From Porogramme epimiltina (Eukaryota; Basidiomycota; Agaricomycetes; Polyporales; Polyporaceae), in the NCBI GenBank assembly GCA_900155495.1, contig FTLJ01000189.1, positions 1 to 64,000 on the forward strand: a stretch of 64,000 bases of DNA, read 5' to 3'. The position numbers and the translations under genes were made by a program. Shown here in pieces: positions 1 through 64,000 of the stretch (position 1 is the first letter of the stretch; each line of letters begins with the position of its first letter). Under the pieces are notes generated by a model. That model worked only from the letters and a program-made list of their open reading frames with translations. It searched no databases and was not told the DNA's origin.

Positions 1-239
1 CGCACCCCCGAGCCCCCCGCCGCCCTCGCATCCGTCCTCCCCGCCAAGCTCGAGCTCGATTTCTCCGCGAACCCCCACGCGCACGCCGACGACTTCGCGC
101 ACGCGTCACATCCCCACCACCAGCGCACGCGCTCGTCCGCTCCTTCCCCATCCCGCATTTCCACTCGCAGCCGCACGTCGCGACGCCCGCCGGCGCGCGG
201 CATCCGCCCGCATCGCACGCGGTGCCCGTCCGCGCATAA
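1..239 (+). pseudogene. 3' end of an unidentified gene, frame broken
   Basis: From base 1 the first reading frame has strongly C/G-ending codons for about 38 codons (TPEPPAALASVLPAKLELDF and on). It then turns into Arg/Ser-rich nonsense. From about base 115 the third frame takes over with the same codon style and ends at TAA 237-239. Joining them needs one base removed or missing around the C run at 108-120. I do not recognise the protein; the tail is rich in His, Pro and Ala. The gene starts outside the window. Either a single-base assembly error in a C homopolymer or a true frameshift would explain this. Confidence 0.35.
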
Positions 240-1467
240 GCTACGCCACGCCGCTGCCTTCCCCCTCTTTCGCCCTTCGCTGTACAAAATTTGCTTTGAC
301 ACGCCGCCGCACCCACCCGCGCGGACGTAACTTATGCTTTCGTTCCCGACATGGATCCCGGTCGCACTGCTCTCGCTCTACTGCTAGAGATCTATATTTC
401 TCTTATTAGTTGTGCACGTTTTCCCATTCCTCCTCTCCTCTCGTCATGGTCGACATCATCATCAGCATCCTCCCGCGCCCGTGTCGTAAGTCGCACGCCC
501 GCGCCCCCCCATCTCAGTGTTCCCAACAGCCACGCCAATCACCCTACATATATTGTACCAATAGTTACAACAGTCTTCCCGCACAACAACTTGCAATAAC
601 ATCGCATCATCGAACACCCCTATCCCCTTGTGCACGAGCGTGTGTGTGCGTGCCCATGCATTGGCAAGCCCTGGGCAAGCCCCGAGCAAGCCCAATAAGC
701 CCAAAGCCCAAATAAGCCCCGGGCTTGCGCAATAAGCCCCGGGCTTGGCGCGCAAGCCCCCGGCAAGCCGCGTGACACTTTGCTGATGTTCGACAGTTGG
801 GCAGACATCAGATGCCGGGTGTGGCATGGGGCGTGGGCCTGTAGTAAGTATCAGTGTGTGTACATGAGACTGTTACAACAGCGACAGACCATTGGATGTT
901 CCAGGGTAACGGCAGCAGCGGAAGCAAGGGAGGAGGGAGACGGAGATGCACGTAGTTGGGGGAAAAGAGTTGAAGGCAACGAGCGGGAGGGGCTACAGTG
1001 ATATATGGTCGGGGGAAGGGTGTTCCGGGGGCTCCAACAGGGGCAGATCAAGCACACCATGAGGTACGACGCGCGGTGAATGATTACCTAACCGTCTAAA
1101 CCCCAGGGCACAGGTCATCCATCACGATTCACGGCGCCTGTCAGCTAGCTCCGTAGCGCACAAGACTCGACCAGCACACAAGATCCACGGGAGCAAGGGA
1201 AGGAGGGACCAGCGGTACGTACTTCACTCAATATTGAGCATTCCCGTACCTCAAGAGTGCTATTTACGATCTCGAGACCCAGCACGGCAAAATCCGCCAG
1301 CAGTGCGATGAGCACGCCCGTGTCCTTCGCTAGGTTCGCTTCGAGCTCGATTCCTAAGTACGAGCCCCGGGCCCCGCCTCTCTCCGATGCCGCCGTCGTG
1401 AGCGTGAGCGTGATTGCGACGTCCGCGATAAGGATTGCGATGTCATCATGGGTGGCTTGCCGCACAG
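240..1467. other. gene-poor stretch with a GC-rich short repeat
   Basis: No coding region is convincing here. The stretch holds the short repeat at 653-775 and otherwise unique sequence. A minus-strand open frame near 1260-1440 has a hydrophobic look, but no start, splice context or recognisable family supports it. Confidence 0.4.
653..775. repeat. tandem and inverted AAGCCC/GGGCTT repeat
   Basis: The 17-mer AATAAGCCCCGGGCTTG occurs at 711-727 and again at 731-747, a 20-base period. It is flanked by further CAAGCCC units on both sides. The unit is nearly palindromic, so the stretch could fold into stacked hairpins. Confidence 0.8.
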
Positions 1468-1888
1468 GGCAACAAGCTCGAGAGCTACCGCCTCGACATC
1501 CTCGACTCCACCACCGCAGACCTCCGCCCCCACCTCGAGGCCACCGTGCGCTGGATCGACGACCACCTCCGCCGCGGGCCGCGGCATCAACGTCCTCGTG
1601 CACTGCCAGGAGGTACGTCCCCCTCTCCGCTCGCGCGCACCCCACTCGCGCGCGTCCGTCTAGGGCGTGTCCCGCTCCGTCGCCGTCGTGATCGCTTACC
1701 TTATCTATACACACAACATGTCCCACGGCTCCGCATTCAAGCTCGTCCCCGGCAAGCGCGCCTGCATCAAGCCCAACTCGGGCTTCGTCTGCGCCCTCCA
1801 GGATGCAGAATATATCGAGCGCGTTCTTCGGCCGCGTGTGTCAGCGACGGAGAGAAGCCGTTGGGAACGACGCGCCGCGTGTTACTGA
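1468..1888 (+). pseudogene. dual-specificity phosphatase fragment, frameshifted
   Basis: After an acceptor-like CACAG, the first frame reads NKLESYRLDILDSTTADL and then an amphipathic helix up to about 1578, typical of the region before a DSP active site. The active site itself lies in the next frame: His-Cys-Gln-Glu (1601-1612), a 51-nt GT-AG intron (1613-1663), then Gly-Val-Ser-Arg-Ser, giving the HCxxGxSRS signature. The frames join only if one base is removed from the GGG at 1576-1578. The protein then continues through the usual helix after the signature to a TGA at 1886-1888. No N-terminal exon is visible. The stop directly abuts the last codon of the opposite-strand phosphatidylserine synthase remnant. 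It is a fragment unless the indel is a sequencing error. Confidence 0.7.
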
Positions 1889-2985
1889 CCCACAAGTTCT
1901 TCACGGTGAGCTCGCAGTTCTTGGCGTAGCTCTTCTCTGGGAGCGGCCTACCGAGGTTGGGGTCGGGGTATTTCATCATTGAGCGGGCCGAGTCGAGGTC
2001 TTGGAAGAGCAAGAACACGAGCGCGAGCTCGTATAGCAGGTTGATGCCCAGGAGCGCCCGCCAGAACGCTGTACCAACACCACACGGCCAAACGCGTCCC
2101 CGAACCCTCCAGCTTCTCCGCCGCTGCCCCACAGTTCGCGTCGCCCAACTCCGCCGTCGCCGCTGTCCGCCCGCCCGCGCGCAACAGCTGAATAAGAGAC
2201 TCACCCGGATGCGGACGGATGAAGGGCCCGTCGCGAAGCTGTAACATCGAGAACAACAGGAACGAAGCCACCGCCGCGTACGCGCCGCTGCGTATTTTCG
2301 GTCGTCAGCCCAGTCGACGGCGACGATGCACCGCGAACGTTCAATCTAGCCGCGCCACTTACACCCGCTGTTTTTCCTAGCCCACGTCTTGCGTCATCAC
2401 GACGTACGCGAGCACCGCGAACCCGCCGCCGAGCGCGGTCAACGTAATTGGCTTGTAGAAGAACCTGTGCGCCGCCGATCAGCTACGGTGCCCTGCGCCG
2501 GGGGGTGCGGCCGCGTCGCGGGAACGACGGGCCTCCGACGCACTCGAGGCTGGTGTCCTTCTGCTCCTGGAACGAGGTGATGTGCGTGTACGGCTCGTTG
2601 CGGTCGGCCTGCGCGGGGTGGAAGGGGGGCCGCTCAGAGTTTGCGCGTGCATCCTCCCCGGACGTCACGGATACTCACATCGAACCCTGCGAGGCCGCAC
2701 AGCACGCGGTGAGCCATGGAAACCTCTCCGCGGAGTCTAGGCCGCGTGCAGGGGGGGCGTACTCACAGCGGACAGGCGCGCCGTCGAGGCCGGGCAGGTT
2801 CGCTGGGCCCTGTGCCTCGTGCGCGGTGAGGGGGTTGTCAGAGTCCTCCGCAGGGAACATCAGCGGGGATGTGGACGTGTACGTCGACGGCGCCTCGACT
2901 CGCGAGGCGTAGTCTATGGCGGGCGCGTCGGGGAAGAGCGTGGGCGTGTGCGTGACGTCGGCGCGTCGGGTAGGGGGCAGCGGGG
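1889..2985 (-). pseudogene. phosphatidylserine synthase remnant (PTDSS type)
   Basis: Reading the minus strand through good splice sites gives an N-terminal segment with LMFPAEDSDNPLTAHEAQGP, then an 8-nt exon, then DRNEPYTHITSFQEQKDTSL, then membrane segments FFYKPITLTALGGGFAVLAY, SFLLFSMLQLRDGPFIRPHP and AFWRALLGINLLYELALVFL, ending near KSYAKNCELTVKNLW. These match the base-exchange phosphatidylserine synthase family, an ER membrane enzyme. Two defects are visible. An in-frame TAG lies at 2377-2379 after MTQDVG, inside an exon whose flanking splice phases agree. All exons after CELTVKNLW are missing, because the strand downstream is the phosphatase fragment. No initiator ATG was found upstream, where an in-frame TGA limits the first exon. 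It is a 3'-truncated copy. Confidence 0.75.
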
Positions 2986-3319
2986 GAGCGTCAGGTCAGA
3001 GCGGAGGTGGTGGTGTCGTCGAGCGAGAGGGGATAGGGTTTGTGCCAGGGCGCGACCGCGACAGGGTGGCACCCCTCCCGAAAGCGACTCAGTGCTCGCG
3101 CCGTGCCGATATACGTTGCGAGTCCAGGGTAAATACATTTCTTGTGTATAGTGTAGTCTAGTGGTAATAACTATAGTCGTACACAACCTCCCTAAACGCG
3201 TGGCTCGTCGTAAATAAGTGCTGTATTGTTGGAACAAGCTGAGCAGCCTGGTCGAGCGGACGGTGTTCTCTCGTACTCTATATAATACCATCGTCCCAGC
3301 TATTGTTATGTCTGCGTGC

Positions 3320-3430
3320 TATCATACATCATCGGGGAAGTTTATTTACTATCAGACATCATCAGGCATCCAATGTATGGTCGGACATCGTCGGCGCCCA
3401 CGATGTTCGACCACCCAATGATAGACATCA
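3320..3430. repeat. imperfect short direct repeats
   Basis: Variants of the core GACATCATC recur as TATCATACATCATCGG, TATCAGACATCATCAGG, GTCGGACATCGTCGG and ATAGACATCAACC. Spacing is irregular and no coding frame is supported. Confidence 0.5.
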
Positions 3431-3549
3431 ACCAGGCAGACGGGCGGTTATCAAGTACCGCCAGTCTGACCTTGCACTATCCGACTTCAGGAATTTTGCT
3501 GATGACACCGCGCTTATGAGTAGGATACTGCAACACAGCTTTACTGGCG

Positions 3550-3740
3550 GAGTGCGGTCGTAGCGATAAGAAAATACGAACATCCCATAAGCCCTGCCTA
3601 TGCTGGAGGAATCGCTGAGGGAGCATCCGTCTGCAGGCTTAACATCTCCGACAACTTCAATTCACAATACTAAAGACATACAAAACACAAATCTCGATCA
3701 CTGCCCCATGTTCACCAGCCTCGCGCTCTTTCGCGTACCA
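3550..3740. repeat. FunK1 unit 3' flank, copy A
   Basis: This segment is closely similar to 6958-7130. Both contain TAGCGATAAGAAAATACGAA followed by CCCATAAGCCCTGCCT, then a sequence ending in ACAAAACACAAA just before the FunK1 coding end. It marks the downstream edge of the tandemly duplicated unit. Confidence 0.8.
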
Positions 3741-3802
3741 GCCCTTGGCGCGGGCCTTTCACGCCGCGTCACCTTCTTAGGCTTCGTCGCACCCGCCTCT
3801 CC

Positions 3803-6449
3803 CTACGCTTCCTCCGCATCGTCGTTGCTGACCTTTCTGCGCTTGATCTTGTGTCGGATTTCTTCAATCTGCGACTGATTACTGAGCGCGAGCGATATGC
3901 TGAACCTCGACACCTTGAGACGAGCCCTTGGTTCATTCGATGGCGTAACAGTAGGGCCGTACTTCTGCGTCGACTTGCGATCTGCAGGGACGCGGTCGAA
4001 CACCTTGGCCTTTGGCCAGGGACATGAAAGTGCCTGTCGGAGCAGCACAATCATCTCCAGGTGGTTGGTTGCATTCCTGGCGAGTTTGCGTTCGTGGTCA
4101 GTGGGTCGAGCGGGGGCCGCTTCGACCGTCGTCTCGGAGATGGGAGTCTCCGGTAGCATGAGGCCTTCGGCCATAAGAATCATCGACATTTCAACAGGCG
4201 TTTGAGGGGGGGCTTTCGCGACGATGTTGGAGGAGAGTGGGTCCACAGGAAGTCTGCTATCATACTCCCTAATCTTGTAAGCCGTCTGGAATGAACGAAG
4301 AAGCGTTTTGAAAAGGCCATCAAGGGGAAGGTTGAAAACCAGCTTCTCCGAACCGGCTCCTGGTGTCGTCGTAAGTTCTAGGCCCGCTTTCATTGTGTGG
4401 CGCTTGACAGTCCCCACTGTGTAGACGCCATCTTGAAGGGTGAACGTGTCGAAAAACTCTTCGATGTAATCCCCGGCGTCCTTGATGTTAGAGTCGAGAT
4501 ACCGGATAGCATAATAGAGAAGGACAAGGAAGAAAGACTCGAGGTCGTCGGGGACCTCGACGCATTTGTACAGGTTTGTGAGTAATTCAACCGACATGAA
4601 CCGCCACGTCCCCTGATACGGCAAGGGTCAGCAGGATAGAAAATTGTTTTGGGAGACACAACGCACTGTTCTCTCAGGCTGCCGTCCCCCGGGACCACCA
4701 GTCATATCCTTAGCCATCTCCCAGTCTGCTAGCACGCCCGCCCAAGCGACTACCCGACGACCGTTTACAACGGCGATTCGGGGGTATATGAGGATGTTTC
4801 CACCACTCACATCGCGATGCAAGATCTGTAGATAAAACCAAGCGAAGTAGTGTGCTGTACACAACGCATCCCAGTCAACATAGGTTTAACCTTCAGCATA
4901 GAGAGAATGAGTGATGACGTACCAGTCATGCATTCCGAGACAATCGACACCAGCTGGTAGGGTTCGCGGAACTGATCCAAAGACAGACAGACCTCCTTGA
5001 CGACGAGGCGGTAATGGTGATGAAGACGGTGAGGGCGCTTAAATTGATTGTCACCATCGCATTCGTGGCTGTCAGATGCATCTTCCTCTCCGCTCTCGTC
5101 GTCGGTGTCTTCGTCATCAGGATCTTCTTCACGTTTCCGCTTCCTTCCTGCTGCGTGGCGTGAAGGCGTTTGAGGAGATGGGGCGGCGGGGGCTGGGGGT
5201 TGAGGAAATGAGGGAATCTTCAAGTTGGGCTTCAACTTTTCTTGCCAGACGTCCCAAAGCTGGGGTGTCTTCGTGACGTGTTCACCAATATCTCCATGAC
5301 AAATGAGTGTTGGGACGAAGTCGATTCCTTGAGCGTTGAGTCGAGCGAGGATGTCGCCCTCTTTCTCGACGTCGTCGTAATTCACCCGCCACGCGTCCTT
5401 GAGCCACGTGAACTCCCCTGTACACATGTCAAGGGCCGGGTAACCACGAGTGCCGCGACCGGTCACCCCTCTCGCGCTGAAGTACGGGCGGCAGACAAGG
5501 AATCTGCGCAGTCCACTAGCCTCCTTCTTGTCGGGGACGGTGAGCTCGAAGCGGGGCCAGTTGTCCACAAGAGACATCCTGAAGAGAGTGCGAATGTATT
5601 TCCAAGAGAAGGGGCCTAGCAATTCGTCATCTTGGAGTACCCGCACACCCTCGTCCACGTCCGTGTCCCGCTCCCGCGCAGCATCCTCCATGATCTTCCA
5701 CCGCCAATCTCCAGCACGGATACGGGTCGCAGTCGGGTCCATGCCTAGGCACTCTGGAGCGTACCTCGCGAGGACCGAGATGCGCCAGAGAACTTCCCTG
5801 AACCATTCCCATTCATTGACATAATCGATGGCCTGGGTAGTCGCGACGCCTGACCGGTCCCAACGGAGAACGCGGACGCGGCGGCCCACGATAAGGAGCA
5901 TGATGAGCAACGTGCGGTGTTGGGTATTGGACACGATGTCTGCAGTGGGGGTGGTCCTGTCGCGAATCTGCATTTGCAAGTCAATGTTGGTTTTGAGTCG
6001 GGCCGCGGAGTTATCGAAAGGATCAGGGCTTTTGTGCCAACGCGAGAACTCAATAGGAACGAGCTGGTCTGCCCAGTGAGGGAGCTCGTCGGTGGGAGCA
6101 TCCTTATCGAAGAACAGTGCACCGTTAACCTTCTGCTCATCTCCATCAATGGACGAAGGATCGGGTGATTCCTCGGAAAGACGGAGCTTGAGGCCGGGGC
6201 AAAGGCCCTTGTTGACCACCTTGGCCTGGAGTGTATGAGCCACTGACCAGACCAATTCTGAAACAAGTGACGCACCATTTGAGCAGATACTACATTCCCT
6301 GTGACTTCACCTGCCCCTTTTAGTGTGGGACAGAATGGTGACTTCTTTAGTTCAGGCATGACAGTCGCGGCAGCGGGAATGTGAGAGGGAAAGGTAAATA
6401 TTTCATGGAGAATATAGTGGGTGTCAAGAAGGACGGGGGTGTTAGACAT
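3803..6449 (-). pseudogene. FunK1-type protein kinase, copy 1, decaying
   Basis: Four exons match the other FunK1 copies with introns at the same places. The last two carry the catalytic core: ILHRDVSGGNIL (HRD loop) and LADWEMAKDM in place of DFG, then the long FunK1 C-terminal lobe (SVELLTNLYKCVEVPDDLES). The N-lobe has TRGYPALDMCTGEFTWLKDA with the presumed ATP-binding Lys. FunK1 is a fungal eukaryotic-like kinase family expanded in Agaricomycetes. Against copy 2, the TATA segment is lost to a deletion, the start region reads CCGTCCCTGAT where copy 2 has CCATGCCTGAT, a TGA interrupts the N-terminal frame just before the first remaining ATG (6447-6449), and TAG at 3803-3805 removes the basic tail. 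The central frame is still open, so a shortened protein is possible. Confidence 0.8.
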
Positions 6450-6957
6450 GTCTTCCGCAGTTTCAAATGAATGTCGACTAATGTTTCAGAGTCCAGTGGC
6501 GAATATTTGTGCTCCTTTGTCGGTGGTGTGCCTAATGTTGCACGGGAAATCACTATCAGGGACGGGGTAGGACGGAGGCGCGAGTGCGACATACCTGAGA
6601 GAAATATGATGCACAGCGGCAATGCTCTTCGAGTAGTCAATCTGCGTGCAAGCTGAAGGTTTGATGCCACTAGCTATAGCAGGCTTTGAAGTAGAACTCT
6701 TGGCTTTTTTGGGAGGAAGCACGTTACCCAATAGAAGCCAACACGTGTCGTCTCAACTATCGTGGGTTTATATTGCAGAGAAATGGTTCGTGTGACGAGC
6801 AGAGGAATTCGCGTAGGCAGTGGGAGTGGTCAATAACAGAGAGCACAGCGCTTCGGTCGGCTAAGTTCGAGGTCGAGATTTCGAACATCCCTCTTTCGGA
6901 CCGCGAGCCCGGCTTATATAATGAGCAGGACAATGACGTCACACAGGTTTGTAGGCG
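6450..6957. other. degenerate 5' region of FunK1 copy 1
   Basis: The minus strand is alignable with the upstream and first-exon region of FunK1 copy 2. The conserved CATATAAAA box is reduced to CATATTT next to GGTATGTCGC, and no ATG remains at the homologous start. A CACGTG near 6752 is shared in position with one near 10530 upstream of copy 2. Confidence 0.6.
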
Positions 6958-7130
6958 CAGTGCGGCCGTAGCGATAAGAAAATACGAAAGTCCCATAAGC
7001 CCTGCCTGTGCTGCAGGAAATCCCGTGGGAGCACCCATCTGCAGTGACTAACATCTCCGGCGAATTCAATTCACAATGCTACAGATACACAAAACACAAA
7101 GCCAGATCACCGCCTCTTGTTCAACCGCGC
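6958..7130. repeat. FunK1 unit 3' flank, copy B
   Basis: This is the partner of 3550-3740, and the two diverge mainly by point changes. Together they show that a unit of about 3.4 kb (promoter, kinase gene, 3' flank) was duplicated head to tail. Confidence 0.8.
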
Positions 7131-10123
7131 ACTCTTTCGTGTACCAACAGGCCTTTCCCGCGTCACGTTCCCCTTAGGCTTCGCCGTACCTGTCTTCCCT
7201 TGTGTCTCCTCTGCGTCGTCCTTGCTGTGCTTGCTGCGCTTGCTCTTACGCCGGCGCTCTTCGAGCCGCGACTGCGTGCTGGCTGCGAACGATTTGCTGA
7301 ACCTCTCCGGCTTGAGGCGGGCTTTGGGTTCATTCAAGGGTGCGACTGTGGGCCCGTATGGGTAGATCGGCTTGCGTTCCGTTGGAATACGGTCGCGCAC
7401 CTCACCCGGCGGCCAAGGCGTTTTCAGGGATTTGTGGAGCAGTGTGGCCATCGTTCCGTGGCTGTCGACTTTCTTTGCGAGATCGCGTTCACGCTGTGTG
7501 GGCACGGCGGGGGGAGCTTCGGCGAGCAGCTCGGTATCGGCTTCCTCGTCCTCCATGAATTGCATCGGGGGGCGCTCGTCTCTAGGAAGGTCCGTCGTCG
7601 GCTCGGGAGTCTGCGGCCGAATATTTTCTACAATGGCAGACGAGAGTGGGAACACGGCAGTCCTGTTGTCGTACGCTCTGACCTTGTATGCGACATGAAA
7701 CAAGCCAAGAAGCTTGCTGAGGAGACCATCCAGAGGGAGGTTGAAAACCAACCTCTCCGAGCCGGATGCCGCTAGGGCCGTCAGCTGGCGGCCCTCCATC
7801 ATGGTAATGCGCTTGGCATGTCCAACTGTATAGACGTCATCTTGCAGGGTGACGGTGTCGAAAAACTCTTCGATATAGTTACCGACGTTTTTGACGTTAG
7901 AGTTGAGGTACCTTATGGCGTAGTAGAGGAGGACGAGGAAGAAAGACTCGAGGTCGTCCGAGACCTCAACGCATTTGGCCTGGTCTGTGAGCAATTCAAC
8001 CGACATGAACTGCCACGTCCCCTAGACAAACGGGCGTTAGCAGAATAAGGGATTCGCGCAAGACATAGAACGTACTGTTCTTTCCGGTTGCCGCCGTTTC
8101 CCCCCCTTCTTCATGTCCTTAGCCATCTCCCAATCCGCTAGAACACCCACCCAAATGATTTGTCGAACGCCATTCACAACTTTGACTCGGGGATAAATGA
8201 GAATGTTCCCACCGCTCACGTCGCGATGCAGGATTCGGAAAACGACCCAAGCGGCATGGTGTGCTACGAAGGATGGCCCTCATCAATTTGAAGCATTGTA
8301 ATAGGCCGAAATGCCACTTACCGGATAGACAGTCTAGGATGACCGACACTAATTGGCTGGGTTGGGTGAACTGATCTAGAGACAAGCAGACCTCCTTGAC
8401 GACGAGGCGGTAATGACGATGGAGACGGTGAGGGCTACGAGGCAATGCGTCGTCGTCATCTTCATCCTGATCTTCATCCTCACTCCCGTCGGATGTGCCT
8501 CCGTCGGATGTGCCTTCGTCGGATGTGCCTTCGTCAGACATGCCGTCGTCGGACATGTCCTCGTCGGTCGTGCCTTCGCTTTCGTCGGGTGTGCCTTCGC
8601 GGGATCTTCCACTGTCACTCTCTTCATCCTCGGGACCGTCTTCGCGTTTCCGTTTAGTGCCAGAGGTATGATGCGAAGGCGACTTAGGAAGAGGTCCTGT
8701 GGCAGGGGCTGTGGCTGGCGGTTGAGGGAACGTAGGGACCATTGACATGGCTTTCTTTTGCCAGACATCCCAGAATTCGGGAGTACGCGTGGTGTGATCA
8801 TTGATGTCTCCGTGGCAGAGGAGAGTTGGAACGTAGTCGATCCCCTTGGCATTGAGTCTCGCGAGAATGTCTCCCTCCTTGTCAACGCCCTTGTAGTCCA
8901 CACGCCACGCATCCTTGAGCCACGTGAATTCTCCTGTGAGCGTATCAAGTGCTGCGTAGCCACGAGTGCCGCGACCAATCACCCCTTTCGAGCTGAAGTA
9001 CGGGTGACAGACAAGGAATTTGCGAAGACCGCCAGTCGCTTGCGCGTCGGGAACAGAGAGCTCGAAGCGAGGCCAGCCTTCCACAAGAGAGACTCTGAAA
9101 AAGGTGCGAATGTATTTCCAGGTAAATGCGTCGGGGAGCTCGCCATCTTGGAGTTTTCGCGCCTTCTCGTCTACGTCCGTATCTCGCTCCAGCGCCGCAT
9201 CCTCCATGACCTTCCACCGCGGATCTTTATCGCGAATGCGGACTGCAGTTGGGTCTACGCCAAGGCACTCCGGGGCGTGCTTCGCGAGGACAGAGATGCG
9301 CCAAAGGACTTCGCAGAACCATTCCCATCGAACGACGTAGTCGATGGCCGGAGTAGTCGCGACGCCTGATCTATCCCAGCGGAGGATGCGGACGCGGCGA
9401 CCCATGACGAGGAGCATGATGAGGAATGTGCGATGTTGAATGTTGAAGATGAGGTCTGCATAGGATGTGATCTGACCGCGGACGTGCGCCTGCGATTGCT
9501 TGGTGGTCTTTAACTGCGGGTCGCAATCTTCGAAAGGATCCAGCTCTTTGGGCCCACGCTTGAACTCGATGGCCACGAGTTGGTCTGCCCAGTGAGGGCG
9601 GTCGTCGGTGGGGGCATCCTCCGTGCGAAACAGAGCACCATCAACCTTCTGCCCGTCAGGATCTATGGACGATGGATCGGGCGTGTTTTCGGAGAGATGT
9701 AGCTTGAGGCCGGGGCAAAGGTTGTTCTTGTTGACCGCCTCAGCCTAGAAGATGTGAGCTACTGGTTTCGAGCTATCACGAAAATCAATGACGCACCATT
9801 CCAGCGGAGACCTCCTTCTCTGTGGTTGTGGTTTTACCCGCATCATCCAACTCAGGGGAGAACGGAGACTTCGTTAGTGCGGGCATGACTGTCGCGGCGG
9901 CGGGAATGTGCGAGGGAAAGGCGAGGACCTCGTCGAGGAGGTAGTCGACGTCGAGAAGGACTGGGGTGTGAGACATGTCGTCCGCAATTCTTGCTCTATA
10001 CTGGCTGATGTTGAAGTGTCTATCGTTGGCTTGGAGTGATTGGGCGTGGAACGTTCGTACGTTTTTGCCCAGCGGTGTAGGATCACCCTGCGGCAGGGAG
10101 CAGGGGACAGGACGATCAGGCAT
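7107..10123 (-). CDS. FunK1-type protein kinase, copy 2
   Basis: It starts at ATG 10121-10123 (MPDRPVPCSLPQGDPTPLGK), about 47 nt after a TATA box. There are four exons; introns lie near 9748-9794, just before the catalytic-loop exon, and after QPERT. Landmarks are DMSHTPVLLDVDYLLDEVLA in exon 1, IGRGTRGYAALDTLTGEFTW with LKDAWR in the N-lobe, a KRKRED basic patch followed by an acidic Ser/Thr repeat linker, PHRLHRHYRLVV, FRILHRDVSGGNIL (catalytic loop) and LADWEMAK (metal-binding Asp in DWE). The C-terminal lobe ends in a basic tail RKSARLNKRR. This is a complete FunK1 kinase of roughly 890 residues. The basic patches suggest the nucleus, which is inference. Its substrate is unknown. It is the most intact of the minus-strand pair. 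Confidence 0.88.
8475..8600 (-). repeat. coding minisatellite in the FunK1 copy 2 linker
   Basis: The linker repeats a (M/G)(T)SDEG-like unit: EDMSDDGMSDEGTSDEGTSD and on, from 12-15 nt DNA units. It lies between the two kinase lobes and is absent at this length in the other copies. Confidence 0.75.
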
Positions 10124-10170
10124 GGCGTATAAGGGAGATATGAGCGCGACATACTGTAGAGCGTGGTCGA

Positions 10171-10177
10171 TTTTATA
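10171..10177 (-). promoter_or_regulatory. TATA box of FunK1 copy 2
   Basis: CATATAAAA on the minus strand, 47 nt before the ATG and followed by a CGCTCTACAGTATG context. FunK1 copies 3 and 4 have the same box at almost the same distance (44 and 46 nt). Confidence 0.7.
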
Positions 10178-11077
10178 TGATATACAGCAAAGCACCAGAG
10201 GTGGTCAATCTGTGCAGGGGCCGAGTTAGTGACGCCAGCTTTGCAGCAGGAGCTAGCTTTGGAGGACCCACCGTAGCCGATATGAACCGATGAATCTATT
10301 TTTGTTTTATTGGAGGCTTGTATGGGAGAACAATGGTATGGATAGCGGACGGAGTTTAAGAAGTCGTGCAGGCAGCGGTGGTGGTGGTCAAGAACAGGGA
10401 GTAGGGCGCTTCGGCGTTCAGGGAAAGATGAACATGCCTCTTTCGGACTTCGGCTACTAAACACCGCGCTTGTGAGAGGGATAATGGCGTCACTGCCACA
10501 CAGCTTTGCTTGTGATACTCATTGTTCAACACGTGCAATGGCCTTTCGTCCGCTTGCTTTGTGTTGACTCGTTTCCGGAACTGTCTGTGGCCTGCCGAGT
10601 GGAAAGTCTCTGCGCGATGCCGGTGAACGGAAGAGTGACGTCACGGATACGGGTGTAGCGAGTCGAACGATGCAGTGACTGTCTCCCAAACATTGTCTTC
10701 ATTCGCAGGTGTGACATATTTACAAGTGAATAATATGAGTCTATGTACTTCTACTAATTCACGGAGGACACCTAAGCCAACATCGACGCGGATGATGATC
10801 TCCTCGAGATCAGGGCACCACCGTCAAACAACTTTGAAGCACACGGCCCGTGTGTGCCCAATATCCAGGGTCATAATTGTGACATGAAAATGGTTTATCA
10901 CAGGGCCTAGATCGATATCGGAGGCGCCTACTGTACAATGAGCTACAACGGCCGATGGTGACGGACAGTGCTGCCCCAAATCCTCGTGCTTGCCACTCCG
11001 TGACTTTGGTAACCATGGGACCTGTCTAATCTCCCCGCAGCCTACTCCTTTGTAGACACCTGCCCTCTCCTCCGGGT
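10178..11077. other. spacer between FunK1 copy 2 and the aldo-keto reductase
   Basis: The first 350 bases are the upstream region of FunK1 copy 2, including a segment (10461-10512) related to 3508-3545. The remainder shows no supported gene. Confidence 0.45.
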
Positions 11078-12727
<1,650 letters not shown>

Positions 12728-13276
12728 ATTTTCTTGTCGCGTATATACACTAGAGATCCCTGGGATGAAGGAGGTCGGTGTGAGAGATACGGGATGGTCG
12801 TCGAGCCGTTCACAGCCCTTATTTATAGCACCTGCGACTAGGGAGGTACGATGCCGAAACGTTGTGCCGTGTGACCGAATAGGAATAGGAAGTTCTGAGC
12901 ACACATCTGTGCCAGAGCGTTTCTATTGGGTTTAACTTCGTGCGGATATGTCGCAACATCTGCTCCAGCTGAGATAACAACGCGAAGGTGCTCACGTCAT
13001 ACCACGTGCACGCGCCTTTCCACCTGCATACCGAAGTTGTAGCCCTCAATCACCCAAACACGCCGGATATATGGAGCAGAACGTGCAAGGCAGCGAGACA
13101 AAGTGCATAATCGCAAAGATACTAGTACACAGAGCCTACGCAAGCAAAACGGGCTGGACGGACAGCATACATGGATGAGCGACACGCACAAACCGCGGGC
13201 GGCACGAAGCGTAGCTACCCACCGAAGGCCCTCGACCGTCCAGAACAGTGCGATCCTCCATCCAGACGGCCAGTGT
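12728..13276. other. spacer between the AKR and IF1 genes
   Basis: It holds the 5' region of the reductase gene and the 3' region of the IF1 gene. No further coding sequence or repeat is supported. Confidence 0.5.
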
Positions 13277-13788
13277 TTACTGCTTCTTGGCGTCCTTGTG
13301 GAGCTCGTCGTGCTCCTTCTGGAGCTGGTCCTGAAGGGTGAAGGGCGAACGTGGACGGCGTTAAGGACCTGTACCTATCCGAGCGCAGTGAGGGGACGAC
13401 GTACGAGCTCGGCCTGCTTTTGCGCAATCTATGCATGGCATAAGTACGGTAGAGGGCGCGTACTAGAGGCACAGAGCGCACCTGCTTCTTCAGCTTCTCG
13501 AGCTGCGCCTTCTCGTGCTCACGGGCGTACTGGTCTGGGGTACGCGTTCAGCACATATCGCCGCCTACACGCAAGAGACCCGCTAACCTTCGTGAGCCTT
13601 CTCCTTCTTGCTGTAAACACAAGCATGCAGTCAGAACGTACAGTCCACCAAAGGACGCGCGAGCCGATCACGCCGCACGCCAGAAACACTCACTTGAACG
13701 CGTTCTCAGAGTAGAAGCGCACAGCGACGGGCGCGGCAGCGGCGCGGGGCGCACGGGCGGCAGAGCGGACAGCGATCCTGGCAAGCAT
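13277..13788 (-). CDS. INH1: mitochondrial F1-ATPase inhibitor IF1
   Basis: It starts at ATG 13786-13788. The N-terminus MLARIAVRSAARAPRAAAAP with VAVRFYSEN is an Arg/Ala-rich mitochondrial presequence. Splicing yields ENAFNKKEKAHEDQYAREHE and then a charged coiled coil KAQLEKLKKQAELDQLQKEH ending HKDAKKQ before TAA at 13277-13279. The order (short inhibitory segment with a conserved basic/Glu/His stretch, then coiled coil) is that of IF1, which binds F1-ATPase and blocks ATP hydrolysis when the membrane potential falls. Five exons are needed, one of them only 9 nt (13405-13413, Ala-Glu-Leu). The gene is divergent from the ATP synthase subunit h gene, with 223 nt between start codons. Confidence 0.88.
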
Positions 13789-13960
13789 CGTAGCGGAGCG
13801 AAACAGAGGATGGTGGTGGTGGATGGTGGGCAAGCGTGCGGACGCGGAGGGAGCGGCGTTTTGCACGCCCCCGGCGCCGCGGCTTGCCTGGCCAGCGGGC
13901 ACGGCGGGACAGGCGCCCGCGGGGGCTCGGGTCGCGCCGGGCTCCTTCCGAGGGCCTCCC

Positions 13961-13977
13961 GTGACGGCGCGCGTCAC
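13961..13977. promoter_or_regulatory. inverted repeat in the shared IF1/ATP14 promoter
   Basis: GTGACGGCGCGCGTCAC is an inverted repeat with 6-base arms containing TGACG/CGTCA half sites, and it runs on into CGTCACG. It sits 34 bases before the ATP14 start codon, inside the only promoter space available to both genes. Confidence 0.45.
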
Positions 13978-14011
13978 GTCACGCCCCACCCTCTCTCTTC
14001 CCGCATCGACC

Positions 14012-14735
14012 ATGTCCTCCGCTGTGCTCAGGCAGGCCTCTCTCGCCGTACGTGTCTTTCTCTGAGCCCCCGTGTGCAGCGACCGGACGCTGAGAGACGC
14101 GCCCGCAGGCTCGTGCGGCGTCGCGCTCGGCCGCTTTCTCGACCTCGGCCGTCGCCCGGAAAGGTGCGTCGTGTGTCTTGCTCTGTCTCTCTGTGCGCCC
14201 GTGTCCCGTGGCAGGCGCAGTGGGCGACCGGGGTGCTCATGCCTGCTCTGCGCGCGTCCAGACCTCATCCAGGACCTCTACCTCCAGCAGCTCAAGGCGT
14301 ACAAGGCCCCCGCACCGGTGCGTCGTCTCTCTCGTCCAGGCCCTCTACCGCCGCCTGGATGCTCGGGAAAACACGCGTTCTGACTGCTGCTTCCCCCTAC
14401 CCCGTTTACCTCACCCGTCACGCGCAAATGAACGCCCCCTCTTCATCTTCATCCTCCCCGCAATCCCTGTTCGCTCCTTCAAACCCACCCTGCGCCCACA
14501 GGCCAAGGACGCCCACGTCGGCGTCGTCAAGGCGTACGCGCTGCCCCCCGCGCCCCAACCCCCGACGCTCCCCGCCGACCTCGCGGGCGAGCTCTCCGCA
14601 TGGGATGCCACGGAGCCGACCTTCGCCGCGCAGGCCGCGCCCGCCGCCGAGGGTGAGGCCGCGGCGCCCACCGGCGCGGACCAGTTCCTTGCGTTCCTCG
14701 AGGCGGACGAGCCCAAGCACGAGGCGCACCACTAG
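14012..14735 (+). CDS. ATP14: mitochondrial F1Fo-ATP synthase subunit h
   Basis: It starts at ATG 14012 and has four exons. The presequence MSSAVLRQASLAARAASRSA continues to FSTSAVARK. The mature start DLIQDLYLQQLKAYKAPAP is the family hallmark, followed by KDAHVGVVKAYALPPAP and an Ala/Pro/acidic tail ending DEPKHEAHH. Subunit h is a peripheral-stalk protein of the fungal ATP synthase and is needed for assembly and function. All intron phases agree (14050-14108, from 14164 to the acceptor before DLIQDL, then one more). It shares a 223-nt intergenic region with the divergent gene for the enzyme's own inhibitor. Confidence 0.9.
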
Positions 14736-14949
14736 AGCGCTGCGTGGCGGCTACGGGGGGTGTACTAGACGCAGATGCAGACGCAGACGGAGGTGCGAAA
14801 ATGTAACGAGAGGCTGCGTCCGGTGATGAGATGCAGCCTTTGGCTTTCGTCTGAAGCGTTTGGCGTGTGTGTGGTGTGCGGCGAGGGTACACGGTATACA
14901 ATGGTGGTACAGCAAGCTCCGTCTCCCCATCCGCAAATCTGAAGCTCTC

Positions 14950-16009
14950 TCAACGAACGGCCTCAGTTGTCGACAAATGATCGTGATCCCATGTCGCAAT
15001 GCCCTCTGCCAGGGCCTCGGGGGTCGGCTTGGCTGCTACGACGTGGACCTCCATCCCGAGCTCTTCTTTCAACGAGGTTGCAGTAGTCGGTCCAATAGTA
15101 GCAACATGAGCAGGAAGTCGGGTGTCACCTTCAGTGACCGTTCCTGAGACGTTGAAAAACTTGTCCAATATTGGGGAGACATGCTTAGCGGAGCTGGGGG
15201 CGAAATGTACGATCCACCACTGCCGCTCTGGATCTCCCTCCGCACCTTCAGAGACGTCCACCCGCATGAGCTTATTTGAAAAGAAGGTTGTGGGAAGCCG
15301 AACGACTCACCCGACCCACCCAAATCCTCGAGCGCAACCCTCAGGTCCTCCTCAAACCGCGACGATCCCTGCGTCGCATACACCTGCACGCTCTCGAGCG
15401 CGACCCCCGCCTCCCGCACGACCGCCGCGAGCGTGTCCCGGTTCTTGTCGCCCGTGAGGTACAGCAGCCGCGCGCCCGCCGCGCCGCCCCCGAGGTCCGC
15501 GACGACGAACCGCGCGAGCTTCTCACTCGTCCCGGACTCCGCCCCGCCCCCGCCCCCGCCCCCGCGCACGTCGCGCGGCGCGTGCGGGGAGTGCGGGGAC
15601 AAGGTGTGGATGGCGCGTAGGGCGGACGCGGTCGCTTCGCCGATGGCGTAGAACGGGACGGTGCTCCAGTCGCTCTCGCTGCTCCCTGGATCGTACGAGT
15701 GCCACGGTCAGCTCGGGGGCTGCGGCGCGAGGGAGGAGGGAGGGGGAGCGCACCTGAGCCTTCGGCGGCCTCGACGCTCTCGACGGCTGCGCGCCACGCC
15801 TCGCACGCCCGCGCGCTCGTGACGACGACTCCTGCGTACCCGGCGCCGCCTGCACGAAGGATACTGGCGAGCTGGGAGGCGTTGGTGTGCACGGTCTCGA
15901 GGACGGCTAGCGAGCGCGCGCGGTAGCCGCGTGTGGTGAACGCGGATTCGTACTTGTCCGGGGTGCCGTCTTCTGGAGGTGCGCGGAGGAGGAGGACGGT
16001 TGGGGGCAT
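14950..16009 (-). CDS. HEM4: uroporphyrinogen-III synthase
   Basis: It starts at ATG 16007-16009 (MPPTVLLLRAPPEDGTPDKY) and ends at TGA 14950-14952. Conserved blocks are YAGVVVTSARACEAWRAA, PFYAIGEATASALRAIH, ARLLYLTGDKNRDTLAAVVR, QWWIVHFAPSSAKHVSPIL and HVATIGPTTATSLKEELGME, in the family's order. The enzyme cyclises and inverts ring D of hydroxymethylbilane in haem synthesis. A Gly-rich insert (GGGGGGGAESGT) follows the first domain. The last intron is inconsistent: the good donor after GGSG and the acceptor before LMRVDV leave the frames one base apart. An unusual splice or a single-base error must be present around 15268-15320. Confidence 0.88.
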
Positions 16010-16450
16010 GTCTCGGGAGGTGGGAAGGGATGTCGTCGGGCGTGGGGCGGAATGGGAGTGACGGCTGTTCGAGTAGAGCTACAGCTTGCTATGCCGCTTT
16101 CCTCCGTACTTCAGTATGAATGTGGTGACCTGTGCTTTTGATATGTGGGCCCGCGAGCGATGGTGAAGAGGGAGGAAGGAGACCATCGTGGGGTGAGAGA
16201 ACGAGCGCGGATGAGACGACCCGGCGGGACGCCGAGGCTGGGACAAGCCCGATGAGATCATCGTGCGCAAGTCGCGCGTCCTTGCGCGCCTCGGGTTGTC
16301 CGACGAGGCTCTCTGGGCGACCACTGCGGCCAAGGCTCTCTCTTTTCCGGCTTTCTCTGTCTCGTCGATATCGTCTCGCTCGCTGGTCGCCCTCTCTTCC
16401 CGCACACGTCTCCTCGAAATCCATCTTCGCCAGCGTAGCGTCCAAGAGTC
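16010..16450. other. promoter region between HEM4 and the citrate carrier
   Basis: The two genes are divergent here. A 35-codon minus-strand frame starting near 16184 exists but matches nothing I know. No other element is evident. Confidence 0.4.
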
Positions 16451-17898
16451 ATGTCGAAAAAGGAGAAGCCTCTGCACTCGCTCATCGCTGGAACGACCGC
16501 AGGCGCAGTCGAGGCGTAAGCTCTGCCATTTCCGCCCCGCGGTCGAGGAAACTCACGCGCCATCCCGTTGCAATGCAGGTTCATCACGTACCCCACCGAG
16601 TTCGTGAAGACGCGGTCGCAGTTCAGCGGGAAGGTGTGCGTCCCCGCGCCGTCGAGTCATCTCATCTTCACTCCAACATTGCTCTCCCCGCGCACAGAAA
16701 GAGAGCCCAATTGCGATCATCCGCTCGACGCTGCAAACCAAGGGCGTAGTTGGGCTGTACTCGGGATGCATGGCTCTGGTCATTGGTGCGTCCTCCGCGT
16801 TCTTCCACTTTGACCCCGCATCTAAGGACCACCACGCCGCTCAGGCAACTCGGTGAAGGCGGGCGTGCGCTTCGTCTCGTACGACCACTTCAAACACGCG
16901 CTCGCGGACGCTGAGGTGAGCCGCCCTTTCTTCTTGCGCGAACGAAACGGGCATAATAGCTGACGTGCGCACGGGTGTGGATGAGGGCAAAGTGTCCGCC
17001 CCGCGCAGCCTGCTCGCCGGGCTCGGCGCGGGCATGATGGAGGCCGTCTTCGCCGTCACACCCTCGGAGACCATCAAGTGCGCCCCTTCTCCCCCCCTGT
17101 GGCTTTGTTTTCCCGCCGCGGGTGACTGACCCAGGTGTGCACCCAGAACGAAACTTATTGACGACGCGAAGAGCCCGAGCCCGCGCTTCCGCGGGCTCGT
17201 GCACGGCACTGCGTGCATCGTGCGCGAGGAGGGCATCCGCGGGGTGTACCGCGGCCTCTTCCCCGTCGTGCGTCCCCCTCCATCCCTTCGAACCTCTACG
17301 CCGCTTAAACCTCGTTGCTTCTCTTCTCTTCTTCCTGCGCGTACATCTACCCACGTAGATGATGCGCCAGGGCGCGAACTCGGCGGTGCGCTTCACGACG
17401 TACACGACGCTCAAGCAGCTCGTACAGGGCCAGAGCCAGGGGCGCGCGGGCCAGCCGCTCTCGAGCGCGGCGACGTTTGGCATCGGCGCCGTCGCGGGCC
17501 TCGTCACCGTCTACACGACCATGCCCCTCGAGTGCGTACCCCCCTCCTCCTCCCCCTCCTCCTTCTTCTTCCTTGAATCCCCGCGGAGACGGCGCTGACG
17601 AACGACGGGCGGCGGGGCAGCGTGATCAAGACGCGGATGCAGAGCCTGGAGGCGCGCCAGGCGTACCGCAGCTCGTTCCACTGCGCGTACCGGATCTTCA
17701 CCGAGGAGGGCCTCCTGCGCTTCTGGACGGGCACGACGCCCCGGCTCGCGCGGCTTGTGGTCAGTCGCGCTCCCCCTCCTTCTCGTGTTCTCTGTTCGCT
17801 GACTGGATTACGGCCGACGGCGCGGAACTTTGCAGATGAGCGGGGGCATCGTGTTCACGGTGTACGAAAATGTGATCAGGCTCATCGGCACGCAGTGA
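16451..17898 (+). CDS. CTP1: mitochondrial tricarboxylate (citrate) carrier
   Basis: It starts at ATG 16451 (MSKKEKPLHSLIAGTTAGAV) and ends LIGTQ before TGA at 17896-17898. Nine exons join in phase. The three mitochondrial-carrier repeats are present: FITYPTEFVKTRSQF, FAVTPSETIKTKLIDDAK and YTTMPLDVIKTRMQSLEA, each a Px(D/E)xx(K/R) signature, with the substrate-site features of citrate carriers such as RFRGLVHGT and RQGANSAVRFTTY. It exchanges citrate for malate or another tricarboxylate across the inner membrane. At roughly 295 residues it has the normal length. The splice from LV into MSGGIVFTVYENVIR is clear. Confidence 0.93.
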
Positions 17899-18702
17899 GC
17901 GTGCGGTGTGTCTGGCGGGTGTGTTGTTTAGAGTACATGACCTATCCTATGCTTTCGATCTACCATCGCTGGCCGTCGCGTGCTGGCCGTCACATACTCG
18001 ACAAGTGCTGGTGCGTCGTCTTTCCCCTCAACGATGTCCATACCGCGCGCTCATGAGTGGACTCCGGGTCTAGGATGTCTCCTGGGTGCCGGTGCTGCAC
18101 AAGGTCGTGTGACACGCTACAGCTGCCCACTGTTCACTGAGCGGGCAACGATCTGTCGCGGGACGGCTTCCCCGTAACCACACGCCGTCTGCCATTGGCT
18201 TCTCCGCAAAGAAGCGGACGCGCGACCGGCCCCTCGTGAAAAGCCGTCTTTTCGCCCCCAAATATCGCACACGACCCTGAAAGGGGGCGGCGGCGCGGGC
18301 GGCTGAGTGTCCTAAAGTTTAACCATCGGCCGCCACGATCAGACCCAACGCATGCCACCCCGGCTGCTCGACTGACGGAACCATCCACCTCAACAGACGT
18401 GCCCGAGCCGGTCCCGACTTCTGTGCGAGCTTAACACCAGTGTGCAGGCTCCTGGCACGATGACCGCACGGGGCGCTACCGCCACCGCACTAGTCGCGGT
18501 GGAACCGCGACACCGCCCGGCTGAGAGAAGCTGGTCAGCTGCTCCAAGGTATTTCTGGAGCTCGAAGTTGGTGAGGCCGATTCTAAAAATCTATGTGTGT
18601 TCTCACTTACGCCCAATTTTACTTCCCCGAAGTGACCGGCCCGCCACACTATAGGTCAGCTGAAGCTCGAGGACCAGTGCTTCGCTAACCCAAGGTCTAC
18701 TC
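17899..18702. other. spacer without a supported gene
   Basis: It contains the 3' region of the citrate carrier. Nothing else is supported up to the decayed fragments that begin near 18703. Confidence 0.45.
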
Positions 18703-18982
18703 ACCCACATGATTTTTGCGGATAGAGGCTGTACGTCCCATCGGATTCATTGAATCCCTCCGCCCATGCTGATTTGTGTTCGCTAACGTCAGGTGGATAT
18801 GATGTCACTCCGTAGACGATGCAGCCGTACAAGGAGTAATATGGGGACAATGTACGTGCCAAGCATTCCTGGGGGCGCCCTCGTACCCGCCTGTCAACGG
18901 TCGACGTCGTGGAGGCGGCGCTGCAGATCCGCCAGGTCCGGAAGTGGTTCTGCTCGCGATTGATCGATGGCGGTGTACTCAT
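18703..18982 (-). pseudogene. decayed coding fragment, unknown protein
   Basis: The minus strand reads SPYYSLYGCIVYGVTSYPPD and on through SEHKSAWAEGFNESDGTYSL to a GTGAGT donor after QKSCG. Composition looks like real protein. Upstream, a second frame reads LPDLADLQRRLHDVDR and then hits a stop, so the two parts are out of frame. I do not recognise the family. Confidence 0.4.
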
Positions 18983-18984
18983 TG

Positions 18985-19726
18985 ATGCTAGGTTTCTGGT
19001 GACGTCCTCAAAGTTCCACCCCTAAACAACCTTCGACGCACGTTCGGTGAGTACCAGATATATTACAACGCTTTCTGCTGACGGTTTTGCTAGGTGTTTA
19101 CAACCGAAGAGATGAACTGACCAGCCAGGCCATGTCACTACCTTTAGACCGTCTGACCAGGAGGGATCGACTCAGGAGATCGCAGTGCAATATGACTCGA
19201 CGTCGATATTGAACACCGGCGCCTCGCCCACGTCGACCTGTCAAACAAGGATGTCAACTAAGATGACATTGCAGTCGCGTCGCCTTGTGCGTCAAAAGCC
19301 TCCAACAAACCTTGCAGCGGCCACTTGCAGTGCCAAGCCCTCGTAGCACAGCGCTTGAGGCTGTTCGGTCCCGGATTGTCTACCCCTTTTCGCCAAACCT
19401 TCTAAGCGAAACGGTGAGCAAGCTCATGGTTCAAGTTCTCCGTATTATGTCTATGCTGCGTACCGACCTGTGCTCACGTCTAGATTCTCTTCCAGCTAGG
19501 TGCCGGTGCAACGTGGACCAGGCTCATTCGCGGACGAAGTACTCGTGGTACTTGGGTTCTTGGGACCATAGAGAGGCCGATCAAACCCTTTTGCAGCATC
19601 CCCACACAGTCCGCGTGCCCCTTCGCGATGGACGTGCTGTCACTCTATCCGATGGCCTCTGCCCCCGCGGAACGAAATGGGCGCGACCCGCCTCCACGCT
19701 CCTCAATGGCAGATGGCGTAGATGAG
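18985..19726 (+). pseudogene. decayed multi-exon gene, unknown protein
   Basis: Several exon-like pieces lie in order: VLKPVPPLNN-like DVLKVPPLNNLRRTF, a good intron, GVYNRRDELTSQAMSL, then in another frame GSTQEIAVQYDSTSILNT. After an acceptor at 19276 comes CVKSLQQTLQRPLAVPSPRS continuing to SPNLLSET. A phase-0 intron (GTGAGC to GTCTAG) joins this to ILFQLGAGATWTRL, IKPFCSIPTQSACPFAMDVL and TAG near 19726. The last two exons are clean; the earlier ones change frame. I cannot name the protein. Confidence 0.4.
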
Positions 19727-19930
19727 CACTAGTGCAGTGCCACTCGGTACCCCGAACTCGTCGCAGTGCCTCGGTTCGCCTACGTCGCATCGAGACATCG
19801 AGGACTATAAGAAGCGTCCTCGCCCTGCAAGGCACCCCGAGTCGGTCGGCCCCCCTTGTGCCTCCCGATTCTAGCCCCAGTACTCTAATTCCTCGCCACC
19901 GTAGTCGTACCTTCTGAACCCAAAGCCGCA

Positions 19931-20722
19931 ATGTTCTTCACCGCTCTCATCCTCTGCTTCGCCGCGCTCCTCTCCCCTGCCGCGGCACGCCCTCATCTTC
20001 AGGAGCGCGCCACGACGGGCCTCATCCCCTCCCTCCTGCAAAAGCGCGACCCGCTGCCGCCCACCTTCAATCGCGCCTCGGCAGCCGACGGATGCCCCGT
20101 CGGCTGGGCCGAGTGCTCAGCGACGACGTGCTACCCCCTAGACGGTGCCCAGTGTTGCTCAGGTGCGTCTGCCCTCCCTTAGTTCCCTCTCCGTGACACC
20201 GGCCTCCTTGCTCACGCGCGCACCTACGCAGACGGCAACTTCTGCCTTGCAGGCACGTACTGCGACGACGGCGGCTGCTGCCCCGACGGCGAGATCTGCT
20301 CAGGCACCGCGCCGCCCCCGTCGACGATCACCGTCAACCCGGGCACTTCCACCGTCACGTCCACGCGCCACACGACCGTGCACTTCACCTCGACGCCCAC
20401 TTTCACTACATCCTCGTTCGCGTTCTCGACGTCTACGTCGACCTCGACAACAGCGAACACGATCGCGACGTTCACGACCGTCGACACCGAGACGGACACG
20501 TTTGACCTCCCCACGGACAGCTTCACGCTCCCGACGGGCACGGCGACGAACACGAGCACGAGCGCCGCATCGACCGCCACCAACCCGACTTCGGGCAACG
20601 ACGGCTCCAACAGCACCGCGAACCCGCTTGGGTCCTCTGGCAGTGGGGTGCTTGGGCTTCCTATCCCAGGGATGGCCGCGCTGCTCGTTGCGGGGCTTGG
20701 TGCGGGGATGGTGTTCATGTGA
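19931..20722 (+). CDS. secreted Cys-rich, Ser/Thr-rich GPI-anchored protein
   Basis: It starts at ATG 19931. The signal peptide is MFFTALILCFAALLSPAAA. A compact Cys-rich module follows, DGCPVGWAECSATTCYPLDG to CDDGGCCPDGEICSG, split by one 69-nt intron (20163-20231). Next is a long Ser/Thr-rich stalk likely to be O-glycosylated. The C-terminus is small residues plus a hydrophobic end (GLPIPGMAALLVAGLGAGMV), the expected GPI-anchor signal. Such proteins are common at the fungal cell wall; no enzymatic motif is visible. At about 240 residues it looks complete. The function is unknown. Confidence 0.85.
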
Positions 20723-21011
20723 GTTGGTGCTGTGCGGTATAGCAGGCAGGGACTCGGGACTTTTCTCTCTCTACATGTATGGCTCTACTATGGGAGGAGT
20801 GGGCACGGCGTGGCATGAAAAGTCTTGCGCTGTTGGGGTCTTTATGTACTTCTCGATTGTTCAGAGTTTACGTTACGAATTCGGTAATCCACATTCTGTA
20901 TTACTTTGTTTTCCAACATTACGAGTCACACAAGTCATCGAAGGAAGCTCTAGTCTATAGTACGAATCCACCAAATACATGCTCGGATGTGACAAAGCCA
21001 CAAGGACGCTA

Positions 21012-22538
21012 TTAGTCTTGGCCCTGGGACTTCTCGTCTACAACCTCTCCAGCTTGCTCGGCCTCCTTCGCTTTCGCCTCCGATTCTTCTGTGGCAATCG
21101 CGAGCGTGTGCGCGCCATTCTTCCTCTCGCTAGACTCTCGAAGCAGCACTGGATCAATCTGCGGGACATACGGAGATCCGGGGGTGGTGGCCTCTGGCTG
21201 GTGGTCGGGAGATGCCCTGGAGGCCGGTAGGACGAGGGGTGGCAGGACACCAAGGTTACTCCGAAGGCGTTGCAGGGGGCGCCTAGAAACTCCTGGATGG
21301 ACTGGCGGAAGCCCTTCAGGGAACAGCTCGGAGAGGGTCGGAAGGGTGATCTTGGAGGAGTCTTCCTCGGCGCTGGTTATGCGGATGTCGGGGATCGCAG
21401 AAGAGCTCGAGCTAGACGATTGTCGAGATAGCTCAGCGACAGGACGCATAGGAGGGGGACAGAAGTAGTCTCCAGGAAGCTGAGAAGGACCGCCAGAGCC
21501 TGGAGAGAACCGCCAGCGAGGAACCACCATAGATTGTCCTTCAAGAGGGCCGGGGATGAAGCCAGGAGCGAGAGGAGGGTACACAGAGGTGGACCAGAGA
21601 GTAGGACCAAGGGGAGCCCGGACGACGTAACCAGGCTGGGGGTGTGCAATGAGGTTGTGGAGAGGCATCGTGACGTACTGTGCCGGAGTTTGAGGAACGG
21701 AACTGCCAGGGAGAACTTCGATCTTGATGTCGGTCTCCGACTGCTCTGTAGGCGTAGAAGAGGTAGAGTCATCGTCGCCGTCTTCTAGAGACTTCGCAGT
21801 GCGCCTGTAGTTGCACGTCGGACAGTGTTTGACGAAGAGTGCGATCAGGTCCTTCGGGATCCACGTGTACCGCTGCCGAACCTCCGTGCCAGTCTTGTCC
21901 CGGCCTCCGTGCTGCACCCGGGCATGCGCGACGCACAGGATGTCGAAGATCTGCTCGCGGATCGCGACACGCTTGCCGTCGTGCACGACGACCGGGAGCG
22001 GGACCATCCCGGGTAGGGCGGCCACAGGCGGTCCGTCGCCATCGAGCTCCTCGGGTTGTGCGAGCGCGAACATCTTGCGGACCCACCAGCGGAACTGCGG
22101 CGAGCCGACCGTGCTTGCCTGCGGCGCGTGAAGAACGAGCCAGATCTCGTCGAACATGGCTTGGGAGATAAGAGCCTTGGTTTGCTTGCGGGGATCGAGG
22201 GCGGTGAGATACTGCTCCTCGAGCTGGGCATACTCCTCGCGCGTCGGCATTCCTAGGTCGACCGCGGGTCCCTTGCGGTTTCGAAGGGCCAAGGGACGCA
22301 CATTGACTAGCTGGAGAGGAACGAATGGGTGATGCGCAGTACCATCCGGGCTTGGGAGATGGACTTCAGATGGAGCCACCGGCCTGTTCGCACGGGAAGA
22401 CTGCCGGAGAGGACGCGTGGTTGGGTACGGGTCTTTCTTACCCCGAGAAGATGGGCCTGCTTTCTTCGTCTTCTTCGTCATAATGACATCGTTCTTGGTT
22501 CGAGAGACAGTGGATGCGCGAGTCGTCTTGGCGGGCAT
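21012..22538 (-). CDS. orphan integrase-type zinc-binding (HHCC) protein
   Basis: This is a single 508-codon exon starting at ATG 22536-22538 (MPAKTTRASTVSRTKNDVIM). Residues 1-65 are basic. Around residue 205 lies an integrase-type zinc finger: His205-x4-His210-x28-Cys239-x2-Cys242, in AHARVQHGGRDKTGTEVRQR to HCPTCNYRR. The rest is Pro/Ser-rich with no DDE catalytic core, reverse transcriptase or protease, and no long terminal repeats flank it. Codon use resembles neighbouring genes. This is most simply a retroelement integrase N-terminal domain taken over by the host; a DNA- or protein-binding role is inference. Confidence 0.75.
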   Translation of the reverse strand: MPAKTTRASTVSRTKNDVIMTKKTKKAGPSSRGKKDPYPTTRPLRQSSRANRPVAPSEVHLPSPDGTAHHPFVPLQLVNVRPLALRNRKGPAVDLGMPTREEYAQLEEQYLTALDPRKQTKALISQAMFDEIWLVLHAPQASTVGSPQFRWWVRKMFALAQPEELDGDGPPVAALPGMVPLPVVVHDGKRVAIREQIFDILCVAHARVQHGGRDKTGTEVRQRYTWIPKDLIALFVKHCPTCNYRRTAKSLEDGDDDSTSSTPTEQSETDIKIEVLPGSSVPQTPAQYVTMPLHNLIAHPQPGYVVRAPLGPTLWSTSVYPPLAPGFIPGPLEGQSMVVPRWRFSPGSGGPSQLPGDYFCPPPMRPVAELSRQSSSSSSSAIPDIRITSAEEDSSKITLPTLSELFPEGLPPVHPGVSRRPLQRLRSNLGVLPPLVLPASRASPDHQPEATTPGSPYVPQIDPVLLRESSERKNGAHTLAIATEESEAKAKEAEQAGEVVDEKSQGQD

Positions 22539-22941
22539 TGTGCGAGGTTCTGGGGGTGGCTTGGATAGTAATGTTGGGAATAGAGCGACGTCTTGATGAA
22601 CCAAAGGCTGCAGCTAAGTTGTGAACGATATGTATGCGCTTGAATACAACACACCTGTTTAGATAGTCTGTGAATTCGGAAACCTCGGTCTAGAGAGTGG
22701 GATGTGGTAGAAGAGAAGAGCAGATTTGGAACGAACATGAACCCGCGCGGGTCGTGAAGAACGGGGGAGAAGGTCACATGACAGCCCCCTCGAAGCGAAC
22801 AAGGTGCCTCTTTGGCGAGAAGGTAAAATCAAAGCAAGTGCATCGTGAGTATAGCAGTGTAATAAGTTATACAAGCACAAGTCCATGTAGATAACAGCGA
22901 CAAACTCTCACATCTCTCATACCAGCAGCAACAGGCGGTGA
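22539..22941. other. spacer between the HHCC protein and Rho-GEF genes
   Basis: No gene is supported. It holds the 5' leader of one gene and the 3' region of the other. Confidence 0.4.
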
Positions 22942-25294
22942 TCACGGCACATATGCAGGTAACGTGTCCGCAACGCTCAACAGCGACGGCGAGTATCGCG
23001 TGCCGGGTACAACAAGTCGATCCGTCGGGGCGAGGATGATGGCGTGCTGTCGTCTTGAATGTGGGCGAGCGTGATGCACAGTCGCGAAGACTGTCATCTC
23101 GGAGTCGTCCAGCACCGCGTGCACACGCGGGGTATGCGGGTCGTCAAATTCTTCGAACCCCTCCCGTTGCACGACACCCCGGCCATCCCAAAGGCAGCGA
23201 ATGTCTTGACCAGTGATCACCTGGGCGAGGCGACCGGACTCCACGTGGCGGACCTCAATGAGGGTTGGGCTGAAGAGAAGGACATACGGCGCGTGCCATG
23301 CGGCATGTGTCGCCGTACATTCCCACTCGATTGTTGCAGGATTTCGTGAAGGGGATCCCCGTTTGTCAACATACAGGCCGTAGTCTGATAGTCATCAATA
23401 TCAAGTGAAACCGGAGTCGGGCTAGGATTTACCTTCATAACACAAGAGAAACTCGTCTTCTCGTATACGGAACATTGACAAAGGTTTCGACGAGATAGGG
23501 CGCTTGCCTACCCTCTTTAGGTCTTCATCTTGAGGAATGGTGACGCTTGAGTAGCTGAAGGAGAGTGTTAGAACGGTCGACTACGAGTATATGAGTAGTT
23601 TACTTACTCATCGAGGTTCATGAGCTCAAAGCCGCGTGGACACAACATGCAAATCTTGGTCTTCAAGAACAATAAGTCATGTGAGTCACAAGGCAAAAAG
23701 AACTCCTACGTCAATGTTAGAATGGCTGTATAAGAACGCGCTAGCTCAATTCGAAGCTGACCTTCCAGAGCACGGCGAATGCACGTGAACCAGGTGGGAG
23801 CACTTCTAACGCTTTAAACACACTTTCCGGCTGACCATTGGAGTGTAAATGAGACGTCATGAAGTAGAAGTCTGATCGCTCACCCCTTTCTTCCGTTTGA
23901 ATATGATGAGTGTTCTGCCATGCTGACGCCCCACGCTGAAGAATTGTACAACTCGGTCTTGCCCACTGATAGTCCTCAGGCCGTGTCCACGCTGACCTGG
24001 GCCCCTCCCTGGCGTGGGCACAATGCTTTCGATATCAATGGCATAAAGCACCTAGACTTCCGTTCAGTGAGATGTTCATATTGTGGAAGTGAGGAACCGC
24101 GTTACCCTGTCAGCCAGCATGAGCACGACACCATGTTCTGCCAAAAACGCCAGTTGCGTAACGTGCTTGAGGGACATGACTCGTCGTAGTGCTGCAGAGC
24201 ACCTTCAACACACATCCCATAAACGTGAATGAAAGGAACTCACACTCTGGGTTCCCCAGCTCTCCAATCCAAACACCATCCTCACTCCCAACAGCGACAA
24301 GCCCTCGCCCGTCATTACTAGCTTCCCTCCGGTAGCTATGTCAGCTCCATTCCCAGCTCAGACCTGTGTCCAGGCGAACGACTCACCGAACGGAAGAGAG
24401 CACGCGATCCGTCCCGTAACGAGCCCCGGCGCACCCGCAGGCGCGTCCTGGCTCATCGCAGTATCCGAGGTGATCGTCTCGACATCGAACACACTCGCCG
24501 CAGCTAGGTTCGCACGACGGGCCCCGATCGCCTCGCGCAGCGCGCGCCGCCAGGTATTGCGCTCCTCGGGAGTGCTTGCATAGAGCGTGTACGCGCCGCC
24601 GTTCTTCCCTGTGCAGCGAAAGGAGAGGGGGTGGTAGCTTCCGCTCCCACTACTTGTGGAGGGCGGTGAGTCGGAGGTAAAGGTAGAGTCGGACACGATC
24701 GCGGAGAGGTCGGGTGTGCTTGCACGGATCATGCGCGAGAGGGTGTTGCTCCGCTGCACAGGGCGGTTGACGAGGCTGTCGAGAGCGAGGAACTCTACGC
24801 GGATGGGCTGGAGCACGACATGGATAGGTGGTCAGCGCGGCTCATGGTGCGTGAGGATGTATGGGCTCGACGGCGACAAAGAGGTTACTCACGTTCTTCC
24901 ATACAACATACTTCGAGCCTCTCGGCTTCGCCATGATCACTGATCATTCGCCCAGCATAAGACCTATGAATTCCAGGAGCAGAGAAAAGGACGCACAGTA
25001 GTTATCGAGCAGAACCACCCATAACTCCTTCCAGACGTTCACGCTCCTCTTCAGCGGGTCATTTTGTCTGAACAGTGTCCCAGCATGGATAACCTCCCGC
25101 GTCAGGTCCGCAAAGTTAAGGTCCTGTCGCGCCTACCGTCAACACCCAGTCCCCGCTGCCCCATTAGACACTTGGGGAACACTCACCGCAAAGTGTTGAG
25201 GGGATTCGAAGACAAGGAGCTCGCTGTACAGCTGCACTCTCGCGCGCCGCTCTCCAGCCGCGCGCTCGCGTGGGTCCATCGCCAGGCGTACCTC
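22942..25294 (-). pseudogene. Rho-GEF related protein, PH and CNH domains only (5' truncated)
   Basis: Many short exons give a continuous C-terminal half of a Rom2-type Rho1 exchange factor. It begins EVRLAMDPRERAAGERRARV, continues with ELLVFESPQHFARQDLNFAD and the PH domain (GTLFRQNDPLKRSVNVWKEL, WVVLLDNYLIMAKPRGSKYV, then GGAYTLYASTPEERNTWRRA). A CNH (citron homology) domain follows: VAVGSEDGVWIGELGNPE, VLYAIDIESIVPTPGRGPGQ, FLPCDSHDLLFLKTKICMLC and EVRHVESGRLAQVITGQDIR. It ends at TGA 22942-22944. The catalytic DH (RhoGEF) domain that should precede it is absent. Upstream of 25294 the frame soon meets a stop and shows no DH sequence. Without DH it cannot catalyse exchange; it may be a truncated remnant or a CNH-only protein. 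Confidence 0.75.
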
Positions 25295-26542
25295 GCGATT
25301 ATGTCCGTGCGACGTGGTCTAGTGGGTAGCCGGTATCAGGCCTGCGATGCCAAGCAACAGCTCGTCCGCGGAAGTTGAGTGGGGCTGATGGGAGCCACCG
25401 GCGCAGCAAGAAGGTCCGTTTGAGGAAGGGAATTGGAGAGTCGTTAGTGCGTTCAGCTTGCGGAGGTCAAGAGGTCATTAGAAAGCGCAGCTTTGGGACG
25501 AACACGCGAAAGCGGGGCAGCAAGCAGTGAGGGTATCATAGCATCCCGGTCCGCGGTCGACGTGTGTGGCCTGGCGCTGAACACAGCCTCGACCGCGAGA
25601 ATGAAGTCATCGCCGTCGTCGCGGGCAGCGAGCGCCACGAACGGAACAACACTGAACGCTCGACACTCGCTCATTGACGCTGCTTCTCGGAGTATGTAAA
25701 AGGCTTGGCATTGGAAAAACACTACTGAGCGCCGTAGCTGGTCGCGGTAAGGGCCAAGCCCAACAAGGACTAGCTGGTATTTATAACCGTGAATAAGTTG
25801 TGCTACGGCACTGAGGCATGCTGGATCCGGACCCCACTCCAAGGTGCCGTAAACGGAACGCACGGGTGGAATAGGGCGCGGATACATCCTTGTATTTGAT
25901 TCTTGCTATTTCTGTCCAAAGCGCTTCTGACGACGTAAGGGCGCACGAACAAACGCGCACACGGAGAGGGAACAAGACGTGGTATATTTTGTGGTGTTGT
26001 ATTAATCGAGCGTGGGGATGCGGAGACCGAGACGGCGGGGGAGGGGAATGTTGCAGTCGTGAGATGGACAGTGCAGGTTCCATGAGACAACGAGCGGGAT
26101 ATGTCACACATAACGGTGCGGAAACGAACTAGACACAGGGAGAACGACGACGTCCGACGAGCTTCTGGGGGGAGAGGACCAGTCCAGACCATAAACGAGA
26201 ATACACTGAAAGCGAGCCCATACAATTATCAGGGGGGGAAAGGTTGTTGTAGGGGAGGGGGTAAGGAAGGGAAAGAAGAGAAAAGGGACAGGGAATAGAC
26301 AAAGTAGGCGAGACGGGGACGGGGCAATTAAGGTTGGTCAGGCGTATAAGTAACCCACCACGAAGAGCGGACGAATGGACACAAGTATGTTCGAGCTTGG
26401 GGAGATGTGGAATCCATGCCATGCCAGACGTGCATTGTATACAACCAGCATCAATGCGTCGACAATCGCAACTTCACCGTTGGAGGTCCGCGCGCCTAAG
26501 ACATCGTTAGTCCTCGCACCACACAAAGATTTAAGACGAGAC
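25295..26542. other. spacer where the Rho-GEF 5' half should be
   Basis: No DH-domain coding sequence is found on either strand. A minus-strand open frame at 25453-25887 (144 codons, true ATG) has no recognisable motif and was not called as a gene. Confidence 0.45.
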
Positions 26543-29500
26543 TCACTGTCTAAGGGTGTCATACAGGAACTTGTAGCTCCGAAGGTTACCTTTCAGCCTT
26601 CTGATATCCAAACTGTACGTGTCGTCCAAACGGTCGAGGCGTGTGAGTTCGACCGAGAAGCGAACTTCGTCGCCCGCGTCCTGTTGCGTGTCACCGAAGA
26701 TAGTCTCCATCGAGATCGGCGAGGCGGCCTCCCCGCCGGCTCCGGGCACGGCGGCAGCGAGGACGGCGTCCGAGCCCGCGTCGGAGTCGCCGGACGGCGC
26801 GCCCTGGTGGAGGGTGCCGTTCGACACCTGCGACGACTGGCGGCGCATGAGCAGCCCGCGAAGCATACCACCCGTCGTCGATCCAAACGAGGACGTTGAC
26901 TGGGAGGGCAGAGGCAAGCCACGCTTGTCCACCTGCAATACATACAAGTAAGTCACCATTTCACACGAATGTGGAGAAACATACCCCATTCGACGCCGCA
27001 GAGCCCACAATCGTGAACGCCGCGAGGCTCCCGGGGCCGTTTAGCCCCGCACGCTTCTTCTTCGGGCGCACGCAGCGGTACTTGTACTCGCTCTCGATCG
27101 AGATGTCGATGCCCATGCCCTCCAGGACGTGCCGGACGTGCTTCATCACCTCGGGCGGCGAGCCCGTCGTGATCGTCGTCTGGTCCACCGCGCCGTGGTG
27201 CACGCGCAGGTTGACGCGCCCGCCTCCGATCTGCTTGATGAACCGGTCCGCGAACCCGTGCGGCGCAAACGACGCGTCCGACGGGGTCGCGGTGAGCGGC
27301 AGCGGCGAGTGCGCCTTGTCCGAGCCCGGCGTCGTGAGCAGCTGCGCGACGCTCGTGTTGAGCCGGGTGGGCACCGTCGCGGCGGGCGGCGCGGCCCGGG
27401 TAGCCGCAGCGGGCGGCTCCTCGACCTTGTCGATCTCGACGTCGGAGAGGTCGGCGGGGCCGCGGCCCTTGCTCTTCGAGCGGAACCACTGCATGACCTT
27501 GTTCGCCTTGACGGTCGACGCGGGCACCTGGACGCGCTTCCAGGTGTTCGAGCTGAACCCTTCGTCCTGGTCGGGGCGCAAGGCCTGTGGCGTCGCAGGG
27601 GGTGGCGGATTGTCGCCCTTCGGTGGCACGGCAGGGCCAGCAGCAATGGATGAATCTGGCTTCTCCTTCATCGGGGTGTCCATGCCCTTGTTCTTCGTGC
27701 GAGGCTTGAGGATCGGCGCGACCATCACGGTGAGCGTGTTACGGCGCGACGCCTTCTTGCCATTGATGGTGCCGCTGGGGGTGAGCAGCGAGGCGTCCGT
27801 GGATGCGGACGTGTCGGCTTGCGACGCAGACGAGACCTGGACGCTGGACGGGCGTTTCGAGACGTCTCTGACGGATGAAACGGCGTCCTTGACAGACTTC
27901 TGGCTCGCCGAGGGGGAGCGCGACACGGCACCATTGGTCTGTTCGCCCGAACCAGTGGAGAACATCTTGGCAATGCCGATCTTGTCGATGGACAGTCCTT
28001 TGCGGTGGCGCCCCTTTGATGATCCTGATCCTGTCGATCCCGTGCTCCCGTTCTGGGCATAGGCCTCCGCCGACGCGGAGGGCGTAGCAGGTGGCGCGGT
28101 GACTTCGATCGAGACCATTGGCGCGACCGCCTCTGGAGAGGTCGAGGACTTGGGAGTCGTGGTCTCGGGTCGCTGGCGGCTCGAGCTGGGTGTCCCAGGG
28201 AGGGGCTTCTGCGTGGCCTGAGGGCCAATGTCGAGAGACTGCTTCTTCGTCGCCCGTTCCTGGTGAGGGGAGACGCCATTGACCCCGTTCGCGTGCGAAC
28301 GCTCCCTTGCGGGCTCCGGCTTTGACTCCGATTCCCCGTACTCCACCTGAATGGTGTGCCGGTTCGGCGCGCGGGAACGTTTCGACTCGGGCGATGTCGT
28401 CTTGACAGGCGCATATGACGAGGGCGGGATAACGGGCATGGTCGGCATGGGCGGCTGCGAGTCCACCTGCATACGGTCTTCGTGGGTCCCGACGTCCGAC
28501 GGGACCTGGGCCTTGGGAAGCGAGATCGAAGGGACCTCTGCGGAAGGCGACGGGGCGAAAGGATCGTCGTCCACACCGAGCGGGGAGGTCGTAGGAAGGA
28601 CAATGGCAGAGTTGACGCCGCGACGTCCGCTCGAGGGCGCGGAGGTCTCGTACAGGAACTCGGGCTGCGTCGGCTGGGTGTACCTCTGGTCGCGGTGGCG
28701 CGACGAGCTCGACGGTGATGTGGGCGACGCATATCCTTCCACGCGCGCACTCTGGGTACGAGACATCTTCGTGGCAGGTGACTCCGCCGGGCTCGTAGCC
28801 TTCATCTGTCGCTGGTACGCCAACCTCTTCTGGTGGTGCTGTTCGATGGCAGCGCGTTCGAGCTCGCCGACAGTCTTTGAGAACTGATGAGCGTAAGGGG
28901 CCAGCCACTTGTGAGCCATGATCGAGGGGAGGTCGGCGCGGCGAGCGGGGTCGGGGACAAGCATGATGGAAAGGAGGTCCCTGGCCTCCTCGGAGATGTA
29001 GTCGGGGAACGAAAGGGGAGTGTTGACGATGTACTTGTACAGCAGGTTGATGTTGTCTCCGTCGGGGTTGGCCGGGTCGTCGTCGAAGGGCAGGTAACCT
29101 GCGAGCATAGCATACAGGATGACACCGCACGACCAGATGTCGACCGCTGAACCGACGTAGAGGCCATCCGAGATGACGAGTTCTGGAGCGGCGTAGCATG
29201 GGGACCCACAGCTGGTCTGCATGAGGTCGTCGGAACGGTGCTCGAACCGGTTGGCGAACCCGAAGTCGGTAATGATGACGTTCCTGTGGCGGTCGAGAAG
29301 CAGGTTTTCCAGCTTGAGGTCGCGGTGAACAATTTTCTTTTGATGAATGTACCAGACGCCGGAAATGAGCTGTGAGAACAGCTTGCATGCATCCTTTTCC
29401 CGCAAGTAGCGGTGGGCAAGGATGTGGTCGAACAGCTCGCCACCGGAGGCGTACTCCAAAATGATGCCGATGTACTTGTCCGTTTCGATGACATCGTAGA

Positions 29501-30008
29501 GCCGGACGATGTTAGGATGTTTGAGGGTCTGGCGTCCATAATGATGGGTCACCAATGACTACGGACAAGCAAGAAGGGCACGTACCCGCAACACTTCAAT
29601 CTCGCGCTCAACCTTGGACATCCGCACGCTGGAATCGATGTTCCCGCGGCGGATCAGCTTCACGGCAACCTCCTCGCCCCACTGCATGTGCAGCCCGAGT
29701 TTGACTTTGCCGAACTCTCCTTCGCCCAGCGTTTGGAGGAGCAGGTAGGGCCCGAACTTGGGGATCGTGCGTCGTGGGTGGGCGGCCGCATACTCGAGCG
29801 CAGCGGGGTGGGAGTAGATGTCGCGATACCCAGGCTGCTCCTCCTGGGGCTGGGACGTCACGACGTTGTGCGAAGCGCGCTTGCGGCTCGCAGATTGGGA
29901 TGTTGCGGATGAGCTGGTGGGCTGGACTGAGACGGGGCGTGCGCCGTGCTGGCGCGAGGGTCCCGGCTGGGCCGCATCGGGCACTTGTGGGCTGAGGAAG
30001 GGGTCCAT
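26543..30008 (-). CDS. Ser/Thr protein kinase, Kin4-like (CAMKL family)
   Basis: It starts at ATG 30006-30008; three exons give about 1,118 residues. The kinase domain spans roughly residues 85-360: P-loop [12 protein letters not shown], Lys117 in AVKLIRRGN, catalytic loop [18 protein letters not shown] and the activation segment [15 protein letters not shown] with the Thr phosphorylated by upstream kinases in this family. A long Ser/Pro-rich region follows, then a KA1-like C-terminus ([20 protein letters not shown] to SYKFLYDTL). The closest relatives are fungal Kin4/Frk1 and MARK-type kinases, which act in polarity and mitotic checkpoint control. The end is uncertain: TGA at 26543-26545 directly, or splicing at the overlapping GTGAGT into a short extra exon. 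Confidence 0.92.
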
Positions 30009-30782
30009 GGAGGAGGAGTGGGGAGAGATGTCTGCGATCTGGAGAAGACGAACCAGAACGAAGCTGAACGTGCGATGTGAGAAAAGATGAGACGCTGACT
30101 GAGACGTACGGCTTAAGCGGTCTGATCTCTGGGTGCGCCCGCAGTTGGCGGCGCAGACGATGGCGGGGTCGAGCTGGAGGTGAGCGGCTGCGTGCGGACA
30201 GCCGGGGTCGTCGTTGGGCGGCAGGAGGGAGATGAAAGTCGGGAACAAGGAGCAGCGCGCGCGTCGAGACTCGAAGAAGCGGAAATTGGAACGTGTCCTG
30301 ACTAAGCAAGCAGTGATGTGCAGACCCAAGCGGAGAGCTGAGCACGGCGAGCCAGACGTTGTTCAGCGAGCGACGTGGCTCGACGACACAGCGGCGGGAG
30401 GCAACCTGCTCGTTGAAGCAGGCGACGAGAGTTAGTAAACACGTGGCGATAGTTGGGGTTACTAATACGACTACTAGTTGTACCAGTAGCAACAATGATC
30501 GGGCGCCTCCCCCGGGCCACATCTTTCGCTAATTCCAGTCAACGTTCGGAAATCTTTTGTTGGTATGTTTTTCCGATTTGATAGGTTCTACAGTTTCTAG
30601 AGCTCCGGCCACACTGTGCGGCGGCGCCGCGGCCACTGGACATCGCGAATCCGGACAATGCACAGTAGTAACCCGCAGCGATCTTGCATGCTATTCCTGA
30701 GTCGAACGGGTCCGGAATCGGGTCGCTCAATCATGTTAACGCGCTCCCCACATACACGAGTCAATTCTTCACGTCCTACACT
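30009..30782. other. 5' region of the Kin4-like kinase and spacer
   Basis: The open frames here on both strands lack splice support and known motifs. I see no gene. Confidence 0.45.
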
Positions 30783-32032
30783 TCACAGCCCTAGATCCTG
30801 GCGACTGTTAAGCAGACGTCCCTCCATGCCACCCTCCACCATGAGCACGTGGCCCGAAACGTGCCCCGAGACGGTCTGGGAGGAGAGGATGACGATCTGG
30901 TTCGCGACGTCCTCCGGGGCCGCCACCTTCTTCAGCGGCGTGCTGCACGCGCAGTCCGAGCCGAAGATCCCACTCGATCAGCGCGAGATCTCGGCGGAAT
31001 CACGCGGGCGGGCGAGACACTCACGTTGCCAGCGCCTGGTACACGACGTCCGGGTTCTTCAGGGACTCCTCCGCCATGGGGGTCTTCACCCAGCCTGCCC
31101 GGGCCCGCGAGGCTACACATCAGCGCTCTCGACCCGCACGGCTAGACGCGGACGACGACGCACCCGGTGCCACAACGTTCACTCGCCCTTTTGGCGCGAT
31201 GTGGACGATCTCGTTCTTCAAGCTAAGGCGCATGCCGTACATCATCGCTTCGCCAGCCGCGCGGCGTCAGCCTGCGTGTTCCTCAAGCACCCAACAAGAG
31301 AGCAAGCACTCAGCACTCACCGCTCTTCGTAGCCGCGTAGTCCGCGTGCCCGTGCTCGCCAAACTTGCCCGCCGTGCTCCCGATGAGCACGACCGCCGCC
31401 TTCTCGCGCGCCGCGCCGTCCGCGCGCGCGAGCCCGCGCAGGTACGCCCGCGCGACGAGGAACGACGACGTCACGTTCGTCCGGAACGTCCCCTCCCACT
31501 GCGCGAGGCCCATCTCCGCGAGCGGCACGTGGCGCGCCTCGTAGCACGCGTGGTTGATCACCACGACCTGCTCCCGCGGCGGGCGTGTGATGTGGTCAGC
31601 GGACGCGCAGAGGTAGAGATGGTGCGTTGCGCACTTGTACGGGCCCGAAGGGCGACGCGGCGGCGTCGGCGAAGAGCCTCTCGACGTCGTCTTCGCGCGT
31701 GAGGTCCGCCTGCGCGGCGCGCACGCGCGTGTCGCCGAACTCGGCCTGGAGGGGCGCGAGGGGGGCCGCTTTGGTGTTGTAGTGCGCGGTCACGCGCGCG
31801 CCGACCCCTAAGTACACGCAGTTTTCAGCGATTTGCGTGTGCGCATGTGTGCGTGCAGGAAGGAAGGGGCGAGACTCACTGAGGAATGTGCCGATCGTGG
31901 CGAGGCCGATGCCCCCACTGGCGCCTGCGCGGGCGCAGATCAGAAGCCTTGCGCTGAGAACAGGTGCAATACAAGCTGGAGCGGGCACGCACCCGTCACC
32001 AGAACATGCACGTTGTCGAGACCCAAATCCAT
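30783..32032 (-). CDS. short-chain dehydrogenase/reductase
   Basis: It starts at ATG 32030-32032 (MDLGLDNVHVLVTG) and ends MEGRLLNSRQDLGL before TGA at 30783-30785. Exons join in phase. The cofactor motif is TGASGGIGLATIG (TGxxxGIG). The fold continues with FGDTRVRAAQADLTREDDVE, VVVINHACYEARHV (NNAG position), the catalytic Ser in VLIGSTAGKFGEHG and Tyr-x3-Lys in HADYAATKSA, then RVNVVAPGVKTPMA and HVLMVEGGMEGR. The closest general type is 3-oxoacyl-ACP reductase-like or glucose dehydrogenase-like SDRs. The substrate is not predictable. Confidence 0.9.
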
Positions 32033-32749
32033 CGTGAGGGTCGTGAAAGTCGGAAGATGGGGGATCTGGCTGAGATGCGGTCTGCGAACGCTGATAACAC
32101 CCACCGGGCCGAGTCATATCGTCCGTGTGGCGGCAGGCGGGACGGCGGTGCGGGAGTTTCGCAAGGCATATATACGGGAACTTTATATTGTACATAGCTA
32201 CAGCTGGGAACTTGATGGATGCGTGTAAGACAGCGAGACGTGAGGGGTTGGCGCTATAAGTAAGTCGTTGCGTGGACATGTGTGTGTGCGGACGCGGAAA
32301 GTGCGGCTCAGGTATCACGATGATGCAGCTGAGTGTGTAATACGAGTGACGGAATAAGACTATAGGTGCGCGACGCGAATGGAGAACGTCCAATGCAAAG
32401 CACGAGAGACGCGGGACGGGGGATGTGACGTGGGGGTCGTGATAGTCGTGTCTGGTGGGGCGCGATCCAAAACCGAAATGGAGAAAGTAGAGAGGTCCAA
32501 AAGAGATGCTGTTGATACAGGGCGGGGGGTCCGAGCGGATAACGACGAGCGGTGCGACGACAGGGTGGACTTGCTTGCGTGAGTGAGGGGGTATCGGATG
32601 CGACGTGGAAGATGGGATGCGAGTGAAGATGACCAATCAAGAGAGATGCGAGGTCCAAAGATGCGGATGAGATGTGGGATTGATGCAAATGAGATGGATG
32701 GTCCGTGTTGTGAATGCGGCGCACTGCGCCAGAGCCGGTCAACGCGCTC
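32033..32749. other. spacer without a supported gene
   Basis: Purine-rich plus strand, with no coding exon convincing on either strand. Confidence 0.45.
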
Positions 32750-34264
32750 TCATATCTTCAGCTCCCTAAATCCTCGGACGTCCAATCGGCCCGTCCCGTT
32801 CTTCCGCCACTCCGCGTTCGCGTCGACGTCGTCCTCGGAGGCGTCTGCAACGGTGGCCTTGCCCGTCGTCTTATACTTGCCGCCCGGGATGACGATCTTC
32901 CCGGCGCTCCGCGTGCGGGGCCCTGTATTCCCGACCAGAGCTGCACGAGGCTTAGGAAGCCCCAGGGCTTTACGTTGACGGCGGGTGAGAGGCTTCGCCG
33001 CCACAGGGGGATCAGGGGGTGGTGGGGTCGCAGCCGGCGAAGGAACTGATGATAACGAGCTCACCGACTCCGCCGAAGAGCCGAAGGCGGAGAGATCAGG
33101 CGTGTCCATGTCGTCCGCGTCCATGGTCACCTCTTTGGTGAGAGGGAGAGGGGTGGACTCGGCGTCCACTGTTCTTGTTCTAGATGTTGCCCGACTCTTG
33201 ACACGTTTGGCTGCACCTTGAGAGCTCTCCGACACCTGGGATGACGCGGATGACTCATCGAAGGTGCGCTTGGGGGAACGGCAAGCGTGAGGCTCCAGGT
33301 CCACCACCGATGGGAAGACAGACGCTTGAGATGAAGGCGCCGTTGATGGGGGAGGGGATGGAGATGTAGATCCTGGCAAGGGGATCTGGGAGGGAGTAAG
33401 GGGGGCGGAATCCTCTACTGCGGTAACGGCTGCTGCAGCACTCGACCGTGGCTTCTTTGGCGCCCTCGTGGACTTGCCCTTCACCTTCGACGCGGGCTTC
33501 TTCGAGGCCGGTGAGGGCGGAAGAGGCGTGTCTGGGGCCGGGGCTTCCTCGACGTTGGGAAACCCGGCATGTGGACCCCGCAGGTTTCGGATGGATGAGA
33601 AGTGCTCCCAGTCGTGGTAGCTGCACCACTGTCAACCACTGACTCACTGCGCTGAACGAGGATACGTACGCGACGTAGGCAGTTCCCGTAGCTGTTGAAA
33701 GCTCCGTCTCCTCCGTCTCACGACGCTTCTCCCTCCTCGAACGCCGTGTCTCGCGGTCTCCGACGGCTGTCTCTTCGGTCTGGGCCAAGTACTCACTCAT
33801 ATCTCCGCCGGCGGCCCACTCGATGACGTAGACGAGGCCAGGCTGGATAACCTTCACGTTCCTCTTCGTCATGTGGGCGAAAGCGGAGAGCTCCATATGA
33901 CCGCCGTATGTGGCTGACGGAACACGTTTAGGGTGGGAAGGCGCCTGTAGCAGACACATACACACACACCTTGTTGGCGCATACACGCGAGGTGATGCTC
34001 AAGACCGCGGTCGTCCTCGACAAAAGGGGCATACCGCTCCTTGTGCTCCTCAATCCAGTCGCAGATATCCTGCCTGAGTTTGAGGTGGTGCGAGGGCGTC
34101 CCATACAGCTGGTCCGAGAGCGCTCGAAAGAGGCAGTTGCCGTCGCCGACGGTGTGGGCCGCATACAGCCCGAGCTCGCGCAGCTGTGCATTGAGCATCT
34201 GGCTATTCTCTTCAGGGTTGGTCACAATGGGCTTGGGGGGCGCCATGAACATGCGGTGAGGCAT
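32750..34264 (-). CDS. OTU-domain cysteine protease (OTUD3-like)
   Basis: The OTU domain begins NPEENSQMLNAQLRELGLYA and has the catalytic Asp/Cys box VGDGNCLFRALSDQLYG, then TYGGHMELSAFAHMTKRNVK, and after an intron the catalytic His in YHDWEHFSSIRN. The long C-terminal part is Ser/Pro-rich with basic runs (RAPKKPRSSAA, KRVKSRATSRTR) and ends DVRGFRELKI at TGA 32750-32752. OTU proteases remove ubiquitin from substrates. The start given is the in-frame ATG at 34262-34264. An upstream ATG at 34389-34391 followed by a GTAAGT donor may be the true first exon, but I could not place the acceptor. Confidence 0.88.
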
Positions 34265-34391
34265 TTGATAACGATCTTAGGGGCTTACCTTGCCCTTGCT
34301 TCTCGTCGTGCGAGACCGCACTGTAGCGGAATAAGAGCAGGCACGGTGGTCACATAGAGTGTAAACTTACACTGAGGAGGCTGTCGGACAT

Positions 34392-35293
34392 TCCTTCTCT
34401 TTGTGTGCCCCATCAATTAGGCTGGAGGGGGGATGGGGGGTGCTGTTGGGGAGGGTGTCGTGTTGGTTGAGAACAACCGCAAAAGGGGTGTCCCGGGGTC
34501 TTTGGCGTGGCGGACTTCGGACACCGGTTAAAAGAGCAGGGTGCGGAACAGGCGCGTTGCCCAGTCAACGAGGTCTGGATGGCAGGATCAGAGCGGCTTG
34601 TGCCACGCAGGCAGCACGGTCCGTCGAGGTCTGGCAGCAGCAGGCGGCAGAGGTGAGGTGGGGAGGACGGGGAGAGGGATGCGGGCGGGGAAGAAGCTGG
34701 AGAAAGCTGTACGAGGAGATGTGCGTCAAAGAGAGCGGAATCACCGATCTGCCACAATCGGAGGAGGAGGCGCTGGCCGCCCAAGGCGCTATGCCCATTT
34801 TTCAGTCTCCGCTCGAATCTACCGCAGCGGCCCCCACGGTGTCCTCGCCTCGGCGCTGGTCGGGGCGGACGGTCTCGGGACGGCGGGGGACGACGTCGGG
34901 CCCTGCGTGCGCAGCGGGCTCTCGCTTTGTCCGCCTCTCGCGGGGCGTGGCCAGACGCCGCACTGCCCCCCTCCTCCGACGAGTCCTGCCCGCGCCGTCA
35001 TCATTCACACGGCGCGACCGCACGCTGTTTCGCAGGGCCTTGGCGTGCCCCACCCAGACTCTGCTCTCAGGCCCATCCTCGACTCAACACCGACGGCGGC
35101 CAGGACGTTTATCTCCCTCATCCTGGTCCCCACCGCAGCCGATTCGCTGCCTCCCACCTTCTGCGTCTTCCTCGCTCCGATCCCGACAGGCTGCGCAGCG
35201 CTAGCCACTGATTCAAGCTCGAAACGGTCACCAGCTGCTGACGGCTTCCCCCGCCTGCTGCGATAAATACCGCTCGCTCGCAGTCGTAGCAGC
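34392..35293. other. spacer without a supported gene
   Basis: Long overlapping open frames are present on both strands, but they look like by-products of GC-rich sequence; no splice sites or motifs support them. Confidence 0.4.
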
Positions 35294-36669
35294 ATGGTCG
35301 TCCTCGACGAGAAGACTCTTATGCTTCCACCACCCCCTCCCTATGTCGAAGCCGGCCCCCTCAGCCCGCCGCCGTTCCCAACGCAGAACCGCCCCCTGCT
35401 TACTCTCTCGACACTCCCACCCCACCTGCTGCTGCGGATCGTTTATGAGACCTTCACGGAAGGAAGGGTGCAGAAGCAGCGGAAAGTCCTCTACTGGCTG
35501 ACGATGAGTCTGCGGCGGGTCAATCGTTCGGTATACATCGGTGAGCATGCAAGCCCATGTGCTTCAGCAGCGGGTGGCGAGTCAGGTCCAATTCCAGCTT
35601 CGGAAGCACCGATCCAGAGGACACGCTCCCACATCTCCCTTCCATGGTGGTCGCATGTGGCTCGCATTGCGGTGGTTGCATCGTGAATGCATTGAGCAGT
35701 TGGATCCCATGGAACCCCTTCTTAGAATGCGAATGCGGCCATGCTGCTCCCTTTTGCTGCTATTCACGGCATGCGCCATGCTAGGAGTTTGCGGCCCTTG
35801 CGTCTCCTTCCTGATCACCATGTCCTGTATGGAACCTCTCCTGTACTTTTAGCATAGAAGAGGCAAATACAGCGACTTTACCACCCGTCTGCTCTGCCAT
35901 GTCTACCATGCTTCGACTCCCGAGTCGCATTCGCTGACGCCCCTGCACAGCCTGCATGCACGTTCTCCGCTCAACCTACCTCCCCGCATACGCCGCGCTC
36001 ATCCGCCCGCCGTACACCTCCGACCCCTTCCCGCACGGCCTCTCGGGGCTCTCCGCGACGCCCTCCTACCAGTCGTCCGAGTCCGCGACGGCCGCGCTCC
36101 TCCCGACGCAGTGCATGCAGCGCGAGACGCGCGTGCTCGACCTCTTCATCGCGCTCAAGGTCCGCGAGGACGTGTGGGCGGACGAGAGCGAGCTGCACCT
36201 CGAGCGCGAGGAGAGCTTCAAGGACCTCTTCGACCTCATGCAGCCCCGCGCGCGCGTCGAGGACCTCGTCCGCACGTACGGCGTCCGCGACGGCTCCGTC
36301 GCGATCCCGCTCCCCTCCGGCGCCACGCCCGTCGCGACGACCCCGGTCGCCACGTCGTTCCCGACGTCGTTCCCCGGCTCGTCCTCGTCGTCTTCGGGGA
36401 AGGACGGGAAGGAGCCCCTCGCGTCTGGCTCGGCGCCGCCCGCGCGCAGCTCGCGCTACGCGTACACGTACTGCCCGCTGCCGTTCGCGGTCCTCACGGT
36501 GTCGTTCTCGCCGCGCGCGGTGGGGCTGGTGCTCACCACGCGCGAGCGGAAGCGCAAGATCGTCGAGGTGTCCCGGACGAGGGAGGAGGCGCTCGAGACC
36601 TCCGCGAAGAAGCTCGTCAGGGAGCTTCGGGGGTGGATAGCAGTCAACCCCAGCCATGGTGTCCGTTAG
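35294..36669 (+). CDS. conserved-looking protein of unknown function
   Basis: It starts at ATG 35294 (MVVLDEKTLMLPPPPPYVEA) and has two exons, ending at TAG 36667-36669. The N-terminal segment LLTLSTLPPHLLLRIVYETF resembles an F-box-like helix pair. After the splice (YI|ACMHVLRSTYLPAYAALI), the protein has an acidic helical part (ERETRVLDLFIALKVRED, LHLEREESFKDLFDLMQPRA), a Ser/Ala/Pro-rich insert, then SRYAYTYCPLPFAVLTVSFS and a charged C-terminal helix. Codon bias is very strong, so it is a real gene. The intron (about 35540-35950) is near 410 nt, far longer than others here. I do not recognise the family. Confidence 0.75.
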
Positions 36670-37071
36670 TGGTCTTAACCCGCGTCGGTTCTCCGTCCAC
36701 TTAATGTTATGGTCTCGATCCTCCGCTCAAGGTAGTAATGCTGATCCTGTACGCTTTCGTTCGCTGTATTTGTAGCTAGCTGTACTCATGCAGATTAATG
36801 TGGAACACTGTTGTACCAAATATGAACTATGTATGTACTCAGATGCATCGTTTTAGTGTACCAATTGGAGTACTCCTTGCCAAGCCCTCTGGAACCTTCG
36901 TTTGCCCCTGTCCATATGGCCGACGTCAACCAAGTACCAGCGCATGGACCCGGACCCGAGGTTGTCGGAGGGCGGATCATTTCGAGTCAAACACTAGTGC
37001 AGAATGCGTATGATCTCTGCGTTGTGTATAAACCACAAGATTTTCGTCTCCGTGGCAAAACATCCGCCACC
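36670..37071. other. AT-richer spacer and promoter
   Basis: No gene is supported. A GTGTATAAACC TATA-like motif lies near 37023-37033, about 40 bases before the beta-lactamase-like start codon. Confidence 0.45.
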
Positions 37072-39109
37072 ATGCCCACACGTTCAAAGCTCTGCGCGGT
37101 GCTCGCGTGGGCGACTGCTTGCACGACGCTTGCCTCGGCGGCACAGGTGCCGCTGTATCCCGATCAGCAGGCGGATGGGCGCTTGTTGTTGCCGCCCACC
37201 TTCGCCCCTTTCCTCGATGACATCAGGAAGAACGGGTCCATCCCCGGGATTTCTATTGGCGTCGTGCGCCTCGCTGAAGACGGAGAACCTTTGGTCCAAC
37301 TAATAACGTCCGGGCGGAAAACAGAAGAGGGAGATGGTCGTGATCTCACTCCAGACGTAAGTCGTGCAATTTTATGCTGGCAAGCAAGCCGAATCTGACG
37401 ACCAGAAACAGACCCTGTTCGGGCTCGCATCATGCTCTAAAGCGTATCTAGCGGCATCTATGGGGATACTCATGGACGACTTTGCTCAGGGAAGGAACGC
37501 GACGCCTCTTCCGCCAAACACCTCCTTCAATTGGGACACCAAAGTCGCGGACCTCGTTCCAGAGGAGCTCGGGTGGTCAATTCAGGACCTTGGCGGAGAC
37601 AACTGGGCGGCACGGAAAGCCAGTATCAAGGACGTCCTCGGGCACGTCTCAGGCTTTCCGGCACACGACTTCTCGTACAGAACAGGCGACTCCCCCGAAG
37701 AGCTCGTCCGCCGTATGGGCAAGCTGCGCGCGGCGTACGAGCTGCGCGAAAAGTGGTCATACACCAACCAGGCACGTTTGTGTTCCCCCCTCCCCCCGCC
37801 GCACCGCATATACTCATCCTGACTCGCCTGCATGTAGATGTATACGCTAGGGTCGTACCTCGTCGCCCATTATGCCGGCCGGCCGTACTCTGAATTCGCG
37901 CGCGACCGCATCTTCATGCCCCTCAACATGTCCGCGACGACCTTCTCTCCCTCCGTCGCTCAAGCCTCCGGAAGGCTCACCCACACATGGGACAAAGACG
38001 GGCGCAGGATCCCACTGTGGGCGACGGACGAGCACACGGAGCTCATGGCGGCCCCTGCCGGCCTCATTTCGAGCGCAGAAGACGTCGTGAAGTGGCTCGC
38101 GGTGTGGCTTCACAAGGGCGTGGACCCGTCCTCTGGCGTGAGGATCTTCCCAGAGAGCGTATACAGCGCTACTACGACGGCGCAACGTGTTGTTTATGGC
38201 TCTCCAGCGAGGGGTTACGGTTCGGGCGTCGTTGGGTATGGGATGGGGTGGACTAGGTGGTCTCACGGCAACGTAGACGTGCGCTTTATCCCAACTCTCT
38301 GCTGCTCATGGGGCTCACCGCCTTCCGTTAGGTTGTGCAACACAATGGAGGAGTGCCAGGGTTTTCCATAGCGACAGCGTTCTCTCCCAGCAACAACGTC
38401 GGCATCGTCATCCTCGCCAATGCGGACGAGAAGGGATGGTGGAACCAGCTCATCCTCATGAAAGCTCTGGATGTCGTGTTAGGGACAAGCAACACGCATA
38501 TGGCAGAGCTCCCAGGGTAAGTGTTTCCCCAGCCCCTTTGCAAACCTTGCTCATCCACTTGACAGAGCACAGGAAGAGGTCAAATTGACTACCTCAGTAG
38601 CAGCGAGGACCCTTTCCCTCCCCTTATCCGCATACGCGGGCACGTACACCTCTCCTGGCTACAGTAACATCTCGCTCTGTGCCCCGGGAGAGGACGCCCC
38701 ATCCACCTACTGCACCTCCGTCCTCGCCGACTTCTCGGCCGTAGACTCTGTCAACGACAATTCAACCCCTGACACAAGCTTGTACGGCGCATACACGAGC
38801 GTGTGGGCCTCGCACGTCCGCATGAGCCTCGCCGACTCCGCTCGCGCCAGCCCCGAACGCGCCCAAGACGTCTTCGCCGTGGGCTTCGTGCAGCTCTTCC
38901 CGCGCGGCTTCGGGCGCGACACCACTCCGTTTGAGACACACGAAACGGGCTTCGGCCAGGGCTGGGCGGAGTTCGTCATCGGCGCAGGCGGGGAGGTCGA
39001 GGGCTTCGCGTTCGTGCTGGACGAGGGGGCGTATGCGGCGCGGAGGCGGAGGGCGGGGCCGAGCGTTGGGCTGTGGGACGCGGCGGACGCGTGGTTTGTT
39101 AGGGTTTGA
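37072..39109 (+). CDS. secreted serine beta-lactamase/transpeptidase-like hydrolase
   Basis: It starts at ATG 37072 with a signal peptide (MPTRSKLCAVLAWATACTTL to ASA). Five exons join in phase to TGA 39107-39109. Active-site motifs of the class C beta-lactamase/penicillin-binding fold are present: Ser-x-x-Lys in FGLASCSKAYLAAS, Tyr-x-Asn in EKWSYTNQ and the third motif as HNGG in VVQHNGGVPGFSIATA. The C-terminal part (TLSLPLSAYAGTYTSPGYSN onward) is the usual beta-rich extension. Fungal members hydrolyse esters or amides of uncertain substrate; antibiotic resistance is not implied. The second intron (37772-37837) has a GC donor. Confidence 0.88.
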
Positions 39110-39436
39110 AGGGCCGCTTTGTGGTGGGATGAGGAGCCAAACTCGAGTGGATCCTATGCTCTTTCAGCGCGGCTGGGAACTAGGCGCCTAGAGCGGCGAA
39201 GCTAGGGCGCGCAGCACTTGCGTGCGCAGCAGCTTCTGGACTTCGACCGCCACCAACAGTCTCTGTCCTCTCTACGCCCTTTGGTATTGGGGAGTTCGTC
39301 GACGCAGAACAATACGATACGTAAATACCTGTCAGTTGACGTTCAATCCATTTTTGCTGCTATTGTAGCAATGCTGATACGACTCATTCTAGGAATACTC
39401 GCTTTCCCGGTTTCCACCTAGCTGTATCTCAATGCT
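39110..39436. other. spacer upstream of the first HET gene
   Basis: It contains the 5' region of HET gene 1. No gene, repeat or clear TATA box is seen. Confidence 0.4.
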
Positions 39437-42017
39437 ATGGCACTACTAGCTGAAAATACGTCACCCGATGTAATTTTCGACTTCCATAGGGCGCGCAGGT
39501 CCACGCCAATGTCGCTCGCTATGCCCCAGTCGTCGCCTTCCCTGCCACCACATCCCGAATTCTCCCCTTTCAACGTCCCACATCTCTGCGCATCCGTCCC
39601 TTACGATCAAGGAGATCTTGCGACGTATCCAGAACGCCATGGTTGGGTTGTCCACCATCAAGACGAGCAGTGCCATGTCTCCTGTCACCCAGGCATCTGC
39701 TACGACGGAGTTGAACCCGATTTTCAATCCCGATCCGACCACTATCAAGCGAACGGCCCAGTATCTCCGATGCTCTCGCGGTTGGACAACTCTGCAGTCA
39801 CCCCGGAGAGCAAAGTCGCGTTCCTGCAGTCTTGGCTCTTCTTCGGGACCCTCTACGAGGTTTCTAGGCTGTGCGGATACCCCATCGACATCGAGACCGA
39901 GTTTCTCGTAGACGACGGGAGAAGAGTCTCGACTTCTGCGTTGAACGGTCTAGCTGGTCGCTGGTTCATGGCACTCAGTGACGACAAGGTCGGGGACAAG
40001 GCCTTCATGGAACGAATCTTGACCATCGCGCGACGGATGGCGCTCCTCCTCTCCGAAGAAGTTGTCAGCAGACCCGAGTGCGACTCCGTGTTCCGCTGCA
40101 CTCCTGCGGAGGCCCGCGTCCTGTTCTCCATCGACATCCTCCTCCGCGTTCTCGCGCTGCACCTTCTCCTGCACATCAACTCCCCGGGATTCGCCTGCTC
40201 TGAAGAAGAGGGTTGGGGCGCGAAGCGGATTAGTAGCGCCGTCGACTGGGTCGGCCGCACCCGGGAGGGCGAGTGGGAGCTCGTCTACCTCGACCCGGAG
40301 ATGGGGGCACGCGGCTGGTGCAGGAGCGAGGCGCGGATGCTGCAAACCGACGGCATGCACCGCTTCGCGGCGATCCTCCGGCGCCCTCTCGCCAGGGACC
40401 ACTCTGGGTGCGGCGACGCTGTGTGCGGCGCATACCAGGTGGATGAGGCCTTCTACAAGCTCGTGCACACGGACTTGTGCTCCCTTGCGACATGCTCCCC
40501 CCAACACATTGGCGTTCGGGCCGAAGATCTGGTGGAGATACTCAAGGAGGACAAAGTGCCTGTGGTGGTAATCGCGGACGACTTGGGGGTCACGGTCGCA
40601 AGTAGCGACGCGTATCCCTATATCGCTCTGTCTCATGTGTGTGAGTTCTTTGAAATCTCTCTCTTGTCATTCTGTGTACTGATAAATATCAGGGGCTGAT
40701 GGGCTAGGGAACCCGAGGCAAAACGCGCTACCCATGTGTCAGCTTCGCCGCCTCCGTGAGTACATCGTGCAACTATCTCAAGCCCATGGGGATCGATTAG
40801 CGCAGGGGGGTACCGTCGCCTTTTGGATGGACACATTGTGCATCCCCGTCGGCCATGGCTTCGGACAGTATCGCAACAAGGCCATCCGTCTCATGTCGAG
40901 AACATTCCGCGAAGCGACCGCCGTCCTAGTGCTCGACAAGGAGCTCGGGGATATCCAGGCATCTACTGCGTCTTTCCTCGAGCTGGGAATCCGGATCTTG
41001 TGCAGTGGATGGATGAAGCGCCTGTGGACGTTAGAAGAGGCGTCGTTCGCTCTCAGTCCAGCCGAAGGCGACCCAGGGCCGACCCAAGGATCTTGGATGG
41101 GGAAGAGGCTCTACTTCCAGCTGCGCGACGGGCCTTTTCATCCGTGGACATATGCAGCCAACCACCGGTCCCGACAGGAAGTGAACGAAGTCCTGATGGA
41201 CGAATACGTTGTCCTAGAACTGCGCCTCCGGATCCCCGTGCTGAAGCAGAACGAGTCATTCTCCGGCAACGACCTGTTTGTCGCGCTCAACCGCCGGTCT
41301 ACGAGCAAGGACGAGGACATCCCTATTTGCGCCGCATCTATCCTCGGCCTGGATGCTTCTTCCGTACTCTCCGCCAGTGACCGGCAGGGTCGGCTTTCGG
41401 CTTTCTACAGGCTTCTGCGCTCGGTTCCCGAGGGCCTTCTGTGGATCCACGATCCGGCCGTGGAGAAACTGGCGATTGCACCCTTCCGCTGGGCACCCAC
41501 GTCCATCACCACCATCCCTGACGACTTCCTTCATATGAGCGCAAAGGACCTAGCCTGTGACGAGCGGGGTTTACATGTGCGCTACGCCGGCTTCATCCTC
41601 GACTCGGAAGTCCTAGAATACGGAACATCCATCCTCGGTGCCTCTGGGTCTGATGAAGCACCAGCGTATGGCTCTATGACATGGTCTCGCTCGGACACTC
41701 CTTCCCCTTCGCTGGATGCACCAATGGAGCATGGAGTTTCGAACGTGCGGCTGGCAATCCTCATCAAGTCGTCGTATCTTGAAGAGTTCGATCCAGAGTT
41801 GCCCAATGCAGCCATTATCCGCATTGAGCGCGAGGAAGTGGCACTCGTGACTGACGTGGCTGGCAACGCGGATACAGAACTACTTGGAACGGTTCACGGT
41901 TACGGGCACTTCGTGGACTCTGAATTACCCGAATTCGCTGATGGCTTGGGCGTGCAAGAAACCCGGGTAGTTCGTTGCACGCGCACTAACGGCGATCAAA
42001 GGTGGTGCATTACATGA
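39437..42017 (+). CDS. HET-domain protein 1
   Basis: It starts at ATG 39437 and has two exons, about 843 residues. The HET domain (roughly residues 389-560) shows YPYIALSHVWADGLGNPRQN, LPMCQLRRLREYI, VAFWMDTLCIP, RNKAIRLMSRTFREATAVLV and CSGWMKRLWTLEEASF. HET domains drive incompatibility cell death in filamentous fungi. The N-terminal half is not a known effector domain that I recognise. It contains WVVHHQDEQCHVSCHPGIC and, before HET, a Cys325-x4-Cys330-x13-His344-x3-Cys348-x4-Cys353 cluster. The HET domain is followed by STSKDEDIPICAASILG and a C-terminal RWCIT. The intron splits the Trp codon of SHVW, as in the three paralogues. Confidence 0.9.
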
Positions 42018-42574
42018 TTGAAAAGGAAACAGTGGAGTTTAAAGATGCATCTGTACTTTACGGATGATGTTTTTTATTCTGATAGTACTAGGTACTATAG
42101 GAGAGACTACAAAGTAGGGATTTGTTACCGATAATCACAAGAGTCTTACACTGAGTCAGTCTCTACGATGTGAGCGAAGCGCTTCTACTTATATTACTGC
42201 ATAGAACGACCCCGTTGTAGTTGGAGGACAACTTGTCAAGATCAACAATAATCCTGATGACGGCCGCGTGATACGCCACGGCCAACGGCGATTAGGTTGG
42301 CGTCTAAGAACGCTGAATGGCTTTCTCCTTACCTCCATCTCCGCTGCCTACTATTTCTCTTCAATACTATTGCCTCGTTTCCGAGCACTTTCAGTTCAGG
42401 GACGTATACGTGGCGTTATATCCCTCGAAGCTTGCACATTCACAATCTGCGGGTGACGACTGCTGCACCAGGGAAGACGTCTGTTATCAGCGATATGCCG
42501 CAGGATGATGGCGCGTACCCGAAGAGCTCTCCATGCCGTTTGAACCCACTATCCGTGTAGCTGCCCTTTCTACA
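42018..42574. other. spacer with a decayed repeat
   Basis: Bases about 42335-42490 are similar to 50105-50270 (shared GCCTCGTTTCCGNGCACT and TTCACAATCTGC). The open frames differ between copies, so it is a decayed duplicated element rather than a gene. Confidence 0.5.
42335..42490. repeat. decayed duplicated element, copy 1
   Basis: Its partner is at 50105-50270. Similarity extends over about 160 bases with small indels. Copy 1 follows HET gene 1 and copy 2 follows FunK1 copy 3. Confidence 0.6.
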
Positions 42575-43015
42575 TCATGGATAGCGCGGTGAGCTTTTAC
42601 AAATTGCCTTCGGTTTCTCAGTGACATTGGTTCTCTTCGCGCTCTCGCCTCTCTTCACTGCAAGCCCCCATTCACCGCCCTCCACCTGGCATTCATCACG
42701 CGCATTGATGATGTGTCCCTTAGAGTCGTATATATGGTGAACAAAACTACTGCCTAGGCGACCGTTGGAGCATCGGAGGAGGTTAGCGGAGATACGGTCG
42801 GAGGAAGTGGTTTTCATTTTCTGGGAGCGTCGTAGTGGCAGCCAACTGAGCTTCGGCATACGGTAGTTGATGTACGTCCCACCCTCCCACTCTTTCCGTT
42901 GATTCACGGTGCCACACTCGATGTTAGGGGGTAATAGATGTCCCCAGTATGAATCTTTCTCGTTGAGCCAGTATGTGGTCGACTTGTGGGTTTTGCAGGT
43001 ATAGCGGGCTGCCAT
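42575..43015 (-). CDS. hypothetical protein, 146 codons
   Basis: An uninterrupted frame with a true ATG (43013-43015) reads MAARYTCKTHKSTTYWLNEK and KSTTYWLNEKDSYWGHLLPP, ending ICKSSPRYP. Composition is protein-like, with no known motif, signal peptide or membrane segment. It could be part of a decayed gene. It lies opposite in strand to the HET array. Confidence 0.3.
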   Translation of the reverse strand: MAARYTCKTHKSTTYWLNEKDSYWGHLLPPNIECGTVNQRKEWEGGTYINYRMPKLSWLPLRRSQKMKTTSSDRISANLLRCSNGRLGSSFVHHIYDSKGHIINARDECQVEGGEWGLAVKRGESAKRTNVTEKPKAICKSSPRYP

Positions 43016-43634
43016 CGCCCTCCTGACACCCGGAGCTCTACTTCAAGCCTCAAGGTTGTCTCTATACAGCAGTATTCGGGCTACACGGGATGGGGGGACC
43101 CCCCGATAATGTCGCGCGAGTTTGAATCGAGGAGAAACTCGAAGGGTGTGGAAAGCATTGATGACGATGGATTCCCGTCTTTCCGCAGGCACCCTTTACT
43201 GCTCTAGGCACTTGTATCACACACTGGCGTGTCACGGTGACAATCGGATCGTCTTTTCAAAACCACAATCTTTGATGCCGTGAACGCCTCGAGGCTGTGC
43301 GAAGCAACATGTTGACACCCCGCGCGTATTGCCAATATCTGCTGGCAATATGGGGTCTTTGCTCTTCAAAAATGTTCGCCTGTTGTCATCGTTGGAGCTC
43401 GCCTCCGTTGTGGATCCGGTTTGCCGTACCCCTGACCATTTCCGGCTCCGAAAATGGGGAACTGTATGAGCAGAGGAGATAAAATGAGGCAGGTAGGTTG
43501 CTTGTACCTCCACATTCCTCGATTTCTATTACTGACATAGTAACTAGTCATCAATTCCCCTCGGTGTTCATCGTAAGGCCATACTCGATGATGACTACTG
43601 GCATGACTTCCACAATTGGCGGCGTTTTGAACCA
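43016..43634. other. spacer upstream of HET gene 2
   Basis: In the 60 bases before the HET2 start the frame is open and reads YWHDFHNWRRFEP, homologous to FDFHRARRSTP in HET1, but it contains no ATG. The true start may lie upstream across an unseen intron. Confidence 0.4.
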
Positions 43635-46215
43635 ATGTCTCTCATTATACCCAAAGTTTCCACCTCGCTTCCTCCTCGACCGGAGTTCCCTGCTTTTACC
43701 GCCCCGTACCTCTGCGCGTCTATGCCGCGGCCTTACGACGGGAAGGACTTCGACACGTATCCACACCGCCACGGATGGATTGTTCACCACCAAGACAAGC
43801 AATGCCACGTCCTATGCCCCCCGGACATCTGCCTCAACAATTTTGCGCCCGAAGACTATTTACGGCGACGTGATCATCACGGGGCTCACCGCTCTGTCGC
43901 TCCGATGTTGTCTCGTGAAGACGGCTTTCCTATCACCGGGGCAAGCAAAGCTGCATTTCTCCAGTCATGGCTCTTCTTCGGGACCATATACGAGGTGTCA
44001 AGAATGTGCGACCTTTCGATCAATGCTCAGGCGGAGTTCCTCGTCGACGAAGGCCGGAATGTCTCTACCACCGCGCTGAACGGTCTTTCTGGGCGCTGGT
44101 TTGCTTCGCTCGACAGCGCAAGGGTGGGAGATAAAGTCTTCATGAAGCGAATCCTCACCATCACCCGGAAAATAGCATTGCCCATGGGCGAAGAGATACA
44201 AGATCGCGAAGGGCGCAAGCCAGTTTTCCAATACACACCTGACGAGGGGCGCGCCCTCACTGCCATCGATATTCTCCTCCGCGAACTCGTGCTGCATCTT
44301 ATGTTGCACATCGCCTCCCCTACCTTCACCTGTACCGAAAGCGACGGCTGGCGATCGGGGCACATCTGGCTTTCCGTCAAGAACGAGTTCGGTCGGGAAG
44401 GGACACGGGACCTCGTCGACGCTGCTGCCGACCTTGAAGCCCGTGGATGGTGCAAGAGCGAAACGGACTTTCTGGAAAGAAGGGACTCCGACTTGTCGCC
44501 CCTCTCCTCTACCCTGGATCGGCCCCGCGCTATGGATCATTCCAACTGCGATGTTCATGAATGCCGTGCATATCAAGTGGTCGAGGAAACCTACAAGACA
44601 GCACACACGGACGGGTGTGACCTCGGCTTACAAAGTTCGTGCAGCTTCGTTCGTGTATCTGCTGACGACTTGGTCGAGATACTCGCTCAAGATCAAGTTC
44701 CCGTGGTGGTCATAACAGAAGATCTTCAAGTCCAAGTCGTGAGTGGTGAGGATCACCCCTATATAGCTTTCTCCCACGTCTGTGAGTCCTTTGAGTTTCA
44801 ATCGTCGACCTTACAACAACGTGGACTGACCTCGTCTACCTTAAGGGGCAGACGGCCTAGGAAACCCCACCGACAACGCGTTGCCAAGATGTCAACTTCG
44901 TCGTCTTCGCGATTACGCTGTTCGCCTCCGTCGTGTTTGTGGGGGTAGACTGTACAACCGCTCTTCCGTCGCCTTTTGGATGGATACGTTGTGCGTTCCC
45001 GTTCATCCCCGACACCGCGATTACCGCATCAAGGCTATACGCCTTATGGCGAAGACATTCCATGAGGCAAGCGCTGTCCTGGTCCTTGACAGGGAGCTCG
45101 AAATCGTCAGCGCCGCAACAACGTCGTTTCTGGAACTGGGCATACGTATTTTATGCAGCGGGTGGACGAAACGAGTGTGGACTTTGGAAGAAGGATCTTT
45201 CTCTCTCGACTTGCTGACGGAAGACGGCCGCTCGATCGAGGTCCGACTGAACGGTTCGGACTCGGAGGAGCACGGGATCCCAGACAGACTCCACTTCCAG
45301 ATGCTCGATGGGCCCTTCTCTCCGTGGCTCGCGTTCGACGCCCGCGGCCCCTTGGAGGAGGTCAGCGAAATATTACTCGACAGCGCTGTGTTTAGCCAGT
45401 TGCTTGTCCGCATCCCACCATTCGCGCATCACGCAGACTCCATGGCTGGCCGCGACGTCCTCGGCGCGCTGAAACACCGGTCAACGAGCAAGGAGGAGGA
45501 CATCCCTCTCTGCGCCGCATCGATACTACGCATGGACATCACCCCCATCCTCTCCGCCCCCGACCAGCATCACCGCCTAGCCGCCTTCTTCCGCCAACTG
45601 CGTGGGATCCCAGAGGGGATCGTATGGATACACGACCCCGCTGTAGAGAAGGTCACCGTCGTGCCCTATCGATGGGCGCCCGCGCGTCTCACCGCAATCC
45701 CGGAGACGTTCTACCTTCAGAGTATGGAGGACCTGTATTCGGATGAGCGAGGGGCCCATGTTCGCTATGCTGGGTTTATCCTCGACTTTGAGTGTGTCGA
45801 GGTGCCGGCCAACCGCACCTTCCACCTCGTCTCGGCGACAACGGGGGAAGTCTTCGGGGTAATCCGGGCAAGCGCTAGCGATTCGCAACACCCGTCTCCC
45901 GACTCGACAGAGTCTGACGCGGGTCCATTGGACGGCATGACTGCTGGGACAAGATTGGCGGTCGTTCTCAAGCCGGATCATATGGTCAATGTCCTACCGA
46001 AAGTTCCCAATGCAGCTATTTTCCGCATCCTTCACAACCCAAGAAGCTCTGCTGAGGCTAGCAGCACGAACAAGGAGATCGTCGGGACGATTATTGGGTA
46101 TATACATTTTGTAAGCTCAGAATCTCCCGAATTCACAGTGGCCTCAGGGCATGGAGAAGTGGTTCAGATTTACTGCACGTCTACGGAAAGGTTTCAAAAG
46201 TGGTGTTTAACGTGA
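43635..46215 (+). CDS. HET-domain protein 2
   Basis: It begins at ATG 43635 (MSLIIPKVSTSLPPRPEFPA); two exons end SAKWCLT-like in KWCLT at TGA 46213-46215. The HET signature is SHVWADGLGNPTDNALPRCQ, with AFWMDTLCVPVHPRHRDY and CSGWTKRVWTLEEGSF. The N-terminal half matches HET1: WIVHHQDKQCHVLCPPDIC, FLQSWLFFGTIYEVSRMC, STTALNGLSGRWFASLDS, then the cluster Cys305-x4-Cys-x13-His-x3-Cys-x7-Cys. The intron splits the Trp codon as in HET1. Homology upstream of the chosen ATG (YWHDFHNWRRFEP) suggests a longer N-terminus. Paralogue of HET1, with no acidic tail insert. Confidence 0.87.
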
Positions 46216-47025
46216 TTGAACTCAAGTTTTCCTCCCATTGCCTGTGTTAAATGTATGTATCACTGTCAAAAACAAGTTCTCCATCTGGTGGTCAGTTCCT
46301 GTGTGAACCGATGATGTCATCACCTGGTGACGAGCATAAGTCTATAGATCGCTTCAGTATGTACCTATGCCCTCGAAGCATCTTATGCGGCGCTGGAAGT
46401 ACGCAGCGAGGCATGTTTGATGATCACCACGTTCAAGGAACAGACGCGAGGTGGAGCCAGAGGAAGCCACCGCGAGAGGTGTATGGATAAACATGTGACT
46501 AGCATATATAAAGAGTCGGAGGCGGGATGGAGGGGCGAATCTATGCATGCGCTCTTGAGTCTTGACCACGATGATGCGGCTTAGCGCAAAGTCGGTGTCG
46601 TTTCTGAGGCCCAGAACTTGAAAGGATGCCAAACTTAGAAGGAGGTGCTAGCCGCGCAATGACAGCACAATGGCATCGACGCACGTCGATCTGGGCCAAT
46701 GCTTCGACGGGCCGCCGGTGGCCGACAGCCGACAACCGAATGAGGAAGATTCTCCGGGGCGCTCACCCTAGCGCCCAAACCTCCCCTCTTGACCACCACC
46801 ACCGCCACTGCCAGCCCCACGTTCTGTGTGCTCGCATCCCATTGTCCCCTTCTCCGAACCCGCTGCACGACAAAAGACTGAAATTTAGTCTCCGTCGGCA
46901 AATTCATTTCCACCCGGTTGACTCATCTTCCTGCTGCTTTGAGAGCTAGTCCCGCGCACGCTCGGGCCTTTGGTTTTCTCTTTGAAGCATACAACGGGCA
47001 GCCCTGTGTATTTCCCTCATCGTCA
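46216..47025. other. spacer and promoter of FunK1 copy 3
   Basis: Bases about 46620-46870 are duplicated at 50500-50755 upstream of FunK1 copy 4, including GAGGAAGATTCTCCGGGGCG in both. No gene is supported. Confidence 0.6.
46620..46870. repeat. duplicated promoter segment, copy 3 side
   Basis: Strongly similar to 50500-50755 over about 250 bases. Shared blocks include TCTGGGCCAATGCTT, GACGGGCCGCCG and CTCGCATCCCATTGT. It shows that the duplication creating FunK1 copies 3 and 4 carried the upstream region along. Confidence 0.8.
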
Positions 47026-47032
47026 TATAAAA
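47026..47032 (+). promoter_or_regulatory. TATA box of FunK1 copy 3
   Basis: TATAAAA in CATATAAAAGTGTGCGCTAC, followed by CTAGGTATG, 44 bases before the start codon. The context is shared with copies 2 and 4. Confidence 0.75.
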
Positions 47033-47076
47033 GTGTGCGCTACTCTAGGTATGCAGTTGTTTTTCCTCCTCGCACC

Positions 47077-49826
47077 ATGGCCGCTCAAACCACCTGGACT
47101 CCCGTCGCGCAGCACGCACAGACCCTGATAGAATCTAGTCTCGCTGTCAACGACGACAAACCTAGGCTTAAAGAATACCGCGCAAGAATTGCTGCAGATA
47201 TGTCTCGGACTCCCGTATTGATCGAGGACTCTGTTGTCCTTGACCATATCCTTGCTCTCCCGCCCGATATACCTCTTCCCGGCCGTTCGACCGAACGCAA
47301 GAAGTCTCCGTTCATTGATCTGAAGGGTGCGAACGACATCAATGAGGCGGACGTTTCAGCTCTCTTCGTACGTGTGATTCTCATGTTTTCGTTCATCTAA
47401 GTCGTTGACCAAACCGTGCCTCACAGCAAAATGCAGTCAACACGAACAAGCTTGCGAAAGACCTCACCTTCCACCTATGCGAAAACCAACCGGATCCGGT
47501 ATCGGTGGACAAGGATGGTCAGAAGATCGACGCAGCCCTGTTTTACGACAAGGACGCTCCAAAGGATGGCCGACCACACTGGGCGGATCAGCTAGTCTCC
47601 GTCGAGTTCAAGCAAGGCAAGGAATCACTCGATCCTTTCGATGACTCCAAGGTCAACCTCGAAACGGACGTGATCACACGAGTGAAGGTCCGCGAGCAAA
47701 TCATCAGTTATGCGGAGCTCGTCTTCCACGTCCAACAGCGCACCTTTCTCCTGATGCTCCTCGTCATGGGACGGAAGGTTCGCGTCATGCGGTGGGATCG
47801 GTCTGGAGTCGTGACCACTCGGCCGATAGACTACGTAGAGGATTGGAAGTTCCTTTGCGAAGTCCTGTCCCGCATCTCCATCTTGGCCGCTCATGCACCC
47901 AGCCGCCTCGGGCTTGACCCTAGTGCGACCCGGATATATCGCAGAGATCCCCGCTGGAAAACGATGGAGTCCGTGGCCAGAGAGCGGGAGTCGGATGTCG
48001 ACGCAACGGAGCGCACTCTGGGCGATGACGAACTCACGGAGCCATTCACATACGCCTACATCCGGACGCTTTTCCGCGAGTCTCTGAAGTACAACTGGCC
48101 TCGGTACGAGCTTGAGGTCCCCGACGATGCGGGTGGCGTACAGCGGTTCCTCGTGTGCTGTCCCGTGTTTCGTCAGAAGGGAATGGCCGGCCGCGGCACG
48201 CGCGGATACGTTGCGTATGATCTCACCACCGAGCGGTTCACGTGGCTGAAAGACGCATGGCGCGCGGACTACGATGGTGTCGAGAGGGAGGGTGACATCC
48301 TTCGGAAGCTCAACTCGAACAAGGAGAAGATCAGAAATGTTCCTACGTTGATCTGCCACGGCGACATCCGCAGCCAAGTGACGGAAACTCCAAACTTCTG
48401 GGAGGACCGACGAAACAAGTTCTCCGTTCCTCCTATCCCCCCGCATCCCAACCCCTCGCCTTCTAAAGTTCCGGGTAGCCCATCATGTAGTCTGAAGCGG
48501 AAACATGAAGGTAACGGGACAGAAGCTACGTTCAATTCCCCTCATCGGCTTCATAGACACTACCGGCTCGTTGTGGAAGAGGTATGTATGCCTCTCCACG
48601 TGTTCACCGACGGCCCGCAGCTCCTGTCTATCATGCAAGACTGTATGACCGGTAAGCATAGGAACATCAGGCCTCTTATCCACGAACCATGTCTTACTTC
48701 GCGTCTCCTCCAGCTCACCGTGATGCGTGGAAGTTTTTGCACCTGATTCACCGTGATGTCAGCGGAGGAAACATCCTCATCTACCCACGAGTTGTTGACA
48801 CGGGAGGCAAGCGAGAGATCGTTTGGGCGGGCATCCTAGGAGATTGGGAGTTGGCGAAAGACACGAGGGTGCTAAAGCAGACACAGCCAGAGCGAACCGT
48901 GAGTGACCTGTGAATGCACAATGATGTTTCATGCTAATCACCACCTCGCTGCGATTTAGGGAACTTGGCAATTCATGTCCGTTGACATGCTCTCGAAGCG
49001 AGCGAAGGTGGTCTGCGTCGCCGACGATCTGGAATCCTTCTTCTATGTAATCGTCTACTACGCAGCTCGGTATCTCAAGTCCAATATCAAAGACGTCGGC
49101 GCGTTCATCGAGGATTTCTTCGACTCGTACGGGATCACCGAGGGGCGGTACTCAGTCGGTCGGGCGAAGGCTAATGCGATGAAGAGCACCGAAGGCATCG
49201 AAGTCACGTCGGACTCTGACTCTTCACTCCTTCAGTTCTCGTCGCCCCTCGACCAGCTCCTGCCAACACTTCGAAAGTGTTTCCATTCGCTCTACAAAGT
49301 CCGCAAGTACGAGTCCCAGAAGCCTCTCTTACCCATCCCACCCCCTGCCAACACCCCATCCGACCCTCCACACACACCTCTCAAACAGCCTGCTCGTACT
49401 CGCTACCTCTTTCACCAGCCCGACATGAAGGCGCTGCAGCAAGCTAAGATGAAGGTGATGGAGGAAGTTGTTCCAATTCCAACCGAGGAAGACCATGACA
49501 GAGCTGCCGATGCTAAGAGTCACGACCATATGCTATCAATGTTGTACTTGCACACAGTGGCCGAATGGCCCCCCGTCAAGAATGAGGGCGACCTCATCCC
49601 AGCGAATTGGAAGTCGAGGCTCGACTTCGGTCCCCACGTCACCCCGTCCAACCAAGCCTCATCGAAGCGACCAAGACCCCCGACGCATTCTGTCATAGGC
49701 GTGTCTCCTGAGGACGAACCCGTGGTCGCGGTGGAGAAGGTCGTGGAGAAGAAGAGGAGGGCCCGCGCGCCGAGGGTGCAACGGCAGGGTGTAAGAAGAA
49801 GTGCGCGCATAGCGAACAAGGCTTGA
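47077..49826 (+). CDS. FunK1-type protein kinase, copy 3
   Basis: It starts at ATG 47077 (MAAQTTWTPVAQHAQTLIES); four exons give about 870 residues. The first exon ends ADVSALF at GTACGT. The N-lobe has MAGRGTRGYVAYDLTTERFT with WLKDAWRADY. The inter-lobe linker carries SLKRKHEG and HRLHRHYRLVVEEVCMPLH. The catalytic loop is LIHRDVSGGNILIYPR and the metal-binding motif GDWELAKD. The C-lobe runs GTWQFMSVDMLSKRAKVVCV, YVIVYYAARYLKSNIKDVGA and ends in the basic tail GVRRSARIANKA. All kinase landmarks are intact. The three introns coincide with those of the minus-strand copies, though the VVEEVCMPLH variant groups it with copy 4. Confidence 0.92.
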
Positions 49827-50104
49827 CATAAGCGATTACCCGGCGGGTCTGTGTTCGCTGAGTAGAGTCTACGTATTTCGTGCTACGTTGTAGATATCGT
49901 ATTGCTGTCGTACTTACGTCGTTTCCACATGTGGAATTCTGAATTGATACTACGCCAATGAGGATAGTGTGTGTGATACGAGCTGCCACAGTACTAGTAC
50001 CGTCTTGAAGTAACAGTCACGTTGCCATCGCCGAACGTGCGCCAGCGCGCGACCCTATCCCACGGCGGCGATGAGAAGTTGGTCTTTACGTGATGAGTTC
50101 CTCC

Positions 50105-50270
50105 TTTCACAAATCCACTCCTACTCCACCACTCGCTCGTCAATGCTGCTGCCTCGTTTCCGGGCACTCTCAGCGCAAGGGCATCATATACACAACGTTT
50201 AATCCTTCGAAGTCACTTGCATCTTCACAATCTGCCAGCGGCAACTGGTACACCAGCGAAGACGTTCGCT
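50105..50270. repeat. decayed duplicated element, copy 2
   Basis: Partner of 42335-42490. The plus strand is open here but the frame is not conserved between the copies. Confidence 0.6.
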
Positions 50271-50499
50271 TTAAGTGCCCTCCAATGCCGCGATTGGACC
50301 CACCGTCTGGGCAGGTGTTGGATGTGGCTCGTAGTCTCATGGTTTTTTCACTGCACTCGGTGTGTTTCGGCCTTCTCCAAAGACGTCGGTGCCCAACTTG
50401 CCCGTAGAATTTCTGCATATGACATGACAGAGCTGCGGCCTCATGGCATGGAGGGGCAAATCTGCGCAGGCCTTCTTGACCACTGCGAGCCAGAACTTG

Positions 50500-50755
50500 A
50501 AAGGGTGCTGAACATGGCAGTAACGGTGCCGCTAGCCGCCGCGTGCCAACACAATGGCATCGGTGGACGTCGGTCTGGGCCAATGCTTTGACGGGCCGCC
50601 GCCAGCCGATAGCCGACAGCCCAATGAGGAAGATTCTCCGGGGCGCCCAGCCTAGCGCCCGAACCTCGACTCTTGACCACCACCCCCGCCACTGCCCACT
50701 CCGTGTCCTGCGTGCTCGCATCCCATTGTTCCTTTGCCCAAGTCCATTGGTGTAG
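50500..50755. repeat. duplicated promoter segment, copy 4 side
   Basis: Partner of 46620-46870, lying 190 bases before the FunK1 copy 4 start. Confidence 0.8.
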
Positions 50756-50893
50756 GGGTGTTGAACCATTAATCTCATCGGCAAATTCATTTCCGCCCGT
50801 CGGACACATCCGTCTGCGTTCAGAGTCGGCGCCACACACGCTCAGGCCCATTGAAGCATCTAACGGGCAGCTCCTCCAGCTTTGCACCCCGCA

Positions 50894-50900
50894 TATAAAA
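50894..50900 (+). promoter_or_regulatory. TATA box of FunK1 copy 4
   Basis: TATAAAA in GCATATAAAACGATTGCTAT, followed by CATAGGTATG, 46 bases before the ATG, matching copies 2 and 3. Confidence 0.75.
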
Positions 50901-50946
50901 CGATTGCTATCATAGGTATGTCCTTGCGCCCAGTTCTCTCGCCATC

Positions 50947-53787
50947 ATGGGTGCCAATGCTGAGACCGCTAGTCCAGTTAACGTCGGAGTGCGGACAGTC
51001 GCAACGTCCGGTCTGGTCCACAAACACGGCACTGTCAAGCTCAAGCAGTGGCGTGCAAAAATCGCTTCGGACATGGCCCACACTCCCGTCCTCATCAAAG
51101 ACTCCGTACTTCTCGACAATATTCTTGCCCTTCCGCCGGGGATCTCCAGCCGCCCAGAGCGCAAGACTTGCCCATTCACCGACTTGGCAGGTGCGAATGA
51201 GATGGAGGAAGCGAATGTGTCTGCTCTCTTCGTGCGTTGTATATCTCTTATGAATCAAGGGTTTCGTTACTAAATCTATCTTTTACAGCAACATGCGGTC
51301 AACACGAAGAGACTTGCTGTCGGTCTCAAGTTCCATCTGTGCGAAAACCATCCCGATCCCGCATCTATTGATGAAGACCGTCAAAAAATCGACGCGGCCC
51401 TCTTTGATAACAAGAGCGCCCCAAAGGACAGTCGACCTCACTGGGCAGATCAGCTAGTCTCCATCGAGTTCAAGCAGGGCAAGGATTCACTCGACCCGTT
51501 CGACGACGACGATCCCAAGCTCGCAGCAGACGCGATCACGCGAAAGGAGGTCCGCGCCCAAATCATCAGCTATGCGGAACTTATCTTCCGCGTCCAACAA
51601 CGCACTTTTCTCCTTATGCTTCTTGTTATGGGACGCAAGCTCCGCGTCATGCGTTGGGACCGGTCGGGGGTGGTGACCACCCGGGCGATCGACTATGTCG
51701 ACGACTGGAAGCTCGTCTGCCAAGTTCTCTCGCGCATCTCCCTCTTAGCGGCCCATGATCCTGAACGTCTCGGATTGGATCCGACCGCGACCCGGATATG
51801 TCCGAAAGATCCTCGGTGGAAGACCATGGATGCGGTCGCTATAGAGCAAGACTCGGATGTCGACGCAACGGAGCGTGTACTCGGCGACGACGAGCTTACT
51901 GAACCCTTCACATACGCGTATATCCGCACGCTTTTCCGCGAATCGCTCAAGGACGGCTGGCCTCGTTATGAGCTCCAAGTTCCCGACCGCCGCGCAGCAG
52001 ACGGCAGACGCCGGTTCCTCGTGTGTTGCCCCACTTTCCGTCAGAGGGGAATGGCGGGCCGTGGAACCCGTGGTTATGCCGCATTCGACCTCACTACTGA
52101 GCGTTTTGTCTGGCTAAAGGACGCTTGGAGATCCGACTACCTCGAGGTCGAGACGGAGGGTGACATCCTTTCCAGGCTCAACAAGAGGAAGATCGACAAC
52201 GTGCCGACATTAGTCTGTCACGGAGATATCGCCGACCAGGTGACGGAAACTCCGAACTTCTGGTACAACCGCCAACTCACGTCCGCCGGTCTCTCTCCAT
52301 CAACCCCACTCCACCGCACCGCTTCATCGTCCGGGCCTCAGACCAGCCAGTGTGCTGGCACAAAACGAAAGCATGAGGATGACCTTGAGTCCGATTGCCC
52401 CCACCGTCTTCACAGACACTACCGGCTCGTCGTCGAAGAAGTGTGCATGCCCCTCCACAAATTCATTAACGGAGAACAGCTCTTGTCCATTGTGCGAGAC
52501 TGTATGTATGGTAAGTATATCTACTGCGTCACCAACAGCGTCGTCTCACCAGAAATATAACTTTAGCTCACTACGACGCCTGGAGGCTCTTGCATCTGCT
52601 ACACCGTGACGTCAGTGGCGGAAACATACTCATCTTCCCAAAGATTGACGTAATCGAGGGCAAACGGGTCCTAATGTGGATTGGTATACTGGCAGACTGG
52701 GAGTTGGCGAAAGACACGAGGGTGCTCAAGAAGAGGCAGCCAGAAAGAACGGTGAGTGGTTCCGTCATTGAAAGTGTCTCGTTTTAAGCTGATGAGCACA
52801 CCTCTGGAAACCTAGGGGACGTGGCAATTCATGTCTGTTGCCATGCTCGCCAGGCGGGCTAAGACGGTCGAGGTTGCCGACGACTTGGAGTCGTTTTTCT
52901 ATGTCATACTCTATTACGCCGCTCGGTACCTCGTATCCAACATCGACGATGTTCCGATTTTCATCGAGAACTTTTTCGACTCGTACGAGTGGATTGGTAG
53001 CGCGTACACCGTCGGCGCAACGAAATACAACACCATCAAAAAGTCAGCGGACATTCAAATATCTTCTGTCGACGAAACGCCCCTCTCCTTTTCTTCTCCT
53101 CTGGACCAAGTCTTATTGGAGCTGCGCGATGCCTTCCACTGTCTGTACATTGTTCGAGAGTACGACTCGCGTAAAACTCTCCGGCCTGTCGTGAAGGACA
53201 ACGCTCCACCCACACCATCCAAAAATCCGTCCCGCATGCTCCGCGGACGTCTCATGGGTCACGCAATTAAAGGCGCGATAAAGAAGACCTTCATCCCCAC
53301 CCAAGACAATCGGGACCGAGCAGCCTGTGCTCAGAACCATGGTTTTTTTTTGTCGCTCTTGGAAACGCACATCAAGGCAAAGTGGCCCCCTATCAAGAAT
53401 AATGGCGATCTCATTCCGTCGGACTGGAAGTCGAGGCGTGATCTCGGACCGAGCGTCACGCCGTCCAACCGGTGCACCTCGAAGCGGCGAAAGCTCCCGT
53501 CGAACTCTGGCGTAGGCGAGGAGCACGAAGAGGAGCTCTTGGTTTTAGCGGAGGAACCAGAGGACCAGCCAGAGGACCAGCCCGTGGAGCAGCCAGAAGA
53601 GCAACCCGTGGGGCAGCTCGTGGATCAGCCTGCCGAACAGCCCGTGGAACAACTCGTGGAGCAGCCCGAAGAGCAGCCCGTGGAGAAGCCCATGGAGAAG
53701 CCCGCGGAGAAGAGGAGCCGCGTTCGGGTGCCAAATGCGCAGCTGGCAGGTGTAAGGAGGAGTGCACGGTTGGCCAACAAAGTCTAA
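50947..53787 (+). CDS. FunK1-type protein kinase, copy 4
   Basis: It starts at ATG 50947 (MGANAETASPVNVGVRTVAT) and has four exons with the family's intron positions. Landmarks are MAGRGTRGYAAFDLTTERFV with WLKDAWRSDY, TKRKHEDD in the linker, HRLHRHYRLVVEEVCMPLHK, LLHRDVSGGNILIFPK, LADWELAKD and TWQFMSVAMLARRAKTVEVA. The tail has a Glu/Gln/Pro/Val repeat absent from the other copies, then GVRRSARLANKV. It is a complete kinase of about 895 residues and the closest relative of copy 3, from which it is separated by 1.1 kb including a duplicated promoter. Confidence 0.92.
53548..53711 (+). repeat. coding minisatellite, EQPV/EQPE type
   Basis: About 12 imperfect units of 12-15 nt, built on GAGCAGCCCGTG, encode EEPEDQPEDQPVEQPEEQPV and onward to VEKPMEKPAEK. 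The reading frame is kept, so unit gain or loss would change the length of the tail only. Confidence 0.85.
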
Positions 53788-54152
53788 TGGGCGAGTGTTG
53801 GGTTTCATGGTTCCAGGGAATGGTCCACTCTTCCATACTGTTCGACTCGTGTTGGTTGTCATATACGATGTTGTAGCGCTTCTGTTCTTCATATCGCACC
53901 ATTCTCCTCTTTCCTCTTTTATGCACTGTTGGATCTGACGAGCCTCCGGCCAGCCCGCGAACGTTGAGATGTGATGTCGGATCACGTGATCATATTTCTG
54001 CCATCAAAACGTCCGCGCTTGCGGTATCGGGGCCCGGGACCGTTTGCCCTCATCCCCTTCCAGCCTGACCACTTCCCTCGTTGCGTACAACTCTGATTGC
54101 TCTCAGACCCCGCTGAACTTAAAACGACAACTCTTATGCTCTCCTGGAATCA
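53788..54152. other. spacer and promoter of HET gene 3
   Basis: It contains the palindromic E-box at 53980-53991. No gene is seen. Confidence 0.5.
53980..53991. promoter_or_regulatory. palindrome with E-box core upstream of HET3
   Basis: GATCACGTGATC is a perfect 12-base palindrome with the CACGTG core recognised by bHLH factors, 161 bases before the HET3 ATG. A second CACGTG sits near 57095 before HET4. Confidence 0.45.
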
Positions 54153-57045
54153 ATGAATATGGGGGATCCTGAAAGCTCCCAAAACCCTGCTCCTAAACAG
54201 GTACTCAATTATCTCGACGAAATCGAGTGCCATGGAGGGGAGTGGCGCAATATCAAGTCCTACCAGATGTGGGCACCCACTCGTCTCACAATGCCCCAGA
54301 CAGACCCCTCTCTTCCACCCCGTCCCGAGTTTCCTCCCTTCATAGTTCCACATCTATGTGCCTCCGCGCCCTTCGATGATGGAGACCTCGCGACGTATCC
54401 GGAGCGCCGTGGTTGGGTGGTCCACTACCAGGACCAACGATGCCACATGTCCTGTCCGCCAGGCATATGTATGGACGGAGTAGAGGCTTCCGCAGATTCC
54501 TGGTGGGATGTTTACAACACCATCCACCCTACGTCCCCGATGCTCTCTCGCGCAGACGGATGTGCGGTCACTGCGGCGAGCAAGGTTGCCTTCTTCCAAT
54601 CGTGGCTTTTCTTCGGAACCCTCCGAGAGATGTCACAGATGTGCGGCTGCCCCACCGACGTTCACTCGGAGTTTGTCGTTCACGACGGGCAAGACGTTTC
54701 AACGGCAGCCTTGAACGGGCTGGCTGGGCGATGGTTCACATCGCTCGACACCGAGAAGGTCAGAGATAAGCTGTTTTTGGAGAGGGTTTTCGTCATCGCT
54801 CGGCGCATCGTGCTCCTCCTCAGGCAAGAACTCTCTAACGACCCTGAGCGCAAACCAGTGTTTCGATACACGCCCGACCAGGTCCGCGTCCTGTTCTCCA
54901 TCGACATCCTGCTCCGCGTCCTCGCGCTCCATCTTCTCTTGCACATCAACTCACCCGCCCTCGCTGATGAAACCATGAGCGCGTGGATGACCGCTCTCCT
55001 ATATACACGCGATATGTGGATTGAAGGCCAAGAAGACCTCGCCAGGTTCACCCCGGAAATAGAGGCTCGTGGCTGGTGCAAAAGCGAGTGCGGGTCACTA
55101 CGAGCGATGCAGTATCCCGACTTGTTCCACTTCATCTCCGTCCTCGATCGTCCTCTGGCTAAAAACCACTCCGCATGTGGTGATGTGATGTGTTCGGCAT
55201 ATCAAGTCGACGAGGCTACCTATGTGACCACCCACATTCCCGCTTGTTCTGACGTGGGATGTTCCCAGGATTTCGTTGGGGTCTCAGCAGAGGATCTGGT
55301 CGAGAGGCTGAAGGAGGATCAAATACCCGTCGTAATAATCACGGATGACTTGCAAATACGAGTTGTGAGTGGTAACAAGCATCCATACATAGCATTATCT
55401 CATGTTTGTGAGTACTATCAGTGTCGAGACCTCTGATTTACGGTGCTGATGATCAGCAGGGGCAGATGGGCTAGGAAATCCCAGACAGAACGCGCTCCCC
55501 AAATGTCAGCTCCGTCGCCTCCGAGACTATACAACCGAGTTATACCGCTTCCGCGGAGGCAAACTGACGAGGAAGACCACGATCGCCTTCTGGATGGATA
55601 CGCTGTGCGTTCCTGTCGACCCGCGGTTCAAAGAATATCGAAACAAAGCCATTCGTCTCATGGCGAGGACATTCCAGGAGGCGACTGCGGTCCTTGTCCT
55701 CGATAAGGAGCTAGAGATGGTCGACACCACAACCAGGTCTGTGGCCGAGCTAGGAGTCCGCGTTCTGTGCAGCGGATGGATGAAGCGACTGTGGACGCTA
55801 GAGGAAGGGACCTTCGCTCTCGATCCGACAGACTACTCGATTATACGTATCCTCGGTGACGCTCCTCCGCCTTCCAAACGCCGACCTCAAGGCCTCCCCT
55901 CATCCGGGTCCTCCGACTCGTTATCCAACTCATCCGACCCTCTAATGGGACCAACAGAGGGACTAAACCGGCTCTACTTCCAGATGGCTGACGGGCCCTG
56001 GATCCCAGACCCTGGGATAGATCTCCCGATCCGCGACGACGTCGATGCCACGCTCCGCACGGAGGCAATGGACATCATGCGCGAGGGCGACGCGTTCTCA
56101 CAGCTCATCTCACGCATCCAGCCCCCCTACATCCAGGTGCACCGCCTCTCCGGCGTGTACGCCTTCAGGGCCCTCATGAACCGGTCGACGAGCAAGGACC
56201 AGGACATCCCTATATGCGCTGCATCGCTTCTCGGCGTGGACCTCACCCCAGTCCTCGCGGCGCGAGATCAGGCGGGGCGCCTCGCCGCGTTCTACCGCCA
56301 GTTGCACTCCTTTCCCGAGGCACTGCTGTGGGCGGAAGACGCAGCCGTCGAGAAGCTACCCGTCGCGCCCTTCCGGTGGGCGCCGGCGCACATCACTGCT
56401 GTACCACAGGAATATATTGGTGGCGAAAGCATGCGCTGCGATGGCAGGGGCGCACATGTCCGCGGCGCAGGGTTCATCCTCGGATTGGAGGCCATGAATC
56501 ATGCCAGCGGGCCGTATTTCCTCGCTTCGCCGAACAAGAGCACTGAGCCCAGTCTATACGGAATGATAGGCGACTTGGTCTGGCAGAACCGTGGCAGCGA
56601 GGGAGACGACAAATATCATGAAGTCTATGAAGGTGGTGAGCATGCGCAAGACGAAGATGTGGAAAGCGAGGCCTCATTTGAGGGAGATGGGGACCGCACG
56701 GGCGAGGGTGACGAACTCGACTCAGATATTGAAGAGGTTGACGAGCTGGAGGATATACCCCGCTTCCCCAGCGCGAGATGGGCGATCATCCTCAAACCGC
56801 GCTACTTGGTCGACAACTCTAGACCCAATTCGGTTAACGCAGCCATCCTCCGTATCGAATCTACCGGATCGTGTCGCGTGGGTGGTGCCCAAGGCAAGGC
56901 AGGCCTCGCCGCTGAGATTTCAGCCACGATCGTAGGGTATGGCCACTTCTTGAGCCCCAAGTCTCCCAGGTTCGATGCCGCCTGTTCATGCGAGCATATT
57001 CCTTGTGTCCGTGTGTCTAGAAGGCAGAGATGGGCCATTACGTAA
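54153..57045 (+). CDS. HET-domain protein 3
   Basis: It starts at ATG 54153 (MNMGDPESSQNPAPKQVLNY); two exons give about 944 residues, ending RQRWAIT. The N-terminal half has WVVHYQDQRCHMSCPPGIC, FFQSWLFFGTLREMSQMC, STAALNGLAGRWFTSLDT and the cluster Cys342-x4-Cys-x13-His-x3-Cys-x4-Cys. The HET domain has SHVWADGLGNPRQNALPKCQ, AFWMDTLCVPVDPRFKEY and CSGWMKRLWTLEEGTF. The post-HET region carries STSKDQDIPICAASLLGVDL and, near the C-terminus, a long acidic tract (EDVESEASFEGDGDRTGEGD onward) that HET1 and HET2 lack. The intron position is the same as in the other HET genes. Confidence 0.9.
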
Positions 57046-57165
57046 CTTCGAAGTCACTTTGCTGCAGCTTTCGGGCGCTAAAGTCTATGGCGTCACGTGT
57101 CGTGTGAGGCGAAATCCAGGCAGAGGCTGCCTCGGCTCTCTATCAATCTCGCTCTCTCCCTCTTA

Positions 57166-60073
57166 ATGTCCTCACGCGACATTCTATGTATGCCATATGC
57201 TACGCTTTCTGCATCTACTACCAGCATGGGTGCCTGCGCCAGTAGAAAGCCGGCTCGCAACGAAGCGCTATCAATGCCCCCTCGTCGCTTCAAGCTCACC
57301 AGTCCCGGTGATATTGACTGGGGCAAGGTCGAATCTTACCAGCGGTGGGCCCCTACTCTCCTCACCATTCCCCAGTCAAATATATCCCTTCCACCTCGAC
57401 CTGAATTCCCTGTGTTCGTCGTTCCGTACCTCTGCGCCTCGAGCCCTTACGACGGAGGCGACTTTGCAACATACCCAGAGCGTCATGGTTGGATAGTCCA
57501 CCACCATGACCCGCTGTGTCACGGTCTGCACTGCCCACCTGGCCTATGCGTCGCTAGTTTGGAAGGCGAAGACCTGGGGGCGAAAGAAGCTCACTACAGA
57601 GCTCATCGTCCTGTTTCCCCCATGCTATCCCGCACGGACGGTTCTCCCGTCACCAGTGCAAGCAAGGCTTCTTTCCTCCAGTCGTGGCTTTTCTTCGGTG
57701 CGCTGCATGAAGTCTCGCGGATGTGTAACTTCCGCATCGACGTCGAGGCCGGATTTGTCGTGGATAACGGGCGACAAGTGTCCACTGCAGCGCTGAATGG
57801 CCTGGCTGCCCGTTGGTTCGCCTCGCTCGACAGCAGATCAGTGGGAAGTACAGTTTTCATGGACCGACTTTTGGCCATCGCACGAAGAATGGTTCTACTT
57901 CTCAACGAAGAGGTCACAGATGAGGGAGAGGATCGTCACCCGGTGTTCAATTACAGACCACACGAAGCCCGCGTTCTGTTTTCTATCACAATCCTCTTCC
58001 GCGTCCTCGCATTGCATTTAGCGCTGCATAACAGCTCTCCTACATCCACTTACACGGAAGATCATGGTCTCGAGGGGTTATGGATCACCGGGCTCCTCAA
58101 CAGGCGTGGAGTCAGGATAGAGGGCATGCAGGACCTCATTTGGAGTGCGGAGCTAGAGGTTGGGATTCGTCAATGGTGCAAGAGCGAGAGATGGTCCCTC
58201 CAGGTGGCAGGTCCCATGGACTTGTTCTGCTTCGTCCCCCCCATCGGGCGACCGCTTCCACGGGACCATAGCGCATGCGAAACAATTTGTAACGCATATC
58301 AGGTCGACGAGTTCATCTACAAGGCTGTTCATACCGAGACGTGCCCTGGCGAGACATGCTCAATGGGATCCGTTCAAGCCTCAGATTTGGTCGAGAGGCT
58401 GGAAAATGGAGAAATACCCGTGATTGTGATCACGGAGGATCTGGAGCTACAAGTTGTGAGCAACGAGGATCATCCTTATATCGCCTTCTCGCATGTTTGT
58501 GAGTGGGTCTACTGAACTCGTTCTAGCATATCGTGCTGACTCCTGGCTATCAATAGGGGCAGATGGAAGAGGAAACCCGAGGCGAAATGCGCTACCTATG
58601 TGTCAGCTCCGCCGTCTCCGCGACTACGTCACTCAAGTCTGCCATGCTCACGGAGGACAACTAGCTGCGACGCCTACCATGGCGTTTTGGATGGACACCC
58701 TTTGTATACCCGTCGACCCGCAGTTCAAGAAGTTTCGAAACCAGGCCATAAGCCTCATGGGGACGACTTTCCAAAAGGCGACCGCCGTCCTGGTACTCGA
58801 TCGAGAGCTGGAGATGGTCAACAGCACAGCGACTTCCTTCTTGGAACTGGTCATCCGAATCCTGTGCAGCGGATGGATGAAGCGACTGTGGACATTGGAG
58901 GAGGCGTCTTTCGCTCTTGTCCCACCGGATGGTGATCACTCAACCGGTGACTCCGGCGCATCTTTCCCACAAAAGAAGCTCTACATCCAGATGCGCGATG
59001 GGCCGTTCAACCCCTGGCAGTACGGACACCGCGCCTACTGGAGCAGTCTACCAACAGAGGCGCTGAGGAACCTGCGGTGGACCGCAGACGACGCGCTCAT
59101 GGACGGGGACGCGCTGATGCATACCATCCTGCGGATCAAGCCGCCAGCGTTCCAGTTCGACGACCTGTCCGGCCGCGACGCCTTCGAAGCGCTGAGCCAC
59201 CGGTCGACGAGCAAGGAGGAGGACATGCCCGTCTGCGCGGCTTCTATCCTTGGCATGGACCTTGCCCCCATACTCTCCGTCCACGACTTACAGGACCGCC
59301 TGGCGGCCTTCTACCGCCAGCTGCGCTCGATACCGGAGGGTGTTCTGTGGGCGGATGACCCTGCCATCAGGAGGTTGACTATCAAGCCCTTCCGATGGGC
59401 CCCTATCAATATCAACACATTCCCTGACGATGCACTGGGTATGGAGGACGTGCGGTGCGACCTGCGGGGCTTGCATGTGAGATATGCCGGCTTCGTGCTA
59501 CGCTCGAGCAGTCTGCCAGGCCGTGGCGTTTATCTCCTGGCTTCGGATCAAAAGGGCAAGACCCGGATACATGGGAGTATAAGGATAATGACGTGGTCAG
59601 AGAAGTGGATGAAGGACGCTGGCGGGGAGGTTACTGATGCGGAGGGCCCAGGCAACCCAAGCGAGGGAGTGGACGACGAGATGGAAGACGAGGCGGAAGA
59701 GAGCGAGGAAGATGAGGACGATAGTGCATGGGAGGAGTCGGAGAGCGATGTGGATGAGGATGAGGAAGCTTATGATGCAACAGCGATGCCCACGACTCCC
59801 GCGATCCCAAGCACCAAGTTCACGTTGGCGATCATCCTGAGGCCCAGTTATCTGGCAGACGTCTATTCCGACTCTTTCAACGCGGCCATCCTCCATACCA
59901 ACTTCGATGGAGATCTTACAGGTGTGCCCCCCAACGTCGAGATCTGCAGCACAATTATCGGGTATGGCTATTATACGCCCTCTCGGCCATCCCAATTCGC
60001 CACAGCCCAAAACGAACATCCTATCCGCATCAGCTGTATGCGCGTGAAAAAACGGAAGTGGCGGATAACATAG
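57166..60073 (+). CDS. HET-domain protein 4
   Basis: Two exons; TAG at 60071-60073 follows KKRKWRIT. Two starts are possible. ATG 57166 gives MSSRDILCMPYATLSASTTS before the conserved part. ATG 57226 gives MGACASRKPARNEALS, an ideal N-myristoylation start with a neighbouring Cys for palmitoylation. The N-terminal half has WIVHHHDPLCHGLHCPPGLC, FLQSWLFFGALHEVSRMC and the cluster Cys-x3-Cys-x13-His-x3-Cys-x4-Cys (Cys371 if the first ATG is used). The HET domain has SHVWADGRGNPRRNALPMCQ (Arg replaces the usual Leu), AFWMDTLCIPVDPQFKKF and CSGWMKRLWTLEEASF. An acidic tract (EEDEDDSAWEESESDVDEDE) precedes the C-terminus, as in HET3. Confidence 0.9.
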
Positions 60074-60533
60074 CTGATGAGGGCCGAGCGAGGCATTAGA
60101 GCTGAAAATGGTTGCAAGGCGCCATGCATATAGCGCTGTAGCCTTAGAAGATCTAAAACAATGTGGATATACCGCGGCCGGATGCCAACTGCCTTCCTCA
60201 TGAGTCTTTGCTCAGAGCGCGCTGAAGATCGACGATCAGAAAGACCCGCATGCCGATTTTGTCGTGCATATGGCCCTGGCGGCATCTACCGACGCTGTCC
60301 GAGGGAAACAGAAACATGCTATCATAACAACAGTGCATACATTATAACAGATCCAAGCCATACTGGGAGAGACGGCGTCCGCGCACATACCGGCACTAAT
60401 CCACCTGTGTTGCCTATGACCTCCCTAAACACGACGTCAAAAAAGTGAACGCACCACCACCCCCTCCAAGCACTGAACGTGCAAGAACCGCTCCACCCCT
60501 GCCAGGGGGGGCTCGAGCGCCGCCGCGGCGCGG
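60074..60533. other. spacer between HET4 and the E2 gene
   Basis: The two genes converge here. No gene or repeat is supported. Confidence 0.5.
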
Positions 60534-61680
60534 TCACAGTCGCTTGAGCGCCTTCTTCCGCTTCTCGCCCGTGGCGCCGTTCGTCACCGCCGCTCGCTTC
60601 ACCGCCTTCGCGGGCGCGGTCGCCTGCACGCCGACCGCGACGTTCGAGTCTGCCGTTCCGAGCGGCGCCGGGGACACATGGCGCCCCTTTGTCGCCGGTG
60701 ATGCGGAGAGGCTTTTCTCCGACGTGAGGGAGGACGCCGAAGTGGAGGTCGGGTACGTGTTCGGAGTTGATGGGTGGAGGGGCTGTGAGGATGGAAGCGG
60801 GGAAGACGATTTAGAGTTGACGGAGGAGATGGCGGCGGCGGCGGCAGTGGTGGTCGTCTTTGGTGGGGGCGCGGCGGGTGCAGATGTTGCGGAGGCTGTT
60901 GAGGGCTTGGATGTTGATGCTGGTTCTGAGGGCGACTCGGATTTGGAAGGAGTATTGAATTCTACTGGCCGCACCTGGAAAAGAGAAGATAGTGAGGAAA
61001 GGCAACGTAATGAAATGCTGCGAATCACGCACCTTCGGTGTGGCATGCACGCTCGTGATCAGCTTCGCTCGGTCGCAATAGCTGTTGTAATCCTCCAACA
61101 GGAGCTTCCCAGCCTCCTCGTCCAACGCAGATTCAGGGTTGGGGTAAATGAGTAGGCACTTTACTGTGACCAATATGTGCCCGATCCCGTATGTGGACTT
61201 CCAGTCCTTCTTGAGCGTGTTGACACAAATCTCTCCCGCCGTAGAGACATTGGGATGGAAAATCTTGGTAGCAAACCAGCCTGACGACGCGAGACCGTTC
61301 ATAAAGGGGATGTATGCATATAACGATAGGATAAACGCACATTTTGGCGGGGCAGCGGGGAACTCTTCCGTGAAGTTGAACCTAACCCTAAAGTAGCCAC
61401 CCGCATACGGCGTGCCCTCTGCAACAGCGCGACAGGACGCGTCAACAGCGTGTAGAGGTAGACAGAACACCCAGAGAAAGGCTTACCAGGACCTTCAACG
61501 ATACCGGTCACGTCCAGCATGTTGTCCTCATTGACCACGACGCGTATGCCGTCAGGGGGGCTCGTCCGGAGCTCACTGAGCTCGCGCATGAGGCGACGGA
61601 CAACGGCAGGGGAAACTGACTGTGAGAGTGTGTCAAGATTGAGTTTGGGGTTGCTGCGCAATGTAAATGGGGCGTACCAT
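60534..61680 (-). CDS. ubiquitin-conjugating enzyme E2, Ube2S type
   Basis: The UBC fold reads [60 protein letters not shown] with the HPN motif and catalytic Cys ([12 protein letters not shown]), then [20 protein letters not shown] and [20 protein letters not shown]. These are the diagnostic blocks of Ube2S (E2-EPF), which extends Lys11-linked chains with the anaphase-promoting complex. A Ser/Pro/Ala-rich tail of about 120 residues ends [10 protein letters not shown] at TGA 60534-60536, matching the C-terminal LRRL-type APC/C-binding peptide. The first exon is unclear: the frame is open back to an apparent TTG near 61661, and the nearest ATG (61678-61680) is in another frame, so a short intron or an indel is needed. 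Confidence 0.88.
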
Positions 61681-62107
61681 GGCTGCGGTGGAGGAGGGAG
61701 GGGAGGAGAGGTTCGAGTTGGAGATGTTGGTCAGAAGTCAACCAGGGCTCACCTCCAGTGGCGCCCGATTCATCTCCGCCCCCTGCCTCGGGTCACATCA
61801 TGACATAGCTAGTCACGCGCGTCACATGCCATTATCCCTTCCCTGGCTGGCCTTGTGCTCTTTATGTTTCGCGGGAATAACGGGATAGACACATTTTCGT
61901 GTCGCCTTTGGAGGAGACAAACACGCCCTATTCTTTGCGGGATCTTCTCGCCCCCATGTAGTCTCGCGCCCACCCACTAAGTATGACTCTGGGTAACGTG
62001 ACCGAGAATCGGCTAGATTATCCTCACGAGCGGATCTGCGATTCTCCAGATCTTCGTCCGTTTCCGGCTCTGACTCTTTTTCACTCACCCTCATCTCGCT
62101 GCCAACC
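61681..62107. other. divergent promoter region of E2 and ADE13
   Basis: No gene is seen. The stretch carries the 5' sequences of both divergent genes. Confidence 0.5.
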
Positions 62108-64000
62108 ATGGAGGCTACGGACACGTACCAGACACCCCTCTCAAGGTTCCACATACCCCCCTCTTACCCCCTTCCGCCTTGCGAGCCTGACATCGCTCTA
62201 GCCGCTATGCAAGCAAGGAAATGGCCCACCTCTTCTCTTCGGCCGTGCGTCCCCCGTCTAGTCGTCCTACCCACCCCTCACAGCAGCACAGAACCGCTTC
62301 CACACCTGGAGGAAGCTGTGGCTGAACCTTGCGATTGCGGAGAAGGAGCTGGGACTGCCCGTCTCGGATGAGGCCGTCGAGCAGATGAAAGCGAACTTGG
62401 TGCGTCGGACACGCTTTTCTGAAACGCCGCGACTCCTTATACCCTCCGTACGTGATAGCATCTTGATGCAACCCAATTCGAAATCGCGGCCGCGGAGGAG
62501 AAGAAGCGTCGCCACGACGTCATGGCCCATGTCCACACATTTGGCCAGGTCGCCCCTGCTGCTGCCGGGATTATCCAGTCCGTGCTCATGCATTCATCGC
62601 GCGCGCCCCACTTATACTTATTCTCGCCAGCCTCGGCGCGACGTCATGCTACGTGACCGAGTGCGTCAACCCCATCACCCCTTCCCATTCCCATGCCCCA
62701 CAACGCTGACGCCTCATGCAGCAACGCGGACCTGATTTTCATTCGCGAGGCACTCACCCTCCTCCTTCAAAAGCTCGCCGTCGTGATCGATCGCTTCTCC
62801 TCATTTGCGGCCCAGTACCGTGACTTGCCCACGCTCGGCTTCACGCACTTCCAGCCTGCACAACTCACGACGGTCGGCAAGCGTGCGACACTCTGGCTTC
62901 AGGTGTGTATCACCCTTCTTGTGCGCACTTTGGGCGTGTATGAATGCCCGCGTAGGAGCTCCTGTGGGACCTCCGCAACATCAAACGGGCGCGCGACGAC
63001 ATTGGCTTCCGAGGCGTCAAGGGAACCACGGGCACCCAGGCGAGCTTCTTAGCCCTCTTCGACGGTGACCACGACAAGGTGAGCCTCTACTTGAGGTTCT
63101 GTTTCCTTCCCTCACACCCCTCATCCGAGCGTCTGTAGGTGGAAGAGCTGGACCGGCGCGTCACGGAACTCTCCGGGTTCACCTACGCATACCCCGTCAC
63201 GTCCCAAACGTACTCGCGCAAGATCGACATCGACGTCCTCGCGCCCCTCGCATCCTTCGGCGCGACCGCCCACAAGCTCGCGACAGACCTCCGCCTCCTC
63301 GCGAATCTGAAGGAGGTCGAGGAGCCGTTCGAGTCCACCCAGATCGGATCTTCCGCGATGGCGTACAAGCGCAACCCGATGCGGTCCGAGCGCGTGTGCT
63401 CGCTCGCGCGGCACCTCATGGTCCTCCATCAGAACGCGCTCGGGACTGCGAGCGTGCAGTGGTTCGAGCGGACGCTGGACGACAGCGCGAACCGCCGGAT
63501 CACGCTCCCGGAGGCGTTCCTCACCGCGGACATCGTGCTCACGACGCTCCAGAACGTCAGCGAGGGTCTGGTCGTGTACCCGCGTGTGATCGCTCGCCGG
63601 ATTGCGCAGGAGCTGCCGTTCATGGCGACGGAGAACATCATCATGGCGCTGGTCAAGTCAGGCGGGGACCGACAGGAGGCGCACGAAAAGATCAGGGTAT
63701 GTGGTTCCATTTCCTTCTTTTGCTTCCTTTTGGAAGTATTTGGCTGACTGCCGCGCCTAGGTCCTGTCGCACGAGGCGGCGCACCAGGTGAAGCAGCTCG
63801 GCCTCGACAACGACCTCATCGAGCGCGTGCGCGCGGACCCGTACTTCGACCCGATCAAGGGCCAGCTCGACGCGCTGCTCGACCCGAAGACGTTCGTCGG
63901 GCGGGCGCCGGAGCAGGTGGACAAGTTCCTTGCGGATTGGGTGCGCCCTGTCCTCGCGGATGCGGAGCTGCAGACTGCGCTCGGAAAAGCGGGTAAGGCA
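62108..64000 (+). CDS. ADE13: adenylosuccinate lyase, 3' end cut by window
   Basis: It starts at ATG 62108 ([20 protein letters not shown] across the first intron). At least nine exons join in phase: [117 protein letters not shown] and the superfamily signature [20 protein letters not shown]. The last intron (from 63698) leads into [20 protein letters not shown]. The enzyme cleaves SAICAR and adenylosuccinate in purine synthesis and is a cytosolic tetramer. Only the last residues are missing, outside the window. All catalytic blocks seen are intact. Confidence 0.95.

What the first reader, a model, noticed from the sequence alone, without database searches (positions are those of the whole stretch)
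39437..60073. Palindromic HET-HET-FunK1-FunK1-HET-HET gene array
Six genes on one strand alternate as pairs: two HET-domain proteins, two FunK1 kinases, two HET-domain proteins. Another FunK1 pair lies 29 kb away on the other strand. HET proteins are known triggers of incompatibility cell death, and FunK1 kinases are expanded in mushroom-forming fungi with no known role. Their pairing in one locus suggests a recognition or death pathway with a dedicated kinase. The order and domains are seen; the joint function is inference.
Basis: partly seen in the sequence, partly recalled or inferred. Interest (0 to 1): 0.8.

Follow-up and report, generated by a model that had tools for sequence, protein, structure and literature searches.

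The report
HET gene cluster with carried-along kinases
A bracket-fungus genome holds a growing cluster of self/non-self recognition (HET) genes with fungal-specific kinases lying between them; the two became linked in this lineage and were copied together at least once, but the evidence favours shared ancestry of neighbours over a dedicated HET-kinase pathway.

Summary
The six genes are real: four two-exon HET-family genes and two four-exon FunK1 kinases, all on the + strand, plus a FunK1 pair at 4-10 kb on the other strand. The palindrome is an effect of the window's end: two more HET genes follow at 64.6-70.5 kb. The HET subfamily is a lineage-specific expansion on five contigs; three also hold FunK1. 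The FunK1 pair recurs as a 7.5-kb block (82% identical), and FunK1 3' remnants lie before two other HET genes, so the families were linked and duplicated together. Against a dedicated pathway: 0 of 84 FunK1 loci have a canonical HET gene within 5 kb (capped list); in 4 of 5 species in both homologue lists the families lie on different contigs, in the fifth on one 3.3-Mb contig; adenylosuccinate lyase genes are interleaved with HET genes of the same subfamily. New leads: a PD-(D/E)XK-like motif before the FunK1 kinase domain (fold unconfirmed), and HET/adenylosuccinate-lyase units resembling Neurospora un-24/het-6.

The parts
39437..42017 (+). HET1, exons 39437-40640 and 40693-42017, 842 aa
   Evidence: spliced model; Pfam HET 26.8 bits
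43635..46215 (+). HET2, exons 43635-44781 and 44846-46215, 838 aa (start codon uncertain)
   Evidence: HET 17.7 bits, under cut-off; 54% and 50% identical to HET1 exons 1 and 2
47077..49826 (+). FunA, FunK1 kinase, four exons, 855 aa
   Evidence: Pkinase_fungal 149.2 bits; QKIDAALF, VEFK, WLKDAWR, HRDVSGGN, LGDWE
50947..53787 (+). FunB, FunK1 kinase, four exons, 887 aa
   Evidence: Pkinase_fungal 94.8 bits for exon 2 alone; same motifs
54153..57045 (+). HET3, exons 54153-55407 and 55460-57045, 946 aa; starts 365 bp after FunB
   Evidence: exon 2 HET 17.1 bits, under cut-off; 58% identical to HET1 exon 1
57166..60073 (+). HET4, exons 57166-58498 and 58557-60073, 949 aa
   Evidence: HET 33.4 bits
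42357..42480 (+). Stretch in the HET1-HET2 gap matching the FunA-FunB gap (50136-50265), 74% over 130 bp
   Evidence: E 4e-15; no hits in the reversed-sequence control
46523..53910 (+). Block with both FunK1 genes, duplicated on C271:28727-21277, 82% over 7.5 kb; begins after HET2 and ends before HET3
7107..9744 (-). FunL2, of the second FunK1 pair; D..ExK..Q motif kept (exons listed as open frames)
3803..6306 (-). FunL1, of the second FunK1 pair; nuclease-like motif degenerate, kinase motifs kept
11181..12421 (-). Aldo-keto reductase gene, with DNA relatives near HET and FunK1 genes on C271 and C349
62304..64000 (+). Adenylosuccinate lyase gene (probed pieces; the last runs to contig position 64012), between HET4 and HET5; repeated at 71.9-74.0 kb and before HET genes on C5 and C6

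Best explanation
This is part of a lineage-specific birth-and-death cluster of one HET subfamily in a genome close to Polyporales. Segmental duplication made HET copies in tandem and carried neighbours along: FunK1 kinases, adenylosuccinate lyase, aldo-keto reductase. Some copies then decayed. Shown: open spliced frames, the duplicated FunK1 block, FunK1 remnants upstream of HET genes, excess of synonymous change. Inferred: each HET protein has a Cys/His-rich N-terminal half (perhaps metal-binding) and a TIR-like HET domain that starts cell death when triggered. Inferred: the FunK1 proteins are active intracellular kinases with a nuclease-like N-terminal domain that work in their own pathway. 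On this reading the HET/FunK1 closeness comes from common descent of a linked block, not from a dedicated joint pathway; selection may still have kept immune-type genes together.
For: In the tree of 18 copies of this genome, those of C155, C349, C5, C6 and four of five from C271 form one clade (17 rows, 100/100; fragments on C6 and the divergent C192 gene were left out). C155 and C271 FunA pair together, as do their FunB (100/99 each), with 82% DNA identity over 7.5 kb. A FunB 3' remnant lies between C271 HETb and HETa and a FunA 3' remnant before HETb; the reversed control gave no hits. HETa and HETc, the latter downstream of the whole FunB, are sisters (100/95), so a unit of FunB end plus HET was copied. 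dN/dS between C155 and C271 is 0.14 (FunA) and 0.20 (FunB), and 0.16-0.31 for four HET pairs of C155 or C271, some with dS near or above 1. Adenylosuccinate lyase copies stand before HET5, before 3 of 3 C5 HET genes and before two C6 HET copies, one of them a fragment. Canonical HET genes are not near FunK1. Linkage is not seen in 4 of 5 relatives.
Against: A FunK1 pair kept beside HET genes on two contigs over dS 0.3-0.6, and a second FunK1 type with HET on C349 (12 kb apart), could also mean selection for linkage; the contig-level excess holds without the window's contig (P 0.004). HET function was not tested. The genome-wide counts of adenylosuccinate lyase and aldo-keto reductase could not be obtained (search machine busy), so how special their linkage is remains open.
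Confidence: 0.6

Rival explanations
1. Dedicated HET-FunK1 recognition or death pathway: the FunK1 kinase licenses or executes HET-triggered death, with the nuclease-like domain as a second effector, like a small fungal defence island.
For: Tight same-strand spacing (FunB to HET3 365 bp), recurrence on C271 and C349 and FunK1 remnants before HET genes; open frames and excess synonymous change in both families; a review that proposes fungal defence islands (PMC10197012, passages).
Against: No association for canonical HET genes (0 of 84 within 5 kb); 4 of 5 relatives have the families on different contigs; FunK1 contigs without listed HET hits and HET contigs without listed FunK1 hits in this genome; adenylosuccinate lyase and aldo-keto reductase genes are linked too.
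Confidence: 0.14
2. The functional partner of the HET genes is adenylosuccinate lyase, not FunK1: variant housekeeping enzyme copies guarded by neighbouring HET proteins, as ribonucleotide reductase un-24 works with het-6 in Neurospora.
For: Adenylosuccinate lyase copies before HET5 and before HET genes on C5 and C6, with dN/dS 0.05-0.16 in one exon of six copies; un-24/het-6 precedent (PMC3618301, passages).
Against: Of seven copies found on C155, C5 and C6, three show a stop in a probed piece and one an alignment gap of 7 residues; none was found between HET1 and HET4 or on C271 and C349; the genome-wide count was not obtained; no population data.
Confidence: 0.13
3. C155 and C271 are two haplotypes of one hypervariable incompatibility locus in a collapsed dikaryon assembly.
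For: Collinear FunK1 pair with 82% DNA identity and diverged HET genes around it.
Against: C271 and C155 match only at HET, FunK1 and reductase genes and short stretches beside them; one 7.1-kb control region has no near-identical second copy (best other match 81%); dS 0.3-0.6.
Confidence: 0.05
4. Chance adjacency in a genome very rich in both families.
For: At least 150 HET places (capped list) and about 84 FunK1 loci.
Against: Duplicated block and FunK1 remnants before HET genes; 3 of 80 FunK1 loci on the other four HET-subfamily contigs, 0.33 expected.
Confidence: 0.08

Closest known systems
Tandem HET gene expansions in Polyporales (Ganoderma lucidum, PMC3342255, passages)
   Same: Many HET genes, unevenly spread and clustered on some scaffolds, explained there by tandem duplication; some HET gene models there also bear Aldo_ket_red, a neighbouring family here too.
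   Different: FunK1 and adenylosuccinate lyase interleaved with one HET subfamily are not mentioned in the passages seen.
un-24/het-6 of Neurospora crassa (PMC3618301, passages)
   Same: het-6 tightly linked to a nucleotide-metabolism enzyme gene; het-6 as a HET-domain gene is stated in PMC10197012 (passages).
   Different: There ribonucleotide reductase and proven incompatibility; here adenylosuccinate lyase, several copies, no phenotype known.
FunK1 kinase family (PF17667; PMC3203195, passages)
   Same: Active site HRD-V-S-G-G-N with a serine as described for FunK1; lineage-specific duplications.
   Different: The passages seen do not describe a PD-(D/E)XK-like motif before the kinase, nor HET neighbours.
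Crinkler/CR proteins with REase plus kinase domains (PMC5289972, passages)
   Same: A nuclease-like motif followed by a kinase domain.
   Different: The Crinkler header domain and its motifs were not searched for; the nuclease fold is not confirmed here.
Two-gene death clusters of fungi, gasdermin plus protease, het-S/nwd2 (PMC10197012, passages)
   Same: Neighbouring genes of immune type.
   Different: Those pairings are reported across many genomes; no conserved pairing across species was seen here.

Membership tests
HET domain family (PF06985) | Pfam HET profile over curated cut-off | tested here: met
   HET1 26.8 and HET4 33.4 bits (cut-off 22.5), so 2 of 3 scanned whole; HET2 17.7 is under it; HET3 scanned only as exon 2, 17.1
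HET domain family (PF06985) | Conserved motifs SHVW, W-M-D-T-L-C, R-x-W-T-L-x-E (choice of motifs is mine) | tested here: met
   In 4 of 4 window HET proteins; R, W, T and E of the last motif are invariant in 64 homologues
HET domain family (PF06985) | TIR-like fold | tested here: inconclusive
HET domain family (PF06985) | Triggers incompatibility cell death | not testable with these tools
   Needs expression or knock-out
FunK1 kinase (PF17667) | Pkinase_fungal profile over cut-off | tested here: met
   FunA 149.2 bits; FunB exon 2 94.8; cut-off 24.1
FunK1 kinase (PF17667) | Catalytic Lys, HRD followed by the FunK1 serine, metal-binding Asp | tested here: met
   WLKDAWR, HRDVSGGN, L(A/G)DWE in the four window FunK1 genes; K, H, D, N and D invariant, R 62 and S 63 of 64 in homologues
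FunK1 kinase (PF17667) | Kinase fold | tested here: met
PD-(D/E)XK nuclease superfamily | D..ExK..Q motif in alpha-beta-beta-beta-alpha-beta order (definition recalled) | tested here: met
   D 59, E 61, K 62, Q 61 of 64 homologues, strands and helices in that order in the P0124 model; kept in FunA, FunB, FunL2, lost in FunL1
PD-(D/E)XK nuclease superfamily | Fold or profile match to a known nuclease | tested here: inconclusive
   No PDB profile hit up to E 10, no other Pfam hit; the N-terminal part is hardly tested by the fold searches
Two-gene immune cluster | Pairing conserved across species | tested here: inconclusive
   4 of 5 species on different contigs, 1 on a 3.3-Mb contig; only contig lengths seen, lists cut at 120

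The most novel reading that the evidence does not exclude
The cluster is a fungal analogue of a defence island: HET (TIR-like) death genes co-duplicated with FunK1 proteins that are REase-kinase effectors related in build to Crinklers, and with guarded housekeeping enzymes (adenylosuccinate lyase). The FunK1 family would then be an immune effector family of mushroom-forming fungi.
Probability: 0.12. Interest if true: 0.8.

Novelty: new member of a known kind. Interest (0 to 1): 0.42.

Why it matters
[quoted passage not shown] If the linkage were functional it would give FunK1 a pathway; the evidence mainly shows neighbours duplicated together. The nuclease-like motif in FunK1 and the HET/adenylosuccinate-lyase units are concrete, testable leads.

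Tried and rejected
Mirror duplication: rejected, because the six genes lie on one strand and the HET array continues past the window. Two haplotypes: unlikely (one control region only). HET fold: Foldseek gave no PDB match with E <= 0.001. Nuclease domain by PDB profile and Pfam: nothing; fold lists for the FunK1 model were filled by kinases. HET remnants near FunK1 genes: none found in the HET-masked contigs apart from a 23-residue match on C6 beside a known fragment. Forty further stretches of C155, C271 and C349 were scanned with Pfam; 32 gave no family. Literature: one search listed two papers that hold both FunK1 and heterokaryon incompatibility (PMC5372324, PMC4751544; listing only, not opened); led to PMC10145412, where one passage names both families among those expanded in Pleurotus ostreatus. 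No listing or 83 showed a paper on FunK1 genes linked to HET genes; only the open library was searched. Zhang et al. 2016 on Crinkler domains is not held and is cited only through PMC5289972 (passages); PMC6131194 was seen in passages. The adenylosuccinate lyase and aldo-keto reductase genome counts did not complete.
Full report
What is there. The window is the first 64.0 kb of a 74.9-kb contig (C155) of a 41.9-Mb genome. The six genes are real. Each HET gene has two exons; splicing restores the motif SHVWADG(L/R)GN. FunA and FunB were modelled with four exons. Pfam supports HET1 and HET4 over cut-off, HET2 under it, and FunA strongly.

The palindrome. The contig continues with HET5 and HET6 on the same strand. 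Between HET4 and HET5 lie a ubiquitin-conjugating enzyme gene on the minus strand and an adenylosuccinate lyase gene. The symmetric order is a cut made by the window's end.

Distribution in the genome. The general HET family has at least 150 places (capped), but the window's subfamily is small: six copies on C155, five on C271, one on C349, three on C5, about five whole or partial copies on C6, and one divergent gene on C192. About 84 FunK1 loci lie on 44 contigs. Of the five subfamily contigs (C192 not counted), three carry FunK1.

Ancestry. The FunK1 pair of C155 recurs on C271 with its intergenic DNA (82% over 7.5 kb). In the tree FunA pairs with FunA and FunB with FunB, so the A/B split came first. 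The HET tree puts 17 of 18 copies from this genome in one clade, with the C155 genes unresolved; C271 HETd, whose frame is split, sits with Cubamyces and Trametes maxima genes (91/86). Remnants of FunB and FunA 3' ends lie before C271 HETa and HETb, and a piece like the FunA-FunB gap lies between HET1 and HET2; reversed sequence gave no hits. So a FunK1-then-HET arrangement existed, was duplicated, and partly lost.

Is the linkage special? Canonical HET genes show no excess: 0 of 84 FunK1 loci have one within 5 kb (up to 2.6 expected), 1 within 10 kb (4.3), 3 within 20 kb (7.0). Subfamily contigs hold more FunK1 than expected (7 of 84 against 0.49; 3 of 80 against 0.33 without C155), but descent explains this at least in part. 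Five named species occur in both homologue lists. Cubamyces menziesii, C. lactineus, Cubamyces sp. BRFM 1775 and Fomes have the families on contigs of different length; Daedaleopsis has both on one 3.3-Mb contig. The Fomes HET gene is distant (36% identity); without it the count is 3 of 4. The lists show the best 120 of 218-259 hits. Other families are linked too: adenylosuccinate lyase copies before HET5 and before HET genes of C5 and C6, and aldo-keto reductase genes or their DNA relatives on C155, C271 and C349. Whether these are rarer elsewhere could not be asked.

Selection. FunA and FunB have dN/dS 0.14 and 0.20 between C155 and C271; the other FunK1 pairs tested range from 0.11 to 0.40 and HET exon 1 pairs from 0.16 to 0.53, several with dS near or above 1. 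The adenylosuccinate lyase exon shows 0.05-0.16 among six copies; the copy with a gap was left out. The genes look maintained, though some copies are broken.

Verdict. An ordinary kind of locus, a HET expansion cluster, with an unusual set of neighbours duplicated along with it. A joint HET-FunK1 pathway is possible but not favoured.

Noticed in passing
window 62304-64000 and L001:8249-9952: Adenylosuccinate lyase genes alternate with HET genes here and on C5 and C6, a parallel to un-24/het-6; some copies carry stops.
   Followed up: partly
window 51289-51900, 47427-48035, 9133-9732: PD-(D/E)XK-like motif in the N-terminal part of FunK1 proteins; lost in six of the 12 related copies on C155, C271, C349 and C198.
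   Followed up: partly
window 11181-12421: Aldo-keto reductase gene with DNA relatives beside HET and FunK1 genes on C271 and at four places on C349.
   Followed up: partly
L003:5347-5651 and L003:9639-9752: 3' ends of lost FunK1 genes before HET genes on C271.
   Followed up: yes
window 21015-22613: Integrase zinc-binding domain (H2C2), probably a retroelement remnant.
   Followed up: no
L007:4457-6325: A canonical HET gene (46.3 bits) of another subfamily on C271.
   Followed up: no
whole genome G000: At least 150 Pfam HET places in this assembly (capped list), several contigs with many (for example C522, C616, C431).
   Followed up: no
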